Positions 1 through 64,000 of a stretch of 64,000 nt of DNA are shown in pieces. This DNA comes from Flavobacteriales bacterium (GTDB lineage Bacteria > Bacteroidota > Bacteroidia > Flavobacteriales_D > Crocinitomicaceae). Position 1 is the first letter of the stretch. Each line of letters begins with the position of its first letter. The notes beneath the pieces were generated by a model. The model was not told the origin of the DNA, ran no database searches, and saw only the letters and a list, made by a program, of their open reading frames with translations. Location of the stretch: contig CANITF010000011.1 in NCBI GenBank assembly GCA_947470515.1, positions 1 to 64,000 on the forward strand, in the 5' to 3' direction. The position numbers and the translations under genes are program-made.

Positions 1-900
1 ACAGCAAATGGAACGACGGTTACATCTTCCGTTCTCAATTTAGGAGCATTGATTCAAAATGCGAACAATGGCCAAGGAATTACACTTAATATAAATGGAA
101 GGGCAATCTCTAATTTCAATTTTGCAAATGCAACGGGTGTTTTTCAAAGTACTTTAAATTTAACCCCTGGATTAAATACTATTGTTTTGACTTCGGTTAA
201 TTCATGCGGAACAGATGTTGAAACGATTACCGTTAACTATCAAAATTGCATTGCGCCAGTTATTACAGTTGTTGCACCAACATCAAATGGAACAACAGTT
301 AGTTCAGCTAGTTTTAGTTTGAGTGCCTTGATTTTAAATTCCAACAACGGACAAGGAATTACACTTAATATAAATGGAAGATCAATCTCTAATTTCACCT
401 TTTCAAATGCAACGGGAGTTTTTCAAAGCACTTTAAATTTAACCCCTGGATTAAATACTATTGTTTTGACTTCGGTTAATTCATGTGGAACAGACACTGA
501 GACAATCACTATTAATTATGATAATTGTGTTCCTCCAGTAATTTCAATAACTAATCCAGCTGTAAATGGTACTACTGTTACTTCTCCGACGTATGGTTTT
601 AGTGCATTAATTGAACATACTAATAATGGTCAAGGAATAACGTTAACGCAAAATAACACAGCCATAACAGGGTTTAATTTTAATAATAACCTATCAACCA
701 TGCAGGCGTCAATAACCTTGATTCCAGGCTTGAATACGTTTGTTCTAAGTGCAACTAATTCTTGTGGGAATGATTCAAAAACTGCCACGATTTTCTATAA
801 AACGACCAAGCCAGGAGAAGTAAAACCAATCGACGAAAAAAATAAACCGGAAGTAATTCCACCAACTCCACCAAAAATTCAGGAAGGGAAAGGAGGATAA
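1..900 (+). CDS. Secreted protein with 93-residue Ig-like repeats (5' end missing)
   Basis: The frame is open from base 1, so this is the C-terminal part of a longer protein; the first in-window ATG at 49 lies inside a repeat and is not the start. Three tandem repeats are visible, with the NGTTV motif recurring at 7, 286 and 565, exactly 279 bp (93 residues) apart. Each carries NNGQGITL, a PGLNT motif and a Cys pair around NSCG and NC. The beta-rich, Ser/Thr/Asn-rich composition suggests an Ig-like sandwich, which is inference. Repeats 1 and 2 are nearly identical and the third is diverged. The C-terminus is a short Pro/Lys/Glu-rich tail rather than a recognisable T9SS sorting domain. The function is unknown and probably lies at the surface or in the periplasm. 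A strong hairpin terminator follows. Confidence 0.75.
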   Translation, partial: TANGTTVTSSVLNLGALIQNANNGQGITLNINGRAISNFNFANATGVFQSTLNLTPGLNTIVLTSVNSCGTDVETITVNYQNCIAPVITVVAPTSNGTTVSSASFSLSALILNSNNGQGITLNINGRSISNFTFSNATGVFQSTLNLTPGLNTIVLTSVNSCGTDTETITINYDNCVPPVISITNPAVNGTTVTSPTYGFSALIEHTNNGQGITLTQNNTAITGFNFNNNLSTMQASITLIPGLNTFVLSATNSCGNDSKTATIFYKTTKPGEVKPIDEKNKPEVIPPTPPKIQEGKGG

Positions 901-920
901 TAACAAATTAACCAATTAAT

Positions 921-955
921 AAAAAGCCAACTGTCCATCGATGGTTGGCTTTTTA
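921..955 (+). terminator. Rho-independent terminator
   Basis: An 11-bp stem (921-931 with 944-954) surrounds a 12-nt loop and runs into T-rich sequence. It lies about 20 bp past the stop of the repeat protein. Confidence 0.75.
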
Positions 956-1040
956 TTTAATATTCATAGCATTAATTACCTTTTAATTTTTAAAAATCAA
1001 TTCATCTAATTATATTCGCAGCTTATAAAGAATATAAGAA

Positions 1041-3248
1041 ATGGCATTAATTGGAAAAATTAGAGAAAAATCTACGTTACTTGTAATAATTATTGGTATT
1101 GCATTGTTTGCATTCATCATGGGAGATTGGGAAAAAATCACAGGTGGGAGTAAGGATGAAACTGGATATGGTACAGTTTATGGGGAAATGTTAGACTATA
1201 AGGAATACGAAGAAGCAAGTCTTAAATTTCAAGAACAAGATAAAACTCAATTTGCTCAGCAACAAAGAGAATACACGCAAAAAGATCAAGATGCATCAGC
1301 TGATAAAGCATGGAACTATGTAGTTGAGACTACAATTTTCGAAAAAGAATACGAAGCGCTTGGAATTGAAGTGAGTGATGGTGAATTTGATTCCTATTTA
1401 TATGGGCGAGATGGGTTTACTGTTATGCCAGAATTACAGCAAGGATTTACTGATTCTATAACTGGTTTGTTTAATGCAAAGTTGTTAGAAAAAAGAATTG
1501 GGGAAATGGAATCTTCCGATGATGTTAAAGTTCAAAAACAATGGGAAGACAGCAAGAAATATTATACAGATAAAAGAAAACAAGAAAAGTATTTTGCATT
1601 ATTAGGTCAAGGAATTTATGTGACTAAATTAGAAGCTGAAGAAGAATATTTAGCTCAAAAAGAGATTAAAAGTATTTCTTATGTGGTTAGAAGATACAGC
1701 GAAATCAGCGACGATGATATTAAAATTTCTGATTCTGATTTGAAGAAGTATTATGAAGAGCATAAAAATGATAAGAAATACGAAAACAAAACTGCTAGTA
1801 GAGAGGTTCGTTATTTCGATGTTGTAATCAATCCTTCAAGACAAGATTCAATGAAGTTTGGTAAAGTAATGAATGAATTGAAAAAAGGATTTATTTCATC
1901 TACAAACGACTCTTTGTATGTTTTAAAAAATAGTGATATGAAATTCTACTCTTCTTCAAAAATTGCAACAGCAGTTCCCGAAGATAATGAGAAAGCACAA
2001 AAACTTCAATCTTACCCAAAATATTTAGATACAGTTTTCAAAACTGCTACTGTTGGTCAAATTGTAGGTCCATACGAAAGCAAAGGCGGAGTTGTTATTT
2101 CTAAAGTTATTGGTTTTACACCTACAAGATTAAAATCAAGACATATTTTGTTGGCAACAAATCAATCAAAGGATAAAAAACTGATCGCCCAAAAACAAAA
2201 AATGGCTGATAGTTTGGTTAAACTTATCACAAAAGACAATTTTGCTGAATTTGTTACTAAATTCAGTGAAGATAAAGGTTCTGTTCCAACGGGTGGATTA
2301 ATTGACAATTTCATTGAAGCAGACATGGTTCCAGAATTTGCAACTTTCTGTGCTACTAAACCAATTGGTTATATTGGAACTGTAAAATCTGATTTCGGAA
2401 TTCATATTATTGAAGTTTTAGAAAGAGACGCTACAACATTCCCTTTATTAGCTTCAGTTCAAAAAACATTCAAAGCTAGTCAAGAAACAATAGACAGAAA
2501 AGATAGTGAGGTTTATAGTTTATTGTATGAGTTAGAATCAAAAATGTCTAAGAAAACTGAAGTGAAAGCGAAAGTAGAGTTGTTTGATACAATTGCTATA
2601 AAGGCTGGATATATGGTTCGACCATTAAGTATTTTAGATGATAGTCCGAAATTATATGGTTTTACAACACCATTGGCTGAGGATAAAATTTTGAAATTGG
2701 CTTTTTCTGATGAATCATTGGCAGGTGATTTGTCTTCAGCTCCAATTAAAGATAAGGACCGTTATATAATTGCGATGGTCTCTTCTATTCGCGAAAAAGG
2801 AGCTCCAACTTTTGAAGATGCAGAAGTGTTGATGAAACGAGATATGATTGAAGACCGAAAAGCACAGCGTTTTACAAATCAATTATTGAAAGATAAAAGC
2901 TTGCAAGGGATGGCGAAACGCGCCAACACCCAAGTAATGAAAGGAGAAGTAACATTTGCTAATCCTCAAATTACAGGAGCAGGTTACGAAGCTGAGGTTA
3001 TAGGTGCTTTATTTTCAGGATTGAAAGATGGTCAAAAAACACTTCCTTTAAAAGGTAAAATTGGAGTCTATGTAGTTCGAATCGACAAAACTACAAAAGC
3101 TCCAACAGCAGCAAATTACAATGCTGAACGCGACCAACTTTTAGGAGCAATTCAAGGTAATTTACAAGGTCAAATTCTAACTGCTTTAAAGAAGAAAGCG
3201 GAAGTAATGGATAACCGTAGATTCCTAAAAGCGGGAATTAGAAGATAA
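1041..3248 (+). CDS. PpiD-like peptidylprolyl isomerase / periplasmic chaperone
   Basis: 735 residues. A short cytoplasmic N-terminus (MALIGKIREKS) is followed by one membrane anchor at about residues 12-30, then a SurA_N-like helical region, a parvulin (PPIC-type) domain at about 365-465 (SRHILLA, then GGLIDNF, then GIHIIEVLER) and a long C-terminal region. This order matches PpiD-type proteins, which are anchored in the inner membrane and help secreted or outer-membrane proteins fold in the periplasm. Bacteroidota versions are often annotated simply as peptidylprolyl isomerase or SurA N-terminal domain protein. Such a chaperone suits a genome rich in outer-membrane and T9SS cargo proteins. 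Catalytic activity of the parvulin domain is not proven from sequence. It is probably a single-gene unit, with a terminator on each side. Confidence 0.85.
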   Translation: MALIGKIREKSTLLVIIIGIALFAFIMGDWEKITGGSKDETGYGTVYGEMLDYKEYEEASLKFQEQDKTQFAQQQREYTQKDQDASADKAWNYVVETTIFEKEYEALGIEVSDGEFDSYLYGRDGFTVMPELQQGFTDSITGLFNAKLLEKRIGEMESSDDVKVQKQWEDSKKYYTDKRKQEKYFALLGQGIYVTKLEAEEEYLAQKEIKSISYVVRRYSEISDDDIKISDSDLKKYYEEHKNDKKYENKTASREVRYFDVVINPSRQDSMKFGKVMNELKKGFISSTNDSLYVLKNSDMKFYSSSKIATAVPEDNEKAQKLQSYPKYLDTVFKTATVGQIVGPYESKGGVVISKVIGFTPTRLKSRHILLATNQSKDKKLIAQKQKMADSLVKLITKDNFAEFVTKFSEDKGSVPTGGLIDNFIEADMVPEFATFCATKPIGYIGTVKSDFGIHIIEVLERDATTFPLLASVQKTFKASQETIDRKDSEVYSLLYELESKMSKKTEVKAKVELFDTIAIKAGYMVRPLSILDDSPKLYGFTTPLAEDKILKLAFSDESLAGDLSSAPIKDKDRYIIAMVSSIREKGAPTFEDAEVLMKRDMIEDRKAQRFTNQLLKDKSLQGMAKRANTQVMKGEVTFANPQITGAGYEAEVIGALFSGLKDGQKTLPLKGKIGVYVVRIDKTTKAPTAANYNAERDQLLGAIQGNLQGQILTALKKKAEVMDNRRFLKAGIRR

Positions 3249-3265
3249 TTATATTAATATTTTTG

Positions 3266-3300
3266 AAAAAGGGCTATTCTAATTGGATGGCCCTTTTTGT
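3266..3300 (+). terminator. Terminator between convergent ppiD-like gene and dprA
   Basis: A 9-bp stem, AAAAAGGGC (3266-3274) with GCCCTTTTT (3290-3298), has A and T runs on either side, so it can end transcription from both directions. It ends just before the dprA stop at 3302. Confidence 0.75.
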
Positions 3301-3301
3301 T

Positions 3302-4405
3302 TTATATCAAGCAATATTTTTTACCGGGCAATGCTTTAATTACTCCTTTCATTTCTAGGTGAAAAAGCTCAACATTTATTATTGAAACAGGTTTTTTTGT
3401 GCGAAGAGATATCACATCAATATGTTCACCGTTTGTTTGATCTAACAATGCGCAGATTTCTTTTTCTTGATCAGATAACTCAATAAAACAAACTCGTTGT
3501 GCACCCGTCTTATTTTCTTTTAAACTGTCCCAATTCATTTGTTTTAGAAAATCCTTACCATTTAACAACAGATGCGCTTGTTGTTTTTGGATCAAAAGAT
3601 TACAACCAGCAGAATGTATTTGGCCAACATTTCCGGGAAAAGCAAATACATCCCTGTTGTAATCGTTTGCCAAATCAGCAGTAATTAAAGATCCCCCATT
3701 CTTTTTACTTTCAATTACAATTGTAGCATCTGCCATTCCAGCAACAATTCTATTTCTCATTGGGAAATTTTCTCGATCTGGATTTGTCCCGGGAATAAAT
3801 TCCGTCATTAATCCACCATTTAAAAACATCTGTTCTGCCGTAAATTGGTGTATGCTTGGATAGATGCGGTCCAAACCATGACCAAGAACACCAATCGTTT
3901 GAATATTGTGTTTAACGCATAATTGATGTGCACAAATATCAATACCATACGCCATCCCACTGATTACTTGTATTCCTGAATTGGTAATTGATGAAATTAA
4001 TTCTTCACAAAGAACTTTTCCATATTCTGTAGCGGAACGCGTTCCAACAATGGAGATAACGCGAGAGGGGTTAGGGTCAAAATTGCCTTTGCTATACAAT
4101 AAGATTGGAGCATCATCGCATTGCTTCAACCTCCTTGGATAATTATTGTCCAAATAAAAATGAGTGTTGATGTTGTTTCTTTCAATAAAATTAAGTTGTT
4201 CGTCAGCTTTCTTTAGTGCCGCTTCTCGTTTAATTTTTTTGAGAACTGTTTCTCCAATTCCTGTGATTTCTTGAATATGTTTGTATTTACTTTCAAAAAC
4301 AGCATCTAAACTTCCTAATTTGGAAAGTAGTAAACTGGTTTTTTTTGGACCAATTCCATATAGAAATGTTAATGCTATTTGAAGATGAATTTGTGATTTT
4401 TGCAC
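3302..4405 (-). CDS. dprA: DNA-processing protein DprA
   Basis: 367 residues. DprA (Smf) loads RecA onto incoming single-stranded DNA during natural transformation. The N-terminus (about 10-70) has a helix-hairpin-helix-like region (YGIGPKKTSLLL, GIGETVLKKI). The central Rossmann-like DprA core (about 80-290) has the motifs SIVGTRSATEYG, SGMAYGIDICAH, RNRIVAGMAD and SKKNGGSLITADLA, and PGN near 260. A short winged-helix-like C-terminus follows. The start is GTG at 4405. The frame is closed by a stop about 20 bp upstream with no ATG, and no Met codon lies near the N-terminus. The gene is convergent with the ppiD-like gene and divergent from the first TonB receptor. No other competence gene is visible here. 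Confidence 0.93.
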   Translation of the reverse strand: MQKSQIHLQIALTFLYGIGPKKTSLLLSKLGSLDAVFESKYKHIQEITGIGETVLKKIKREAALKKADEQLNFIERNNINTHFYLDNNYPRRLKQCDDAPILLYSKGNFDPNPSRVISIVGTRSATEYGKVLCEELISSITNSGIQVISGMAYGIDICAHQLCVKHNIQTIGVLGHGLDRIYPSIHQFTAEQMFLNGGLMTEFIPGTNPDRENFPMRNRIVAGMADATIVIESKKNGGSLITADLANDYNRDVFAFPGNVGQIHSAGCNLLIQKQQAHLLLNGKDFLKQMNWDSLKENKTGAQRVCFIELSDQEKEICALLDQTNGEHIDVISLRTKKPVSIINVELFHLEMKGVIKALPGKKYCLI

Positions 4406-4564
4406 TATTAAAAAGTTATATTTCTATTGAATTTACGAAATATTTTATGATTGAAGAAATGAAATGTGCGTTGAAATGGTCTTTTTTTTGCGTTTTTTTG
4501 CGTTTTTTCAATTAATTGTTGAAATTTTTCTGCTTTTCTTATAAAGAAGTTTGAATGTTAAAGT

Positions 4565-4572
4565 TATTTTTG
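4565..4572 (+). promoter_or_regulatory. Putative -7 box of the first TonB receptor gene
   Basis: TATTTTTG matches the Bacteroidota -7 consensus TAnnTTTG exactly and lies 29 bp before the ATG at 4602. No convincing -33 TTTG sits at the right spacing, so only the -7 half is supported. Confidence 0.4.
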
Positions 4573-4601
4573 GGAATTGCTAATTAAGATAAAAGCCGCG
4601 A

Positions 4602-6923
4602 ATGAAAATATTATTATTCCTACTGTTTTTCTCTCCTTTATTGACACTGGCCCAAATCGCGGGAAAAGTTATCGGTAAAGAAACGAATGAACCCCTAATT
4701 GGCGCAAAAATAATTGTTTCAAGTGGTGAGAAAGCAGTTACAGATAGTGAAGGGAATTTCCTTTTGTTAACAGACAAGCTCCCAATACAACTTATTGTAA
4801 GCATGTCCAACTATATGACAGACACTGTGGTCATTAATAAATTGGAGGATGTTATTATTCGCTTGTCTATAGACGCAAAAGTGATTTCAACGGTTGTTGT
4901 GTCTGCTGGCCGCCGAAATCAGAAAATTGAAGATGTTTCGGTTTCAATGGAGATTTTGAAGCCAGCCTTAATAAACAACAAAGGAATTACAGACCTCGAG
5001 CAAGCTGTTGATCAAAGCCCCGGAGTTTATGCTATGGACGGCCAGGTAAGCATTAGAGGCGGCGGTGGGTATTCTTATGGCGCAGGAAGTAGAGTGTTGT
5101 TGCTTTGGAATGGAATACCGATGGTTTCGCCTGATTTGGGAGATGCTAAATGGAATTCCGTTCCAATGGAAAATGCTTCTCAAATTGAAATTATGAAAGG
5201 TGCTTCATCAGTTTTATATGGTAGCGGGGCATTAAATGGCGTTATTGCAATGAACGAAAAGGAACCAACTGAAAAAAGAGAATTTCGTGCAAAAATTCAA
5301 AGTGGCGTATACGGTAATCCAAGGAGAGAAAGTTTGAAATGGTGGTCAGCCAATCCAACGTTCCATAATATGGATTTATTTACATCAAAAATGCACAAAA
5401 AAGTTGGTTATAGTATAGCGCTTAATGGATTTACAAACGATGGGTACAGAAAAGGGGAGGTGGAAGATAGAGCGAGAATCAATGGAACTTTCATTTATAA
5501 ATCAAATGCTGCAAATCGGCTAAAAGCTGGACTTACTTATAATTTTCAATATCAATATAGTGGGGCATTTATTTTATGGAAAAGTGATTCATTAGGATAT
5601 ATTGCACTTGGTGGAGATGACCCTAAAGGATCTGGATCATCAGTCTCTTATCAGAAATCAATCCGCTTAAATGTTGACCCCTACCTAAAGTTCTATGATA
5701 AAAACAATAACAAGCATGAATTGAAAACAAGGTATTATCTTGTGTCGACAGGAGATCTGACAAAGTTATATGCTTCTTCAAAGGCTGAAATGTATTATGG
5801 AGATTATCTCTTTCAACATTTCACAAAGAAGAACTCAACGTTATCTGCAGGCCTGACAGGAACATTAAATCATATTATTAGTCCAGTTTTTAAAAATCAT
5901 CAATCTGTGAATATTGCTGGTTATGTTCAGTATGAACTTAAGCTAAAAAAACTCGATTTTACTGCAGGTGCGCGCTTTGAATACTTTAAACAAGATAATC
6001 GAACGCCAGACTCAAAAATAGTCATCCACAATACTGTTATTCCAATTACACCAATAATTAGAGCTGGAGCACATTATAGGCTAGCTAAATTTACACACAT
6101 TAGAGCTTCTTTTGGACAAGGAGTTCGTTTTCCATCTGTTGCTGAACGATTCGCGGCAACGTCAGTTGGAGGAGTAATAATTTTCCCTAATCCTGAAGTA
6201 CAGCCTGAAAAAGGGTGGGCTGCAGAATTAGGGTTTAAGCAAATTGTGAAGATTGGAAATTGGAAGGGATATATTGATGTTGCAGGATTTGTAAATCAAT
6301 ATAACAATATGATGGAGTTTACTTTTGGGATTTATAATCCTGATACAATTTCTTTAAATTTTGTTCCAGGAACCTTAGGGTATATAAAAAATTGGATAGG
6401 TTTTCAATCTCAAAACGCAGAAAAAGCGCGTATATCAGGTGTAGAATTCTCTTTCAATAGCGAGGGAAAAATCGGAAAAGTTGAATTACTATCATTAATT
6501 GGATATACATATATGAATCCTATAAGCTTGAATGCGGATCCAAAGTACACCGCTACTTTTTCTGATTCTGGAACGAATATGCTGAAGTATAGGTTTAAAC
6601 ATTTAGCTAAAATTGATGTTGAGGCAATCTATAAAAAATTTAGTTTGGGTTCATCAATGCGCTATAATAGTTTTATGTCAAATATTGATGCTAAATTCGA
6701 AGATGGGTTTTTAGGGCAAGACTTTTTAGTTGGATTAAAAGATTATCGTGAAAAATATAATAACGGAAGTTTGGTTTTTGATTTAAGAATGGCCTATAAA
6801 TTCAAAGATGAACTGAGGGTAGGATTTATTGTTAACAACTTCTTAAATGCAGAATATGTAAGTAGACCTGCTGATATTCAAGCCCCTCGAAATTTCATTG
6901 TTCAAGTTCAATTAGCATTATAA
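4602..6923 (+). CDS. TonB-dependent outer-membrane receptor (paralogue 1)
   Basis: 773 residues. An 18-residue signal peptide ends in TLAQ. It is followed by a carboxypeptidase-regulatory-like beta domain (about 19-95, with EPLIGAKI and TDSEGNF), a TonB-box-like TVVVSAGRR near 98, a plug domain (about 105-225, with SIRGGGGYSYG and IEIMKGASSVLYGSGALNG) and a 22-stranded-type barrel ending in a hydrophobic strand (FIVQVQLAL). The family imports siderophores, cobalamin, glycans or peptides using TonB energy. The substrate cannot be told, and no SusD partner, regulator or hydrolase is adjacent, which argues against a polysaccharide utilisation locus. The next gene is a close paralogue, so the pair arose by tandem duplication. 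Confidence 0.9.
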   Translation: MKILLFLLFFSPLLTLAQIAGKVIGKETNEPLIGAKIIVSSGEKAVTDSEGNFLLLTDKLPIQLIVSMSNYMTDTVVINKLEDVIIRLSIDAKVISTVVVSAGRRNQKIEDVSVSMEILKPALINNKGITDLEQAVDQSPGVYAMDGQVSIRGGGGYSYGAGSRVLLLWNGIPMVSPDLGDAKWNSVPMENASQIEIMKGASSVLYGSGALNGVIAMNEKEPTEKREFRAKIQSGVYGNPRRESLKWWSANPTFHNMDLFTSKMHKKVGYSIALNGFTNDGYRKGEVEDRARINGTFIYKSNAANRLKAGLTYNFQYQYSGAFILWKSDSLGYIALGGDDPKGSGSSVSYQKSIRLNVDPYLKFYDKNNNKHELKTRYYLVSTGDLTKLYASSKAEMYYGDYLFQHFTKKNSTLSAGLTGTLNHIISPVFKNHQSVNIAGYVQYELKLKKLDFTAGARFEYFKQDNRTPDSKIVIHNTVIPITPIIRAGAHYRLAKFTHIRASFGQGVRFPSVAERFAATSVGGVIIFPNPEVQPEKGWAAELGFKQIVKIGNWKGYIDVAGFVNQYNNMMEFTFGIYNPDTISLNFVPGTLGYIKNWIGFQSQNAEKARISGVEFSFNSEGKIGKVELLSLIGYTYMNPISLNADPKYTATFSDSGTNMLKYRFKHLAKIDVEAIYKKFSLGSSMRYNSFMSNIDAKFEDGFLGQDFLVGLKDYREKYNNGSLVFDLRMAYKFKDELRVGFIVNNFLNAEYVSRPADIQAPRNFIVQVQLAL

Positions 6924-7001
6924 TAAATTTTTTATAAGGATATTTAATGAAATTGGTATTTTAGCATTTCATCTTATTTGCAAAGACAATAAAACCTGCT
7001 T

Positions 7002-9335
7002 ATGAAATATATATTACTACTCCTTATTTTAATTCCTTTTTTATCGTTTTCTCAGGTCAATGGTAAAGTGCAAAATACCGAATCTAAGGAACCAATTGTT
7101 GGAGCCAAAATAATTGCATCCAACGGTGAAAAGGTTCTTTCAGATAGTGATGGAAAATTTGGTTTGTTAGCTACAGAGTTCCCAATTACACTTATCACAT
7201 CGATGATTTCTTTTGAAAATGATACAACGATAATTGAAGCGTCAGGGGATATTATTATTTCTTTAGGTAGTCCAATCACTAATATTGGAACAGTCGTCGT
7301 TTCCGCAGGTAGAAGAACTCAAAAAATAGAAGAGGTTCCAATTTCTATGGAGATTATAAAAACCACCATGATTGATAACAAAGGAATAACTGATCTTGAG
7401 CAAGCAGTTGATCAAAGTCCCGGAGTTTATGCCATGGATGGTCAAGTCAGTATTAGAGGAGGAAGTGGTTTTTCTTACGGTGCTGGAAGTAGAGTCTTAT
7501 TGCTTTGGAATGGCGTGCCAATGCTTTCTGGAGATGCTGGTGACACAAAATGGAATTCAATTCCGATGGAACAAACTTCACAAATTGAAATTATGAAAGG
7601 CGCATCGTCGGTATTATACGGAAGTGGGGCATTGAATGGAATAATTTCCTTAACGGAAAGAGAACCTGGTCCAAAGGCTGACACAAGAATAAAACTGATG
7701 TCAGGAGTATACGGCAACCCTAAGCGTGAAACATTAAAATGGTGGTCAACAAATCCGATGTTTTATCAAGTAGAAGCATATCATGGAAAAATGTTGAAAA
7801 ACATAGGGTATACAATCTCAACAACTGCCTTTAAAAACCAAGGATACCGCCAAGGTGAGACCGAAGATCGGGCTAGAATCAGTGGAACAATTTTTATTCG
7901 ACCAATTAAACTTAGAAATTTAAAAAGTGGTATTGGATACAATGTTCAATATCAAAAAACAGGAAATTTTTTAATCTGGCAAAGTGACACCTTTGCTTAT
8001 ACCCCAAATGGAGGTGCGGATACAAGCCTTGCCACTTCGACATTAACGTATAATACTGGACTAAGACTAAGTGTAGACCCCTATATTAAATACACAGATA
8101 AATATTCAAATAAGCACAATTTAAAAACGCGTTTTTATTATATAGATAATCAAAACATAACGAACAAAGCCCAAAGTTCTACTGCATCAGTTTCATATGC
8201 TGATTATCAATTTCAGAGGACTTGGAATAAATCAATTGTACTTACAGCTGGAACAACAATAACATATAACTCCGTTAATTCGGCTTTATTCGGCAATCAT
8301 CATTCAACGAATTCAGCTTTGTATGGTCAGTATGAGCATAAAATTGGCAAACTGGATTTAACCGCTGGCGTGAGACTTGAATATTTTGAACAAGACAATA
8401 GAACAGGGGATTCGGATTTCTATTTCGGTAGTTTAGAAAACTTGAACAAAATTCCAGTTACACCAATTGCCCGAATCGGGATTCATTATCAAATTGCAAA
8501 ATTCACCCATTTACGAGCTTCTTTTGGACAAGGTGTTCGTTATCCATCAGTAGCTGAAAGATACACTGTAACAAGTGTCGGAGCTTTGAATGTATTTCCA
8601 AATCCGGATTTAAAGCCAGAAAAAGGTTGGGCTGCAGAGATTGGTGTTAAGCAAGGGGTGAAGATGGGTGAATGGAAAGGATTAATTGACGTTGCTGGGT
8701 TTATTAATCAGTATTCGAATATGATGGAGTTTACTTTTGGCCTTTTCCCAGACCCAACTATTCCCTTGTCTTTTGATCCAAATAGTCCTGGATACATCAA
8801 TAATTTCCTTGGATTTCAAGCTCAAAATGCTGAAAAAGCGCGCATTACAGGTGTTGAGTTCTCTTTTAACAGTCAGGGCAAAATAAAAGAAGTTGAATTA
8901 GTTACGTTAATAGGTTACACGTATATGAATCCTATAAGTATGAATTCGAATCCTGCTTATACCTCAAATTTTTCAGATTCTGGAAGTACCATGTTAAAAT
9001 ACCGATTTAAACATTTAGCAAAAGCGGATGTTGAGGCAACTTGGAAAAAAATAAGCTTAGGCGCATCTGTCAGATACAACAGTTTTATGGAAAACATTGA
9101 CAAAACGTTTGAAGACGGTGTTTTTGGAACTCAAATATTACCTGGGTTGAAACAATATAGAGCGCTTAATCAGGAGGGCAGTTTAGTTGTAGACATGAGG
9201 GTAGGATATAATTTTAAAGAACATTATAGAGTAGGATTCATGATTAATAATCTTCTAAATGCAGAATATTCAACGCGACCAGGCGATATTCAAGCTCCAA
9301 GGACGTTTATGCTCCAAGTGCAAATGAAATTTTAA
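7002..9335 (+). CDS. TonB-dependent outer-membrane receptor (paralogue 2)
   Basis: 777 residues with the same architecture as the preceding gene: an 18-residue signal peptide ending in SFSQ, a carboxypeptidase-regulatory-like domain (EPIVGAKI, SDSDGKF), VVVSAGRR, a plug with DQSPGVYAMDGQVSIRGG, and a barrel. Conservation with paralogue 1 is highest in the plug and in barrel strands such as THLRASFGQGVR and GYTYMNPIS. It is lower in the regulatory-like domain and in the loops around residues 300-450, where ligand-contacting loops would lie. This pattern suggests duplication followed by divergence of ligand preference, which is inference. The stop codon TAA shares one base with the ATG of kdsB (TAATG), so translation is probably coupled. 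Confidence 0.9.
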   Translation: MKYILLLLILIPFLSFSQVNGKVQNTESKEPIVGAKIIASNGEKVLSDSDGKFGLLATEFPITLITSMISFENDTTIIEASGDIIISLGSPITNIGTVVVSAGRRTQKIEEVPISMEIIKTTMIDNKGITDLEQAVDQSPGVYAMDGQVSIRGGSGFSYGAGSRVLLLWNGVPMLSGDAGDTKWNSIPMEQTSQIEIMKGASSVLYGSGALNGIISLTEREPGPKADTRIKLMSGVYGNPKRETLKWWSTNPMFYQVEAYHGKMLKNIGYTISTTAFKNQGYRQGETEDRARISGTIFIRPIKLRNLKSGIGYNVQYQKTGNFLIWQSDTFAYTPNGGADTSLATSTLTYNTGLRLSVDPYIKYTDKYSNKHNLKTRFYYIDNQNITNKAQSSTASVSYADYQFQRTWNKSIVLTAGTTITYNSVNSALFGNHHSTNSALYGQYEHKIGKLDLTAGVRLEYFEQDNRTGDSDFYFGSLENLNKIPVTPIARIGIHYQIAKFTHLRASFGQGVRYPSVAERYTVTSVGALNVFPNPDLKPEKGWAAEIGVKQGVKMGEWKGLIDVAGFINQYSNMMEFTFGLFPDPTIPLSFDPNSPGYINNFLGFQAQNAEKARITGVEFSFNSQGKIKEVELVTLIGYTYMNPISMNSNPAYTSNFSDSGSTMLKYRFKHLAKADVEATWKKISLGASVRYNSFMENIDKTFEDGVFGTQILPGLKQYRALNQEGSLVVDMRVGYNFKEHYRVGFMINNLLNAEYSTRPGDIQAPRTFMLQVQMKF

Positions 9336-10063
9336 TGAAAGTACTCGGTATTATTCCTGCACGTTTCGACTCTTCTCGTTTTCCAGGGAAACCCTTGATT
9401 GATCTTAAAGGGAAATCAATGATTCAACGTGTTTATGAAGGCGCTAAAAACTCAAAAAGAATCTCAGAGATTATTGTTGCAACTGACGATCAAAGAATTG
9501 TTGATGAGGTTGTAAGCTTTGGCGGCAAAGTTATGATGACTTTAAAAAACCATCCCAGCGGAACCGATAGATGCGCTGAGGTTGCAAAAAAGTTTCCAGA
9601 AATGGATGTTGTAATAAATATTCAAGGTGATGAACCACTTGTTGATTATCGTCAATTAGATCAATTAATTGATGCATTTGAAACTTCAGAAACACAAATT
9701 GCGACCTTAGGAAGTTATGCTATTTCGAAAGAAGACATCGAAAACCCTAACCGAATTAAAATTGTTGTAAATCATAAAAATGAAGCATTGTATTTCAGTA
9801 GAAGCGCAATTCCAAATACCGAGCATTCGAATCAAACCAGCGAACACTATCCCTTTTTAAGACACATTGGCTTGTATGCTTATCGAGCAGATGTTTTGCA
9901 GACACTTACTTCTTTAAAACCAACAATTTTAGAGAAAACGGAATCGCTTGAACAATTAAGATGGATTTTTTATGGCTTTTCAATTCAAGTAGTAAATACG
10001 GATATCGAAACTCCAAACATAGATGTTCCAGCAGACGTTGACAAAGTTCTTGAATTGCTGTAA
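9335..10063 (+). CDS. kdsB: 3-deoxy-manno-octulosonate cytidylyltransferase
   Basis: 242 residues, normal for KdsB. The enzyme makes CMP-Kdo from CTP and Kdo, the activation step for building the inner core of lipopolysaccharide in the cytoplasm. Family motifs are visible: the nucleotide-binding PARFDSSRFPGKPL at residues 8-21, VATDDQRI near 49, HPSGTDRCAEV near 70, INIQGDEPLVD near 94, and EKTESLEQLRW near 205. The start ATG overlaps the stop of the TonB receptor gene by one base, an unusual partner for kdsB. Co-transcription with the receptor is likely, and an internal promoter cannot be excluded. Confidence 0.95.
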   Translation: MKVLGIIPARFDSSRFPGKPLIDLKGKSMIQRVYEGAKNSKRISEIIVATDDQRIVDEVVSFGGKVMMTLKNHPSGTDRCAEVAKKFPEMDVVINIQGDEPLVDYRQLDQLIDAFETSETQIATLGSYAISKEDIENPNRIKIVVNHKNEALYFSRSAIPNTEHSNQTSEHYPFLRHIGLYAYRADVLQTLTSLKPTILEKTESLEQLRWIFYGFSIQVVNTDIETPNIDVPADVDKVLELL

Positions 10064-10086
10064 CTCTTTTAGTTCGTTTTCGTAAC

Positions 10087-10117
10087 TTGCAGAGATTCAC
10101 GTAAATTGTTATCTTTA
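10087..10117 (+). promoter_or_regulatory. Two-box sigma-A type promoter of the HU-like/SPOR gene
   Basis: TTG (10087-10089) and TATCTTTA (10110-10117) are separated by 20 bp, close to the Bacteroidota consensus TTTG-N19-21-TAnnTTTG. The start codon at 10122 begins only 5 bp after the -7 box, so the predicted mRNA has little or no 5' leader. Confidence 0.5.
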
Positions 10118-10121
10118 GCAC

Positions 10122-11267
10122 ATGATATCAGTAGAAGAACTTATTGGAGAATTGTTGTTGCGCCATAATTGCGTGATAATTCCTTCGTTTGGCGGGTTTG
10201 TTGCAAAACAAACTGGTGCTTCAATTGATTATAGAAACGGTGTAATGTCACCACCAAAAAAGTCGTTACTCTTCAACCGACAATTAATTAATAACGATGG
10301 TTTATTAATAGCAGAATTGGCAGTTTCTAATGGTATTGATTATAATGTCTCAACAAAAATCGTAGGAGATTTAGTTGATGCTTGGAATGTTCAACTAAGA
10401 AAAGGAGAGAGAATATCAATAGATAAAGTTGGTTTTTTATTCTTCGACCAGGAAAAAAACATCTGTTTTGAACAAGACCGCTTTTTTAATTTGTTATTGG
10501 ATTCATATGGCTTGGGAAAGGTGCATTTTCTTTCTGAAAAGGATGTTCAATTTGCTCAAAAAACAAGTATTGAAAGTGCAATTAATAATGAAGAAAGAAA
10601 TGAAAATAATTCTGCAATAGTATTCAACACCGAATCTATTTCAATAAATCCGGAACCAAAAGAAACAGTAATTATTCCACATCCTGCACTTCAACCGAAG
10701 ACAAAGATTTGGAAATATATTGCCGCAGCGTGCCTTTTACCAATCGCTTTTTATTCTTTTTGGCTTCCCGTTCAAACAAATGTTTTAGAATCAGGAATGA
10801 TTTCAGTGAAAGACTTCAACCCATTTTATCATAGTGAAGAAGGAAGTTACGACAAACAAGAATTGAAAAACAGGGATAAGAACAATGAATCGAAAACGTT
10901 GGACGAATCAATCGCTGATTTACCTGAAGATGTTGCAGTTTTCTCTTATCAATACAACGAAGATTTATATATTCCCATTCGAATTCCTCGAAATAAAATA
11001 AATACTTCCGCTGCTCAAGAAAGTCAAGAAAGTACTACTATTTCTTCAAGTAATTTTGAATTTATTGTTGGTTGTTTTGGAAGTGAACAAAATGCTAATA
11101 ATCTTGTCGCTTTATTAAAAGAAAAAGGATTTGACGCATATATTACGGATGTTTCTAAAGGCTTAAGTAGAATAAGCGCAGGAAAAGCATCGACAGAACA
11201 AGCGTTACAAACAATCATCCAAGACGCAAAATCACAAGGTTTTGATGGATGGGTTTTAAGAAAATAA
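10122..11267 (+). CDS. HU-CCDC81-like N-terminal and SPOR C-terminal domain protein
   Basis: 381 residues. The N-terminal part (1-135) matches Bacteroidota proteins with HU/CCDC81-like domains: CVIIPSFGGFVA, then SLLFNRQL and NDGLL, then GERISIDKVGFL. A low-complexity stretch follows, then a single membrane segment at about 198-216 (IWKYIAAACLLPIAFYSFW). A linker leads to a C-terminal SPOR domain at about 312-381 (FIVGCFGSEQNANNLV to GWVLRK). SPOR domains bind denuded septal peptidoglycan, so this is probably an inner-membrane protein with the N-terminal part in the cytoplasm and the SPOR domain in the periplasm, perhaps linking nucleoid or division processes to the cell wall. That role is inference. 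The conserved N-terminus supports the ATG at 10122 as the start. Confidence 0.85.
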   Translation: MISVEELIGELLLRHNCVIIPSFGGFVAKQTGASIDYRNGVMSPPKKSLLFNRQLINNDGLLIAELAVSNGIDYNVSTKIVGDLVDAWNVQLRKGERISIDKVGFLFFDQEKNICFEQDRFFNLLLDSYGLGKVHFLSEKDVQFAQKTSIESAINNEERNENNSAIVFNTESISINPEPKETVIIPHPALQPKTKIWKYIAAACLLPIAFYSFWLPVQTNVLESGMISVKDFNPFYHSEEGSYDKQELKNRDKNNESKTLDESIADLPEDVAVFSYQYNEDLYIPIRIPRNKINTSAAQESQESTTISSSNFEFIVGCFGSEQNANNLVALLKEKGFDAYITDVSKGLSRISAGKASTEQALQTIIQDAKSQGFDGWVLRK

Positions 11268-11418
11268 AAAAACTATTGTTTGGTTATAATTCTATTATCG
11301 AATTAATTATCACGCTAAAGAAAATCAATTTTAACAATCTTAGCAAGCTTATTTGAATCGGCATTAAAACTCAAATAATCTTTTTCTAATTAATATCTTT
11401 CATTTTTTTAGTGACCAT

Positions 11419-14400
11419 CTATCGGATCAAAGTAACATGTCCGTGATATATTTTTTCTTCTTCAGTTTGTAATATTCCAAATGTTATTTTCCATGTATAT
11501 ACGCCATCTTGACTAGGTGCGCCGTTGAAAGCATAAGAGCCATCCCAACCAATAGCTGGATTGTTAGATTCAAAAATCACTTCGCCCCACCTATTAAATA
11601 TATATAATGTATAAGTTCCTTTTTCATATCCAGAGGTTAATACAGGATTAAATTCATCATTTGTCCCATCATTATTCGGGGTAAATGAGTTAGGGACATA
11701 AAACAATAAATCTTCAAAAACAGTTATTGTATACATCATTGTGTCATAGCAGCCTACTTCATTGTATGCATATAAGGTTACCACAAAATCATCTGGAGCA
11801 CCTAAATATTCATGAATTGGATTGGTAGAAACACTCGTTGTACCATCATCAAACACCCACAAATAAGTGGTGGCATTAATTGAATAATTTTGAAATTCAA
11901 AAATAGGATTAGTGGTAGGCATCGTATCATTTAAAGCAGTAAAATTTGCAATTGGGTTTTCTAATACACATACCATATCCGTTTGCGTAGCAGTTAAAGA
12001 GCACCCAGCTAGATTCGTAACTGTAAGGGTAACGTCATAACATCCTGAATTGGGATATTGATGATCTACACTAACAGATTGAAAAGAACTTTCTCCATCA
12101 CCAAAATCCCACATCAGTGATGTTCCAGGTGCGTTTATAATGTCGTTAAAAGTTACATTCATTATTTCGCACCCAATAGGAGAAGAAACGTTAAAACCAA
12201 TTTCTGGTGATTCAGCCAAAACGACTTGATTTGACACAGAATTTACACACCCAGTAAGTTGATCGGTTCCTGTCAAAATTACAGTGTAGCTTCCAATTTG
12301 AGAATACACATGTGATGGGTCAGCCAAAAATGAACCACTGTTATCACCAAAATCCCAGCTATAATCGTTTGCTCCAAGTGATGTGTTTATAAAATTAACC
12401 GGAGTGATATTACAAAGTACTGCTGGGTTAGTAGAGAAACTTAAAACAGGTAAAGGATTGACAGTAACAAGGATAATAACGGAGGCACCATTGCATCCAG
12501 TAATATCAGCTTTTGCAGTGATAGTATATTCAACTATTTGGGGAACATTACTGGTATTAATTAAAACATCATTAATGAAAGATCCATTTTGAACAGTGAA
12601 AGTTTCACCTAGGACATTTATATTCTGCGCGGCGCTCCAAGTATATATGGAAGGAAGTGATGCAGATAAAGTAATATTGGTTGCTTCACCAGTACAAATT
12701 TCAACAGGACTATTGTTTATAATTGGTAAGGGATTAACAAAAATTGTCACAGAAAAAACAGGACTTGAGCAACCGTTCGCTAATGCACTCGCAACAACTG
12801 TATAATTTACTTGCTGGGTAACGTTCGTGTTGTTAATTAAAACGTCACCAATAATACTCGTTGTTTGAATAGATGTACTTTCACCCTGAACATTTGGATT
12901 GTTATCAGCAAACCAATTGAAGTTTGAAGGTGTATTCGCCTCTAAAAGCAAAAGCGGACTTGTTTCGCTACAAATAAAAACAGTGTCTGCGTTTATAAGT
13001 TGTAAAGGAGGCCGGACAATAACAGCGATTGTACTTGCCAAGCCAACGCAGTTTCCAACAAGTGACGTTGGAATGACACTATAAATAACAAGTTGATTTT
13101 GTGTGCTATTATTGATGAGTTGGTCAGTAATTACTCCACCTGTTTGAGATGAAGTATTTTCACCAGTTACATTCAAATTTTCAGTCGCTATCCACGTATA
13201 CGAAGATGATACATTCGCTTGTAATTGAACACTAACCAAACCACCACTGCATATTTCTATTGTTGAAATTCCGGTATATTCAACATTTGGCACTACTTGT
13301 ACAATAAAATTTACTTCGGGACCAACACATCCTTGTGGGGAGGATGCAGCCACTACATGGTAAGTAACATATTGCATAATAGCACTATTGTTAGTCAATG
13401 TATTATTTATTATTGCTGATGATTGCGGAATACTAACTTCTCCTGTTACATCCGGATTAGGTGTAGCATACCAAGAAAAAGTGGACGTCATGTTCGCAGA
13501 TAACAGTACATCTAATGGCACTGAGTTGCATATAACACTATTTGCAATTGGATTTATTGTAGGAGAAGGATTTATTGTAAAGGTAAATGTTTGAGGGTTT
13601 CCAGGGCAGCTGACCCCTCCAATGCTTGTATAAATAGGCGTTACTGTTACTGTGCTAACTATCGGACTCCCCGTTGTGTTTATTGCTGCAAATGGGGAGA
13701 TGTTTCCGGTACCATTATTACCTAATCCTATTAGTGTGTTATTGTTTGTCCAATTGTAACTTGTCGCTGTTCCGCTAAAAACAACTAGGGCTGAGGAACT
13801 TCCGTTGCAAACCTCTTCATCTGCTGGATCATTCATAATCGGAGTTGGATTTACTGTTATTATGAATGTTTCAGTATTTCCAGCGCAAACAACACCACCT
13901 AATTCAAAATAAGCTGTTACCGAAATTTGAGCGGTAATTTGATTGTTATTAGAGTTGTTTATTGCCACAAACGAAGGGATATCACCAGTTCCGCTAGCGA
14001 TTAATCCAATCGAAGGGTTGTTGTTCGTCCAGTTGTAATATGTACCTGTTCCTGTAAAAGAAATAGGAGAGGTTGGGGAATTATTACAAACAGTAATATC
14101 AACAGGGTCAGTAACGATTGAACTTGGGTTAACAGAAATAGTGAAAGCTTGTGCAGTTCCATAACAGGTTAATCCGCTGCTAGTATATTGAGGAGTAACA
14201 GTTACAGTAGCTGAAATTAATCCCGAAGTGTTATTTGTAGCGGTGAAAGAATTTATATCTCCAATACCATTTCCAAATAATCCGATAGAAGGAGTATTGT
14301 TTAACCATGTATATGCTGTTCCTGTTCCAGAAAAGTTGACTAATGCAGTTGATGCTCCATTACAGACAATTTGATTTGAAGAGGCATTAACAATTGGTGT

Positions 14401-17400
14401 TGGATTCACCGTGATTGTAAATGTTTGCGGTATACCAAGGCAAGAGGAATTATTTCCTGTAAATGATGGAGTAACAGTTATTGTAGCAGTAATTGGTACG
14501 TTTCCGTTATTAATCGCATTGAAAGAAGTAATATTCCCAATTCCATTTACTCCCAATCCAATTGATGGGTTATTATTTGTCCAGTTATAGTTTGTTCCGG
14601 TTCCAATGAAGTTTATCAGTGCAGAATTAGAACCATTGCATATTACAACATCAAGAGGGTCAACAACTGTAGGTGTAGGATTTATTGTTATTCCTATTGT
14701 TTGCGTTAATCCGCTGCAAGTAAGAGAAGCATTCAATAATTGAGGCGTAACAGTAATTGTTCCTGTGACAGGATTTGTTCCATTATTTAATCCCTGAAAT
14801 GCAGGGATATCACCAATTCCATTAGTCGACAATCCAATTGATGGTGTTGTGTTAGACCATGTATAGGATGTCCCTGTTCCTGTAAAAGTTAGAGGAGTAG
14901 TTGAAGCAGTATTGCAGATTGTTTGATCAGCAATATCGTTTACAATCGGTGTTGGATTGATTGTAATTGTAAAGCTTTGAGCTGCACCAGAGCAATTAGC
15001 ATTTCCACCAGAATAATCGGGCGTAGCTGTTATTGTTGCGGTAATTGGGAATGAAGTATTATTCTGAGCGGTGAAAGGCAAAATATTGCCAACACCATTA
15101 CTAGCAAGTCCTATACTTGGTGTGTTATTCACCCAATTATAACTTGTACTTGTACCTATAAAATTTGTGGCAGGAACAAGCGCCCCGTTACAAACAACAA
15201 GATCTTGCGGGTCAACAACGGATGGTGTTGGGTTTACAGTAATTGTCATTTGCTGGCTTAATCCAATGCATGATACTCCAAAATTTAAAAATGATGGAAT
15301 AAGTGTGATTGTTCCACTGATTGGATTAACCCCATTATTTTGACCAGTGAAAGTTGGAATTATATTTGTCCCACTTGAAATTAAACCTATTGCAGTATTT
15401 GAATTGTTCCAAGAATAACTCGTTCCAGTACCTGATAATACAACTTGAGTAGATGAAGCCGTATTACAAATAACCTGATCTATTGGGTCGTTTACTACTG
15501 GAGTTGGGTTAACAGTAATAGTGAAATTTTGTTGCGCTCCTGGACAAGTTATGCCTCCTGCGGTATATTCTGCAGTAACTGTAACGCCAGCGATAATTGG
15601 AGCTGCGGTATTATTTAATGCGTTGAATGCTGTAATGTTTCCAATACCATTTGTCCCTAAACCAATTATCGTATTATTATTTGTCCAAACATAACTTGTT
15701 CCTGTTCCTGCAATGTTCACAGCTTGTGTTGAACTATTATTACATACAACTTGGTCTGCTGGATCTTGAACGGTTGCAAAAGGATTTATTTTTATTTCAA
15801 AATCACTTATTGGTCCAAAACAACTTAAGCCCGCATTTGTATATTCTGGCGTAATTGTAACAAGTGATGTAATAATTGATGCGCCATTATTCGTTGTTGT
15901 AAATGCAGGAATTGTATTAATTCCAGAGGCTCCTAGTCCAATCGAAGTTGAACTATTATTCCAACTATAAGAAGTTCCCGTTCCATTTATTACAAGCGCA
16001 CTGGTTAAGAAACCTGTACAATAAGTGACATCTGAAATGGCTGTAACAACTGGGGTTGGATTGACGGTTATTGTAAAATCTTGCGCAGCTCCGGCACAAG
16101 TGACACTATTAAATAAATATTGTGGGACAACTGTAATTGTTGCAATAATAGGAGAGGAGCTTGCGTTTAGGGCAGAAAAAGGGGCAATAGAACCTGTCCC
16201 ATTCGTTGGTAAACCAATGGAAGCAGTATTATTTGTCCAATTATAAGATGTACCCGAACCAACGAACGTTACAAGGTCTGTTAAACTTGTATTACATTTT
16301 ACTTGATCCGATGGATTATTAACCGTAGGAGTCGGATTAACCGTAATTGTATAAACTAGAATTGGTCCAGAACATAACGCCTGACTTGAAGTTACTGCTT
16401 GTCCAAAAAATTGAATTGTTGCTGGAACCAATCCACTATTAGTTAAGTTAAAAGATGGAATTGTAGCCCCACCATTTTGAAGGTTTAACCCTGATATTGT
16501 TGAAGGAATTGTTGGGGCGGACCAAGAAATTGTTACACCAGGTGAGGAAGAAGTAATATTTACTACTGAAGAGGCAGACGCTGAACAAATAGTTTGGTTT
16601 GGAAGACTAAATTGAACAGTCGGCAAAGGATCAATGGTGAGTGAAAAAGTTTCTATTGTACCTGAACAAGTGAGATTTGCATTTAAATATTGTGGAGTTA
16701 CACTTATTTGTGCAATTAACGGATTCACCCCATTATTAATTCCAGTAAATCCTGTAATATTTCCCGTTCCACTCCCTATTAAACCAATTGCAGGTATAGT
16801 GTTTGTCCAGTTGTATGAAGTTCCTGTTCCAGTAAAGTTAACAGCAGCGACTTGGGAGCCTGCGCATATTACTTGGTCAATAGGATCATTTACCTGCGGA
16901 GTTGGATTAACAATAATTGTAACATTCTCCGTCGCACCAACGCATGTTGCTCCTGCATTTGAATAAGATGGTGTTACAGTAATGGTCCCTGAAATAGGAC
17001 TCGCGGTAACATTTGTCCCAGTAAAAAATGGAATGTTACCAGTACCAGTGCCTCCTAAATTAATAGCGGTGTTAGAATTACTCCATGAATATAATGTGCC
17101 AATTACATTTCCTGAAAAGTTTATCGCAGCGGTCAAAGAGTTATTACAAACAACTTGATCTACAGGATTCAAAACTGTTGGATTTGGGTTGACGGTTATG
17201 TTAAATGATTGCGGAGTTCCTGAACATGTTAGTCCGGCATTTAAATTACTTGGTGTAACAGTTACAGTTCCTGAAATAGCCGCATTTGTAGCATTGGTGG
17301 TTGTAAATGACGGGATATTTCCTGTTGATGCTGCCCCTAGTCCAATTGCAGAATTTGTATTGGTCCACGAATAAAGTGTTCCTGGAACACCAAAAGAACT

Positions 17401-20400
17401 TGTAAAGGTTACAGGACTAGAAATAGTACCTACACAATTTGCTTGATTATTAAGTGCATCAACCGTTGGAATAGGATTAACAATTATTGAAACATCTTGG
17501 GGTGAACCAACACATGAAATTCCAGCATTAATATATGATGGAGTAACTGTTATCAGAGCTATTGCAGCATTGTTTGTGTTGTTAGTTCCAGAAAAAGAAA
17601 CAATATTCCCCGTTCCACTTGCCCCTAAATTTATTCCTGTGTTTGTATTTGTCCACGAATAAAGTGTTCCATTGACTGCCCCATTAAAAATAATTGGGTT
17701 TGTTGGGGTATTGTTGCAAATTACTTGATCAGCAGGATTTAAAACAGTAGGGATTGGATTGACGGTAAAAAGAAATGTTTGAGTTGTGCCATTACAAACA
17801 GTTCCCCCGTTGTTGTAAACAGGTGTTACTATGATTGTTCCAATGATTGCTGAAGAAGTCAAATTAGTAGTTGTAAATGCAGGAATATCACCCGTGCCTT
17901 GAGCTGGCAAACCTATCCCTGTATTGCTATTTGTCCAAGAAAAAACGGTTCCTGGCACAGCAAAACTACTAGAAAAGACAATTGGTGTTGATGGAGATCC
18001 AACACAATTAGCTTGATTATTAATAGCATCCACAGTAGGGGTAGGATTCACGGTTATTGTAAGGTCTTGATTTAAACCTACACAAGTTGTTCCAGCATTT
18101 ACATAGGATGGTGAAATTATAATGGTTGATGTGATTGGATTTATTGTATTATTAGTGGCTGTGAACGAAGGGATGTTACCCGAACCATTCGCGCTTAGAT
18201 TTATAGATGGATTTGAATTAACCCAAGTGAACACAGTATTATTTACAGCACCAGAAAAGTTAATTGCAGAAACGGCAGTATTATTACAAATAACCTGATC
18301 AACTGGATTGAGAACAGTTGGTATAGGGTTTACAACCACAATAATTTGTTGAGAAACGCCATTACAAGAACCGACAATTGACTGAGGAATTACTGTATAA
18401 ACAACACTTTGAAAAGTACTTGTAGTATTCACTAAAATATCGGAAATAGTATTTTGAGATTGTGTTACCGTACTTTCCCCACCAACATTATTATTTATTG
18501 CAGCAGACCAAGAATAATTAGCGGAAACATTTGATGTTAATCCTAAATTTAAAGGTGATCCAGAACAAATTGTTAACCCATTTATATTTGTCATTACTGG
18601 CGATGGATTAACCGTGATAGTAATCGTTTGTGCAGACCCAGCACAGTTTCCTATTGCTGATGTGGGTGTTACCGAATACGTTACTGTTTGAGTGGTGGAT
18701 GAAGTATTAATCAATACATCTGCTATTGTTGTGCCCGATTGATTCGTTAAACTTTCTCCGCTAATAAATGGATTGTCAGACGCACTCCAAGTTAACGGAC
18801 TCGGAACATTGGTAGTAAGTGGTAAATTTACTGCTGCACCAGAACAAATTGTTTGAGAATTTGCGTTCGTCATAGAAACCGCAGGGACGACAGTAAGAGT
18901 AAAAGTTTGAGCATTTCCTACACACAGACCGCCAAGTGAAGTTGGCGTAATAGTGTAAGTAACAGTTTGAATACTGCTCGAAGTATTGATTAAAATGTCA
19001 TTAAGTGTTCCACTCGTTTGTGGCAAGAGACTTTCACCTGTAATGAATGGATTATCTGTCCCAACCCACGAAAAAGCACTTGGAACATTCGCACTAAGCG
19101 GGAAGTTAATTGCAGCCCCAGAGCAAATTGCTTGGTTATTCGTACTCGTCATATTTACAGCAGGAATCACTGAAATTGTTATTGTTTGTGGGGTGCCAAC
19201 GCACGAACCTATTTGTGTTGTTGGTGTAACTGTATAAGTCACTACTTGAATTCCCGCAGTAGGATTAATCAGTATGTTATTTAAAACTGAAGACGTTTGG
19301 CTTGTTAAGCTTTCTCCTGACACATTTGGATTATCTGAAGCAACCCATGAAAGACTGCTATTAATACTTGGAGTTAAAGGAATATTCACCGCAGTTCCTG
19401 AGCAAATAGTTTGAGTGGCACTACTCGTCAATGTTGGAGTTGGCACTACTGAAATTGTTACAGTTTGGGGAGTCCCAGGACAGTTTCCAACAATTGAAGT
19501 TGGTAAAACTGTATAGGTTACTAACTCAATTAACGATGATGAATTTGTCAGTGTATTGTTGATAGATAAACCCGTTTGATTCGTTAAACTTTCTCCTGAA
19601 ACATTTGGATTATCTGAAGCAATCCATGAATAAGTTGAAGTAATATTTGCTGAAAGAGGAATGTTAGTTTGTGTCCCAGAACAAATCGTTTGAGCATTGA
19701 TACTCGTCATTGAAATTGGTGGCGCAACAGTAACAACTAATGTTTGAGCCGGTCCATTACAAGAATTGGCATTTGATGTAAGTATTACAGTGTAATTAAC
19801 CGTCTGAATACTTGTTGATGTATTTGTTAAAACATCAGAAATTGGATTCCCAGATTGATTCGTTAAACTTTCTCCTAAAATAAACACATTATTGGCAGCC
19901 AACCAAGAATAACTTGATGGAATAGTGGAAACTAAAGTTTGGTTAACGGCTGTTCCTGAACAAATAGTTGCTGTTAGCGGGCTCGTTAATGATGGTGTTG
20001 GATTAACGGTAATAGTGTATATCAAAGGAGTTCCTGAACAACTATTTGCATTTGGTGTAACCGTGTAACTTAATGTAAAATCTGAATTTCCGGTGTTATT
20101 AATTGTACTAATAGGTATTTGACCAATTCCAGAAGTTGGATAACCTGTAACCGCAGATGGAATGCCCCCAGGATTTAACAAGGCCCAAGAAAAATCTCCT
20201 CCTGCAACACTATTGCTAAATGCAGTAAGCGCTGTTTGTGTGCCTCCACAAATTGTTTGATTTGGTGACAATGTTAAGACCGGGGAAGGTTTCACTGTTA
20301 TCACATAATTAAGAGGTAAACTTGCACAGCCATTTAAAGTTGCCACAACGCTGAACGTAACCGTTTGATTAACATTACTTGAATTTACAAGTGAAGAAAG

Positions 20401-23400
20401 AACAGGTAAATTACCATTACCACTAGAATTAAAACCACTAACACTTGAGCTACTTCCTACTGCTGACCAACTAAATGTCGCTCCGGCAATATTGCTTGTC
20501 CAAACAACAGCTGTTGTTGATGCGCCAGAACAAATTGTTTGTGACAATACAACATTCGTTACAGATGGTGTTGGATAAATTGTCGCGGTAAAGGCTCCAG
20601 CTGTGCCAATACACCCATTATAAATTGGCGTTACCGAGATCGTTCCAACTAAAGCAGAATTCGTATTATTACTTGGTGCTTGCCAAGGAAGAATTTGCCC
20701 AGTTCCATTTGCTGAAAGTCCGATTAGTGAATTGCTATTTGTCCAAGAAAAACTTGACCCTGCAGGGTTACTTGTAAAAGATACCGGGCTAATTTGTGAG
20801 CCAGGGCAAGCAGCAATATTTGCTAAACCTGTCATTATAGCGATTGGATTAACATACCCTGTTACAGATAACGGTAAACCAGAACAGCCACTTGAGATTG
20901 GTGTAACAAGATAAGTTACGGAACCGACAACCAATGAATTGTTGTTCAGAGTTTGCTGAATAGTAGTATTTGGAGCTACAGAGTTTGTTCCTCCAGTAAC
21001 ACCAGAACCATTAGTAGCAGTCCAAGTAAAAAGTGTTGAGGGTGTTGTGGAACTGAGTGAAATATTCAATTGTGCACCGCTACAAATAGTATCGTTGCTG
21101 TTAAAGACCGCAGTAGCTTGAGGTGCCGGATTCACAGTAATAGTATAATTAGCAGGTGCTCCAGGACATTGAGAGTTTCCTGATGTAGTAGCCGAAGCAA
21201 CAATAGAAATCGTTAATGGTGTTACTCCAAAATTTGTAAGGTTGGTATAAACTGGAATCGTGTTTGTCCCTGTTGTAGGCGAAAAATTTCCAATTCCACC
21301 AGGAACAGTTGCTGTCCAACTAAAAGTCACAGCAGGTGTAGCTGAACTTAAAGTTACTAATGAGCTGGACCCACCTGTGCAAAGCGACTGATTAGCTTGG
21401 GAGAACACAGTCACAGGAGCAGGATTTACCGTTATACTAAAAGGGATTGCAGTACCTTGGCATCCGTTTGCTGTTGGAGTGATTGTATAATTCAACGTAT
21501 ACGGCGCAACACCTCCATTATTAATAACACTCGCAGGTATTTGTCCATTTCCAGTAGTAGGAAAACCAGTTATCGTTCCTGGAACAGCGGCAGGATTTAA
21601 TAAAGCCCAAGCGAAAGTGCCTCCTAATACTGAGTTACTAAATGTTGTGAGTGAAGATGATGAACCACCACAAATCGTTTGATTTGGGGATATGGTTAAA
21701 ATAGGGGTTGGCCTAACAGTAATTACGTAACTAACAGGGACGCTATTGCAACCATTTGCAGTTGCTATTACTGTAAATGTAATTGTTTGATCAGTATTAC
21801 TGGTATTAATGAGGTTAGCATAAACGGGCAAGTTTCCGTTCCCATTGGCAGGAAACCCACTAATACTTGCACTACTTCCAACAGCAGTCCAACTAAAAGT
21901 AGCGCCAACTACTCCACTTGTCCAACTAACAGCTGTAGATGAAATACCTGAGCAAATAGTTTGTGCCAATACAACATTCGTTACAAATGGCGCAGGATAA
22001 ACAGAAATTGTAAAGTTTGAAGGTGTTCCACCGCAACTATTATATGTTGGCGTAACGATAAGATTTCCAGAAATTGTGGAATTTGTGTTGTTTACTGGCG
22101 CTTGCCATGGAGATATAGACCCGACACCATTTGAAGCTAGTCCTATTAGTGGATTGCTATTTGTCCATGCGAATGTGGAGCCAACAGGATTGCTTACAAA
22201 TGCGGCTGGGTTAATTTGAGCACCTGAACATACCGCAATATTGGTCAAACCTGTCATTATTGCGATTGGATTAACATAACCTGTTACAGATAGCGGTATA
22301 CCAGAACAGCCGCTTGAGATTGGTGTAACAAGATAAGATACCGAACCGACAACTAAAGAATTGTTGTTCAGAGTTTGCTGAATAGTAGTATTCGGAGCTA
22401 CTGAGTTTGTTCCTCCGGTAACACCTGAACCATTAGTAGCAGTCCAAGTAAAAAGTGTTGAAGGTGTTGTGGAACTGAGTGAAATGTTCAATTGTGCACC
22501 GTTACAAATAGTATCGTTGCTGTTAAATACCGCACTAGCTTGAGGTGCCGGATTCACAGTAATAGTATAATTAGCAGGTGCTCCAGGACATTGAGAGTTT
22601 CCTGATGTAGTAGCCGAAGCAACAATAGAAATCGTTAATGGCGTTGCCCCAAAATTTGTAAGATTGTTATAAACTGGAATCGTGTTTGTACCTGTTGTAG
22701 GCGAAAAATTTCCAATTCCACCAGGAACAGTTGCTGTCCAGCTAAAAGTTACAGCAGGTGTTGCTGAACTTAAAGTTACTAATGAACTAGACCCACCTGT
22801 GCAAAGCGACTGATTAGCTTGGGAGAACACAGTTACAGGAGCCGGATTTACCGTTATGCTAAAAGGGATTGCAGTGCCTTGGCATCCGTTTGCTGTTGGA
22901 GTTATTGTATAATTCAACGTATACGGTGCTACACCTCCATTATTAATAACACTCGCAGGTATTTGTCCATTTCCAGAAGTGGGGAAACCAGTTATCGTTC
23001 CTGGAACAGCGGCAGGATTTAATAAAACCCAAGCGAAAGTGCCTCCTAATACTGAGTTACTAAATGTTGTGAGTGACGTTGATGAACCACCGCAAATCGT
23101 TTGATTTGGAGAAATGGTTAAAATAGGAGTAGGCCTAACTGTAATTACATAATTGACCGGAATACTATTACAACCATTTGCAGTTGCTATTATTGTAAAT
23201 GTAATTGTTTGATCAGTATTACTGGTATTAATGAGGTTAGCATAAACGGGCAAGTTTCCGTTCCCATTGGCAGGAAACCCACTAATACTTGCACTACTTC
23301 CAACAGCAGTCCAACTAAAAGTAGCACCAACTACTCCGCTTGTCCAACTAACAGCTACAGATGAAACACCTGAGCAAATAGTTTGTGCCAATACAACATT

Positions 23401-26400
23401 CGTTACAAATGGTGCAGGATAAACAGAAATTGTAAAGTTTGAAGGTGTTCCAACACAACTATTATATGTTGGCGTAACGATAAGATTTCCAGAAATTGTC
23501 GAATTGGTATTGTTTACAGGCGCCTGCCATGGAGATATAGATCCGACACCATTTGCCGCTAGTCCTATTAGTGGGTTGCTATTTGTCCATGCGAATGTGG
23601 AGCCAACAGGATTGCTTACAAATGCGACTGGGTTAATTTGATCACCCGAACAGACAGCAATATTTGCTAAAGCATTAACAGTTGCTACTGGCTGAACAGT
23701 TATTTGTGTAGTTACAGGAGCACCAAAACAGCCATTTAATGAAGGTGTAATGGTATAAGAAATGGTTGCTGTTGCGTTCGAACTATTCACAATTGTAACT
23801 GGAAAAGTGTTGGCGGGGGAATTTACCGTTCCGCTTGCTGGAGCCGTTATTCCAGCAGGAAGGGGAGTCACAACTGCCCAAGAATAATTGGTGTTAGCAA
23901 GGGTAGAAGACAAGGAATAGTTGACTTGAGCACCTGAACAAATTGTAGAAACTAATGGCGTAACTGTTGCAACAGGAATAGGCTTAACATTAAGAGTAAC
24001 TGTTGAAACTGCTGCAACACAAGGCCCTGCAGGATCATTCGTGGTTAATGTTAATGTTATTAATCCTGTGAAACCAAGGGGTGGAGTATAAGTTGATGTA
24101 AGAGAAAATGGGTCCGAAAAAACTCCGCCACTATTAGATGTCCAAGTTGCACTAGATGCTGCTCCGCCAATTTGTCCATTAAGTGTTACAACGTCATTCA
24201 TGCAACTTCCATTAGGAAACGTCCCGGCATTTGCTGTTGCTTGAGGTTGAAAAGACAGTGGGGTTGTTGCAGAAACTTGAGGACAAGGAACTTGAGGTAT
24301 TGCCGATGTTAAAGTCAAGATTATTGTTCCAACATACGTTGCTGGAGGTGTATAAATAGCATTTAGCGCATTGGCATTAGGAGAAAAAGATCCTCCCGCA
24401 ACATTCGCAGACCATGTTCCTGTTATGACTCCTCCAGTTATTGTACCTGCCAATTGAACAGGACTTCCCATACACGTTGGAGTATATGTTCCAGGGGTTA
24501 CAACCACACTTTCTTGTACAATTATGTTTTGAGTGACAGTTGTAGATCCACAAGAATTAGTTGCTGTTAATGAATACGGAAATGTTCCACTTTCAAGATA
24601 TGTTATTGCTCCTGGATTTTGAGTTATCGCACCTATTGGGGCTGGTATACTTCCAATAGGAATGTTATTATTTGGATTGAAATTCCACACAAAAGATAAG
24701 GGAGCAGTGCTGTAACAAACATTGGAGGTTGACGCTGGAGTAAAACTTGAGCCTTCACAAATTGGAGCTGGTACAGGAAGAGAAACCATTGGTGGAGCCT
24801 GAATCGTTATTGTCTTTGAGAGTGTATTATTTGCGCACAAACCACTTCCTGGCGTACCATTTAAACCAACGACTAACTGTAAAGTATAAATACCGGGCCC
24901 AGTAAAATTAAAACTCGGCGATTGAAGTACACTTGTTAGAGGAGCAGCTGCAGGGCCACCTCCCGTTAAGCATGCTTGTGGATTTGATGGTGTGATTGTC
25001 CAATTATAAAAATTAGATAATGAACATTGTGGAATAGGAGAATTATTAATCGGTGATATTGTTAGGGGTGCGCAACCAGAGTTTATTGGTAATAAAAAAT
25101 CTGCAACTACAGGACTTGTAATACATATTGTTTGAACAATACTATCAATACCACATGTATTAGCAGTGTATAAAGTTATTGAGTACTGGCCAGGAGTATT
25201 AAATAAAATATTTAAACTATCCGTTCCTGGAGTCCAAAAAGAAGGAAATTGCAAAATCCCATTGTCAGACCCTAAACTGGTCCCATTTGTTAATGTAAAC
25301 CCTGAGTTAGGACTGATTGCCCAATACATAAAATAAGTGCTATCACAAGTCACAGAAGAAACATTTTGGCCAGCAACAGAAAGATCATTTACGCTTACTA
25401 ATTCATTTACGCAAGCAATATTCTGTGGCTGAACAGACATGTTTGGTTCAGTTGAATTACTCACATAGATCGGTCCGATAGATGAAAAAGTACTTCCACA
25501 AACATTATTCGCTATAACGGATGCAGCATAAGCATTAGGATACGTTAATGTTTGTCCACCAACACCAGAAATAACAGCCGATGTTCCACATGAAGTTGTG
25601 TTGAAATTATGTGAAATCGACGAAGAGAAAGGTGTTAAAAGGTTTGTAGCAGGACTTCCATCATTAAAAATTATCTGATAAAGCGTGTTAGGGACGTTAT
25701 TTGTTAATAGGGTGAAATCATAATCACTTGGATTACAGGAGTTTTGAGAATTTCCTGAAATGTTTATGGTTGGCGGTAAACCTAGAAAAACGCCATAATT
25801 TTGGGTTGACGTGCAACCATTATTTGGATTAGTAACCGTTATAGTAATGGTAAACAGATTGGTAACACTACCATTATAAACATGCGGTAGATTATTAATT
25901 GCTGCACCTGATGACGTAATATTCGTATTCGCAGAGCCATCACCCCAATTTATCGTAATCAATGAACCTGGGGTATAAGACGGAATATTAAAAGCGAATG
26001 GAATCGAACCCGTGTAAGGTGCTAGCGGGCTACAATATTTAAAATAAGTAAGACCATTTATTGTTATTGTAGATACAGCAGAATTCAATGTTCCAGCTGA
26101 TAGTGATGCATTTTGACCGCTGTTAGCAGTAACCACAACATCAACTTGAGAAGTTATTCCGCCACCTAAATTAAGCGTAGTGGTATAATTGCCTGGAGTT
26201 GAGTAAGTAACTAAATGTGGCCCTATTAAATTGGAATTAGTTGGGGTTCCACCAGTAAAAGCCCAATTATAGTTGGTGTTTGCTTGAGTTCCAGTTGACG
26301 TGCTTACATAATTTATTGTTTGCCCTTGACAAATGGTTATTACACTATTAATACTCGCAGGATTAGTAGAAAAACTAGCTGTTTGAGCAATGCTTCCAGA

Positions 26401-26487
26401 ACACATCCAAACACTAATAATCACTAACAGGTAATTTTTTAGTGGGTTATTAGTAAAAATATTTCGGCAAATACTCATATAGTGCAT
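11419..26487 (-). CDS. Giant PKD-like repeat surface protein, T9SS type B sorting domain
   Basis: 5022 residues in one uninterrupted frame. A signal peptide ends near SGSIAQ at about residue 35; Met4 is an equally good start. Residues about 36-840 hold PKD-type domains (INWGDGSA, IIFNDGSP). Residues about 840-4690 hold roughly 41 tandem modules by my count, averaging 94 residues. Each opens with a Cys motif (TICSG, VICNN, ANCVG) and ends with TITVNP-type strands, matching the PKD-like modules common in Bacteroidota. Classical PKD domains follow (YSWDFGDNSG, MWDFGDGESS), and then the gliding-motility/T9SS type B C-terminal domain (about 4925-5022: VPNSFTPNNDGTNDEF, IFNRWGEVIFES, HGHVTLIR). The protein is presumably exported by T9SS and held at or released from the surface, possibly as an adhesin. 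Five consecutive modules are duplicated almost identically at DNA level. The stop is TAG. Confidence 0.93.
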   Translation of the reverse strand: MHYMSICRNIFTNNPLKNYLLVIISVWMCSGSIAQTASFSTNPASINSVITICQGQTINYVSTSTGTQANTNYNWAFTGGTPTNSNLIGPHLVTYSTPGNYTTTLNLGGGITSQVDVVVTANSGQNASLSAGTLNSAVSTITINGLTYFKYCSPLAPYTGSIPFAFNIPSYTPGSLITINWGDGSANTNITSSGAAINNLPHVYNGSVTNLFTITITVTNPNNGCTSTQNYGVFLGLPPTINISGNSQNSCNPSDYDFTLLTNNVPNTLYQIIFNDGSPATNLLTPFSSSISHNFNTTSCGTSAVISGVGGQTLTYPNAYAASVIANNVCGSTFSSIGPIYVSNSTEPNMSVQPQNIACVNELVSVNDLSVAGQNVSSVTCDSTYFMYWAISPNSGFTLTNGTSLGSDNGILQFPSFWTPGTDSLNILFNTPGQYSITLYTANTCGIDSIVQTICITSPVVADFLLPINSGCAPLTISPINNSPIPQCSLSNFYNWTITPSNPQACLTGGGPAAAPLTSVLQSPSFNFTGPGIYTLQLVVGLNGTPGSGLCANNTLSKTITIQAPPMVSLPVPAPICEGSSFTPASTSNVCYSTAPLSFVWNFNPNNNIPIGSIPAPIGAITQNPGAITYLESGTFPYSLTATNSCGSTTVTQNIIVQESVVVTPGTYTPTCMGSPVQLAGTITGGVITGTWSANVAGGSFSPNANALNAIYTPPATYVGTIILTLTSAIPQVPCPQVSATTPLSFQPQATANAGTFPNGSCMNDVVTLNGQIGGAASSATWTSNSGGVFSDPFSLTSTYTPPLGFTGLITLTLTTNDPAGPCVAAVSTVTLNVKPIPVATVTPLVSTICSGAQVNYSLSSTLANTNYSWAVVTPLPAGITAPASGTVNSPANTFPVTIVNSSNATATISYTITPSLNGCFGAPVTTQITVQPVATVNALANIAVCSGDQINPVAFVSNPVGSTFAWTNSNPLIGLAANGVGSISPWQAPVNNTNSTISGNLIVTPTYNSCVGTPSNFTISVYPAPFVTNVVLAQTICSGVSSVAVSWTSGVVGATFSWTAVGSSASISGFPANGNGNLPVYANLINTSNTDQTITFTIIATANGCNSIPVNYVITVRPTPILTISPNQTICGGSSTSLTTFSNSVLGGTFAWVLLNPAAVPGTITGFPTSGNGQIPASVINNGGVAPYTLNYTITPTANGCQGTAIPFSITVNPAPVTVFSQANQSLCTGGSSSLVTLSSATPAVTFSWTATVPGGIGNFSPTTGTNTIPVYNNLTNFGATPLTISIVASATTSGNSQCPGAPANYTITVNPAPQASAVFNSNDTICNGAQLNISLSSTTPSTLFTWTATNGSGVTGGTNSVAPNTTIQQTLNNNSLVVGSVSYLVTPISSGCSGIPLSVTGYVNPIAIMTGLTNIAVCSGAQINPAAFVSNPVGSTFAWTNSNPLIGLASNGVGSISPWQAPVNNTNSTISGNLIVTPTYNSCGGTPSNFTISVYPAPFVTNVVLAQTICSGISSTAVSWTSGVVGATFSWTAVGSSASISGFPANGNGNLPVYANLINTSNTDQTITFTVIATANGCNSVPVSYVITVRPTPILTISPNQTICGGSSSSLTTFSNSVLGGTFAWALLNPAAVPGTITGFPTTGNGQIPASVINNGGVAPYTLNYTITPTANGCQGTAIPFSITVNPAPVTVFSQANQSLCTGGSSSLVTLSSATPAVTFSWTATVPGGIGNFSPTTGTNTIPVYTNLTNFGVTPLTISIVASATTSGNSQCPGAPANYTITVNPAPQATAVFNSNDTICSGAQLNISLSSTTPSTLFTWTATNGSGVTGGTNSVAPNTTIQQTLNNNSLVVGSVTYLVTPISSGCSGLPLSVTGYVNPIAIMTGLANIAACPGSQISPVSFTSNPAGSSFSWTNSNSLIGLSANGTGQILPWQAPSNNTNSALVGTISVTPIYNGCIGTAGAFTATIYPTPSVTNVVLSQTICSGASTTAVVWTSNIAGATFSWSAVGSSSSVSGFNSSGNGNLPVLSSLVNSSNVNQTVTFSVVATLNGCASLPLNYVITVKPSPVLTLSPNQTICGGTQTALTAFSNSVAGGDFSWALLNPGGIPSAVTGYPTSGIGQIPISTINNTGNSDFTLSYTVTPNANSCSGTPLIYTITVNPTPSLTSPLTATICSGTAVNQTLVSTIPSSYSWLAANNVFILGESLTNQSGNPISDVLTNTSTSIQTVNYTVILTSNANSCNGPAQTLVVTVAPPISMTSINAQTICSGTQTNIPLSANITSTYSWIASDNPNVSGESLTNQTGLSINNTLTNSSSLIELVTYTVLPTSIVGNCPGTPQTVTISVVPTPTLTSSATQTICSGTAVNIPLTPSINSSLSWVASDNPNVSGESLTSQTSSVLNNILINPTAGIQVVTYTVTPTTQIGSCVGTPQTITISVIPAVNMTSTNNQAICSGAAINFPLSANVPSAFSWVGTDNPFITGESLLPQTSGTLNDILINTSSSIQTVTYTITPTSLGGLCVGNAQTFTLTVVPAVSMTNANSQTICSGAAVNLPLTTNVPSPLTWSASDNPFISGESLTNQSGTTIADVLINTSSTTQTVTYSVTPTSAIGNCAGSAQTITITVNPSPVMTNINGLTICSGSPLNLGLTSNVSANYSWSAAINNNVGGESTVTQSQNTISDILVNTTSTFQSVVYTVIPQSIVGSCNGVSQQIIVVVNPIPTVLNPVDQVICNNTAVSAINFSGAVNNTVFTWVNSNPSINLSANGSGNIPSFTATNNTINPITSTIIISPSYVNAGTTCVGLNQDLTITVNPTPTVDAINNQANCVGSPSTPIVFSSSFAVPGTVFSWTNSNTGIGLPAQGTGDIPAFTTTNLTSSAIIGTIIVTPVYNNGGTVCNGTTQTFLFTVNPIPTVLNPADQVICNNTPTNPIIFNGAVNGTLYSWTNTNTGINLGASGTGNIVSFSGTNNTNNAAIALITVTPSYINAGISCVGSPQDVSIIVNPIPTVDALNNQANCVGTISSPVTFTSSFGVPGTLYSWTNTNSAIGLGAASTGNIPSFTTTNATNAAISGTVTVTPSNLNAGLTCSGTPQSFNITVNPNPTVLNPVDQVVCNNSLTAAINFSGNVIGTLYSWSNSNTAINLGGTGTGNIPFFTGTNVTASPISGTITVTPSYSNAGATCVGATENVTIIVNPTPQVNDPIDQVICAGSQVAAVNFTGTGTSYNWTNTIPAIGLIGSGTGNITGFTGINNGVNPLIAQISVTPQYLNANLTCSGTIETFSLTIDPLPTVQFSLPNQTICSASASSVVNITSSSPGVTISWSAPTIPSTISGLNLQNGGATIPSFNLTNSGLVPATIQFFGQAVTSSQALCSGPILVYTITVNPTPTVNNPSDQVKCNTSLTDLVTFVGSGTSYNWTNNTASIGLPTNGTGSIAPFSALNASSSPIIATITVVPQYLFNSVTCAGAAQDFTITVNPTPVVTAISDVTYCTGFLTSALVINGTGTSYSWNNSSTSIGLGASGINTIPAFTTTNNGASIITSLVTITPEYTNAGLSCFGPISDFEIKINPFATVQDPADQVVCNNSSTQAVNIAGTGTSYVWTNNNTIIGLGTNGIGNITAFNALNNTAAPIIAGVTVTAEYTAGGITCPGAQQNFTITVNPTPVVNDPIDQVICNTASSTQVVLSGTGTSYSWNNSNTAIGLISSGTNIIPTFTGQNNGVNPISGTITLIPSFLNFGVSCIGLSQQMTITVNPTPSVVDPQDLVVCNGALVPATNFIGTSTSYNWVNNTPSIGLASNGVGNILPFTAQNNTSFPITATITATPDYSGGNANCSGAAQSFTITINPTPIVNDIADQTICNTASTTPLTFTGTGTSYTWSNTTPSIGLSTNGIGDIPAFQGLNNGTNPVTGTITVTPQLLNASLTCSGLTQTIGITINPTPTVVDPLDVVICNGSNSALINFIGTGTNYNWTNNNPSIGLGVNGIGNITSFNAINNGNVPITATITVTPSFTGNNSSCLGIPQTFTITVNPTPIVNASSNQIVCNGASTALVNFSGTGTAYTWLNNTPSIGLFGNGIGDINSFTATNNTSGLISATVTVTPQYTSSGLTCYGTAQAFTISVNPSSIVTDPVDITVCNNSPTSPISFTGTGTYYNWTNNNPSIGLIASGTGDIPSFVAINNSNNNQITAQISVTAYFELGGVVCAGNTETFIITVNPTPIMNDPADEEVCNGSSSALVVFSGTATSYNWTNNNTLIGLGNNGTGNISPFAAINTTGSPIVSTVTVTPIYTSIGGVSCPGNPQTFTFTINPSPTINPIANSVICNSVPLDVLLSANMTSTFSWYATPNPDVTGEVSIPQSSAIINNTLTNNSAIMQYVTYHVVAASSPQGCVGPEVNFIVQVVPNVEYTGISTIEICSGGLVSVQLQANVSSSYTWIATENLNVTGENTSSQTGGVITDQLINNSTQNQLVIYSVIPTSLVGNCVGLASTIAVIVRPPLQLINADTVFICSETSPLLLLEANTPSNFNWFADNNPNVQGESTSIQTTSIIGDVLINNTNVTQQVNYTVVASALANGCSSPVFSVTIFVNPLPIINNSPVEICTGEATNITLSASLPSIYTWSAAQNINVLGETFTVQNGSFINDVLINTSNVPQIVEYTITAKADITGCNGASVIILVTVNPLPVLSFSTNPAVLCNITPVNFINTSLGANDYSWDFGDNSGSFLADPSHVYSQIGSYTVILTGTDQLTGCVNSVSNQVVLAESPEIGFNVSSPIGCEIMNVTFNDIINAPGTSLMWDFGDGESSFQSVSVDHQYPNSGCYDVTLTVTNLAGCSLTATQTDMVCVLENPIANFTALNDTMPTTNPIFEFQNYSINATTYLWVFDDGTTSVSTNPIHEYLGAPDDFVVTLYAYNEVGCYDTMMYTITVFEDLLFYVPNSFTPNNDGTNDEFNPVLTSGYEKGTYTLYIFNRWGEVIFESNNPAIGWDGSYAFNGAPSQDGVYTWKITFGILQTEEEKIYHGHVTLIR
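20827..22248 (-). repeat. 1422-bp internal tandem repeat, copy 2
   Basis: This copy encodes five PKD-like modules (474 residues), beginning near AVCSGAQINPAAF and ending near SVTGYVNPIAIMTG. It matches copy 1 with only scattered single-base differences by eye. A diverged third, shorter version continues below 20827, from AACPGSQISPVSF. Confidence 0.85.
22249..23670 (-). repeat. 1422-bp internal tandem repeat, copy 1
   Basis: This is the same five-module block as copy 2, offset by exactly 1422 bp; for example, the GTTCCTGGAACAGCGGCAGG stretch recurs at that spacing. The boundary was placed where similarity falls off near 23670. The unit length is a multiple of three, so the reading frame is kept. 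Confidence 0.85.
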
Positions 26488-26630
26488 TGATTCATTTAAT
26501 TAAAATTAAATAAGATCATTTCAAGAATGGTGCTCTAAAAGTAGACATTTTTTTAGTGTACTCCATTTATAACGTAATAAATTAATTTAAGTGGCTTTTA
26601 AAAGTAATTATTTATAAAAACTAAGAGATT

Positions 26631-26663
26631 AAAAAAGGGAAAAACTCGTTTGCCTTCCCCTTC
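26631..26663 (-). terminator. Possible terminator of the 2690-residue protein gene
   Basis: On the minus strand, an AGGGGAA arm and a TTCCCT arm (with one bulged G) are followed by TTTTTT, about 20 bp after the stop codon. The stem is weak, so the call is tentative. The rest of the 26488-26684 gap shows only AT-rich sequence. Confidence 0.35.
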
Positions 26664-26684
26664 TTCATTTTCAGACCATAAGTT

Positions 26685-29600
26685 TTAACGCAAACTATGT
26701 TTCACTATATAGGAAGTGGTGGCTCCATTTGAAACCTGTATATAGTACATTCCTGGGGCAGCTTCCATTTTTTCAATATGGAATACATTGCTGCCTTTTT
26801 CGACAAGCACTTCTTGACTGTATATAATCAATCCTCTTGAATCAAAAACAGAAATAGAGGAAGGGCCAGTTAAATCGTATGAATAAAAATCAAGGTAGAA
26901 ACTACCATTACTTGGGTTCGGATACGTAACCAATTTTGAAGTTATTGCTTGTGCGCCACAATTAACAGATGCGATATTGAAGGTTTCTGATGCACCATCA
27001 GTATCAAGTTGAGTCAATCTGTAATACGATATTCCATTTGAAACATCAGTATCTGTCACTGCGTATTCAATAATTGTTGTTGAATTTCCAGCAGCGCCCA
27101 ATGACTTTAAGTTGACCCAATTTAAACCATCTCGTGATTTCTCCACTACGAAATGACTTGTGTTATGTTCCGAAGCTGTTGACCATGTTACAGCGACTTG
27201 GTCTGTTCCTTGACAATTTGCTTGGAAAGAGATCAATTCGATAGGAAGCGGTGATCCCGTAATTCCAATTGTAAATGGCGAGAAAGATGTGATTCCTGTT
27301 TGCTCTACATAGAATGGTGAATTACTTTCATTCAGTACTCCTAATTCTTCCCAAACCGACCCATTATGGTGATTAACATTCATAAATCCTGGAGAATAAA
27401 CAAAACCATTTACTTCTTCACCAGCGTTCCATTGCATTTTTAAAGTAACGTTACTACCACCAGTCAATGCTTCGCTTACCATCCATGTTCTGTTTACTGC
27501 TTGTCCACTTGTTGGCACACCACCTTCAACCCCTGTTGAAGACACATAATCGTAAACGCGCAAACTAAATTCATCAGATGTTCCACTGTTGCTTAGTGTT
27601 GCAGGGTTGTAAGCACTATTTCCAACAGGGAAAACTACTGCTGAACTTGAAACATTTCGATTCAAGACACCCACCCCAGAAGTGCGCACATAACTTGTGG
27701 CTGAGCCACCATTTACTGTATTGGAAGCCATGTTTAAATTACTTGCTTGCAAATCAATAATACCATTTGTAAGGTTTAATGCACTGTTTATTGTAAGATT
27801 GTTCGATAATAAAACAATACCGGAGGCTTTATTGATGGTCATTATATTAAAGGTTGCTCCTGCTGTGTTTGATATGGTTTGGTCAGATGCCGTTGCTCCG
27901 TTTAATAGTAGCGTTCCAGAAAATGAATAGTTTGCTGTGTTTCCAGCACATTCTAAATCTCCACCAATTGCAATGGTATTTGCATTGTCTGTAAAGGTTG
28001 CGGCACCCGCATTGGCGTTTAATTTCAAATCATCGACTAACGTTAAGTTTGTATTTGAAGCTAATGTTAAAGAGCCTGTTTTTAAATCGCTCCCCGAAGT
28101 AATTAATGTGCCGTTTACTACAGACACATTCATCAATAAACTACCAGCCTTAATTGTCCTCCCATTGCCTATTAATTGTTGAGCACTGCTTCCATAAGCT
28201 TGTAGGTTCACATAGGTTATATAATTCGTGCTGTATAAAATAGCACCCGAAATGGTGATGTTTTTCTTGAAGAATACTGTACTGTAGGTTGAATCTGCAT
28301 CCACGCTTGCTGAATTAAACAAATATTCACCTTCGATGTGGAAGCCACCAGTAACGCGCTTAATTCCATCTCCTGTTAATGTTAAATTACCATATTGGCT
28401 GTTTGATGAAGTTGGAATAGCAATGTCTTGATTTGAACTTGAACCATAGATTACTGTTGAAGTTGCGTCAATATTATTTAAAATGGGGGTAGTTGCATTA
28501 TTCAAAATTAATGTGGATGTTCCTTCCAAGCTATCCACTGTACCTACAAATGAATAGGTGTCAGGAATGGTAACAATAACACCATTACGAATACGAATCG
28601 ATGAATTTGATCCTGAAACTGACCAGTTTGCAGCAATCGATGCTGTAGATCTGTTTTGAACAATAAAAGTTTGATTTGTACTAGAGAAGTTTAAAGGATT
28701 TGCCCCAGTTCCATCAGTGTTTGTCCACCATGTTGATAATTGATCCAAACTTCCAATGGTATCAGTATAAAATACAGTTGGAGTGAAGTTGATTGGAGTA
28801 AACGTTACATCGTCAACACCTAAACCATCTCGAGAACCGCTCGTACCAGCCGTGTTGTGGACCCAACGAACCCAAACGCTTGATCCATCTGCTACTCCAG
28901 AAGGTATAAAGATAGTATCTCTTACTAATTGGCGATATGCAGCAGCATTTCCATCACGAGCAGTATTAGTAGAAACTGTTCCATAATCAGGTGAGTGGAA
29001 ATTCAAGATGCTTGAACTTCCCCAAGTACCTGCAGCTAAACTTGGAGCCGAAGTACTATATTCAAATTTCAGTTTATCACGTGCTGGAGCTCCTCCGTTT
29101 GCTGCGTTTCCTGTTAGTCCTCTTCTCCATTGTTCTCCGTAATATTCAACAATCATCGCATTGAAGCTTGCACCTATTGAGTTTTTAACTTTGAATCCTA
29201 CCTTAACATCAGATAAGCCAGAAGTAATGGAAGAGCCTAAAGCTCTATCGGTAGATATTCCAGATCCAAATGCATACGAATCACCTGTAGAAAGTGAGCC
29301 GTCTCCTGCTGAATAAACTAAGTTTTGGTTGCTTCCTGTTTCTAGATAATAAGCTCCTTTGGAAACTTCAGTTGATGTTCCCGAAGTAACAAGCTCATTG
29401 AAGTTTGTGGCAGTACTAGCAACATCGATTGTAGATAATATAACAGCATCATCATTGTCTGTAATGCTTACGTTTTGAGAACTTGTTCCACCTAAATACA
29501 ATCCAGCAGAAGGATTAGAGATATTAATTGAAGCTACTTCTGTTCCTTCATTCAAGTTGTCATCAACAAGTGTAAAGGTAGAGGTTCCAGTTGAGGCTCC

Positions 29601-32600
29601 AGCTAAAATTTTGATTTGAACGCCTGATAAAACACCATCACCATCAACCAACGAATAATCTCCTGCCGTTAACGAAGTTCCTGCTACCGTAACATCTACT
29701 GTTTCATCAAAGGCTAAAGTACTTGTTGAAGTTACTGTTACTGTAATAGATGTTGTTCCAACTTCGGTTCCACTTGCTGCAGATACACTCAGGTTTACGT
29801 TCGGCAATAATGAGCCATCTAATATAATATATCTGTTATACGCGTTTGCTGTGCTAAGTGTAATTAAACGATTACTGTAGTTTCCTGCACTAAGGCCGCT
29901 TTTTAAACGAACATAAATTGTAGTTGAAGCAACAGTGCCAGCTGCTGGTGTTAAAGAAAGTGTATTAACGAAAGTTCCTCCTGATGTTAAACAAATTTCA
30001 AAATCGGAATCAACGTTTAATGCTATCGAATTTGCACTTAAATTAGTTCCGGAAACTGTAAAAGTTTGTTCAGCTGAAGGACCTGATCCAAGAATATAGG
30101 TGAATCCGTTTAATGGAGATGCATTAATAGAAATATTTGGAGCAGTGGCTGAAATTGGAGCACATGCCACACCTTTAATAATAGTACCTGCAGCTGCAGT
30201 ATACAATGTTAAATTGCTTGCCGTTGTAATGTTAATTGTAGTATTAAAACCTACATTGTCTGTTAATTTAACAATGGAGTTTGCTGTATTAGCTCCATTT
30301 CCTGTTGACACATACAATTCAGAGCCAATCCCAATGTTTTTAGCTGTTAACCCAAAACCTCCTCCTGCAAATGTATAAGACCCGTTTGCAGTCCATGTGC
30401 CAGAAACAAGCGAGTATTTTTCAATTTTAGTAGTATACAAACAATATAATACATCGAATGCAGCACCATTGCTTCCTGAAGAAACAAATGCGAAATCTTG
30501 AAGGTTATTTGTGGAAGCTGTTAATCCATTTAATAAGGTAAAAGTTCCACCGTTTGCAGCAGAAATAGTTCCAATAGCAATTGTAGAACCTTGCGCATAC
30601 ATTGTTGCTCCATATGCCTTGACACCGCGAATGTTTAATGCTGGACTTGGGCTAGAACTTCCATTTGTATAGAAACCACTTTGGTCGCCAATGTACCAGG
30701 ATGTATTATTCAAGGTAGATGCGCAGCGTGTTTGATTTCCTGAAGCGCCCGTGTAGGTTGTTGCTTTATTGAACGTCTTGCTATTGTTGTAGGTAATAAC
30801 TGCACGTGTTAATAATGTATTCGCATTTGAAGCTGTGTTGGTTGAGTTATGGCCAGTAAAAGTTATCAAAGTACCATCGTTGCTATTTGCCAAATATAAA
30901 GTAGAAGTTGCACTTCCTGAAAAACGCATTCCATTAACGGCATCTGTTCCGTTAACCACAGTGGTACTAATTGGAGAAGCTTGAAATGCACTTGTTCCAA
31001 TTTCAATAACACTTGCCGTTGTATTCGAGGCACTTGCTGCAGCAACTACTGCAGCCAAATTTCCTAATGTAAATGGCGCAACTAGCACAGAGCCTGAATT
31101 TGAAACAGTGATTGACGGGGAGACTCCTCCTCCCGAAATGGTAATATTTTCGGTGTAGGTTGCTGCACTTAGGCCTGTTTTTAAACGCACATATACAGTT
31201 TGAGCAGTTAATGTTGAACTTGTATACGGATATGTGATTGAAGCACTAAATGAACTATTGTTGGTCGAAACCTCGTAATTGGTAGAGCCAGTAATTGTGA
31301 TGTTTGAAGGGAAGCCTGTTAAGTTATCACCTGTAAACGTAAACGATTGTGAAGTAGAAGGCCCGGCTCCTACTATATATGAGTAGCCAGAAAGATTTAC
31401 TGAAGAAGAAGTAATTAGTGCAACAGGTGTAACTGTCCCAGATAATGCAATCGTTGCAGAAGTAGCCCCACCACCTTCAATGGTTACGTTTGATGGTCCG
31501 TATGTAGTAGCTGGCAAACTTGCAATAAGACGGACATACACGGTTTGGGCCCCTAATGTACCTGAAGAATATGCATAGGTTCTAGAAGAAAAGAAACTGA
31601 CGTTATCGGTAGAAATTTCGAAGTTGGTTGGAGCAGTAACTGTAATATTTGCAGGGAAACCAGTAAGGTTAGCACCAGAAAAGGTAAATGATTGCGAACT
31701 TGATGGTCCAGTTCCAGTATAATTTAACCCGGTTATGGAAGCAACACTTGGAGTAAGAGCTGGAGGAGAAGTAACAGCACCATCAGCAGTGAATGAAGTT
31801 GTTGTGCCCCCACCTGAAATATTAATTGTTTCAGGTGAATATGTCGCTGCAGATAAACCTGCTTTTAATCTAACCCATAAGATGTTAGAAGCAATTGTCC
31901 CCGTTCCTGTGTATGGCATGGTAGCCGAGGCACCAAATCCTATTGTTGAACTTGTTGTAGAAACCTCAAAATTGGTGGAAGCAGTTATTGTGATATCTCC
32001 ACCTCCTGAAGTTAAGTTACCTGCTGTTAATGTAATGGATGACCCAGTAGATGGTCCTGAACCTTGAACATATGTTAATCCAGTAAGATTTCCCGAAGGA
32101 GTAATGGAAGCAACAGCAGTAGCTGTAACTGTCCCAGATAATGCAACCGTTGCAGAAGTAGCTCCACCACCTTCAATGGTTACGTTTGATGGTCCGTATG
32201 AAGTAGCAGGTAAGCTCGATATTAGACGGGCATATGCGGTTTGGGCTCCTAATGTCCCTGAAGAATATGCATAGGTTATAGAAGAAAAGAAACTGACGTT
32301 GTCGGCAGAAACTTCGAAGTTGGTTGGAGCAGTAACCGTAATATTTGCTGGGAAACCAGTTAAGTTAGCACCAGAAAAGGTAAATGATTGCGAACTTGAA
32401 GGGCCAGTTCCAGTATAATTTAAACCGGTTATGGAAGCAACACTTGGCGTAAGAGTTGGAGGAGAAGTAACACTACCTGCAGCAGTGAATGAAGCTGTTG
32501 TGCCCCCACCTGAAATATCAATTGTTTCAACTGAATATGTCGCTGCAGATAAACCTGCTTTTAATCTAACCCATAAAGTGTTAGAAGCAATTGTTCCCGT

Positions 32601-34757
32601 TCCTGTGTATGGCATGGTAGCCGAGGCACCAAATCCTGTTGTTGAACTTGTTGTAGAAACCTCAAAATTGGTGGAAGCAGTTATTGTGATATCTCCACCA
32701 CCTGAAGTTAAGTTAGCTGCTGTTAATGTAATGGACGACCCAGTAGATGGTCCTGAACCTTGAACATATGTTAATCCAGTAATATTTCCCGAAGGAGTAA
32801 TGGAAGTAACTGCAGCAGCCGGAACAACTTCTCCTGCAACTATTTGAGCGCCATTTGAGTAGCCGCTAAAATTAATTTTTGCTAATTGGCTTGCATCTAA
32901 GCCACTAGCGCCAACTACAATTTTACCTGCTGTACCAGAACTACCTGCTGAGCCCGTCCAACCTGTAATAGTTAAAGTAGTTCCTGCCCATGTAACAGCG
33001 CTGCTATTTGCAAATGTTAATGTGTGCACTCCTGTTCCTAAAGCAATGGTTGAATTAGCATTTAAATTTAAAGTACCAACAGTTTCACTAAAGCCTGCTG
33101 TAGCGCCCGTGCTTAATGTACCACCATTTAAAATTAATTGTGTAGCTGGTAATACGTTAGTATTATCAAGTTCAATTTTACCTCCTGTTAGTGTGGTTGT
33201 ACCTGTATAAGTATAATTTGCACCACCACCAAATGTTTGTGTTCCAGCGCCAGATTTAACAATAGAAATTGCACCGCTAATAATACCTGGATTAGCAGCT
33301 AAAGAGCTACCAAAACTATTATTTGTTGAACTGTTAATAGTTAATGTTGCCGCAGCTATTGAAGTAATCGTATTATTTAATGATGTGGCAGTTCCTGCTA
33401 CAGTATTTAAACCTGCAATGGTTTGGTTTTGCCCGTTTAAGTCAAAGGTTCCTAGGTTACCACTAGCAGTTTGACCAAGACTTAATATAGTACCAGTTGG
33501 TAAGCGGTTGCTACCTGTTGTAAGTTTTAAAGTTCCATTGTTGATTGCTGTTGCGCCTGTATAAGTACTCACACCTCCTAATGATAATGTACCTCCTCCT
33601 TGTTTTGCCCAGGCACCTGTTGTAGTCGGTTTATCAGAGATTACTCCGTCATAAGTTAATATTGTACCACTACCAGAACAACTAATAGATGTTCCGGATG
33701 ATGCACTAACCTGAATGTTGTGGGTAGAGGCTAATGTAAAAGAGGCAACTGGAGTTAACCGACCACCATCAATAACAATCGTATTGTTTACATTTCCTAC
33801 GCTATTGGCACCTGAAATTTCTGTTTCAGGACCGGATAAAGTTAGGGTTCCAGTAAATGTATTCGCAGTACCGGTTATTTTAAACTTACCTGTCCCATTT
33901 GCATTACCAGCTAAAGTTAATCCATTTGTAGGTGTGTTTGAAATTATACCACCAAATGTTATGTTGCCTGAACCTCCCAATGTTAAAGTTCTTGTTGCAG
34001 CACCTAAAGTCATATTATTTGAAAAAGTAAGATTTGACGCGCCTGCTGCCGAAGGCACATTTCCTGTTACTTCGCCAAATTGAATATTCCCACCGATAAC
34101 AATATTTGAATATTTCCCTGTAAAATCTCTAGTTGCATTAGCTGCAAGAGTTCCACCATTTAAAGTTAAAAGTCCTGGAGTGGCATTTCCGCCCATTGCA
34201 TTGGTAGAACGTGCAACTATAGTACCGGCACTTAATGTGAAACCTCCACCATATGTATTACCAGACATTGCAAGAGCACCTACACCACTTTTAATATAAC
34301 CAGCCGTAGCCGAGGTTGTAAAACTTTGTGTGCCAAAATCTAATGTAGTAGCGGTGCTTGTTCCAACATTTATAGTGATAACACCATTACTTAAATTAGA
34401 AATGGTACCACTAGCGGTCATTGTAGCAGTGGATGCTGTTGCATTAATTCCTGCTACAATAATTGTACCCCCAGTAAAAGAAGTAACGGTATTATTAAAA
34501 TTCATAATACCTCCACTTGTTGTATTAAATGCAGAAGTATATGGTCCCCCCACACTTGCACTCCAAACTGAACTAGTAATAGTTCCACTAGTTCCAAAAT
34601 AGTTATTGGTCTGCCCCCAACCCACATTCACCATTCCCCCAAAAACAAGAACAGCCAAAACTTTGGCAAAATTGTTTTGAACAAAACGTGCAACACGTTG
34701 TGTGTTATTTTTTATTATCTTGGAATCTAAAAAGACCACAGAACTAAACAGCATCAT
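26685..34757 (-). CDS. Giant secreted protein: autotransporter-type beta repeats, Calx-beta, T9SS type A sorting domain
   Basis: 2690 residues. An unusually long N-terminal signal (about 49 residues, with a basic region before VLAVLVFGGMVNVGWGQ) leads into autotransporter-associated beta-strand repeats (about 50-640; for example GTLSLGGVSTYTGATAINNG and SGAGTQTFGG). Repeats of about 115 residues follow (about 650-1240), with motifs SITLTAANLTSGGGDI and SFTFSGANLTGFPANI. Next come a unique region, a Calx-beta domain (about 1655-1765, DETVDVTV to SITDNDD), a further beta-helix-like stretch, and a C-terminal T9SS type A domain after LPIELISFQA (about 2605-2690; YPNPSNGSFYLDF, GMYYIQVSNG). No outer-membrane translocator barrel is present, so export should be through T9SS and not as a type V autotransporter. 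It is probably a surface-bound fibrous or adhesive protein; this role is inference. Confidence 0.9.
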   Translation of the reverse strand: MMLFSSVVFLDSKIIKNNTQRVARFVQNNFAKVLAVLVFGGMVNVGWGQTNNYFGTSGTITSSVWSASVGGPYTSAFNTTSGGIMNFNNTVTSFTGGTIIVAGINATASTATMTASGTISNLSNGVITINVGTSTATTLDFGTQSFTTSATAGYIKSGVGALAMSGNTYGGGFTLSAGTIVARSTNAMGGNATPGLLTLNGGTLAANATRDFTGKYSNIVIGGNIQFGEVTGNVPSAAGASNLTFSNNMTLGAATRTLTLGGSGNITFGGIISNTPTNGLTLAGNANGTGKFKITGTANTFTGTLTLSGPETEISGANSVGNVNNTIVIDGGRLTPVASFTLASTHNIQVSASSGTSISCSGSGTILTYDGVISDKPTTTGAWAKQGGGTLSLGGVSTYTGATAINNGTLKLTTGSNRLPTGTILSLGQTASGNLGTFDLNGQNQTIAGLNTVAGTATSLNNTITSIAAATLTINSSTNNSFGSSLAANPGIISGAISIVKSGAGTQTFGGGANYTYTGTTTLTGGKIELDNTNVLPATQLILNGGTLSTGATAGFSETVGTLNLNANSTIALGTGVHTLTFANSSAVTWAGTTLTITGWTGSAGSSGTAGKIVVGASGLDASQLAKINFSGYSNGAQIVAGEVVPAAAVTSITPSGNITGLTYVQGSGPSTGSSITLTAANLTSGGGDITITASTNFEVSTTSSTTGFGASATMPYTGTGTIASNTLWVRLKAGLSAATYSVETIDISGGGTTASFTAAGSVTSPPTLTPSVASITGLNYTGTGPSSSQSFTFSGANLTGFPANITVTAPTNFEVSADNVSFFSSITYAYSSGTLGAQTAYARLISSLPATSYGPSNVTIEGGGATSATVALSGTVTATAVASITPSGNLTGLTYVQGSGPSTGSSITLTAGNLTSGGGDITITASTNFEVSTTSSTIGFGASATMPYTGTGTIASNILWVRLKAGLSAATYSPETINISGGGTTTSFTADGAVTSPPALTPSVASITGLNYTGTGPSSSQSFTFSGANLTGFPANITVTAPTNFEISTDNVSFFSSRTYAYSSGTLGAQTVYVRLIASLPATTYGPSNVTIEGGGATSATIALSGTVTPVALITSSSVNLSGYSYIVGAGPSTSQSFTFTGDNLTGFPSNITITGSTNYEVSTNNSSFSASITYPYTSSTLTAQTVYVRLKTGLSAATYTENITISGGGVSPSITVSNSGSVLVAPFTLGNLAAVVAAASASNTTASVIEIGTSAFQASPISTTVVNGTDAVNGMRFSGSATSTLYLANSNDGTLITFTGHNSTNTASNANTLLTRAVITYNNSKTFNKATTYTGASGNQTRCASTLNNTSWYIGDQSGFYTNGSSSPSPALNIRGVKAYGATMYAQGSTIAIGTISAANGGTFTLLNGLTASTNNLQDFAFVSSGSNGAAFDVLYCLYTTKIEKYSLVSGTWTANGSYTFAGGGFGLTAKNIGIGSELYVSTGNGANTANSIVKLTDNVGFNTTINITTASNLTLYTAAAGTIIKGVACAPISATAPNISINASPLNGFTYILGSGPSAEQTFTVSGTNLSANSIALNVDSDFEICLTSGGTFVNTLSLTPAAGTVASTTIYVRLKSGLSAGNYSNRLITLSTANAYNRYIILDGSLLPNVNLSVSAASGTEVGTTSITVTVTSTSTLAFDETVDVTVAGTSLTAGDYSLVDGDGVLSGVQIKILAGASTGTSTFTLVDDNLNEGTEVASINISNPSAGLYLGGTSSQNVSITDNDDAVILSTIDVASTATNFNELVTSGTSTEVSKGAYYLETGSNQNLVYSAGDGSLSTGDSYAFGSGISTDRALGSSITSGLSDVKVGFKVKNSIGASFNAMIVEYYGEQWRRGLTGNAANGGAPARDKLKFEYSTSAPSLAAGTWGSSSILNFHSPDYGTVSTNTARDGNAAAYRQLVRDTIFIPSGVADGSSVWVRWVHNTAGTSGSRDGLGVDDVTFTPINFTPTVFYTDTIGSLDQLSTWWTNTDGTGANPLNFSSTNQTFIVQNRSTASIAANWSVSGSNSSIRIRNGVIVTIPDTYSFVGTVDSLEGTSTLILNNATTPILNNIDATSTVIYGSSSNQDIAIPTSSNSQYGNLTLTGDGIKRVTGGFHIEGEYLFNSASVDADSTYSTVFFKKNITISGAILYSTNYITYVNLQAYGSSAQQLIGNGRTIKAGSLLMNVSVVNGTLITSGSDLKTGSLTLASNTNLTLVDDLKLNANAGAATFTDNANTIAIGGDLECAGNTANYSFSGTLLLNGATASDQTISNTAGATFNIMTINKASGIVLLSNNLTINSALNLTNGIIDLQASNLNMASNTVNGGSATSYVRTSGVGVLNRNVSSSAVVFPVGNSAYNPATLSNSGTSDEFSLRVYDYVSSTGVEGGVPTSGQAVNRTWMVSEALTGGSNVTLKMQWNAGEEVNGFVYSPGFMNVNHHNGSVWEELGVLNESNSPFYVEQTGITSFSPFTIGITGSPLPIELISFQANCQGTDQVAVTWSTASEHNTSHFVVEKSRDGLNWVNLKSLGAAGNSTTIIEYAVTDTDVSNGISYYRLTQLDTDGASETFNIASVNCGAQAITSKLVTYPNPSNGSFYLDFYSYDLTGPSSISVFDSRGLIIYSQEVLVEKGSNVFHIEKMEAAPGMYYIQVSNGATTSYIVKHSLR
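31430..32098 (-). repeat. 696-bp period internal repeat, copy 2
   Basis: This copy encodes a pair of beta modules of about 115 residues. The AACTGTCCCA mark at 31431 recurs at 32127, exactly 696 bp (232 residues) away, and most of the block is the same by eye. Confidence 0.8.
32126..32795 (-). repeat. 696-bp period internal repeat, copy 1
   Basis: This is the upstream partner (in gene direction) of the block at 31430-32098. A shorter, more diverged related module lies at about 31090-31430. Confidence 0.8.
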
Positions 34758-35085
34758 AGTATAAACTTTAAATAAGTATTTTTTTCAAAGAGATGTTTTG
34801 GGTTTTCAACTGCAAACTTATAAAGTCCGTATTAACTGTATGTTTACGCTATAACAAGAAAATAAAAACAGACCAAAATCGTTTCTAGAAGCAATTTTCA
34901 AGAGCAAAAAAAAGTAAAAGAACATCCTGTTGACGAGGCCTTTGTGCTGTTAATCAATTACTTACAGCTTACTACGCTAATTAATTCTAAAAAAATTCAG
35001 ATCCCCAATTATTAAGCTGCCTTTTTTAAACGCGCTGTTTTTTTCAATAATTACAGTTATATTTACTCCTCAAAATAGATAACTC
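34758..35085. other. 328-bp divergent intergenic region
   Basis: This gap separates the divergent 2690-residue protein gene and the C1 peptidase gene. It is AT-rich and must hold both promoters. I see a TATATTTA -7-like box at about 35058-35065, ahead of the peptidase gene, but no clear -33 partner, hairpin, repeat or small ORF. Confidence 0.5.
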
Positions 35086-36300
35086 ATGAAAAAATATTTC
35101 TTTTCTCTCCTTTTTTTAGGATTCACATCAATTACAACCGCTCAATTTGGTTATACAGAACCTGGAACTAATAATGAAGGAAGTGAATACGTTTTCACGA
35201 AAATTGCTCATTTAGATGCAACACCAGTTCAAAGTCAAGGAAACACAGGAACATGCTGGAGTTTTTCTGCATTATCGTATTTTGAGTCAGAATTAATTAG
35301 AAAAGGAACTAAAAATCCAGATCTTCTTGCTGAAATGTTTGTGGTACGTAAAGCATATGAAAGCAAAGCAGAGAAGTTCATTCGAATGGATGGTAAAATT
35401 AACTTTTCTGAAGGAGGGGCTTTTCATGATATTCCTTTTGTAATCAGAAATTACGGAATTGTTCCTGAAGAAATATATACTGGTTTAAATTATGGTTCTG
35501 AAACGCATGACCATAGTGAAATGTTTGAAGTGTTGAACGGAGCAGTGCAAGGTGTTTTGTCTCACGCTAAAAGCTCAAGCACTGGTGTTTCAACTGCGTG
35601 GATGAGCGCATTGAACGGGATTCTTGATGCATATTTTGGTAAAGACGTTAAAGAATTTGAGTTCAAAGGGAAAAAATATACTCCAATGACGTATGCCAAA
35701 GCAATTGGATTGAATATGGACGATTATGTTTCCTTAACATCGTTTACAAATCACCCGATGAATCAAAAATGCATGTTGGCAATTGCTGATAACTGGGCGT
35801 GGGGAGAAAGTTATAATGTTGGTTTAACAGATTTATTTGATGCATGTGAATATGCGTTGAAAAATGGATATTCGTTAGCTTGGGGTGCTGACGTTTCTGA
35901 AAAAGGGTTCAGTTTTAGAAATGGTTTGGCAATTGTTCCAGAAGATCCATCTACAATCGAAACGAAAGGAAGAGATAATAAAAACTTTTCAGATGGAGGC
36001 GCTGACAAAACTGCAAATGCTTTTGTTACACCAGGAAAAGAATTGGTTATCACTCCTGAGTTACGTCAAAAGGCGTATGATGGAAAAACAACTACAGATG
36101 ACCATGGAATGCATATCGTTGGGCTTTATAAAGACCAAAATAACACACGCTATTTATTGGTGAAAAACTCATGGGGTACGAGTAATTATCCTAAAGGATT
36201 CTTGTACGTTTCTGAGAATTACTTTAAGTACAAAACGATTAATGTTTATGTGCATAAAGACGGAATTTCTTCTGCCTTAAAGAAAAAATTGAGCCTATAA
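35086..36300 (+). CDS. C1-family (papain-fold, bleomycin hydrolase/PepC-like) cysteine peptidase, secreted
   Basis: 404 residues. A signal peptide (about 1-19, SITTAQ) is followed directly by a papain-fold peptidase. The oxyanion Gln is Gln51 (VQSQGNTG) and the catalytic Cys is Cys57 (GTCWSFS). The His is in DDHGMHIVG near 340 and the Asn in VKNSWG near 360. The arrangement and the long insert between Cys and His resemble the bleomycin hydrolase/aminopeptidase C family (about 450 residues, usually cytoplasmic). The signal peptide makes this a periplasmic or exported form, as is common in Bacteroidota. It probably trims peptides. No sorting domain is present at the C-terminus, which ends ALKKKLSL. 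Confidence 0.88.
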   Translation: MKKYFFSLLFLGFTSITTAQFGYTEPGTNNEGSEYVFTKIAHLDATPVQSQGNTGTCWSFSALSYFESELIRKGTKNPDLLAEMFVVRKAYESKAEKFIRMDGKINFSEGGAFHDIPFVIRNYGIVPEEIYTGLNYGSETHDHSEMFEVLNGAVQGVLSHAKSSSTGVSTAWMSALNGILDAYFGKDVKEFEFKGKKYTPMTYAKAIGLNMDDYVSLTSFTNHPMNQKCMLAIADNWAWGESYNVGLTDLFDACEYALKNGYSLAWGADVSEKGFSFRNGLAIVPEDPSTIETKGRDNKNFSDGGADKTANAFVTPGKELVITPELRQKAYDGKTTTDDHGMHIVGLYKDQNNTRYLLVKNSWGTSNYPKGFLYVSENYFKYKTINVYVHKDGISSALKKKLSL

Positions 36301-36360
36301 GTAATTGAATATTAGGGTGTAATAAAAATTTGAGTATATTTATGAGGTAAATCCTTATAA

Positions 36361-36654
36361 ATGGAACGATTAACACCTGCTGAAGAATTGGTAATGTTGA
36401 AGTTGTGGAAACTTCAAAAAGGAGCTATTAAGGAGATTCAAGAGTTATTTGAAAAACCGAAACCTGCTTATAATACTACTTCGACAATTGTTCGTATTTT
36501 GGAACGCAAAGGGTTTATCAAACATCAATCATTGGGAAGAGGCTATCTTTATTCGCCAAAAGTTTCAAGAGAAAAATATAGGCAATACCTTCTCAATCAT
36601 ATACTTGTTAATTATTACGATAATATCAAGAAAGAGTTAAAGGATGCCGTTTAA
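36361..36654 (+). CDS. BlaI/MecI/CopY-family transcriptional regulator (short, orphan)
   Basis: 97 residues, against about 120 for typical BlaI-family repressors. The winged-helix N-terminus is well conserved (LTPAEELVMLKLWKL, YNTTSTIVRILERKGFIKH, GRGYLYSPKVSREKY), but the C-terminal dimerisation part is shortened. Family members repress beta-lactamase or copper genes and are relieved by a partner M56 sensor peptidase. No M56/BlaR1 gene follows; the next gene (dxr) points the other way. Its target is therefore unknown, and the upstream C1 peptidase gene is a candidate only by position. A TATATTTA box at 36335-36342 may be its own -7 element. Confidence 0.8.
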   Translation: MERLTPAEELVMLKLWKLQKGAIKEIQELFEKPKPAYNTTSTIVRILERKGFIKHQSLGRGYLYSPKVSREKYRQYLLNHILVNYYDNIKKELKDAV

Positions 36655-36721
36655 TTGGTTGTTTTATTTAAAACACGGATTCCTCAAGTTCTTCTCAGAA
36701 TAAAATGAAACGTATGTTTGA

Positions 36722-37885
36722 CTAATTATTTTGAATAAGTGATAGTGCATATTCACGCGCCAATTTATCACTTTCGACATAATCTTCATATATTGGTTTC
36801 TGAATAGAATTTACATTTAACAATGTCTTTTCATTGAATTCAGCAATTTGTAAAAACGTGATTTTATCATGTAGAAATGCTTCAACGGTTATTTCATTTG
36901 CTGCGTTTAAAATGCAAGCAGCAGTTCCTTCCATTTCCATCGCTTTAAATGCCAAATCCAAATTTTTGAAGACGGCCCGATCTGGTTTTTCAAACGTTAA
37001 TTTTGGATAATCTAGAAAGTTGAAACGTGGAAAATCTGTTTTAAAACGGTCTGGATAAGTCAAGGCAAACTGAATTGGTAATTTCATATCTGGTAAGCCC
37101 ATTTGCGCCTTCATACTGCCATCTTCAAATTGAACTAATGAATGCACGATCGATTGAGGATGAACAATTACATCTATTTGTTCAGGTTTAAGATTGAACA
37201 ACCATTTTGCTTCAATTACTTCAAATCCTTTGTTCATCAATGAAGCCGAATCAATCGTGATTTTTGCCCCCATTGTCCAGTTAGGATGCTTCAAAGCTTG
37301 TTCTTTCGTAACGGTTTTTAATTGCTCCAATGACCAACCTAAAAAGGGTCCTCCAGAAGCTGTTAAATAGATCTTTTCAATCTTATTATGGAATTCTCCA
37401 ACCAAACATTGAAAAATTGCAGAATGTTCAGAGTCAACAGGATAAATGTTTACACCATTCTCTTTTGCCAATTTTGTGACAAGTTCACCAGCCACAACTA
37501 ATGTTTCTTTATTGGCTAAAGCAATTGTTTTTTTCGCTTCTATTGCTCGCACTGTTGGTTTTAATCCAGCATAACCGACCAAAGCAGTTAAAACAATGTC
37601 AACTTCATTTGATTCAACAACTTGGCAAAGCGCTTCGGACCCGGCGTAAACATGAATGTCTTCATCAATTAATGCCGTTTTTACTTTTTCATAAAGTGAT
37701 TCATCAGTGATTACAACAGTATTCGGTTTGAATTTCAACGCTTGTTCAATTAATAGATCTGCGTTTTTTCCAGCTGTAATTACTTGTAAATCAAAAAAAG
37801 CAGGATAGGCTTCAATAACCTCTAATGCTTGAGTTCCAATTGAACCAGTTGAACCAAGAATAACGATACCTTTCTTTTTCTCCAT
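36722..37885 (-). CDS. dxr: 1-deoxy-D-xylulose 5-phosphate reductoisomerase
   Basis: 387 residues, normal for the family. The enzyme converts DXP to MEP with NADPH, the first committed step of non-mevalonate isoprenoid synthesis. The NADPH-binding GSTGSIGTQALEVI lies at residues 10-23. Family motifs ANKETLVVAGE, PVDSEHSAIFQCL, TASGGPF, MNKGFEVIEAKWLF and HPQSIVHSLVQF are all present, as is the C-terminal helical region. I chose the ATG at 37885 because the glycine-rich loop then sits at the usual position; a longer TTG-started frame from 37912 adds nine residues that do not look native. A perfect -7 box ends 4 bp before the ATG. Confidence 0.96.
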   Translation of the reverse strand: MEKKKGIVILGSTGSIGTQALEVIEAYPAFFDLQVITAGKNADLLIEQALKFKPNTVVITDESLYEKVKTALIDEDIHVYAGSEALCQVVESNEVDIVLTALVGYAGLKPTVRAIEAKKTIALANKETLVVAGELVTKLAKENGVNIYPVDSEHSAIFQCLVGEFHNKIEKIYLTASGGPFLGWSLEQLKTVTKEQALKHPNWTMGAKITIDSASLMNKGFEVIEAKWLFNLKPEQIDVIVHPQSIVHSLVQFEDGSMKAQMGLPDMKLPIQFALTYPDRFKTDFPRFNFLDYPKLTFEKPDRAVFKNLDLAFKAMEMEGTAACILNAANEITVEAFLHDKITFLQIAEFNEKTLLNVNSIQKPIYEDYVESDKLAREYALSLIQNN

Positions 37886-37889
37886 AATG

Positions 37890-37897
37890 CAAAAATA
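37890..37897 (-). promoter_or_regulatory. -7 box of dxr, probable leaderless transcript
   Basis: TATTTTTG on the minus strand matches TAnnTTTG exactly. Only 4 bp separate it from the dxr ATG, so transcription should start at or within a few bases of the start codon. Confidence 0.45.
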
Positions 37898-37964
37898 ACG
37901 TTTTGAACCCAAGATTGTTTGGAAAAGAAGCGAAAGAATCTGATGGATTTAACAAATCTCCATG

Positions 37965-37972
37965 TAAATTTG
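37965..37972 (+). promoter_or_regulatory. -7 box of the DUF6495-like gene
   Basis: TAAATTTG matches TAnnTTTG exactly, 35 bp before the ATG at 38008. No good -33 element was found at 19-21 bp. Confidence 0.35.
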
Positions 37973-38007
37973 TATTGATTGAGAAGAATTAAAGAATTTA
38001 CCTTTCT

Positions 38008-38484
38008 ATGAAATACCGCATTTTAACCAATGAAGAACTATCGCATCTTGCAGAAGATTTCAAGCAATTTTTAATTGTTTCAGGCGTACACGCTGAGGAA
38101 TGGGAAGAAATGAATAAAACGGAGATTTCAAAAGCTGTTCAGATAGTAGAGATTTTTAGTGATACTGTTCTGCAAAAAGTATACGAGAAAATTAAGTTTG
38201 TGGAATTTAGAAGTGAAAATTCATGTATTGTTTTTGATTGTCAAGAAGATAAAATAGAATTGATTTCAATTCAGGGAAAATCTGGAAAACATGTAAATCT
38301 TTCTACCCCTCAATCGATTCACAATGAATTAAAAAAGAACTTAAATAATCTTCAATTTCACCGTTCTGAAAAAAACTACAGTTCTTCACGCGAAAAGGAA
38401 CTTCATGATTTATTAGAACAAGGGTGTGTCGTCTCAAGTAAAGAATTTTGGGAACAATTATTAGTTTTAAAAGTTGCTAATTAA
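38008..38484 (+). CDS. DUF6495-like conserved protein of unknown function
   Basis: 158 residues, with no signal peptide or membrane segment, so probably cytoplasmic. The opening (MKYRILTNEELSHLAEDFKQFLIVSGV, shown here in part) and the acidic HAEEWEEMNK and EIFSDTVLQKVYEKIKFVE segments resemble the Bacteroidota family DUF6495 as I recall it. The family has no known function. The last third is charged and probably helical (EKELHDLLEQG). It lies just upstream of a small membrane protein on the same strand (33-bp gap), and the two may be co-transcribed. Confidence 0.6.
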   Translation: MKYRILTNEELSHLAEDFKQFLIVSGVHAEEWEEMNKTEISKAVQIVEIFSDTVLQKVYEKIKFVEFRSENSCIVFDCQEDKIELISIQGKSGKHVNLSTPQSIHNELKKNLNNLQFHRSEKNYSSSREKELHDLLEQGCVVSSKEFWEQLLVLKVAN

Positions 38485-38517
38485 CTGAATTTTATTAACT
38501 TGCCTAAAAATACTACT

Positions 38518-38880
38518 ATGAAAAAATTATCTTTAGTCGGATTTTCACTGTCCGTTATTTTTCTAATCTTTGGATTATACCTAATATTTATTATTGCTCC
38601 AGAGTCAGAAACAGCAGCACTTGAAATGGAAATGATGCAACAAGCAAATATGGGAGATTACTCTGTATCTCTATTTGAAACTCCTGGTTATGCTGAAGCA
38701 TTTGCTACTAGTGAGAAAAAAGTGGACTACGGCATGGTCCTGTTATTGGGGTCATTTTTACCTTTTCTTTTATGTATAATTCCAGTTTTCAAAAAGAATA
38801 AATTGGCAATTTTAGGACTTGTATTTTCTTTAGGTGCTTTTTTTATTGGAGCTGCTTACGGAAGCCACATGTTTTCATAA
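38518..38880 (+). CDS. Small membrane protein, unknown function
   Basis: 120 residues from the ATG at 38518; a TTG six codons upstream is less likely. Three hydrophobic segments are visible: residues about 4-26 (LSLVGFSLSVIFLIFGLYLI), about 75-95 (YGMVLLLGSFLPFLLCIIPV) and about 98-118 (LAILGLVFSLGAFFIGAAYG). A polar loop with several Glu and Met residues separates the first two. I do not recognise the family. The gene sits between a DUF6495-like protein and a DUF2911 protein, and neither gives a functional clue. Confidence 0.7.
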   Translation: MKKLSLVGFSLSVIFLIFGLYLIFIIAPESETAALEMEMMQQANMGDYSVSLFETPGYAEAFATSEKKVDYGMVLLLGSFLPFLLCIIPVFKKNKLAILGLVFSLGAFFIGAAYGSHMFS

Positions 38881-38943
38881 ATATACTTTAAACAATCTTC
38901 GTGCTTTTGTGTTAATTTAGCAATTCAAAAAAATTGAAATGCT

Positions 38944-39792
38944 ATGAAAAAGATATTGTCTATTTTATTCTTAATGAATTTAGGAATTTCGCTTAACGCA
39001 CAATTACAAGCACCAAAATTAAGTCCAATTGCTAAAGTTGAACAACGTATTGGTTTAACGGATATTAAAATTGAATATTCCCGCCCGTCAAAAAATGACA
39101 GAGTGGTATTTGGCGATGTTGTGCCTTTCGATGAAATTTGGCGAACTGGCGCAAATGAAAACACAAAAATTACACTTTCAGATGCAATGGTTTTCGGAAA
39201 GGATACATTGGTAGCAGGAACGTATGCAATCTACACCAAACCATCAGCTTCAACTTGGGAAATAATATTTTACTCAGATATCACAAATTGGGGTACGCCT
39301 GACGAGTGGGATGATAAAAAAGTAGTTTTAAAAGTTAGCACAAATGTTATTGCCCTGAATGATGTAGTAGAAACATTTACAATTGGAATTGATAATACAA
39401 CAACTAAAACAGCTAACTTAAATTTCTCTTGGGATAAAACAAGAGCATCTATTGGTTTTGCTGTGCCAACCGACACAAAAATGGCTGCTTCAATTGAAAA
39501 AGTGATGGCCGGTCCAACAGCGAGTGATTATCATGCATCAGCAGATTTCTATTTTAAGGAGAAAAAAGACTTGAAAAAAGCACTAGAATGGTCAACGAAA
39601 GCATGTGAATTAAAAGGTGATGATGCTTTTTGGATGTTGCGTCTGAAATCACAAATTCAAGCAGAACTTGGAGATTATAAAGGAGCAATTGAAACCGCAA
39701 AAAAATCATTAGCAGCAGCAGAAAAAGCAAAATACCAAGCTTATATTGATAGTAATAATGCTTCAATTGAAGAATGGAGCAAGAAAAAATGA
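38944..39792 (+). CDS. DUF2911 domain protein, secreted
   Basis: 282 residues. A signal peptide (about 1-19, SLNAQ) is followed by a DUF2911 domain (about 25-170): the hallmark IEYSRPSKNDRVVFGDVVPFD, given here in part as YSRPSKNDR and FGDVVPFDEIWRTGANENTKI, then AGTYAIYTKPS and WGTPDEWDDKK. The C-terminal third (about 190-282) looks like TPR-type helices (KALEWSTKACELKGDDAFWML, GDYKGAIETAKKSLAAA; both shortened). DUF2911 is widespread in Bacteroidota and of unknown function; a periplasmic location follows from the signal peptide. It is probably a single-gene unit. Confidence 0.88.
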   Translation: MKKILSILFLMNLGISLNAQLQAPKLSPIAKVEQRIGLTDIKIEYSRPSKNDRVVFGDVVPFDEIWRTGANENTKITLSDAMVFGKDTLVAGTYAIYTKPSASTWEIIFYSDITNWGTPDEWDDKKVVLKVSTNVIALNDVVETFTIGIDNTTTKTANLNFSWDKTRASIGFAVPTDTKMAASIEKVMAGPTASDYHASADFYFKEKKDLKKALEWSTKACELKGDDAFWMLRLKSQIQAELGDYKGAIETAKKSLAAAEKAKYQAYIDSNNASIEEWSKKK

Positions 39793-39850
39793 ATTCGATG
39801 AGCTCGTACGCTTTTTCAAAATATATATAATTTAGTGTTAGAGCCAAAAC

Positions 39851-40471
39851 ATGACAGATTTACAAGCAGCTTTAGGCAACCGTTTTGGGGAACACAGGGT
39901 TTCAATGCTTCCAACAAAAGAAGGTGAAATGTCTTTGTTAGTGCTGGATCTAGAATTGAATAGTCCAGTAACCTTAATAATGACTAACGGTTTAAGCGCT
40001 TATAAAATGCCCGTTCACGAAAAAATGAAAGGACGAGAATTCAATGAATTGTATTTCTGTTTGCCAAGTTATTGGAAAAGGGAAGAAATAGACAATGAAA
40101 AGATGAATTGGATTTTCCCATGGATTCAAAAACTTTCTAAATATGTGGTCGAAAAAAATGCTTGGTTCGGTCATGGGCACACTATGCCATGTGGAACTGA
40201 TGAAAACAGACTTTCTTCTTCCATGCGCCAAAACCACTTCTTTTTGTCTGACCCTGTATTATTGGAAGCGGAATTGGCACCAATCCAACTTGGAGAAAAA
40301 ACCGTTCATTTCTTATCAATAATTCCAATTTTCCCGGACGAAATGGACTACAAACAAGGAAAAGGAACCTTTAAATTTGAAAAGAAATTAAGAACTCATG
40401 GAATCACTGAAAAATTGGATGATTTTAGAGGAACTATTTTAAGAAGTAAATGGAGGTTGTTGAAGATATAG
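39851..40471 (+). CDS. Suppressor-of-fused (Sufu) domain protein
   Basis: 206 residues, no signal peptide, cytoplasmic. The sequence matches bacterial Sufu-domain proteins: LELNSPVTLIMTNGLS, then a FNELYFCLPSYWK strand-helix, NAWFGHGHTMPCG, and an LSIIPIFPDEMDYKQGKG segment near the end. In animals Sufu binds Gli factors. In bacteria the domain is found in stand-alone proteins and as immunity-like partners of polymorphic toxins. No toxin gene is adjacent here, so the role is open. The start ATG at 39851 fits the family N-terminus. Confidence 0.85.
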   Translation: MTDLQAALGNRFGEHRVSMLPTKEGEMSLLVLDLELNSPVTLIMTNGLSAYKMPVHEKMKGREFNELYFCLPSYWKREEIDNEKMNWIFPWIQKLSKYVVEKNAWFGHGHTMPCGTDENRLSSSMRQNHFFLSDPVLLEAELAPIQLGEKTVHFLSIIPIFPDEMDYKQGKGTFKFEKKLRTHGITEKLDDFRGTILRSKWRLLKI

Positions 40472-40531
40472 TTGAATAATTTTTAAAAAGAAATCAAACA
40501 ATTACAAAGCCCATTCCAAGTCAAAAAATCT

Positions 40532-40550
40532 ACTTCAAGTTACTTCAAGT
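40532..40550. promoter_or_regulatory. Tandem palindrome, candidate operator
   Basis: ACTTCAAGT (an inverted repeat with a one-base centre) occurs twice, at 40532-40540 and 40542-40550. The spacing is 10 bp, about one helical turn. It lies 46 bp upstream of a TATATTAG -7-like box (40596-40603) ahead of the lipoprotein pair. This is inference only. Confidence 0.3.
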
Positions 40551-40637
40551 TACAAACATAATATATATTTTATTTTATAGTTAATAAGAAAATACTATAT
40601 TAGCACCGAATTATAAATAACACTAACTACTTAATTT

Positions 40638-41249
40638 ATGGAAAGAAAAAAAACCATTAAACGTGCGCGTGTACTATTGTCTACATTACCGCTCGCAGCT
40701 GCATTATTATTGAACTCATGCAGTTCTTATCAGCACTCTTACAGAGTTTCAAACATTGCTGAAGAAAACATTGTTGTAACAAACAAAATTGCTGTTGACC
40801 TAAAAGTTGATTTAGGAAAAACGTGCAAAGGAAGTTCAGGGAGACACAAAAGTGTTAAAGATGCAAAAGACGCAGCATATTACGATGCGATTCAAGCAAA
40901 TTCTATTCACGTATTAGTTGATCCAATTTACAATGTACAAACAACTAGAACACTTTTTGGTCAAAAAAGCAGTGTTGAAGTTTATGGCTTTGCGGGATAC
41001 TACAGAAATTCTAGAAGCTTAAAGTCTATTGAAGATGCTTTACGAGCTGAGAAGATTGAAAAAGATAAAGTTGCAATGCAATCTACTATTAAAAATTTCA
41101 AAGCTTTGGCTAATATCGGTGCGATGACAACTGTTACTGAAGTTGAAAAATACCGAATTGATGAGAATTGTAAACCATGTTCAATCTACAAAACAGAAAA
41201 CAGAACGAAGTCATCTGATGAATTCTTCAAATTTGTTTCTAGACTTTAA
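40638..41249 (+). CDS. Lipoprotein, paralogue A of a tandem pair
   Basis: 203 residues. A basic N-terminus and hydrophobic stretch end in the lipobox LLNSC, with Cys28 as the lipidated residue. After the Cys comes SSYQHSYRVS, shared with the next gene (SSYKHSYRLS). Further shared blocks are a RHKSxxDAKxxAYY region, HVLVDPIY, and a GFAGYYxNxRS region. No family is recognised. The predicted site is the periplasmic or outer leaflet. It lacks the C-terminal extension of its paralogue and instead ends with a short Cys-containing segment (NCKPCSIYK). The 33-bp gap to the next gene suggests one operon. Confidence 0.8.
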   Translation: MERKKTIKRARVLLSTLPLAAALLLNSCSSYQHSYRVSNIAEENIVVTNKIAVDLKVDLGKTCKGSSGRHKSVKDAKDAAYYDAIQANSIHVLVDPIYNVQTTRTLFGQKSSVEVYGFAGYYRNSRSLKSIEDALRAEKIEKDKVAMQSTIKNFKALANIGAMTTVTEVEKYRIDENCKPCSIYKTENRTKSSDEFFKFVSRL

Positions 41250-41282
41250 TCATTTATAAACCAACTATTTAAAATTATTAAG

Positions 41283-42056
41283 ATGAAAAATATTTTCAAA
41301 ATACTAGCTGTTGGACTTGGACTTGTAACTATTGGTTCTACAACGTCATGCAGTTCATACAAGCATTCATACAGACTTTCAGAAATTCCTGAAAAAAGTG
41401 TTGTTATTGCAGATAAAATTGGTGTTGAATTAAGAGTTGACGAAAACAAAGTTATTCAAGCGTCTTCTGCTAAACGTCACAAATCACCAACTGATGCAAA
41501 AAACGAGGCATACTACAATGCAATTGTAAACAACAATATTCACGTATTGGTTGATCCAATTTACAAGACACAAACATCTGCTCGAATCTTAATCTTCGGT
41601 GGAAAAAGTACTTCTACAGTTACTGGATTCGCAGGTTACTACGAAAACCCAAGATCTTTTAAAGAAGTTAAAGATGAGTTAGAAGCTGAAAACAAAGCGA
41701 AAGATCAAGAAGCTTTTGATCTTGCAATTAAGCAAATGAAGCAATTAAAAGATGATGGAATTATTAAAGCATCAACTTCAACTGCTGTTAGTTCTGAGAA
41801 AACAGTTAACGTTGATAAAATTGACAAACTTCAAACGTTAGAACTTACTACACTTAACGTAGAAGCTGAATATGAGTTGACAAAAACTACTGAAACTTCT
41901 TCTTTAGTTGATGAATACAACGCGTTCCTTAAAGGAGTTGAAAATCCTTCTTCTGTAGGTTTAGATGTTGATGCAGTTGATGCTTTAGCACAAAACGAAG
42001 TTGTTGTTAAGAAAGCAGGTCTTCTGAGCAAGTTAATGTTCTGGAAAAAGAAATAA
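41283..42056 (+). CDS. Lipoprotein, paralogue B of a tandem pair
   Basis: 257 residues. The lipobox STTSC gives lipidated Cys23, followed by SSYKHSYRLS. The first 150 residues align with the preceding gene (RHKSPTDAKNEAYYNAI, HVLVDPIYKTQTS, GFAGYYENPRSFKEV). The C-terminal 90 residues are new and charged, with probable helix (ENKAKDQEAFDLAIKQMKQL), ending LLSKLMFWKKK. The function is not known. The two genes probably arose by duplication and are co-transcribed; a 9-bp-stem terminator follows directly. Confidence 0.8.
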   Translation: MKNIFKILAVGLGLVTIGSTTSCSSYKHSYRLSEIPEKSVVIADKIGVELRVDENKVIQASSAKRHKSPTDAKNEAYYNAIVNNNIHVLVDPIYKTQTSARILIFGGKSTSTVTGFAGYYENPRSFKEVKDELEAENKAKDQEAFDLAIKQMKQLKDDGIIKASTSTAVSSEKTVNVDKIDKLQTLELTTLNVEAEYELTKTTETSSLVDEYNAFLKGVENPSSVGLDVDAVDALAQNEVVVKKAGLLSKLMFWKKK

Positions 42057-42063
42057 GTGCCTT

Positions 42064-42096
42064 TAGGCAGCACAATAACGTGCTGCCTTAATTTTC
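42064..42096 (+). terminator. Terminator after the lipoprotein pair
   Basis: AGGCAGCAC (42065-42073) pairs perfectly with GTGCTGCCT (42080-42088) around a 6-nt loop, followed by TAATTTTCTTT. It ends 6 bp before the ATG of the next gene, so that gene needs read-through or a promoter inside the hairpin region. Confidence 0.7.
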
Positions 42097-42101
42097 TTTA
42101 T

Positions 42102-42890
42102 ATGAAAAAAATACTGTTAATCAGTTTTTTGCTACTTACCTCTCTTCAGTTGTTTGCACAAAGTACTTCTGCTGCCCCAAAAAAGAAAGGTGTTCTTCCA
42201 GAAACATTGTTTAACCTAGATTTCAATGGAAGTTTTAGTTTTGATAATGGCAACCTAACAACGGGGATGCCTGTGAAAGCCTTGATTGGCTCAAAAAATA
42301 CGGGTATTATAGTCGGGTTTCAGTCGTGCAAGATAGGAAGTAGCATAATTTTTAATAATGCGCCAACAGAAATAAATCCACTAGTTGTTCAGAATTATGA
42401 CCCTAATGCCTATAATATTAATTCTAGTTATAGATATTCTTACCCTTCATCCAGTTCATCCAGCTTAAATAAAGGTTTTGCGATTAGATTGGGATATCAG
42501 AAAGCGATTTTTAGAGGGCTTTATGCGAACGCATCTTTAGACATCTCTAGAATAAAAGCGGATGTTCGCCATTCCTATTATGTTACATACGATTATTTTG
42601 ATTCATGGTCTGGGTCTTATTACTCCACTGATGCTTATCTTGGGGAAACAGAACTCGCCCGCACAATGTGGGGAATGCGCGTAAATGCTGGGCTTGGTTA
42701 TACTATTAGTATTGGTAAAGCAAAAAAATTCTATTTGAATTATGAACTTATTTATTCAATTATAGACAAATCAAAAAGTAGTCAAGGTAAATTAAACATA
42801 ATAGGAGGAATTGGTTTTAGAATTGGTTCTCCTGCAAAAACATCGATTGATGGAATAAAAGAGGTTAATACAGTTCCAGTAAAACTTTAA
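42102..42890 (+). CDS. Outer-membrane beta-barrel-type protein, unknown function
   Basis: 262 residues from the ATG at 42102, which begins a clear signal peptide (MKKILLISFLLLTSLQLFAQ). A GTG-started frame from 42057 would run through the terminator hairpin and is rejected. After a short Lys/Pro linker the protein has alternating amphipathic strands (FNLDFNGSFSFDNGN, GFAIRLGYQKAIF, GMRVNAGLGYTISIG, LNIIGGIGFRIGS), as in small outer-membrane barrels, plus a Ser/Tyr-rich loop around residues 115-135. It is not assignable to a named family. Its position right after the lipoprotein pair hints at a shared envelope role. Confidence 0.65.
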   Translation: MKKILLISFLLLTSLQLFAQSTSAAPKKKGVLPETLFNLDFNGSFSFDNGNLTTGMPVKALIGSKNTGIIVGFQSCKIGSSIIFNNAPTEINPLVVQNYDPNAYNINSSYRYSYPSSSSSSLNKGFAIRLGYQKAIFRGLYANASLDISRIKADVRHSYYVTYDYFDSWSGSYYSTDAYLGETELARTMWGMRVNAGLGYTISIGKAKKFYLNYELIYSIIDKSKSSQGKLNIIGGIGFRIGSPAKTSIDGIKEVNTVPVKL

Positions 42891-42914
42891 AATACAACCA
42901 CTATTCACTAAGAA

Positions 42915-42946
42915 ATGGCTGTCTCACATGGGTCAGCCTTTTTTGT
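42915..42946 (+). terminator. Terminator between barrel gene and asd
   Basis: GGCTG (42917-42921) pairs with CAGCC (42934-42938) and is followed by TTTTTTG. The stem is short but the T-run is good. Confidence 0.55.
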
Positions 42947-43012
42947 TCCAATAAGAATAAGTGAATGCATTCTTCGCATAATCATTAATGGTATGAACGA
43001 ACGCAATTTCTA

Positions 43013-43999
43013 TTAAATCAATCCTTTTTCAATCAATAATTTCGCAATCTGAACGGCATTCGTTGCAGCTCCTTTTCGCAAATTATCTGCCACAATCCAT
43101 AAATTCAATGTGTTTGCTTGGGATTCATCTCTGCGGATTCTTCCCACAAAAACGTCATCTTTACCTTCAGCATATTTCGGCATTGGATAGGAATTGGTCG
43201 TTGGGTCATCTTTTAATGTAATTCCTGATTGATTGTGCAATAAACGCCTAACATCCGCCAAATCAAAATCATTTTCGAACTCAATATTCACCGCTTCAGA
43301 ATGACCTCCAACAACTGGAACGCGCACAGCCGTTGCGGTTACATTTATAGCTGGGTCTAAAATTTTTTTTGTCTCGTTGGTTAATTTCATTTCTTCTTTC
43401 GTGTAACCGTTCTCAAGGAATGAATCACATTGTGGAATACAATTTTTATCTATAGCATAATTGTAAGTCATTTCTCCCAAAATGCCATTCCGCTCATTTT
43501 CCATTTGTTGAACGGCTTTTACACCAGTTCCAGTTATAGATTGGTATGTAGAAACAACAACCCGTTTAATTTTATATGCTTTGTGCAGCGGTGCCAATGT
43601 CAGAACCAGTTGAATTGTGCTGCAATTTGGATTCGCAATGATTTTATCAGTAGCAGTTAATACATCACCATTAATTTCAGGAATCACCAATTTTTTTGTT
43701 GGATCCATTCTCCATGCTGAAGAATTGTCAATAACAGTTGTGCCGACAGTAGCAAATTTTGGAGCCCATTCCAAAGAGGTTTCTCCGCCGGCAGAAAAAA
43801 TCGCAATATCTGGTTTCATTTCGACCGCTGTTGCTAATCCAACAACCGTATATTTTAACCCGCCAAATTCTATTTCTTGTCCAACTGATTTTTCAGACGC
43901 AACAGGGATTAATTCAGTAATAGGAAAATTATGTTCACGCAGAACTTTCAACATTACATTACCTACCATTCCTGTGGCACCAACAACTGCTATTCTCAT
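43013..43999 (-). CDS. asd: Aspartate-semialdehyde dehydrogenase
   Basis: 328 residues. The enzyme reduces aspartyl phosphate to aspartate semialdehyde with NADPH, the branch point to lysine/diaminopimelate, threonine and methionine. The N-terminal NADP loop is VVGATGMVGNVML (4-16). The catalytic Cys is in NPNCSTIQ near residue 127. The substrate-binding Arg and catalytic His are in VRVPVVGGHSEAVN near 240, and GRIRRDE follows near 290. The protein belongs to the shorter (about 330-residue) class. It is monocistronic, convergent with the barrel gene and divergent from the lamin-tail gene, with a perfect -7 box 25 bp upstream. Confidence 0.96.
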   Translation of the reverse strand: MRIAVVGATGMVGNVMLKVLREHNFPITELIPVASEKSVGQEIEFGGLKYTVVGLATAVEMKPDIAIFSAGGETSLEWAPKFATVGTTVIDNSSAWRMDPTKKLVIPEINGDVLTATDKIIANPNCSTIQLVLTLAPLHKAYKIKRVVVSTYQSITGTGVKAVQQMENERNGILGEMTYNYAIDKNCIPQCDSFLENGYTKEEMKLTNETKKILDPAINVTATAVRVPVVGGHSEAVNIEFENDFDLADVRRLLHNQSGITLKDDPTTNSYPMPKYAEGKDDVFVGRIRRDESQANTLNLWIVADNLRKGAATNAVQIAKLLIEKGLI

Positions 44000-44024
44000 C
44001 TTAAATTTATTTTTAATCGTTTGC

Positions 44025-44032
44025 CAAAATTA
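44025..44032 (-). promoter_or_regulatory. -7 box of asd
   Basis: TAATTTTG on the minus strand matches TAnnTTTG exactly, 25 bp before the asd ATG. A plus-strand TATATTTA at 44034-44041 lies 17 bp before the ATG of the divergent gene, so the two promoters would overlap. Confidence 0.4.
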
Positions 44033-44058
44033 GTATATTTAACAAACAAAAGAATCAA

Positions 44059-46647
44059 ATGAAATACGTATTAGCCTTTTTTATCTTTTTAACACATCAA
44101 TCCATTTTTGGACAATTTACTGATAATTTTTCTGATGTGGATTTTACAAATAACCCAACTTGGATTGGCGACGATTCCGTATTTGTAGTTTTCGATAATA
44201 TTGGAAATATGCAATTGAGATCGAACAAAACAACTGCTAGTTCTAGTTTTTATTTGGCAACACCAAGTACGCAAGCAAGTAATGGACAGTGGGAATTCTT
44301 TACTCGACTTGCTTTTAATCCTTCTAGCGCAAATTTTGTGGATGTCTACTTGACTTCTGATCAATCGAATTTATTGAGTCCAATAATCAATGGATATTTT
44401 GTTAGAATTGGTGGAACAACGGATGAAATTTCTTTGTACAAAAAAGTGGCAGGTGTTGCAACAGAGATCTTGGATGGAATTGACGGCATAACCAATGTTT
44501 CCAACAATCTGGCAAAAATAAAAGTTACGTGTTCAGCAACAAATGATTGGGAATTGGAACGAGATCTCTCAGGCACTGGAGCAAGTTATTTTTCTGAAGG
44601 AATCATCAACGATGCATCAATTTTAACGAGCAGTTTTTTTGGTGTTTCAATCACGCAATCAACGGCAAGCTTTTTTCAGAAGCATTATTTTGATGATTTT
44701 TATATTGGACCAATCATATTTGATATTACTGCACCAGTGTTGGTTTCTGCATCTGCTCTAAGCGCAACAGAAATTGATGTAGTTTTTAATGAAGCAGTCA
44801 CACAAATTTCAGCGGAAACAATTGGAAATTATGGCATTTTACCTGCTCAAATGGTTTTAAACGCATTGTTAGATGGTATTGATCCAACTCTCGTTCATTT
44901 AACACTTACTCAACCCTTAACAAATGGAACGACTTATACCTTGAACACAAATGCAATTGCTGATTTAGAGGGAAATATCTCAGGAAATCAATCTACACAA
45001 TTCACCTTTTTAGTTGCTGAAACACCCGTAAAAGGAGATGTTGTTTTGTCAGAATTTGTATGCGATGAATCACCAACAATTGGTTTACCACAGGTTGAAT
45101 ATGTTGAAATTTACAACCGAAGCTCAAAATATTTTAACCTCCAAAATTGGAAATTAGGAGACGCTGCTTCCGATGGTACAATTCAGCAAACTTGGCTGGC
45201 TCCGGGTGAATATAAAATTCTTTGTTCAACCTCAAATATTGATACATTCACGATGACAATTCCTGCCGGTGTAACAAGTTTTCCAAGTTTGAATAATGCC
45301 GGTGACGATCTTGTTTTGAAAGATGATAATGGAATTATTTTAGATAAAATCTCCTACACAGATTCTTGGTACCAAGATCCGTTAAAAGCAGATGGTGGTT
45401 ATTCTATTGAATTGATCAACCCAAATGACCCTTGTTCGGGAGAAGACAATTGGAAAGCGAGCATGGCTATTATTGGTGGAACACCTGGAGCGATTAATTC
45501 CGTTTACGATATAACTGCAGATACACAAGCGCCAGCGATTATTGAGTTGCTTGCTATCGCTCCGAATTTAGTGACGATAACGTTTAATGAGGGAATGGAT
45601 TCGACTTTGTTAATGGATGCATTGGTATCATTTTCTCCAAATTTGACAGTGTCTAACACGTATATTTTAGATCCTTTTCCATCTCAGTTTACGTATCAAT
45701 TTGTAGAAAATTTGGTTGGTAGCCAAACCTATACACTTCAATTAAATAACATTGCAGATTGTTGGATGAATACCACTTCACTTTCTGGCACTTTTGCCTT
45801 AGCTGAAAATCCAATTCTCGGGGATGTTATAATCAACGAACTATTATTTGATCCTTATACAGGCGGATATGATTGGATTGAGGTTTATAATACGTCTTCA
45901 AAACTGATTGATTTAAATGAATGGCAAATAGCGAACTTTGACAATGACACAATCGCGAATAACAAAGTAATTGAAAGCCATTTTTTCCTTAAACCGAATG
46001 AATATGCTGTTATTGGAAAAGATTCGTCGTTTGTAAAACAAAATTATCCAGCTGCAATTACAGGGACTTTTGTAAAATCAGATTTGCCAAGCTTAAATGT
46101 TGATTCAAGTACTGTTTTTCTTATTTGGAATTTTCAAATAATGGATAGGGTCTCTTATTCGAGTGATTGGCATTTTCAGCTCTTAGATGTTACGGATGGT
46201 GTTTCATTGGAAAGAATGGATCCACAAGGAATTAGTAATGATCAAAATAATTGGCATTCTGCTGCAGAAGCAATAGGTTTTGGAACCCCAGGAGGAAAAA
46301 ACTCGCAATATTATCCTGCACTTACAAATGGGGAGTTTTCGTTTACGAGTCCTACAGTTTCTCCTGATAACGATGGTTTTGAAGATGTTTTGCAAATTAA
46401 TTATGAAATGTCAGAACCAAGTTTGTTAGGCACTTTTACTATTTATGACGACCGAGGAAGAAAAATCAGAGAATTATTTAAAAGTGAATTGTTGGCAACA
46501 AAAGGAACATTTACGTGGGATGGAGTAAGTGATTTAGAAACAAAAACAAGCATTGGAACTTACGTTGCAGTTTTTGAGGCTTATTCCTTGGATGGAGCCT
46601 TAATTTTTACAAAAAGAAAAGCATTTGTTGTGGCCGGAAGTCTATAA
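44059..46647 (+). CDS. Lamin-tail-domain secreted protein with Ig-like and FlgD-like C-terminal domains
   Basis: 862 residues. A signal peptide (about 1-19, SIFGQ) is followed by a laminin-G/concanavalin-like N-terminal region (about 20-220). Next is an SbsA-type Ig-like domain (about 225-320, SATEIDVVFNEAV), then a first lamin tail domain (about 324-460, GDVVLSEFV, YVEIYNRSSKYFNLQNWKLGD). A second Ig-like domain and a second lamin tail domain (about 586-740, GDVIINELLFDPYTGGYDWIEVYN shortened here) follow. The end is FlgD-Ig-like (about 765-862, TFTIYDDRGRKIREL, GTYVAVFEAYSLDG). In Bacteroidota this layout is typical of large exported proteins. A canonical T9SS sorting signal is not obvious in the last 80 residues. 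The function is unknown, perhaps surface attachment. Confidence 0.85.
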   Translation: MKYVLAFFIFLTHQSIFGQFTDNFSDVDFTNNPTWIGDDSVFVVFDNIGNMQLRSNKTTASSSFYLATPSTQASNGQWEFFTRLAFNPSSANFVDVYLTSDQSNLLSPIINGYFVRIGGTTDEISLYKKVAGVATEILDGIDGITNVSNNLAKIKVTCSATNDWELERDLSGTGASYFSEGIINDASILTSSFFGVSITQSTASFFQKHYFDDFYIGPIIFDITAPVLVSASALSATEIDVVFNEAVTQISAETIGNYGILPAQMVLNALLDGIDPTLVHLTLTQPLTNGTTYTLNTNAIADLEGNISGNQSTQFTFLVAETPVKGDVVLSEFVCDESPTIGLPQVEYVEIYNRSSKYFNLQNWKLGDAASDGTIQQTWLAPGEYKILCSTSNIDTFTMTIPAGVTSFPSLNNAGDDLVLKDDNGIILDKISYTDSWYQDPLKADGGYSIELINPNDPCSGEDNWKASMAIIGGTPGAINSVYDITADTQAPAIIELLAIAPNLVTITFNEGMDSTLLMDALVSFSPNLTVSNTYILDPFPSQFTYQFVENLVGSQTYTLQLNNIADCWMNTTSLSGTFALAENPILGDVIINELLFDPYTGGYDWIEVYNTSSKLIDLNEWQIANFDNDTIANNKVIESHFFLKPNEYAVIGKDSSFVKQNYPAAITGTFVKSDLPSLNVDSSTVFLIWNFQIMDRVSYSSDWHFQLLDVTDGVSLERMDPQGISNDQNNWHSAAEAIGFGTPGGKNSQYYPALTNGEFSFTSPTVSPDNDGFEDVLQINYEMSEPSLLGTFTIYDDRGRKIRELFKSELLATKGTFTWDGVSDLETKTSIGTYVAVFEAYSLDGALIFTKRKAFVVAGSL

Positions 46648-46752
46648 AGAATTAACGTTGTTGAAAAACCCTCCCCATTCAATGGTGGTGTAGTATTAAA
46701 TTTTTAAAAAAGTTATCTAAAGATAAACTTATAAGCGCTTCTCTTTTTGTTG

Positions 46753-46760
46753 TAATTTTG
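46753..46760 (+). promoter_or_regulatory. -7 box of the LETM1-related gene
   Basis: TAATTTTG matches TAnnTTTG exactly and lies 17 bp before the ATG at 46778. No convincing -33 element was found. Confidence 0.4.
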
Positions 46761-46777
46761 CTACCAATAATTCTAAA

Positions 46778-48043
46778 ATGCTGCAACCAGGTTCAAAAGG
46801 ATGGATTAATAAGTACTTCGATATGGTCGATAAAGGCCAAATTGAACTCAACAACGAATTGCCAAAAAAAATTGCTAGAGAATCCTTTATTCATGCTGCA
46901 CTTGGAAGAACAGGTATAATTTTTGGTTTTCCTTCTCGTTTGCATTACGCCAAAGATTTAGATGATTCAAAATGGACATCTGAAGAAAAGTTGAAATTAC
47001 TTTTATTTGAATCGCATCTGTTAGTGTATAAAACAAAACAAGTAGAAGATTCTTTTGATCAAAATCATTTTATTGATTCATTGGTAGAATTTTATGGCAA
47101 TTACAATGCTTCGTCGATCACCAAAATGTTTTCGTACTTTTTGAAAGAATCGGTTGAAGAAAAATTAGAGTCAATTCTAACAAAAAGAGTTGACATCAAA
47201 ATGAATCTCTTAGACAATAAATTTTGGGTCAATTATTTGAATAATGTTTTCATCTATTTAGATGTTATACTTTTTAATGATTTTTTAGTAAACAAAAAAT
47301 CGAGTACATTATACAACTATGATGAAATGGCAATGAATTCATTAAATGCAATTGCTTTAGCCTCTTTTTCAGATGGAGAAATTGAACACCAAGAAAGATC
47401 GATGTTTAAAGTGTTTTTAGCATCTGCAAATTTATCTGATCTGCAGAGAGAAATAGTTGAAGCACGATTTGAAAAAGGAGGAGATTTTAATGACTTTACA
47501 GATCAATCGCAAACGAATTGGCTGTTTAAACGATTCTTATTTGACCTTTCTGTATTCTTTATTTTTGCTAATCACAGCGCCGCTGCTGAAGAACAACAAC
47601 ATTTAAAAAAACTCTGTGCATTTTTAAACTTATCTGATAAAGAGTTCAATGAAGGCCTTGCACTAACAGAGCAATTCATCATAAATAATCAAGAAAAAAT
47701 CCCTTTTTTAAAAACGTCGTCCTCAGTTGAAAAGGTATATAGCAGTTTGACAAAAAGATGGGTTAAAATACTCGGTCGAAATAAAGATAAATTAGCCGTT
47801 GAGTTGAAACAAAGTAAGGAACTCGTTTCATTAATTCGAAAATCTGCCACGAAAGAGCTCACAAAAGAAGAGAAAGAAACAGTAAAAACGCAATTTAAGG
47901 ATATCGTTAAATCAATGCCTTCTCTCGCTATTTTTATGTTACCCGGCGGCGCTTTCCTATTGCCCCTTATTCTGAAAATAATCCCTGATTTAGTTCCTTC
48001 AGCATTTAGAGATAACGAGGTAGAAAAAGAAAAGATTAATTGA
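46778..48043 (+). CDS. LETM1-related (biofilm-associated family) protein
   Basis: 421 residues, no signal peptide. It matches a Bacteroidota family annotated as LETM1-related biofilm-associated protein. The conserved N-terminus is MLQPGSKGWINKYF. A TerB-like helical segment lies near 190-260 (IALASFSDGEIEHQERSMFKVF, shown in part). The C-terminal segment (about 375-412) has KSMPSLAIFMLPGGAFLLPLI, the part resembling the mitochondrial LETM1 domain core. The C-terminus has one hydrophobic stretch that could insert into or lie on the inner membrane. The biological role is poorly known. The last 8 bp overlap tail-to-tail with the glycosyltransferase gene on the other strand. Confidence 0.8.
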   Translation: MLQPGSKGWINKYFDMVDKGQIELNNELPKKIARESFIHAALGRTGIIFGFPSRLHYAKDLDDSKWTSEEKLKLLLFESHLLVYKTKQVEDSFDQNHFIDSLVEFYGNYNASSITKMFSYFLKESVEEKLESILTKRVDIKMNLLDNKFWVNYLNNVFIYLDVILFNDFLVNKKSSTLYNYDEMAMNSLNAIALASFSDGEIEHQERSMFKVFLASANLSDLQREIVEARFEKGGDFNDFTDQSQTNWLFKRFLFDLSVFFIFANHSAAAEEQQHLKKLCAFLNLSDKEFNEGLALTEQFIINNQEKIPFLKTSSSVEKVYSSLTKRWVKILGRNKDKLAVELKQSKELVSLIRKSATKELTKEEKETVKTQFKDIVKSMPSLAIFMLPGGAFLLPLILKIIPDLVPSAFRDNEVEKEKIN

Positions 48044-49172
48044 CTTCCTTTTTGTCTGCTTGAAAGAGTAACTTTTGAAAGAGTTGACAATTCCGTGCAT
48101 TATTGAAGTGTTTATTTATAAAAACTGAACGTTCTTCAAATTCTTCAATTGTCAATGCGTCATTCATTAAACCAATATAATGTAATTTAAATTCTTTTGG
48201 GTCATTTGCAATTGTGCAGAATGATTCTAGCGAAGTACCAATAACCATATTATTATTGACGAGAATTTTTCCTGAACTGTAAATACAAGAAAGTAGTTTA
48301 AGTTTAATTCCAGAAGGAACAGAAGTATATAAAACATGAATTTGTGCCTCTTGAATGAGTTGAAAGAGCTCTTTTTCATCAGGATTTTCAATAAGTTGAA
48401 TCTCTTCTTTAAGGCAAATTTTCTTCAATTTCGCACTTGGATTTTTACCAGCAATAATCAATGGAAAAGTAGGGTCAATAACATTTTTCAACGCTTCAAT
48501 AATCCATATAGCGGCGGACTCATTTTCAGGCACAGATAAATTGCCATGAAAAAGTGCAAATCTTTTCACTTTTGTAAATCTTCCTTGAAGATCTGGAATG
48601 GAAGCAGGCAAAACAAAAACATTGGAATTAATTCGTTTTAATGCTGTGGCATCCGAATCTTTAATCGCTAAAATGTAGGTAGCTTTTGATAATATGGCCT
48701 GATATTTCTTAAGCTTGTTCGCTTCTTGTTGAAAGTAAAATTGTTTAATGAACGATGAATTTTTTTTTAATCCACGATAATATTCATCTTCTAAATTATG
48801 CATGCGGACAATGGTTGTGCGCTTTTGTAGTTCATTATTTTCTAAAAACCATGTGGTATGAATACCTTCAAAAAGAATGGGAAAATCATCTTTCAATAAA
48901 TTATCAAGTAATTTTTTATTTTTCCGTGTTTGAACAATAAAAGGTCGACTTGAAAATAAATTCAAAAAGGAGCGTTTCCGGGAGTAATAAATAACGTTTC
49001 CAAATTGGTTAAGCTCAGCATGTTTCCCTCTGCCATACTCATACACATGAAGTGTTAAGTTGTAGCCAAGTTGGTGCAACGCTTTTATTCTATAAAACAT
49101 ATCAATTGCCCCGCCATAGTCAGCTGGAAACGGGACGTCTAAACAAATAATATGTAGGTTCTTATTTTCCAA
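48036..49172 (-). CDS. Glycosyltransferase (GT4/GT1-like), TTG start
   Basis: 378 residues. A GT-B fold is suggested by the N-terminal IICLDVPFPADYGGAIDMFYR and by the C-terminal nucleotide-sugar half with LFHGNLSVPEN (near 205), LIIAGKNPS and VLYTSVPSGIKLKLLSCIYSG-like text near 300. The start must be TTG at 49172: the frame is closed by a TAG about 20 bp upstream and no ATG lies before residue 25. The start overlaps the end of the upstream glycosyltransferase by 11 bp, so the two are translationally coupled. The likely role is transfer of a sugar in surface polysaccharide or glycan assembly; donor and acceptor are unknown. Confidence 0.8.
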   Translation of the reverse strand: MENKNLHIICLDVPFPADYGGAIDMFYRIKALHQLGYNLTLHVYEYGRGKHAELNQFGNVIYYSRKRSFLNLFSSRPFIVQTRKNKKLLDNLLKDDFPILFEGIHTTWFLENNELQKRTTIVRMHNLEDEYYRGLKKNSSFIKQFYFQQEANKLKKYQAILSKATYILAIKDSDATALKRINSNVFVLPASIPDLQGRFTKVKRFALFHGNLSVPENESAAIWIIEALKNVIDPTFPLIIAGKNPSAKLKKICLKEEIQLIENPDEKELFQLIQEAQIHVLYTSVPSGIKLKLLSCIYSSGKILVNNNMVIGTSLESFCTIANDPKEFKLHYIGLMNDALTIEEFEERSVFINKHFNNARNCQLFQKLLFQADKKEVN

Positions 49173-50292
49173 TTTTCGGATATATTTGTTCTAAAATTTG
49201 TGCTTCATGCTCCCAGTTCTCCACCAAACTAGCCTTCTGGCAATTTGATTGCATTTCTTGCAGAATGGAAGCGTTTTGTTGTAAGTAAGTGATCTTTTCT
49301 ACTAAATTTTCAGGAGAAAGTTCTGGGAGAATTAGACCAATTGAATGTTTGTTAATTATAGCAGAAACTTCTACTAAATCTGTACAAATAATAGGCGTTC
49401 CAGCATGAATGTAATCAAACACTTTATTGGGTAACGAGAACTTATAATTCAAATTCGTTGGTTTATCGAGCGTTAATCCAACATCAGCCAAATACGTGAA
49501 AGTCATCATTTCTGAATAAGGTCTTTTACCAAAAAAGAGCACCTTTTCATTTAGGTCGTAATTGGTTACGGTTAACTTCAATTGAGGTATAACATCTCCG
49601 TCTCCAACAATTATTAATGCAGCATTTTCAATATGTTTCATTGCTTCAACAGCTTCTTCTGCTCCTCTGTCAATATTAATTCCTGCACCTTGAATAATGA
49701 TAATAAATTTGTCATCGGGAATTCCTAAGTCACTTTTTGTCATTACTGAAAGTGGTTTCCAGGTTGGAGAGATATTCCTCACAACTGCTACATCTTTCTT
49801 GTATTTATCGCGATATAATTGAGCTATTGATTCATTTACCGTATAGATAGTTTGCAATTTCGGGAAAATCCACGCTTCAATTCCTTCCCATATTTTTTTA
49901 ATCTTTGGACGTGATGTTAATTCTGGGACTTCCGTAAAATATTCATGTGAATCATAAACTAACGTAGCATTCGGTTTAAATTTACTGGCAGCATAATTTG
50001 CTAAAAGTGTATCTAAATCATTTGAAACAAGAAGTGCAGCTCTATGAAAAAGCAAAAACAAGAACAAACGAAAATTGTATTCAGCATAAAAAAGTGCGCC
50101 TTTTTCATTTAGTAATTTCATGCGTTTTGTGCGATAAGATCTTATTGGTAACGCATTGCTATTTTTCCGTATGCGGCCTACCAACAAAACAGAATATCCT
50201 TGCTTTTCTAAAAAAATGCAAATTTTATCTACACGATTGTCGGTATATAAATCATTCGTTACAGAAACAATTGCGTGCTTTAATTTTGCCAT
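49162..50292 (-). CDS. Glycosyltransferase family 4-like protein
   Basis: 376 residues. GT-B fold glycosyltransferase: an N-terminal acceptor-side half (KHAIVSVTNDLYTDNRVDKI, ASKFKPNATLVYDSHEYF) and a C-terminal Rossmann half with IIIQGAGINIDRGAEEAVEAM, ALIIVGDGDVIPQLK, VLFFGKRPYSEMM, ADVGLTLDKPTNLNYKFSLP and NKVFDYIHAGTPIICTD. The glutamate-rich donor-binding motif of GT4 is degenerate here, and the NKVFDY segment occupies its place. First gene of an overlapping pair with the 48036-49172 glycosyltransferase, presumably acting in the same surface glycan pathway. It is cytoplasmic, with no signal or membrane helix. Confidence 0.85.
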   Translation of the reverse strand: MAKLKHAIVSVTNDLYTDNRVDKICIFLEKQGYSVLLVGRIRKNSNALPIRSYRTKRMKLLNEKGALFYAEYNFRLFLFLLFHRAALLVSNDLDTLLANYAASKFKPNATLVYDSHEYFTEVPELTSRPKIKKIWEGIEAWIFPKLQTIYTVNESIAQLYRDKYKKDVAVVRNISPTWKPLSVMTKSDLGIPDDKFIIIIQGAGINIDRGAEEAVEAMKHIENAALIIVGDGDVIPQLKLTVTNYDLNEKVLFFGKRPYSEMMTFTYLADVGLTLDKPTNLNYKFSLPNKVFDYIHAGTPIICTDLVEVSAIINKHSIGLILPELSPENLVEKITYLQQNASILQEMQSNCQKASLVENWEHEAQILEQIYPKIGK

Positions 50293-50320
50293 TCTTCAAA
50301 AGTAAAAAAACTGTAGTTAT

Positions 50321-50908
50321 TTACCAGAGTAATATGATGGCTACAATAAAAATAACCCACAAAAGAAGTATAATCGAATCAATTATTAAAAAGGCCTTAG
50401 CGACTTTCAATCTTTTCTCTCCGAAAGGGGTAATGTACCTTGAAGAATTTGCGATAATATAAAATATGAAACCGACCAGTAGCGGTAAAATACCTAAATA
50501 TGGGATTATAGTTAGAATACCGGCGATTGAAAGGAACATTGCAGCACTTGCTTTTTTTTCTGTTCGTATTGCTTGATCAACAATTTCTTCATCGTCACTA
50601 GCATCTTTAATTTGACGAGACCTTGATTTCTGCTCAATTTTAATTTGTTGATTCTCGTTTTTAGATAATAGAATTTCCTCATTATAAATTAAATCACTTG
50701 TCGCTGCTTGAAAAAGGTTTTCCTTTTTTTCAGTTCCTACTTCAAGATTTTCTTCTTTAATGTTAGAAAGATCTTTCGAGTTAGATTTTTCTATAACTGC
50801 AACTTCCTCGGTAGCAACTTTAACATATCGCAAATTACCAACGTTTGGATGAAATGTGCCGCAAGAGGCTAATATAATAATCAAGAAAACGAGTGAGAAG
50901 TGTTTCAT
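50321..50908 (-). CDS. Lipoprotein with C-terminal membrane segments, unknown function
   Basis: 195 residues. The signal and lipobox are MKHFSLVFLIIILASC, with lipidated Cys16. A charged, Glu/Lys/Ser-rich middle (about 40-110) precedes two hydrophobic segments: about 117-145 (MFLSIAGILTIIPYLGILPL to YIIA) and about 168-195 (AFLIIDSIILLLWVIFIVAIILLW, in part). A GEKRLKVAK stretch lies between them. The combination of lipid anchor and two transmembrane helices is found in some Bacteroidota proteins of unknown function. It lies 28 bp upstream of the two glycosyltransferase genes on the same strand and could be co-transcribed with them. Confidence 0.7.
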   Translation of the reverse strand: MKHFSLVFLIIILASCGTFHPNVGNLRYVKVATEEVAVIEKSNSKDLSNIKEENLEVGTEKKENLFQAATSDLIYNEEILLSKNENQQIKIEQKSRSRQIKDASDDEEIVDQAIRTEKKASAAMFLSIAGILTIIPYLGILPLLVGFIFYIIANSSRYITPFGEKRLKVAKAFLIIDSIILLLWVIFIVAIILLW

Positions 50909-50981
50909 AATGTTTTTTATCTAGTGCAATAACGTGAAAAATCAGTGATTAGTTGATAAATAATAAAAAAACAGAAAAGTA

Positions 50982-53900
50982 TTAATTACCAATAATCTCA
51001 GTAAGTTGCTCAAATGCATGTTTAATATGCTTGACCTCTGAAAAAATAATTTTTAACTTTTCATTCTGTTCACTGAATTTGCAATTTTTACCGTTTCGCT
51101 GAATGTGATTTAATATTTGAGAAAAAGTTTCGGTTTCATAAAAATGCGATTGAGGATTAGAGATGAAATACCCAACCATTTTCCCTGATTTGATTACTAA
51201 TCTCTCCATTCCCATATCTTGTGCTAACCAGCGCAATTTAAATGATAAAATCAATTCATTAACCTGTATTGGCAATGGCCCAAATCTATCAATTAACATT
51301 TCCCCAAATTTAGCAAGAGCGGCCTCATTTTTTAAATTATCCATTTCTTGATAAAGACTCAATCGCTCATTCACATTATTAACATACGTATCAGGAATTC
51401 GGACTTCTAAATCAGTTTCCAAAATACAATCTTTCACAAAATTGAGCATTGAATCTGTCGTTCGATCATCAAATAACTCTTTGAATTCTGCTTCTTTCAA
51501 TTCTTCCATCGCTTCATTCAAAATCTTTTGATACATCTCAAACCCAATATCTGATATAAAGCCACTTTGTTCTCCTCCCAACATATTTCCGGCACCACGA
51601 ATGTCAAGATCCTTCATTGCAATGTTAAATCCAGCTCCTAAATCTGAGAATTGAACCAATGCCTCTAAGCGCTTTCTGGAATCCGAAGTCATAATGCTAA
51701 AAGGTGGGGCAATCAGGTAACAGAAAGCTTTTTTATTGCTTCGTCCAACACGTCCACGTAATTGATGTAAATCACTCAGTCCGAAGTTTTGAGCGTCATT
51801 AATAATAATAGTATTCGCATTTGAAATGTCAATCCCCGATTCAATAATAGTTGTTGCAAGTAAAACATCATATTCTCCATTAATGAAGTCCATCATGATT
51901 TTTTCCAACTGTTTCCCGTCCATTTGTCCGTGCCCAATACCAACTCGAACACCAGGACATAAACGCTGAATCATTCCAGAAATCTCTTTGATGTTAGCCA
52001 ATCGATTATGCACAAAAAATACTTGTCCAACACGACTCATTTCATACGCAATAGCGTCACGTATGATCTCTTCGTTGAAATGAATAATTTCTGTTAAAAC
52101 TGGCTGTCTGTTTGGTGGAGGTGTATTAATAATACTCAAATCACGTGCGCCCATTAAAGAGAATTGTAATGTTCTTGGAATTGGAGTAGCGGTTAATGTT
52201 AAGGTATCAACTGTCGTTCTAAGGGTTTTAAGTTTGTCTTTAACTGACACACCAAATTTCTGTTCTTCATCGATTATCATTAATCCAAGATCCTTGAATT
52301 TTACGCGTTCAGCAACAATAGCATGTGTTCCAATCAAAATATCAATTTCACCCGTGCTTAATTTTTTCAACGTTTCTGTAATATCTTTTGCTGACTTAAA
52401 CCGATTGATAAAACTCACATTACACGGGAAATCTTTGAATCGTTCTTTGAAACTTCTGTAATGTTGCATAGATAGAATAGTCGTTGGAACAAGAATCGCC
52501 ACTTGCTTACTATCTGCAACAGCTTTAAAAGCTGCACGAATGGCAACTTCTGTTTTTCCAAAACCAACATCTCCACAAACCAAACGATCCATTGGAGTAG
52601 AAGATTCCATGTCCTCTTTAATGGCTTGAGTAGCTTTTAATTGGTCTGGCGTGTCTTCATACATGAAAGACGCTTCCAATTCGTTCTGCAAATAAGTGTC
52701 TTCACTAAAGGCAAATCCCGGTTGACTCTTTCTTTTTGCATATAATTGAATAAGATCAAAGGCCAATTCTTTAATCTTTTTCTTCGTTTTACTTTTTAAT
52801 GTCGCCCAAGCTTGTGTTCCAAGCTTGTTCATTTTAGGGACAGCTCCATCTTTTCCAGTGAATTTTGAAATTCGATGTAGCGAGTGAATCCCAACGTATA
52901 AAACATCGCCGTCTTTATAAACAAGTCGAATTGCTTCTTGTGGCTTGCCATTTACATCAATCGTTTCTAATCCAGAAAACTGTCCAACACCGTGATCAAT
53001 ATGGGTAACATAATCACCTTTTTGAAGGTTGTAAATTTCCTTCAACGTTAGCGCTTGTTTTGCTTGCCGAAATCCTTCTTTTAACCTAAAACGATGGTAT
53101 CGTTCAAATAATTGATGGTCTGTATAACAAACTAATTTTTGAGATGGAGAGACAAAACCTTCGTGTAAAGCAATATTGACTGGTTTGAAATCAACACCAC
53201 CTCCGATATCTTCAAATATTTGATATAAACGGTCAATTTGCTTAGGTTGATTGGAGAAAATTAGATTTGTGAAATGCAATTTAGTTCTATTCGCTAAATC
53301 TTCTCTTAATAAGTCAAAATTCTTATTGAAACTTGGTTGCGGAAGAAAATCAAACTGAAATTCTTTTTCTGCTTTATAGTGATATTCTGGTCCCCATTCA
53401 ACTATATTATAAGGATCTATTTCATTTTTAACATCTTGAGGATGCAAATAAAGTTCGCCCGGCAAAGTTCGTTTAACAACATCTGACAACCCGTTATAAA
53501 TAGTTAACGACTTATCGTATTCTTTTTGCAAAACACTTGTAAGCACATCATACGATGAAAGCCATAATGTGGCATTCTTCCCTAAGAATTCAAAAAAGCT
53601 CCCGTTTCCTTCTAAATTAAGTTGTCCCTGAACATTTGGAATTACATTAAAATGCTTAAAATTGCTTATGGATAATTGTGTTCCAGCATCGAATGTTCGA
53701 ATTGATTCAACTTCATCCCCAAAAAATTCAATTCTAAACGGGTTGTCGTTTGAATAAGAAAACACATCGATGATACCGCCGCGAATTGAGAATTGACCTG
53801 GTTCATAAACGAATTCAACACGATCAAAATGGTACTCTAATAAAAGTTCATTGATGAAATCAATCGAGTAAGTTTTCCCTACTTCAACGCGCAAGGTGTT

Positions 53901-54320
53901 ATCACTTAATTTTTTTTGAGTTGGCACCTTTTCAAATAATGCTTGCGGATAGGTTACCACCCAAACATTACTGCCATTATTAATTTTTTCAAGAACCTCT
54001 GCTCTAGAAACCACATTTGCATTATCTGTTTCTTCGAGTTGATAAGGCACACGATAAGACGCAGGATAAAATAAAATGCGTTTATCATCAGGAAAAATTC
54101 CTTCTAAATCATTGAGGAAATAAGCTGCTTCTTCTTTGTCATTTAAGATGAATAACTGGTGACCGGGAATTTGATTCGCTAAAGCCGAAGCGCACAAACT
54201 TTTTGAAGAACCGACAAGTCCTTTCCAATGTATTCTTGTTCCAGCAAATTGCAACTGTTTGGCAGTTTCATCAATTTGAGGAATTTTAGAAAAAATCGCT
54301 CGTAATGATTTTTGTTCCAT
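50982..54320 (-). CDS. mfd: Transcription-repair coupling factor
   Basis: 1112 residues. Mfd removes RNA polymerase stalled at DNA lesions and recruits UvrA. The domain order is standard: a UvrB-like N-terminus (about 1-350), an RNA-polymerase-interacting CarD-like domain (about 430-500, LQKGDYVTHIDHGVGQFSGL) and SF2 translocase motifs. The latter are Walker A GDVGFGKTEVA near 585, DEEQ (MIIDEEQKFG) near 685, TATPIPRTL near 710, IESGID near 830 and QLRGRVGRS near 855. A TRCF C-terminal domain follows (about 960-1110). It starts immediately after the fbp stop codon with no spacer, so the two form a likely operon (fbp first). Confidence 0.97.
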   Translation of the reverse strand: MEQKSLRAIFSKIPQIDETAKQLQFAGTRIHWKGLVGSSKSLCASALANQIPGHQLFILNDKEEAAYFLNDLEGIFPDDKRILFYPASYRVPYQLEETDNANVVSRAEVLEKINNGSNVWVVTYPQALFEKVPTQKKLSDNTLRVEVGKTYSIDFINELLLEYHFDRVEFVYEPGQFSIRGGIIDVFSYSNDNPFRIEFFGDEVESIRTFDAGTQLSISNFKHFNVIPNVQGQLNLEGNGSFFEFLGKNATLWLSSYDVLTSVLQKEYDKSLTIYNGLSDVVKRTLPGELYLHPQDVKNEIDPYNIVEWGPEYHYKAEKEFQFDFLPQPSFNKNFDLLREDLANRTKLHFTNLIFSNQPKQIDRLYQIFEDIGGGVDFKPVNIALHEGFVSPSQKLVCYTDHQLFERYHRFRLKEGFRQAKQALTLKEIYNLQKGDYVTHIDHGVGQFSGLETIDVNGKPQEAIRLVYKDGDVLYVGIHSLHRISKFTGKDGAVPKMNKLGTQAWATLKSKTKKKIKELAFDLIQLYAKRKSQPGFAFSEDTYLQNELEASFMYEDTPDQLKATQAIKEDMESSTPMDRLVCGDVGFGKTEVAIRAAFKAVADSKQVAILVPTTILSMQHYRSFKERFKDFPCNVSFINRFKSAKDITETLKKLSTGEIDILIGTHAIVAERVKFKDLGLMIIDEEQKFGVSVKDKLKTLRTTVDTLTLTATPIPRTLQFSLMGARDLSIINTPPPNRQPVLTEIIHFNEEIIRDAIAYEMSRVGQVFFVHNRLANIKEISGMIQRLCPGVRVGIGHGQMDGKQLEKIMMDFINGEYDVLLATTIIESGIDISNANTIIINDAQNFGLSDLHQLRGRVGRSNKKAFCYLIAPPFSIMTSDSRKRLEALVQFSDLGAGFNIAMKDLDIRGAGNMLGGEQSGFISDIGFEMYQKILNEAMEELKEAEFKELFDDRTTDSMLNFVKDCILETDLEVRIPDTYVNNVNERLSLYQEMDNLKNEAALAKFGEMLIDRFGPLPIQVNELILSFKLRWLAQDMGMERLVIKSGKMVGYFISNPQSHFYETETFSQILNHIQRNGKNCKFSEQNEKLKIIFSEVKHIKHAFEQLTEIIGN

Positions 54321-55325
54321 TTATTTTTGAAGCAGACTTATTGCTTTTTCAACCATATTTTTTGAGCCCACAAAGAATGGAACGCGCTGATGAAGTTGAG
54401 TAGGTTCAATGTTCAATATTCTTTCTCGTCCCGTTGTAGCCAATCCACCAGCTTGTTCCGCAATCAGTGCTAAAGGATTACATTCATAAAGCAAACGCAA
54501 TTTTCCGTCTGGTGACGAATCTGTTGCAGGGTATATATAAATTCCTCCTTTGATTAAGTTCCTATGAAAATCTGCAACTAAAGAACCAATATATCTTCCT
54601 GAATAAGGAGCTCCCTTATCATTTTCTGAACTTTGACAATAAGCGATATATTCTTGAATTCCTTTTTCACAAATTGCAATATTTCCTTCGTTCATGGCAT
54701 ACAACCTTCCAGTTTCGGGCATTTGCATGTTTGGATGAGAAAGGCAAAATTCGCCAATTGATGGGTCCAATGTAAAACCATTTACGCCTCTACCAGTTGT
54801 ATAAACAAGCATTGTTGAAGAACCATATAAGACATAACCGGCTGCAATTTGCTCATTTCCAACTTGCAACATATCCTCCAGTGTTGCTAATGTTCCTGGT
54901 TCGGATATTCTGTGGTAAATAGAGAAAATTGAACCAATGGAAACATTCACATCAATGTTGGAAGAACCATCTAAAGGATCAAAAAGCACAACGTATTTTG
55001 CTTTTTTTGCATGTTCAGAAGTAAAGGCGATATAATCATCGTTTTCTTCAGAAGCGATTCCACAAATTTCACCACCATTTTCAAATGCTTTTATGAATTG
55101 TGTGTCTGCAACAACATCCAATTTTTGTTGTTCTTCGCCTTGAATGTTTGTTTCTCCCTGTGAACCTAAAATATGGTCGACTAATCCAGCTTTACGAACG
55201 TCGCGACTTACAATTTTAGATGCAACAGCAATATCATTTAAAATCCGTGACAATTCACCTGATGCACCAGGAAAATCTGCTTGACGGTCCATGATAAACT
55301 CATTGAGGGTAGTAACTTTTGACAT
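54321..55325 (-). CDS. fbp: Fructose-1,6-bisphosphatase class I
   Basis: 334 residues, normal for class I FBPase. It dephosphorylates fructose 1,6-bisphosphate in gluconeogenesis. Metal- and substrate-binding motifs are present: EENDD ([11 protein letters not shown]) near 95, the signature [21 protein letters not shown] near 118-138 (shown in part: [10 protein letters not shown]), [15 protein letters not shown] near 242, and [12 protein letters not shown] near 276. The start is ATG at 55325. Its stop codon is adjacent to the mfd ATG, so fbp and mfd are co-transcribed, an unusual pairing of metabolism with repair. The gene ends with a polar C-terminus typical of the family. Confidence 0.97.
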
Positions 55326-55412
55326 GTTGCTTTGAATTTTTTGTAAATATCGGTAAAATGCTTGAATTGATTTGACTGATTGACCGTGAAATAGAAGATG
55401 AAACCGAATATT

Positions 55413-55838
55413 TTACAAGAATGGCAAAACAAAAACTAAATACCTCAAGAATTTCCCTAAAACGATGAAAAACAAAACGGGGATAAAAGGGGCTTTAAAA
55501 AAGCCTAAGGCAACAGTCATTGGATCACCAATAAAAGGGACCCAAGAGAAAAAAGCAACTAAATAGCCTCGTTTTTGAATGCGTTTTTGAAATGTCATCA
55601 ATTTTTCCTCTTTGATTCCGAAACGTTTCAACCAGATTGCATTTCCAAACATGCCAAGACCATAATTCGTTAGGCCGCCTAATGAATTACCAATTGTAGC
55701 AATGATTAAACATGAAACAGGATCATATTGCTGGCTCAACATGAGTAATAAGATTCCTTCAGAACTCATTGGTAAAATCGTTGCTGAAAGAAAACTTGCT
55801 GAGAACAAGCCAATAAATCCAATAGAAAATAGTTCCAT
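55413..55838 (-). CDS. YqaA-family (DedA/SNARE-associated-like) membrane protein
   Basis: 141 residues, integral membrane. The family motifs are visible: the N-terminal FIGLFSASFLSATILPMSSEG, IATIGNSLGGLTNYGLGMFG near 50-70, and the FSWVPFIGDPMTVALGFFK segment near 95-115. Members of the YqaA/DedA group are polytopic, with re-entrant loops, and are linked to lipid flipping or membrane homeostasis. The role of this member is not known. The ATG at 55838 immediately follows the T-run of a strong terminator hairpin on the same strand (see that entry), so its transcription start is unusual. It precedes fbp by 87 bp on the same strand. Confidence 0.88.
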   Translation of the reverse strand: MELFSIGFIGLFSASFLSATILPMSSEGILLLMLSQQYDPVSCLIIATIGNSLGGLTNYGLGMFGNAIWLKRFGIKEEKLMTFQKRIQKRGYLVAFFSWVPFIGDPMTVALGFFKAPFIPVLFFIVLGKFLRYLVFVLPFL

Positions 55839-55840
55839 AA

Positions 55841-55872
55841 AAAAAGGCCTCAGTCATTTGACTGAGGCCTTC
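55841..55872 (-). terminator. Strong hairpin terminator of the T9SS cargo gene, abutting the yqaA-like start
   Basis: AAGGCCTCAGTCA (55844-55856) pairs with TGACTGAGGCCTT (55859-55871), an almost perfect long stem. On the minus strand it is followed by a run of Ts (plus-strand A-run 55839-55845) that touches the ATG at 55838. Confidence 0.8.
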
Positions 55873-55888
55873 AAAGATATTAATTCAA

Positions 55889-55912
55889 AGACCGCGAAGC
55901 AGCGGCGCAGCC
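55889..55912. other. GC-rich short palindrome in intergenic DNA
   Basis: CCGC (55892-55895) and GCGG (55902-55905) form a small stem inside a GC-rich patch that stands out in AT-rich DNA. It recalls the CCGCGAAATCAGCGGG core of the direct repeats at 63387 and 63534. A relation is only suggested. Confidence 0.3.
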
Positions 55913-55914
55913 AA

Positions 55915-57777
55915 TTATTTCTTTATGAATTTTTTAGTAACTGTTGCTTCGTCAGTTGAAATTGTTACATAGTAAACTCCATTAGAGAAAGATGCAGCAT
56001 TGAAAGACAAATTATGTGCTCCAGCTACTTCAGTTCCATTGTTTAGTGTGTAAACAATTTTTCCTGTGATATCAACTACTTCAACATTAACTGTTGATGC
56101 ATTCGCTAAAGAATAGTTAATTGTAGTTTCTCCAGATGTTGGATTAGGAAATACTTTACCAATTGTAAGAGAAGTTGAATTTTCTTCTAACGATAAAGAT
56201 GGATCAAAATTTAAACGTACATAAGGAGTTTCTGTTTGATAGTACCAAGTACCATCAGACATATCTAAAGTGAAAGTTGTTTGAGGATCAGAAGTTCCAG
56301 CATTAGCAATTGACAATCCAGAAGTAAATGAACCACATACAGCTAAATAAGTTGTTCCAGCTGTTAAGAATGCAGGGTCAACTAAAGGAACTACTAAGTT
56401 TGTGTTAACGTTTGTAGCCGTAATCAGCATTGGATTAGATTCACCTACCCAAACGAAATCTCCTGTAGCAGGGTCAACAGAATATATTTTAACAAAAAAC
56501 TCTGTTCCAATAACACTTTGACCTGAACCACCTTTTAAACGTACATTTATTCCTCTTAAAGTTTGGTCAGCAAAGATGTCAAAAAGATTTCCTGTTTCAT
56601 GACCATTTGTACCGTTAGATGAACTTCCAACTAAAACACCGTTATCACGAGCATATATATAATTTGTTACATCAAATGAAAGATTTGGAAGTGTGTTGTT
56701 TACTGGCACTTCATCTACTTCTGTTGAAGTAAGAGTGCGAGTTGCAAGGTATGTTCCAAGCGCAGAAGGTGTAAATGGAGTAGTTAAAACTAAACTATCA
56801 GAAGCACCTGCACTAATCGTTACTGGAGCACTAGAACCAACAAACGCACCTGTATTGATGTCAAGATTTAATTTAACATTTGTCATTGACATTGCACCTG
56901 TATTGTTTACATTCAATGTGTAATCAATTGGAGCTGTTTGTGTAATTGGAATTTGGTAGTAGTTTAAAAATGCTGTTCCCCAATATGAAGAAGCTATTTC
57001 TAAGTTGTAATCTGGATTTTCATAAATTTGAATATCATCAACCAACCAGTAGTAATGTGTGTTTATTTGTCCGTTTGGATCAACATTCATTGCTTCCCAA
57101 ATAAACTTAACGCGTGTATTAGACGAAAATGCAGTTGTATATGCAGTGATGTCAACAAAATACTCAAGAGGATTATTGAAATCAGATGTAGCTACGTTAC
57201 GATCAATGTTGAAGTCTAAAGGAATTGATGCTCCCCAAGTTGCACCGCCATCTTGAGAAATTGCGATGTAAAAAGGTGTTTCTTGGTAATTACAGCAATA
57301 CATAGCATCAGTTTTAAAACTTAAAACTAAACCGTTTGCAGCACCTGCAGACAAATCGATATCTGGAGAAATTGCAGCACCATCAACTGCTGTTGTAGCA
57401 AAATTAGGTTCAGTTGAATTAGGAGTATACGAATCCCAAGCCAAGAATTTTCCAGAAAGATTTTCAGGATTTGAGAAATTTACAGGATGTGTAGATCTTA
57501 AAGTCCAGTAACCAGGATTTGATCCTGAAGTAGTGTAAGTTCCGTTTGTTGTTGTCAAAGCCGTTGCACTTCCTTCAAAGTCTTCTGTCCACAAAACATT
57601 TAAAACTTTTTCAGTTTGTGTGTTTGGCTTGGAAGTTGGCGTGTTTGCTCCAGATGGAGTCGTTCTAACTTTTTCTGCATTTTGCTTTTTTGAAAATGTA
57701 TAAACTGGGGTTGTATTTTGTCCCCAAGAAATACCAACAAATGCAAGAGCAGAAAGTGTAATGTAAATTCTTTTCAT
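55915..57777 (-). CDS. T9SS type A cargo protein with MAM/choice-of-anchor-like N-terminal domain
   Basis: 620 residues from the ATG at 57777, which starts a clear signal peptide (MKRIYITLSALAFVGISWGQ); a TTG-started frame nine residues longer is rejected. After a short linker comes a jelly-roll region (about 65-255: VLWTEDFEGS, then GAAISPDIDLSAGAANGLVLSFK in part, CCNYQETPFYIAISQDGG, and HYYWLVDDIQIYEN). This resembles MAM/choice-of-anchor domains. Beta-sandwich modules follow, ending in a type A sorting domain (about 540-620: VFPNPTSGETTINYSL, VVDITGKIVYTL, FSNGVYYVTI, VTKKFIKK). It is exported by T9SS. The substrate is unknown; peptidase or lectin residues are not visible. It is a single-gene unit with a strong terminator. 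Confidence 0.87.
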   Translation of the reverse strand: MKRIYITLSALAFVGISWGQNTTPVYTFSKKQNAEKVRTTPSGANTPTSKPNTQTEKVLNVLWTEDFEGSATALTTTNGTYTTSGSNPGYWTLRSTHPVNFSNPENLSGKFLAWDSYTPNSTEPNFATTAVDGAAISPDIDLSAGAANGLVLSFKTDAMYCCNYQETPFYIAISQDGGATWGASIPLDFNIDRNVATSDFNNPLEYFVDITAYTTAFSSNTRVKFIWEAMNVDPNGQINTHYYWLVDDIQIYENPDYNLEIASSYWGTAFLNYYQIPITQTAPIDYTLNVNNTGAMSMTNVKLNLDINTGAFVGSSAPVTISAGASDSLVLTTPFTPSALGTYLATRTLTSTEVDEVPVNNTLPNLSFDVTNYIYARDNGVLVGSSSNGTNGHETGNLFDIFADQTLRGINVRLKGGSGQSVIGTEFFVKIYSVDPATGDFVWVGESNPMLITATNVNTNLVVPLVDPAFLTAGTTYLAVCGSFTSGLSIANAGTSDPQTTFTLDMSDGTWYYQTETPYVRLNFDPSLSLEENSTSLTIGKVFPNPTSGETTINYSLANASTVNVEVVDITGKIVYTLNNGTEVAGAHNLSFNAASFSNGVYYVTISTDEATVTKKFIKK

Positions 57778-57853
57778 ATTCAATTTTTTTTTTAGATTAA
57801 GCAAATATAAACCATTTTATTTATATTATAATACACTGTTAAATAATTAACTA

Positions 57854-58627
57854 CTACCGATCCTTCAAAAAAGGTAACGTTTTTCGGATTTCAGTTAATT
57901 CTTTATTTTTTAGCGTTACAATTTGAACCATTTCCTTATCCTTTGAAAGTGAAATTTCAGTTCCTATTCCGTCAATAAACCTACTTTCGCCAGAATAAAT
58001 TAATCCTTTTCCATCTTCACCGACACGATTAGCCCCTATAACATAACATTGATTTTCAATTGCTCTAGCTGCTAGTAATGTTTTCCAATGCGAGATTCTT
58101 TTCTCTGGCCAATTGGCAACATAGAGAATAACGTCGTAATTCGCTGATTGGTTGGAAGAAAAACCATTTCTCACAATTTCCGGGAATCTTAGGTCATAAC
58201 ATATCTGTAATTGAAACTTCCAATTTTTATACGCAACAATGGTTTCTGTTTTTCCAGCTTTAAAAAAATCACCTTCACCCGCTAAACCAAAAAGTTTTCT
58301 TTTATCATAAAAATTCATTGCTCCATCAGGCTGAATGAAAACCCCTCGGTTAAAATAGCTTCCATTTTCCTTTATTATCAATGAAGTATAGATTCCTGCA
58401 TTTTTGGATTTTGCAGTCGATTTTAACCAATCCAAACCCATAGAATTATCCATTGTTTCTGCTAACCGTTCAACATTCATGGAGAATCCGGTATGAAACA
58501 TTTCAGGGAGAAGAATTAAATCTATCGCTGATATGTTTTCTAAAAGTGCCTCATAATTTGATAAATTGGCTGTTTTGTTTTCCCAAATTTGATTCGCTTG
58601 AACGACCGCTACTTTTAAATCTTGCAT
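57854..58627 (-). CDS. Nitrilase-family omega-amidase
   Basis: 257 residues, the normal size. It hydrolyses the omega-amide of alpha-ketoglutaramate or alpha-ketosuccinamate. The Glu-Lys-Cys triad is visible: Glu42 (LLPEMFHTGF), Lys109 (YDKRKLF) and Cys143 (QICYDLRFPE). It is cytoplasmic. It is the second gene of an overlapping pair: its ATG lies inside the 3' end of the aminotransferase gene (13-bp overlap). The pairing with a methionine/glutamine transaminase is a known functional link, since glutamine transaminase makes the alpha-keto amide that omega-amidase removes. YafV-type proteins in E. coli have this activity. Confidence 0.9.
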   Translation of the reverse strand: MQDLKVAVVQANQIWENKTANLSNYEALLENISAIDLILLPEMFHTGFSMNVERLAETMDNSMGLDWLKSTAKSKNAGIYTSLIIKENGSYFNRGVFIQPDGAMNFYDKRKLFGLAGEGDFFKAGKTETIVAYKNWKFQLQICYDLRFPEIVRNGFSSNQSANYDVILYVANWPEKRISHWKTLLAARAIENQCYVIGANRVGEDGKGLIYSGESRFIDGIGTEISLSKDKEMVQIVTLKNKELTEIRKTLPFLKDR

Positions 58628-59742
58628 AATCTTTCTGCAGCTTGAGTTAATGTTTCAGAATCTTTTGCAAAACAGAAACGAATAAGTTGTTGATCCTGTT
58701 GATTTGCATTGAAAACAGAAATCGGAATCGTTGCCACGCCAAATTCTGTAACAAGTCTTTTTGTAAATTCCACATCTGTTTCGTGTGAAATCTTAGCATA
58801 CGAAGCAACTTGAAAATAAGATCCTTCTGAAGGGAGAAAATCAAATCGGCTGGTCTTCATAAGATGTTGAAATAAGTCTCTTTTGTCTTGATAAAAACTG
58901 CCTAATTGTGTCACATCTATTTTATCTAAATATTCTGAAAGCGCAACTTGAGCAACACTATTCACACAAAACACCAAAAATTGATGCACTTTTTTAATCT
59001 CAATCATGAGGTTTTCTGGCGCAATGATATAGCCTATTTTCCATCCTGTGATGTGAAACGTCTTTCCAAAAGAAGAAACGATAACACTTCTATTTATTAT
59101 TTTTTCTCTCGTATTTATAGAAATGTGTTTCTTCTCGAATGTGATATATTCATATACCTCATCGGAAAGCAGGATTAAATTCGGAAATTTATCCATAATT
59201 GCTTCAAGAGCCACGAAATCAGTTTCATTAAAAACGCGACCAGATGGATTGTGGGGATTATTTATTATTAAAAGTTTGGTTTTTGAAGTGATTGAATGTC
59301 CTATTCTTTCCCAGTTTGGCGTAAAATCATCGTTTAGTGGAACTCGAATGGACTTTGCGCCGGTCAAAATTACTGGCGGTTCATAACAATCGTAACTTGG
59401 ATCGAGGATAACGACTTCCTCTCCACTATTTACCAATGCTTGAATAATTGTGAATATTGCTTGCGTAGCACCCGCTGTAACTAAAATTTCTTGGGCAGGA
59501 TTTGGGCTTCGACCATAACATTTTTCTGTCAGTGCACCAATTTTTTCAAGCAATGGAGGATAACCCGCCATTGGGGCATATTGATGAATAGAATCCTTTG
59601 CGATTCTTTGTAAAATATCCGTTAGCCCAGAATCAACCGGAAAATTTGGAAAACCTTGTGACAGATTTATTGCATTATGCTCGACGGCCAGTTTCGACAT
59701 TACAGTGAAAATGGTTGTTCCCACGTTGGGTAATTTTGACAT
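58615..59742 (-). CDS. Class I/II aminotransferase (methionine/glutamine transaminase type)
   Basis: 375 residues. PLP-dependent fold-type I aminotransferase of the KAT/GTK/YbdL group. PLP-binding features are NLSQGFPNFP (27-36), QYAPMAGYPPL (54-64), NNPHNPSGR (161-169), SDEVYEYITFE (193-203) with Asp194, and the Schiff-base Lys227 in SFGKTFHITGWKIGY (224-238). The family moves amino groups from methionine, glutamine and aromatic amino acids to keto acids such as KMTB, completing the methionine salvage pathway. It is first in an overlapping operon with an omega-amidase, which drains the keto-amide made from glutamine and pulls the reaction forward. The exact substrate is not proven. Confidence 0.92.
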   Translation of the reverse strand: MSKLPNVGTTIFTVMSKLAVEHNAINLSQGFPNFPVDSGLTDILQRIAKDSIHQYAPMAGYPPLLEKIGALTEKCYGRSPNPAQEILVTAGATQAIFTIIQALVNSGEEVVILDPSYDCYEPPVILTGAKSIRVPLNDDFTPNWERIGHSITSKTKLLIINNPHNPSGRVFNETDFVALEAIMDKFPNLILLSDEVYEYITFEKKHISINTREKIINRSVIVSSFGKTFHITGWKIGYIIAPENLMIEIKKVHQFLVFCVNSVAQVALSEYLDKIDVTQLGSFYQDKRDLFQHLMKTSRFDFLPSEGSYFQVASYAKISHETDVEFTKRLVTEFGVATIPISVFNANQQDQQLIRFCFAKDSETLTQAAERLCKI

Positions 59743-59905
59743 CTACAAGTTGAATTTTAGTTAAAAGTAAAAATATTCAATCAAAATTGATGTTTGAATC
59801 TAAAGAATACATGCCTTATTTTTCTTATAATTGCTTTAAAATTAAAAGATGATACGAATAATAGCGCTATTATTTTTATGTTCTTTCAAACTGGCATTCT
59901 AAAAG

Positions 59906-61480
59906 ATGAAAAAATACCATTCCGTTTTGTTTATTTTGATGCTGCTTTTTATCTCGGCGTTATTCAATCAATTCAAAACGAATAATTTTCCACCACGATC
60001 GATGCATCAATGGAGACAAACAGATGCGTATTCAATCACCTATAATTATTACGCTGAAGGAATGCATTTTTTTGAGCCAAAGATTCATAATCAAACTTCA
60101 ACTGAAGGAAAGGCGGTTGGGGAATTCCCAATAATCTATTACATAGACGCATTAATTTGGAAAATCACTGGACCATCCTTTTTTAGTGCAAGAGTTTTGA
60201 ATTTATGCATTGCTTTTTTAGGATTATTTGCACTTTTTAAAACAATAAAACTGTTATTGAATGATTATTTTTTCGCTTTCATTATTCCTGTTCTTATTTT
60301 TTCATCGCCCCTTTATGGATTTTATTCAAACAGTTTTTTAATCAATATCCCAGCACTAAGTTTTTTATTTATAGGATGGTACTATTGCCTAAAATTTTAC
60401 TACAACAAAAGTAGTTTGCTTTTAGTAGTTTCAATCTTCTTTCTTTCCATCGCCGGACTGCTTAGACCAACTATGTTGATTGGTTTTTTACCTTTCTATG
60501 CAGTGTTATTTTTAGAACTAATAGGCTATTTTAAAAGCACGATATTTTTCAAGAAAACAGTTCACTCAGCAATTTTAATACTACCAGCAATTTTTATTTA
60601 TGGTTGGATGACTTTCACTAAAAATTACAACGCAGCAAACAATTCTAATTACTTTTTATCAACTATCCGACCAATTTGGGAAAACGAGAATATACCACTT
60701 GTTTGGTCAAAATTGAGCTTTGGGATGTTTTCAGAATGGTACCATACTTCAGTAAGAACGATTTTCTGTTTGATTTTTCTATGGCTGATTTTAAACCCAA
60801 AAAAACAGAACAAGTTTCTGTTCTTTTTTACGTGTTCTATCATATTAGAATTAATTCTTTACGTACTGCTTTGGTTCAGTAATTTTGATGTTCATGATTA
60901 CTATTTAATTGAATTTTTCATTCTTGTACCACCCTTGTTAATTTGCTTTTTAATGTACTTCAAACAAAATCACGAAAGTATTTTTTACTCTAAATCTATT
61001 AGGGCAATGACCATTGTTGCAGTTTGTCTTTCTTTATTTTATGGAGCTTCTAAAACGAGAATGAAATATGATAAAAAAGTCTTTTTTCTGACTGAAATCT
61101 TTTTATCAGAAGAAGAAATTGCTTATTGGAAATGGTTCCATTGGGATTATGACATGAAATCAAAAGCTTATGAAAAAGTAACACCTTATCTGAGATCGCT
61201 TGGAATCAAACGAACTGATATTGTTGTCAGTGTTCCAGATCAAAGCCCAAATATTACTTTGTCATTGATGGATCAAAAAGGATATACTTCCATTTATTCA
61301 TCTGATGAGAACTTACACGATTATTTACCCAAATTCATAAAAAAAGGCGCTAAGTATTTAATTGTAAAAGACCCAATTATCTTGGAAAACAAAAAACTTG
61401 CGACATTCACTAAAGAAAAACTTGGAACCTTTAAGAACATTCAAATTTATAAACTACCTTCATCAAAAGAACAAAATTAA
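59906..61480 (+). CDS. GT39/PMT-like membrane glycosyltransferase
   Basis: 524 residues, multi-pass. The N-terminal segment MHQWRQTDAYSI (33-44) sits in the first periplasmic loop and resembles the WRQAD-type Asp motif of GT-C enzymes such as the PMT/ArnT group; Asp40 would be the catalytic residue. About ten hydrophobic segments follow to near residue 375 (for example VLNLCIAFLGLFALF, SLLLVVSIFFLSIAGLL, LLICFLMYF), then a soluble C-terminal domain (about 400-524) that may sit in the periplasm. Such enzymes use lipid-linked sugars to modify proteins or lipids. The acceptor is unknown. It sits upstream of a lipoprotein and an FkbM methyltransferase on the same strand, consistent with envelope glycan work. 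Confidence 0.8.
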   Translation: MKKYHSVLFILMLLFISALFNQFKTNNFPPRSMHQWRQTDAYSITYNYYAEGMHFFEPKIHNQTSTEGKAVGEFPIIYYIDALIWKITGPSFFSARVLNLCIAFLGLFALFKTIKLLLNDYFFAFIIPVLIFSSPLYGFYSNSFLINIPALSFLFIGWYYCLKFYYNKSSLLLVVSIFFLSIAGLLRPTMLIGFLPFYAVLFLELIGYFKSTIFFKKTVHSAILILPAIFIYGWMTFTKNYNAANNSNYFLSTIRPIWENENIPLVWSKLSFGMFSEWYHTSVRTIFCLIFLWLILNPKKQNKFLFFFTCSIILELILYVLLWFSNFDVHDYYLIEFFILVPPLLICFLMYFKQNHESIFYSKSIRAMTIVAVCLSLFYGASKTRMKYDKKVFFLTEIFLSEEEIAYWKWFHWDYDMKSKAYEKVTPYLRSLGIKRTDIVVSVPDQSPNITLSLMDQKGYTSIYSSDENLHDYLPKFIKKGAKYLIVKDPIILENKKLATFTKEKLGTFKNIQIYKLPSSKEQN

Positions 61481-61484
61481 CAGT

Positions 61485-61739
61485 ATGAAATTACTTTTTA
61501 TTTTCACCTCAATAATAGTGCTTGGTGCATGCAGTTCGAAAGACGAGCAATTTTGTAAATGTCTTAAAGCAGGAGAAGAATTAAACGATTTCTCATCGAA
61601 ACTCTTTAACGGAGATATTACATCTGAAAAAGCCGAAAAATTAAAAGGTTTGAAGTCGGTTAAGAAAAAAGAATGTGTCGATTATCAAATCATGAGCGGA
61701 AAGGAAATGTTAGAAAAGAAGGCTTCTTGTAAAGAATAA
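61485..61739 (+). CDS. Small cysteine-containing lipoprotein
   Basis: 84 residues from the ATG at 61485, four bases after the upstream stop codon; an in-frame extension upstream overlaps the preceding gene and is rejected. The lipobox is VLGAC, with lipidated Cys16 followed by SSKDEQ. Four further Cys residues (FCKC near 23-26, KKECVDY near 67, ASCKE near the end) could form two disulfides in the periplasm. The rest is Lys-rich and probably helical (ITSEKAEKLKGLKSVKKKE). I do not recognise a family. It is probably co-transcribed with the GT39-like gene. Confidence 0.75.
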   Translation: MKLLFIFTSIIVLGACSSKDEQFCKCLKAGEELNDFSSKLFNGDITSEKAEKLKGLKSVKKKECVDYQIMSGKEMLEKKASCKE

Positions 61740-61804
61740 AAAGATTACTGCATATCCGTTTCTTGAACAATAATTATTTTTATTTTAGCCAAAAATTATA
61801 GTAG

Positions 61805-62602
61805 ATGACAACTAAACTTGCAGATGGAACTATTGTTCATTGCCTAAGAAAACCAGAAGCGAAGATGTTGGATCATCATGTGGAAGGATATCTTCAACAT
61901 GGAATTGAAATTAATGACAATGATGTTGTTGTTGATATTGGCGCCAATATTGGCGTCTTTGGTGTTAGAGTGATGCAAAAAGCCAAAAATGTTAGCGTTT
62001 ATTGTTTAGAGCCTATCCCAGAAATTATTGAGGTGTTGTCAAAAAATGCTGTATTGCATGGCAAGGAAAATATGCACGTCCTACCTTTTGGGGTTTCAAA
62101 TGAAAATAGCACAGCTGTATTTACTTATTTTCCGAATACGCCAGCTCTTTCTACCTTGCATCCAGAACAATGGGATGTGGACCCTACCGCTTTCAAAAGG
62201 GCTGTGAAGGGAACAATGAAAAACCCACCCGAAAATATGAGATGGATGAAATGGATTCCATTGGCTTTTTCTGGAATTATTGCCAAACAATTAGTGAAAG
62301 GAAAAAAAACGGTAACGTGCGAATTAAAGACCTTGTCTTCGATTATTGAATCTGAAAAAATTCAAAAAATTGACTTGCTCAAAATTGATTGTGAAGGAGC
62401 TGAATGGGATGTTTTAACTGGTATTAGTGATAATGATTGGTTGAAAATTAAGTCGATCGTGATCGAAGTTCATAATATAGAAAATCGATTGCAGAAAGTG
62501 AAAGACTTGTTCGCACTTAAGGGATTTACTAAGCAATTTGATGAGCAAGAAAAAGGATTAGAAAATTCAGCAATGTTCAATGTATTTGCAATAAAAGTAT
62601 GA
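61805..62602 (+). CDS. FkbM-family methyltransferase
   Basis: 265 residues. SAM-dependent methyltransferase of the FkbM family. The SAM-binding loop VVVDIGANIGVFG lies at residues 41-53, followed by the acidic YCLEPIPE near 66, and LKIDCEGAEWDVL near 197-209 in the conserved C-terminal motif. FkbM-type enzymes methylate small molecules and, in surface polysaccharide loci, sugar hydroxyls or lipids; the substrate here is not known. A TATTTTAG box at 61781-61788 precedes it. Its stop overlaps the ATG of the desaturase-family pseudogene by four bases (ATGA), indicating former translational coupling. Confidence 0.9.
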   Translation: MTTKLADGTIVHCLRKPEAKMLDHHVEGYLQHGIEINDNDVVVDIGANIGVFGVRVMQKAKNVSVYCLEPIPEIIEVLSKNAVLHGKENMHVLPFGVSNENSTAVFTYFPNTPALSTLHPEQWDVDPTAFKRAVKGTMKNPPENMRWMKWIPLAFSGIIAKQLVKGKKTVTCELKTLSSIIESEKIQKIDLLKIDCEGAEWDVLTGISDNDWLKIKSIVIEVHNIENRLQKVKDLFALKGFTKQFDEQEKGLENSAMFNVFAIKV

Positions 62603-63285
62603 GTGCATCAACTATTGCTTGGTTTACTGTGTTACTTTTGGTTTTTACCAATCTAATCGGTTTGTTGTATTCCATTTTAGTTCTACACACAGATCTTTTT
62701 AATAAATTTACTATTCAGAAAAAACAATATGTAAAAGGGGTCTTTGCTAAAAGAATGCCCTTATACCTCTTTAATATCACATTGCTACTCACCATATCTG
62801 GGGTAGGTGCCTATTTTTGATTTGGCTTTTTGAAACAAGTATTTTCTATAGGAATTATTGTATTTTAAGTAGTTTTCGCTTTTGTAATAGATGACATCTT
62901 TTTTTATTTTTATCACCGTTGGTTGCACGAAAATAAATTTATGTTGAAAAATGTTCACTCCATTCATCATAAAGCCACGAAGCCTTTTCCACTAGAATAT
63001 CTTTATGCGCATCCATTTGAATGGTTAATGGGAATGGTAGGGGCATTCCTAGGATTTGCTCTTATTTTAATCTTTACGCCAGTTAATCTTTATGCATTTT
63101 GGATCTTTGGGGCATTAAGAAATTTACACGAGATCCATATTCATTCTGACCTAGAACTACCAGTTTCAAGTAAAATACCGCTACTGAGTAAGACAAAACA
63201 CCACGATGATCACCATGCTAAGCTGAATGGAAATTATTCCTCAACATTCGTTTGGATGGATAGATTTTTTAAAACGAATTTTTAG
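62599..63285 (+). pseudogene. Sterol desaturase/fatty acid hydroxylase-family gene, broken by two in-frame stops
   Basis: One reading frame from ATG 62599 to TAG 63283-63285 encodes a fatty acid hydroxylase-family membrane protein. The pieces are an N-terminal transmembrane part (MSASTIAWFTVLLLVF), a TGA at 62818-62820, a hydrophobic stretch, a TAA at 62866-62868, and then VVFAFVIDDIFF. The di-iron histidine motifs follow: HRWLH, HSIHH, HEIHIHS and KHHDDHHAK. All of this is in the same frame, so point mutations explain the damage; a compensated frameshift around the first stop is also possible because the +2 frame is open there. The intact protein would have been about 228 residues. The family hydroxylates or desaturates lipids or carotenoids. 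The start overlaps fkbM-like by four bases. Confidence 0.8.
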
Positions 63286-63386
63286 TTTTCCAATGCTCTT
63301 AGAGGAAGAAAAATCAATTTTTGCTCCGGCCTTAAAAATTGAGGACAAAGTCATTATTGTTTCCCATGTAGGAGCTGTTTCTGAGC

Positions 63387-63466
63387 CTTTCCGCGAAATC
63401 AGCGGGAGAAAGGATACAATCATTTCCCGCAGCAAACTCTACAAAAGCACTATAGGATTTATTTTA
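63387..63466 (+). repeat. 80-bp direct repeat, copy 1
   Basis: It starts CTTTCCGCGAAATCAGCGGG and ends AGGATTTATTTTA. It is the same as copy 2, base for base, by eye. It contains a hairpin (GCGGGA at 63402-63407 with TCCCGC at 63425-63430) and an alternative CCGC/GCGG stem at its start. It has a higher GC content than its surroundings. Confidence 0.85.
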
Positions 63467-63533
63467 TCATTTTTGGTTTACCGTTTTCGTTTCCTACTGC
63501 TTAGCATATTTTCTTTTGGAGTTGCTTCCGCGA

Positions 63534-63613
63534 CTTTCCGCGAAATCAGCGGGAGAAAGGATACAATCATTTCCCGCAGCAAACTCTACAAAAGCACTAT
63601 AGGATTTATTTTA
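63534..63613 (+). repeat. 80-bp direct repeat, copy 2
   Basis: This is the second perfect copy, 147 bp downstream of copy 1, with 67 bp of unrelated AT-rich sequence between them. Confidence 0.85.
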
Positions 63614-63654
63614 ATAATTTCTTTGAATTTAATCTATGGTAGACGTGTTCTTTC

Positions 63655-64000
63655 TTAAAATATCTCATCCAAACATTCACAGAAAACACCTGCTGCTTTT
63701 TCCAAAATTTCTTTTGTATGCGCTGCAGAAACAAATCCAACCTCATATCCACTTGGACCTAAATAAACACCACGATTCAATAATTCTCGGTGTAAATTTT
63801 TAAATCCTGTCATATCCGGGTTGATTTCATCTGCTTTGTGAATGCTTTTCTTTCCATCAAATGACAACCAGAATATTGAACCAACAGTGACCAATTCGAA
63901 GTTATATCCTTTAGTTTTTGCATGTGTGTTGATGATTGAAACAAAATAGTTTGTTCTTTCAGTTTGATCTTCATAAAAACCTGGTTTGGCACATTCCGTT
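63655..64000 (-). CDS. hemL: Glutamate-1-semialdehyde 2,1-aminomutase, C-terminal part
   Basis: This is the 3' end of a gene that continues past the window edge; 114 residues are visible. The frame is open from base 64000 to a TAA at 63655-63657. Readable text includes KPGFYEDQTERTNYF, NFELVTVGSIFWLSF and NPDMTGFKNLHRELLNRGVYLGPSGYEVGFVS (in part), ending CECLDEIF. These match the C-terminal domain of HemL (VGSMF and GVYLPPS-type motifs), which makes 5-aminolevulinate from glutamate-1-semialdehyde for heme and tetrapyrrole synthesis using PLP. The catalytic Lys lies outside the window. The 3' end faces the repeat region. Confidence 0.85.
   Translation of the reverse strand, partial: TECAKPGFYEDQTERTNYFVSIINTHAKTKGYNFELVTVGSIFWLSFDGKKSIHKADEINPDMTGFKNLHRELLNRGVYLGPSGYEVGFVSAAHTKEILEKAAGVFCECLDEIF

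Follow-up and report, generated by a model that had tools for sequence, protein, structure and literature searches.

The window, by which we mean the whole 64,000-nucleotide stretch of DNA analyzed here, contains a giant surface-protein gene at 11419..26487 (-) that encodes 5022 aa. An N-terminal region (aa 1-833) is followed by 42 contiguous PKD-like modules (PF19406; aa 834-4755), mostly 91-98 aa in length, by canonical PKD domains close to the C-terminus, and by a T9SS type B sorting domain (TIGR04131 / CHU_C) at 11422..11697 (-). Whole-protein profile searches were done in halves, and the two halves scored 499 and 373 bits against PF19406 (cut-off 25). The protein scored 49.7 bits against TIGR04131 (cut-off 35) and 53.8 bits against PF13585 (cut-off 27), and thus carries the C-terminal domain, above the curated cut-off, by which T9SS type B cargo is recognized. 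The draft genome (2.99 Mb in 58 contigs) encodes SprA (2436 bits), and has 17 PorP/SprF matches over cut-off, about 16 of them full and one a fragment where its contig stops. Type B cargo matches over cut-off number 38. Because the sorting domain occurs in a genome that also encodes SprA and PorP/SprF, the giant protein is expected to be exported by the T9SS. The giant gene's own contig has no PorP/SprF profile match. The array itself looks composite: modules 1-14 match the type found in the related genes L043 and L045-L047, while modules 15-42 (12223..20007 (-), aa 2161-4755) best match another type, that of the array in L048. These matches could reflect a shuffling of domains between two lineages of genes.

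The array opens with a single module, "0" (23698..23988 (-), aa 834-930), which is placed identically in the orthologues and lies ahead of repeated modules that we call A-E. Two adjacent blocks of 1422 bp follow one another in frame at exactly 20827-22248 and 22249-23670. Each corresponds to five PKD-like modules (A-E, 91+95+96+98+94 aa), in agreement with the initial annotation, which had described an in-frame, five-module tandem duplication inside a giant surface protein. Its boundaries are exact in the phase of the crossover described below and do not follow the domains: in domain phase the two copies extend over 20854-23697, with copy 1 (A1-E1, aa 931-1404) at 22276..23697 (-) and copy 2 (A2-E2, aa 1405-1878) at 20854..22275 (-). 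The blocks had also been called near-identical, which is too strong. They differ at 82 of 1422 sites without a single indel (94.2% nucleotide identity), and 96% of residues (about 455 of 474, in the phase of the initial annotation) are the same. Third codon positions hold 61 of the 82 differences. In domain phase, Ks between copies 1 and 2 was 0.198 and Ka 0.027 (Nei-Gojobori), indicating purifying selection on the protein since the duplication. The longest exact run common to the two copies is 132 bp, and another is 106 bp. As had been noted, the flanks are diverged: sequences 1422 bp apart are only 51% identical beyond one end of the blocks, and about 58-73% and then about 30% identical beyond the other. 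The shorter, more diverged third version anticipated below position 20827 is likewise present. It is a partial copy, A3-B3-C3, at 20008..20853 (-) (aa 1879-2160); the 20096-20826 segment, which covers A-B-C only, has 69% nucleotide identity, and Ks exceeds 1 against both copy 1 and copy 2.

Other repeats lie elsewhere in the window. The adjoining gene at 26685-34757, which encodes a 2690-aa T9SS type A protein, has a tandem duplication of its own at 31410-32831 (-), with a 232-aa lag, 91.2% nucleotide identity, Ks 0.163 and Ka 0.069. By these values it is similar in age to the pair in the giant gene and under weaker constraint. An in-frame tandem repeat of 2.1 copies of a 279-bp unit (79% identity) is found at 46-638 (+) in an open reading frame (1-900) cut by the window start. 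Finally, two neighbouring TonB-dependent receptor genes of similar size, at 4602-6923 and 7002-9335 (+), are possibly the result of a gene duplication.

The five-module unit was modelled confidently (mean pLDDT 91) as five consecutive beta-sandwich domains; with a pTM of 0.59, their relative orientation is uncertain. The best fold matches of the model are filament fragments of GhpA, the grappling-hook protein of Aureispira sp. CCB-QB1 (PDB 9flp, 9flv, 9flw and others), which like the protein described here is giant and secreted by the T9SS. Among solved structures, GhpA is also the only one related in sequence to the array (E=1.3e-27); it has a weak match at the C-terminal sorting region as well, and is the closest structural relative of the giant protein. 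However, GhpA is 5898 aa long and heptameric, and the N-terminal 830 aa of the 5022-aa window protein had no match to GhpA at E<=1. We did not accept membership in the GhpA family, since homology does not extend over the whole length. The ixotrophy system to which GhpA belongs also includes a T6SS. A profile search of the genome for its component VipB/TssC (PF05943) gave no match; this was the one component searched, and the T6SS proteins of Bacteroidota are divergent. In Flavobacterium, the mobile adhesins of the SprB type resemble the window protein in being very large, repeat-rich and exported by the T9SS to the surface. A PorP/SprF partner directly beside the cargo gene is common at SprB-type loci, but there is none beside the giant gene. 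From its domains, we infer that the giant protein is a surface filament or adhesin stalk. Its Ig-like chain may be extended and hold the N-terminal region off the cell, as the GhpA stalk does. A comparable filament measures about 180 nm for 49 domains, or about 3.7 nm per domain (PMC13319060), and by analogy we estimate a length of about 150 nm for the 42 modules and of about 18 nm for one five-module unit.

Relatives of the gene place the duplication in a longer history. The uninterrupted genes L043, L045, L046 and L047 have 31 modules each in the order 0-ABCDE-ABCDE-ABCDE-ABCD plus further modules, with later units increasingly diverged. The presence of several diverged A-E copies in these genes indicates that the five-module order predates the event in the window, and the period is, on this comparison, ancestral. 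Orthologues of the contig's genes (first 84 kb) were not found near the relatives' genes, save for a weak domain match, and orthology was therefore judged from sequence and from the order of the modules. L041 and L043, from metagenome records that bear the perhaps mistaken label Chryseobacterium gleum, belong to a gene family also present in Crocinitomicaceae records.

Module A behaves differently from the rest of the unit. Among L045-L047, modules B-E at the same position in different species share 71-92% of nucleotides, versus 55-67% for copies within a gene. For module A the corresponding values are 69-78% between species and 72-98% within a gene. Since module A is as similar within a gene as between species, it appears to have been exchanged between units, clearly in L047, where A1 and A2 are 98% identical past the first 33 nt, and probably in L045 and L046. 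Module-A trees of L045 and L046, taken alone as proof of conversion, were dropped because their support was too weak.

The junction between the two copies in the window also falls in module A, and it is chimeric. The first 26 nt of A2 resemble the third copy and the remainder resembles the first. Judged by the sites that distinguish A1 from A3, A2 is A3-like by 37:1 over the 90 nt that end the preceding module and by 11:1 in the first 26 nt of module A, for a total of 48:2 before a 17-nt run; in the 257 nt after this run it is A1-like by 79:5. The crossover scar in A2 lies at 22233..22249 (-), with copy-3-like sequence upstream and copy-1-like sequence downstream, and the 17 nt that match it are identical in A1 (23655-23671) and A3 (20811-20827). 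The high-identity tract covers one full period and terminates at the equivalent position of the next A module. The chimeric junction supports recombination as the cause of the duplication. The sister lineage L041 provides a view of the earlier arrangement. Its first module A resembles A1 of the window (14:4), and its second resembles A3 of the window over both A1 (12:2) and A2 (9:2). In a tree of the A-B-C block, the three window copies form one clade (98/98) within which copies 1 and 2 group together (100/100). From these comparisons we infer that the third copy descends from the ancestral second copy; module A (76 aa in L041) carries most of the weight in this call, and single-module trees are weakly supported.

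Taken with the relatives, these data make it very probable that unequal crossover, with A1 and the next unit's module A as partners, inserted an extra five-domain unit into a T9SS-exported stalk. Homologous recombination would have joined the A module of the first unit to that of the following unit within the 17-nt stretch identical in both, and the product would have been one added A-E unit in this lineage. Copies 1 and 2 would then have drifted under purifying selection. The resulting stalk should be five Ig-like domains longer, with its reach altered and its function kept, as gain of a unit would leave the N-terminus and the C-terminal export signal untouched. The array presumably remains capable of recombination; separate events are seen in relatives of the same gene family.

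The tract of high identity could also reflect gene conversion, in which two old units were already present and one overwrote the other, in either direction, with no change in unit number. There is precedent for conversion between unit positions in the family, as the modules B-E of the exchanged units in L047 share only 58-67% of nucleotides, and several ancestral unit copies are present in relatives. However, the identity tract is exactly one period long, its two ends fall at an identical position within module A, and the three window copies form one clade. Furthermore, conversion of a pre-existing second unit does not predict that the second A of L041 should match the third A of the window and not its second. 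The chimeric A2 and this match in L041 together favour unequal crossover, and we regard conversion as an improbable account of the pair. Still less credible is an assembly artefact, either one unit doubled in silico or two strain variants joined in tandem. The initial annotation had raised this concern, and it has some basis: tandem-repeat assembly errors are well documented (PMC6868369), and the 58-contig draft is perhaps metagenome-derived like those of its named relatives. At this locus, however, the copies differ by 82 scattered and mostly synonymous changes, their longest exact shared run of 132 bp can be resolved with ordinary reads, the chimeric junction involves a separate third copy, the contiguous assemblies of four relatives show the same unit order, and the gene sits well within an 86-kb contig.

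The concern does apply to the relatives, whose assemblies break within the array. In L040, L041 and L042 alike, the contig stops no more than about 100 codons from where the second unit begins, which is consistent with breaks caused by the repeat. The last 150 bp of the L040 contig had no second occurrence in its genome, and the break at its second A is therefore only suggestive. L048 (G012:C38) has two exact 1637-bp stretches located 835 codons apart (modules 7-12 versus 16-21) and separated by three unlike modules. In the sister genome G013, the contig ends 147 bp into this repeat. The identity in L048 is either very recent copying or assembler-made.

The initial annotation had further suggested that the duplication was recent and that unit number might vary between strains. 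The synonymous divergence of the aligned copies can be set against the nucleotide difference between genomes. G012 and G013, which belong to the same genus, share 97.4% of nucleotides over 5.4 kb and 96.4% over 4.2 kb. The Ks of about 0.20 exceeds this divergence (2.6-3.6%), indicating that the duplication is not very recent. Unless rates differ, it is likely older than a typical species in the genus, as judged from these alignments. The 132-bp run is longer than expected for randomly placed differences (P 0.018), a hint of later partial conversion between copies 1 and 2. Such conversion could have lowered Ks, and the age is accordingly uncertain. DNA matches in relatives had only 62-74% identity. 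A very recent, strain-variable switch in copy number that tunes adhesin length would be compatible with unequal crossover, and recombination could take place between in-frame units that are 94% identical and share exact runs of 132 and 106 bp. Repeat number differs by strain in Yersinia ruckeri Ilm and varies within a colony in S. aureus SasG (PMC6868369). We nonetheless consider such a switch rather unlikely here: with Ks above the divergence of G012 and G013, the copy pair does not by itself predict variation among strains of one species.

The unequal crossover that we favour has parallels in other repeat proteins. Ilm and SasG are likewise adhesin arrays, of Ig-like domains or repeats, that change length by gain or loss of repeats, but Ilm repeats are single and identical in DNA, whereas the unit described here consists of five different domains and is 6% diverged. 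Domain repeats often expand by several domains at once in the middle of an array, as in nebulin, which expands by seven (PMC1553488). The giant gene resembles nebulin in that several domains were duplicated together, inside the repeat region and with a higher-order period. Unlike nebulin, the case is bacterial and intron-free, the scar maps to 17 nt, and unit order is conserved in relatives. In the giant genes of Apilactobacillus, intragenic recombination drives diversity, but recent conversion from one giant gene to another was not seen (PMC12863079). A literature search for giant PKD proteins of the T9SS that contain tandem repeats gave no result. Set against these systems, the duplication is a clear but ordinary example of length change in a stalk protein, of a kind already known.

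The relatives carry a practical message. Draft genomes of the genus often break such genes and may mis-size them, so domain counts of giant adhesins taken from metagenome assemblies need long-read checks. For the gene studied here, the crossover by which a giant bacterial surface protein grew longer can be mapped exactly, and relatives allow the arrangement that preceded it to be deduced. Both this crossover and the exchanges in relatives fall in module A, and we tentatively suggest, from these few events and at odds well short of even, that exchanges between units of a phase-locked five-domain super-repeat could take place preferentially through module A, with A homogenized within each species while modules B-E stay individual. 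If so, the length of the stalk would shift in steps of five domains.
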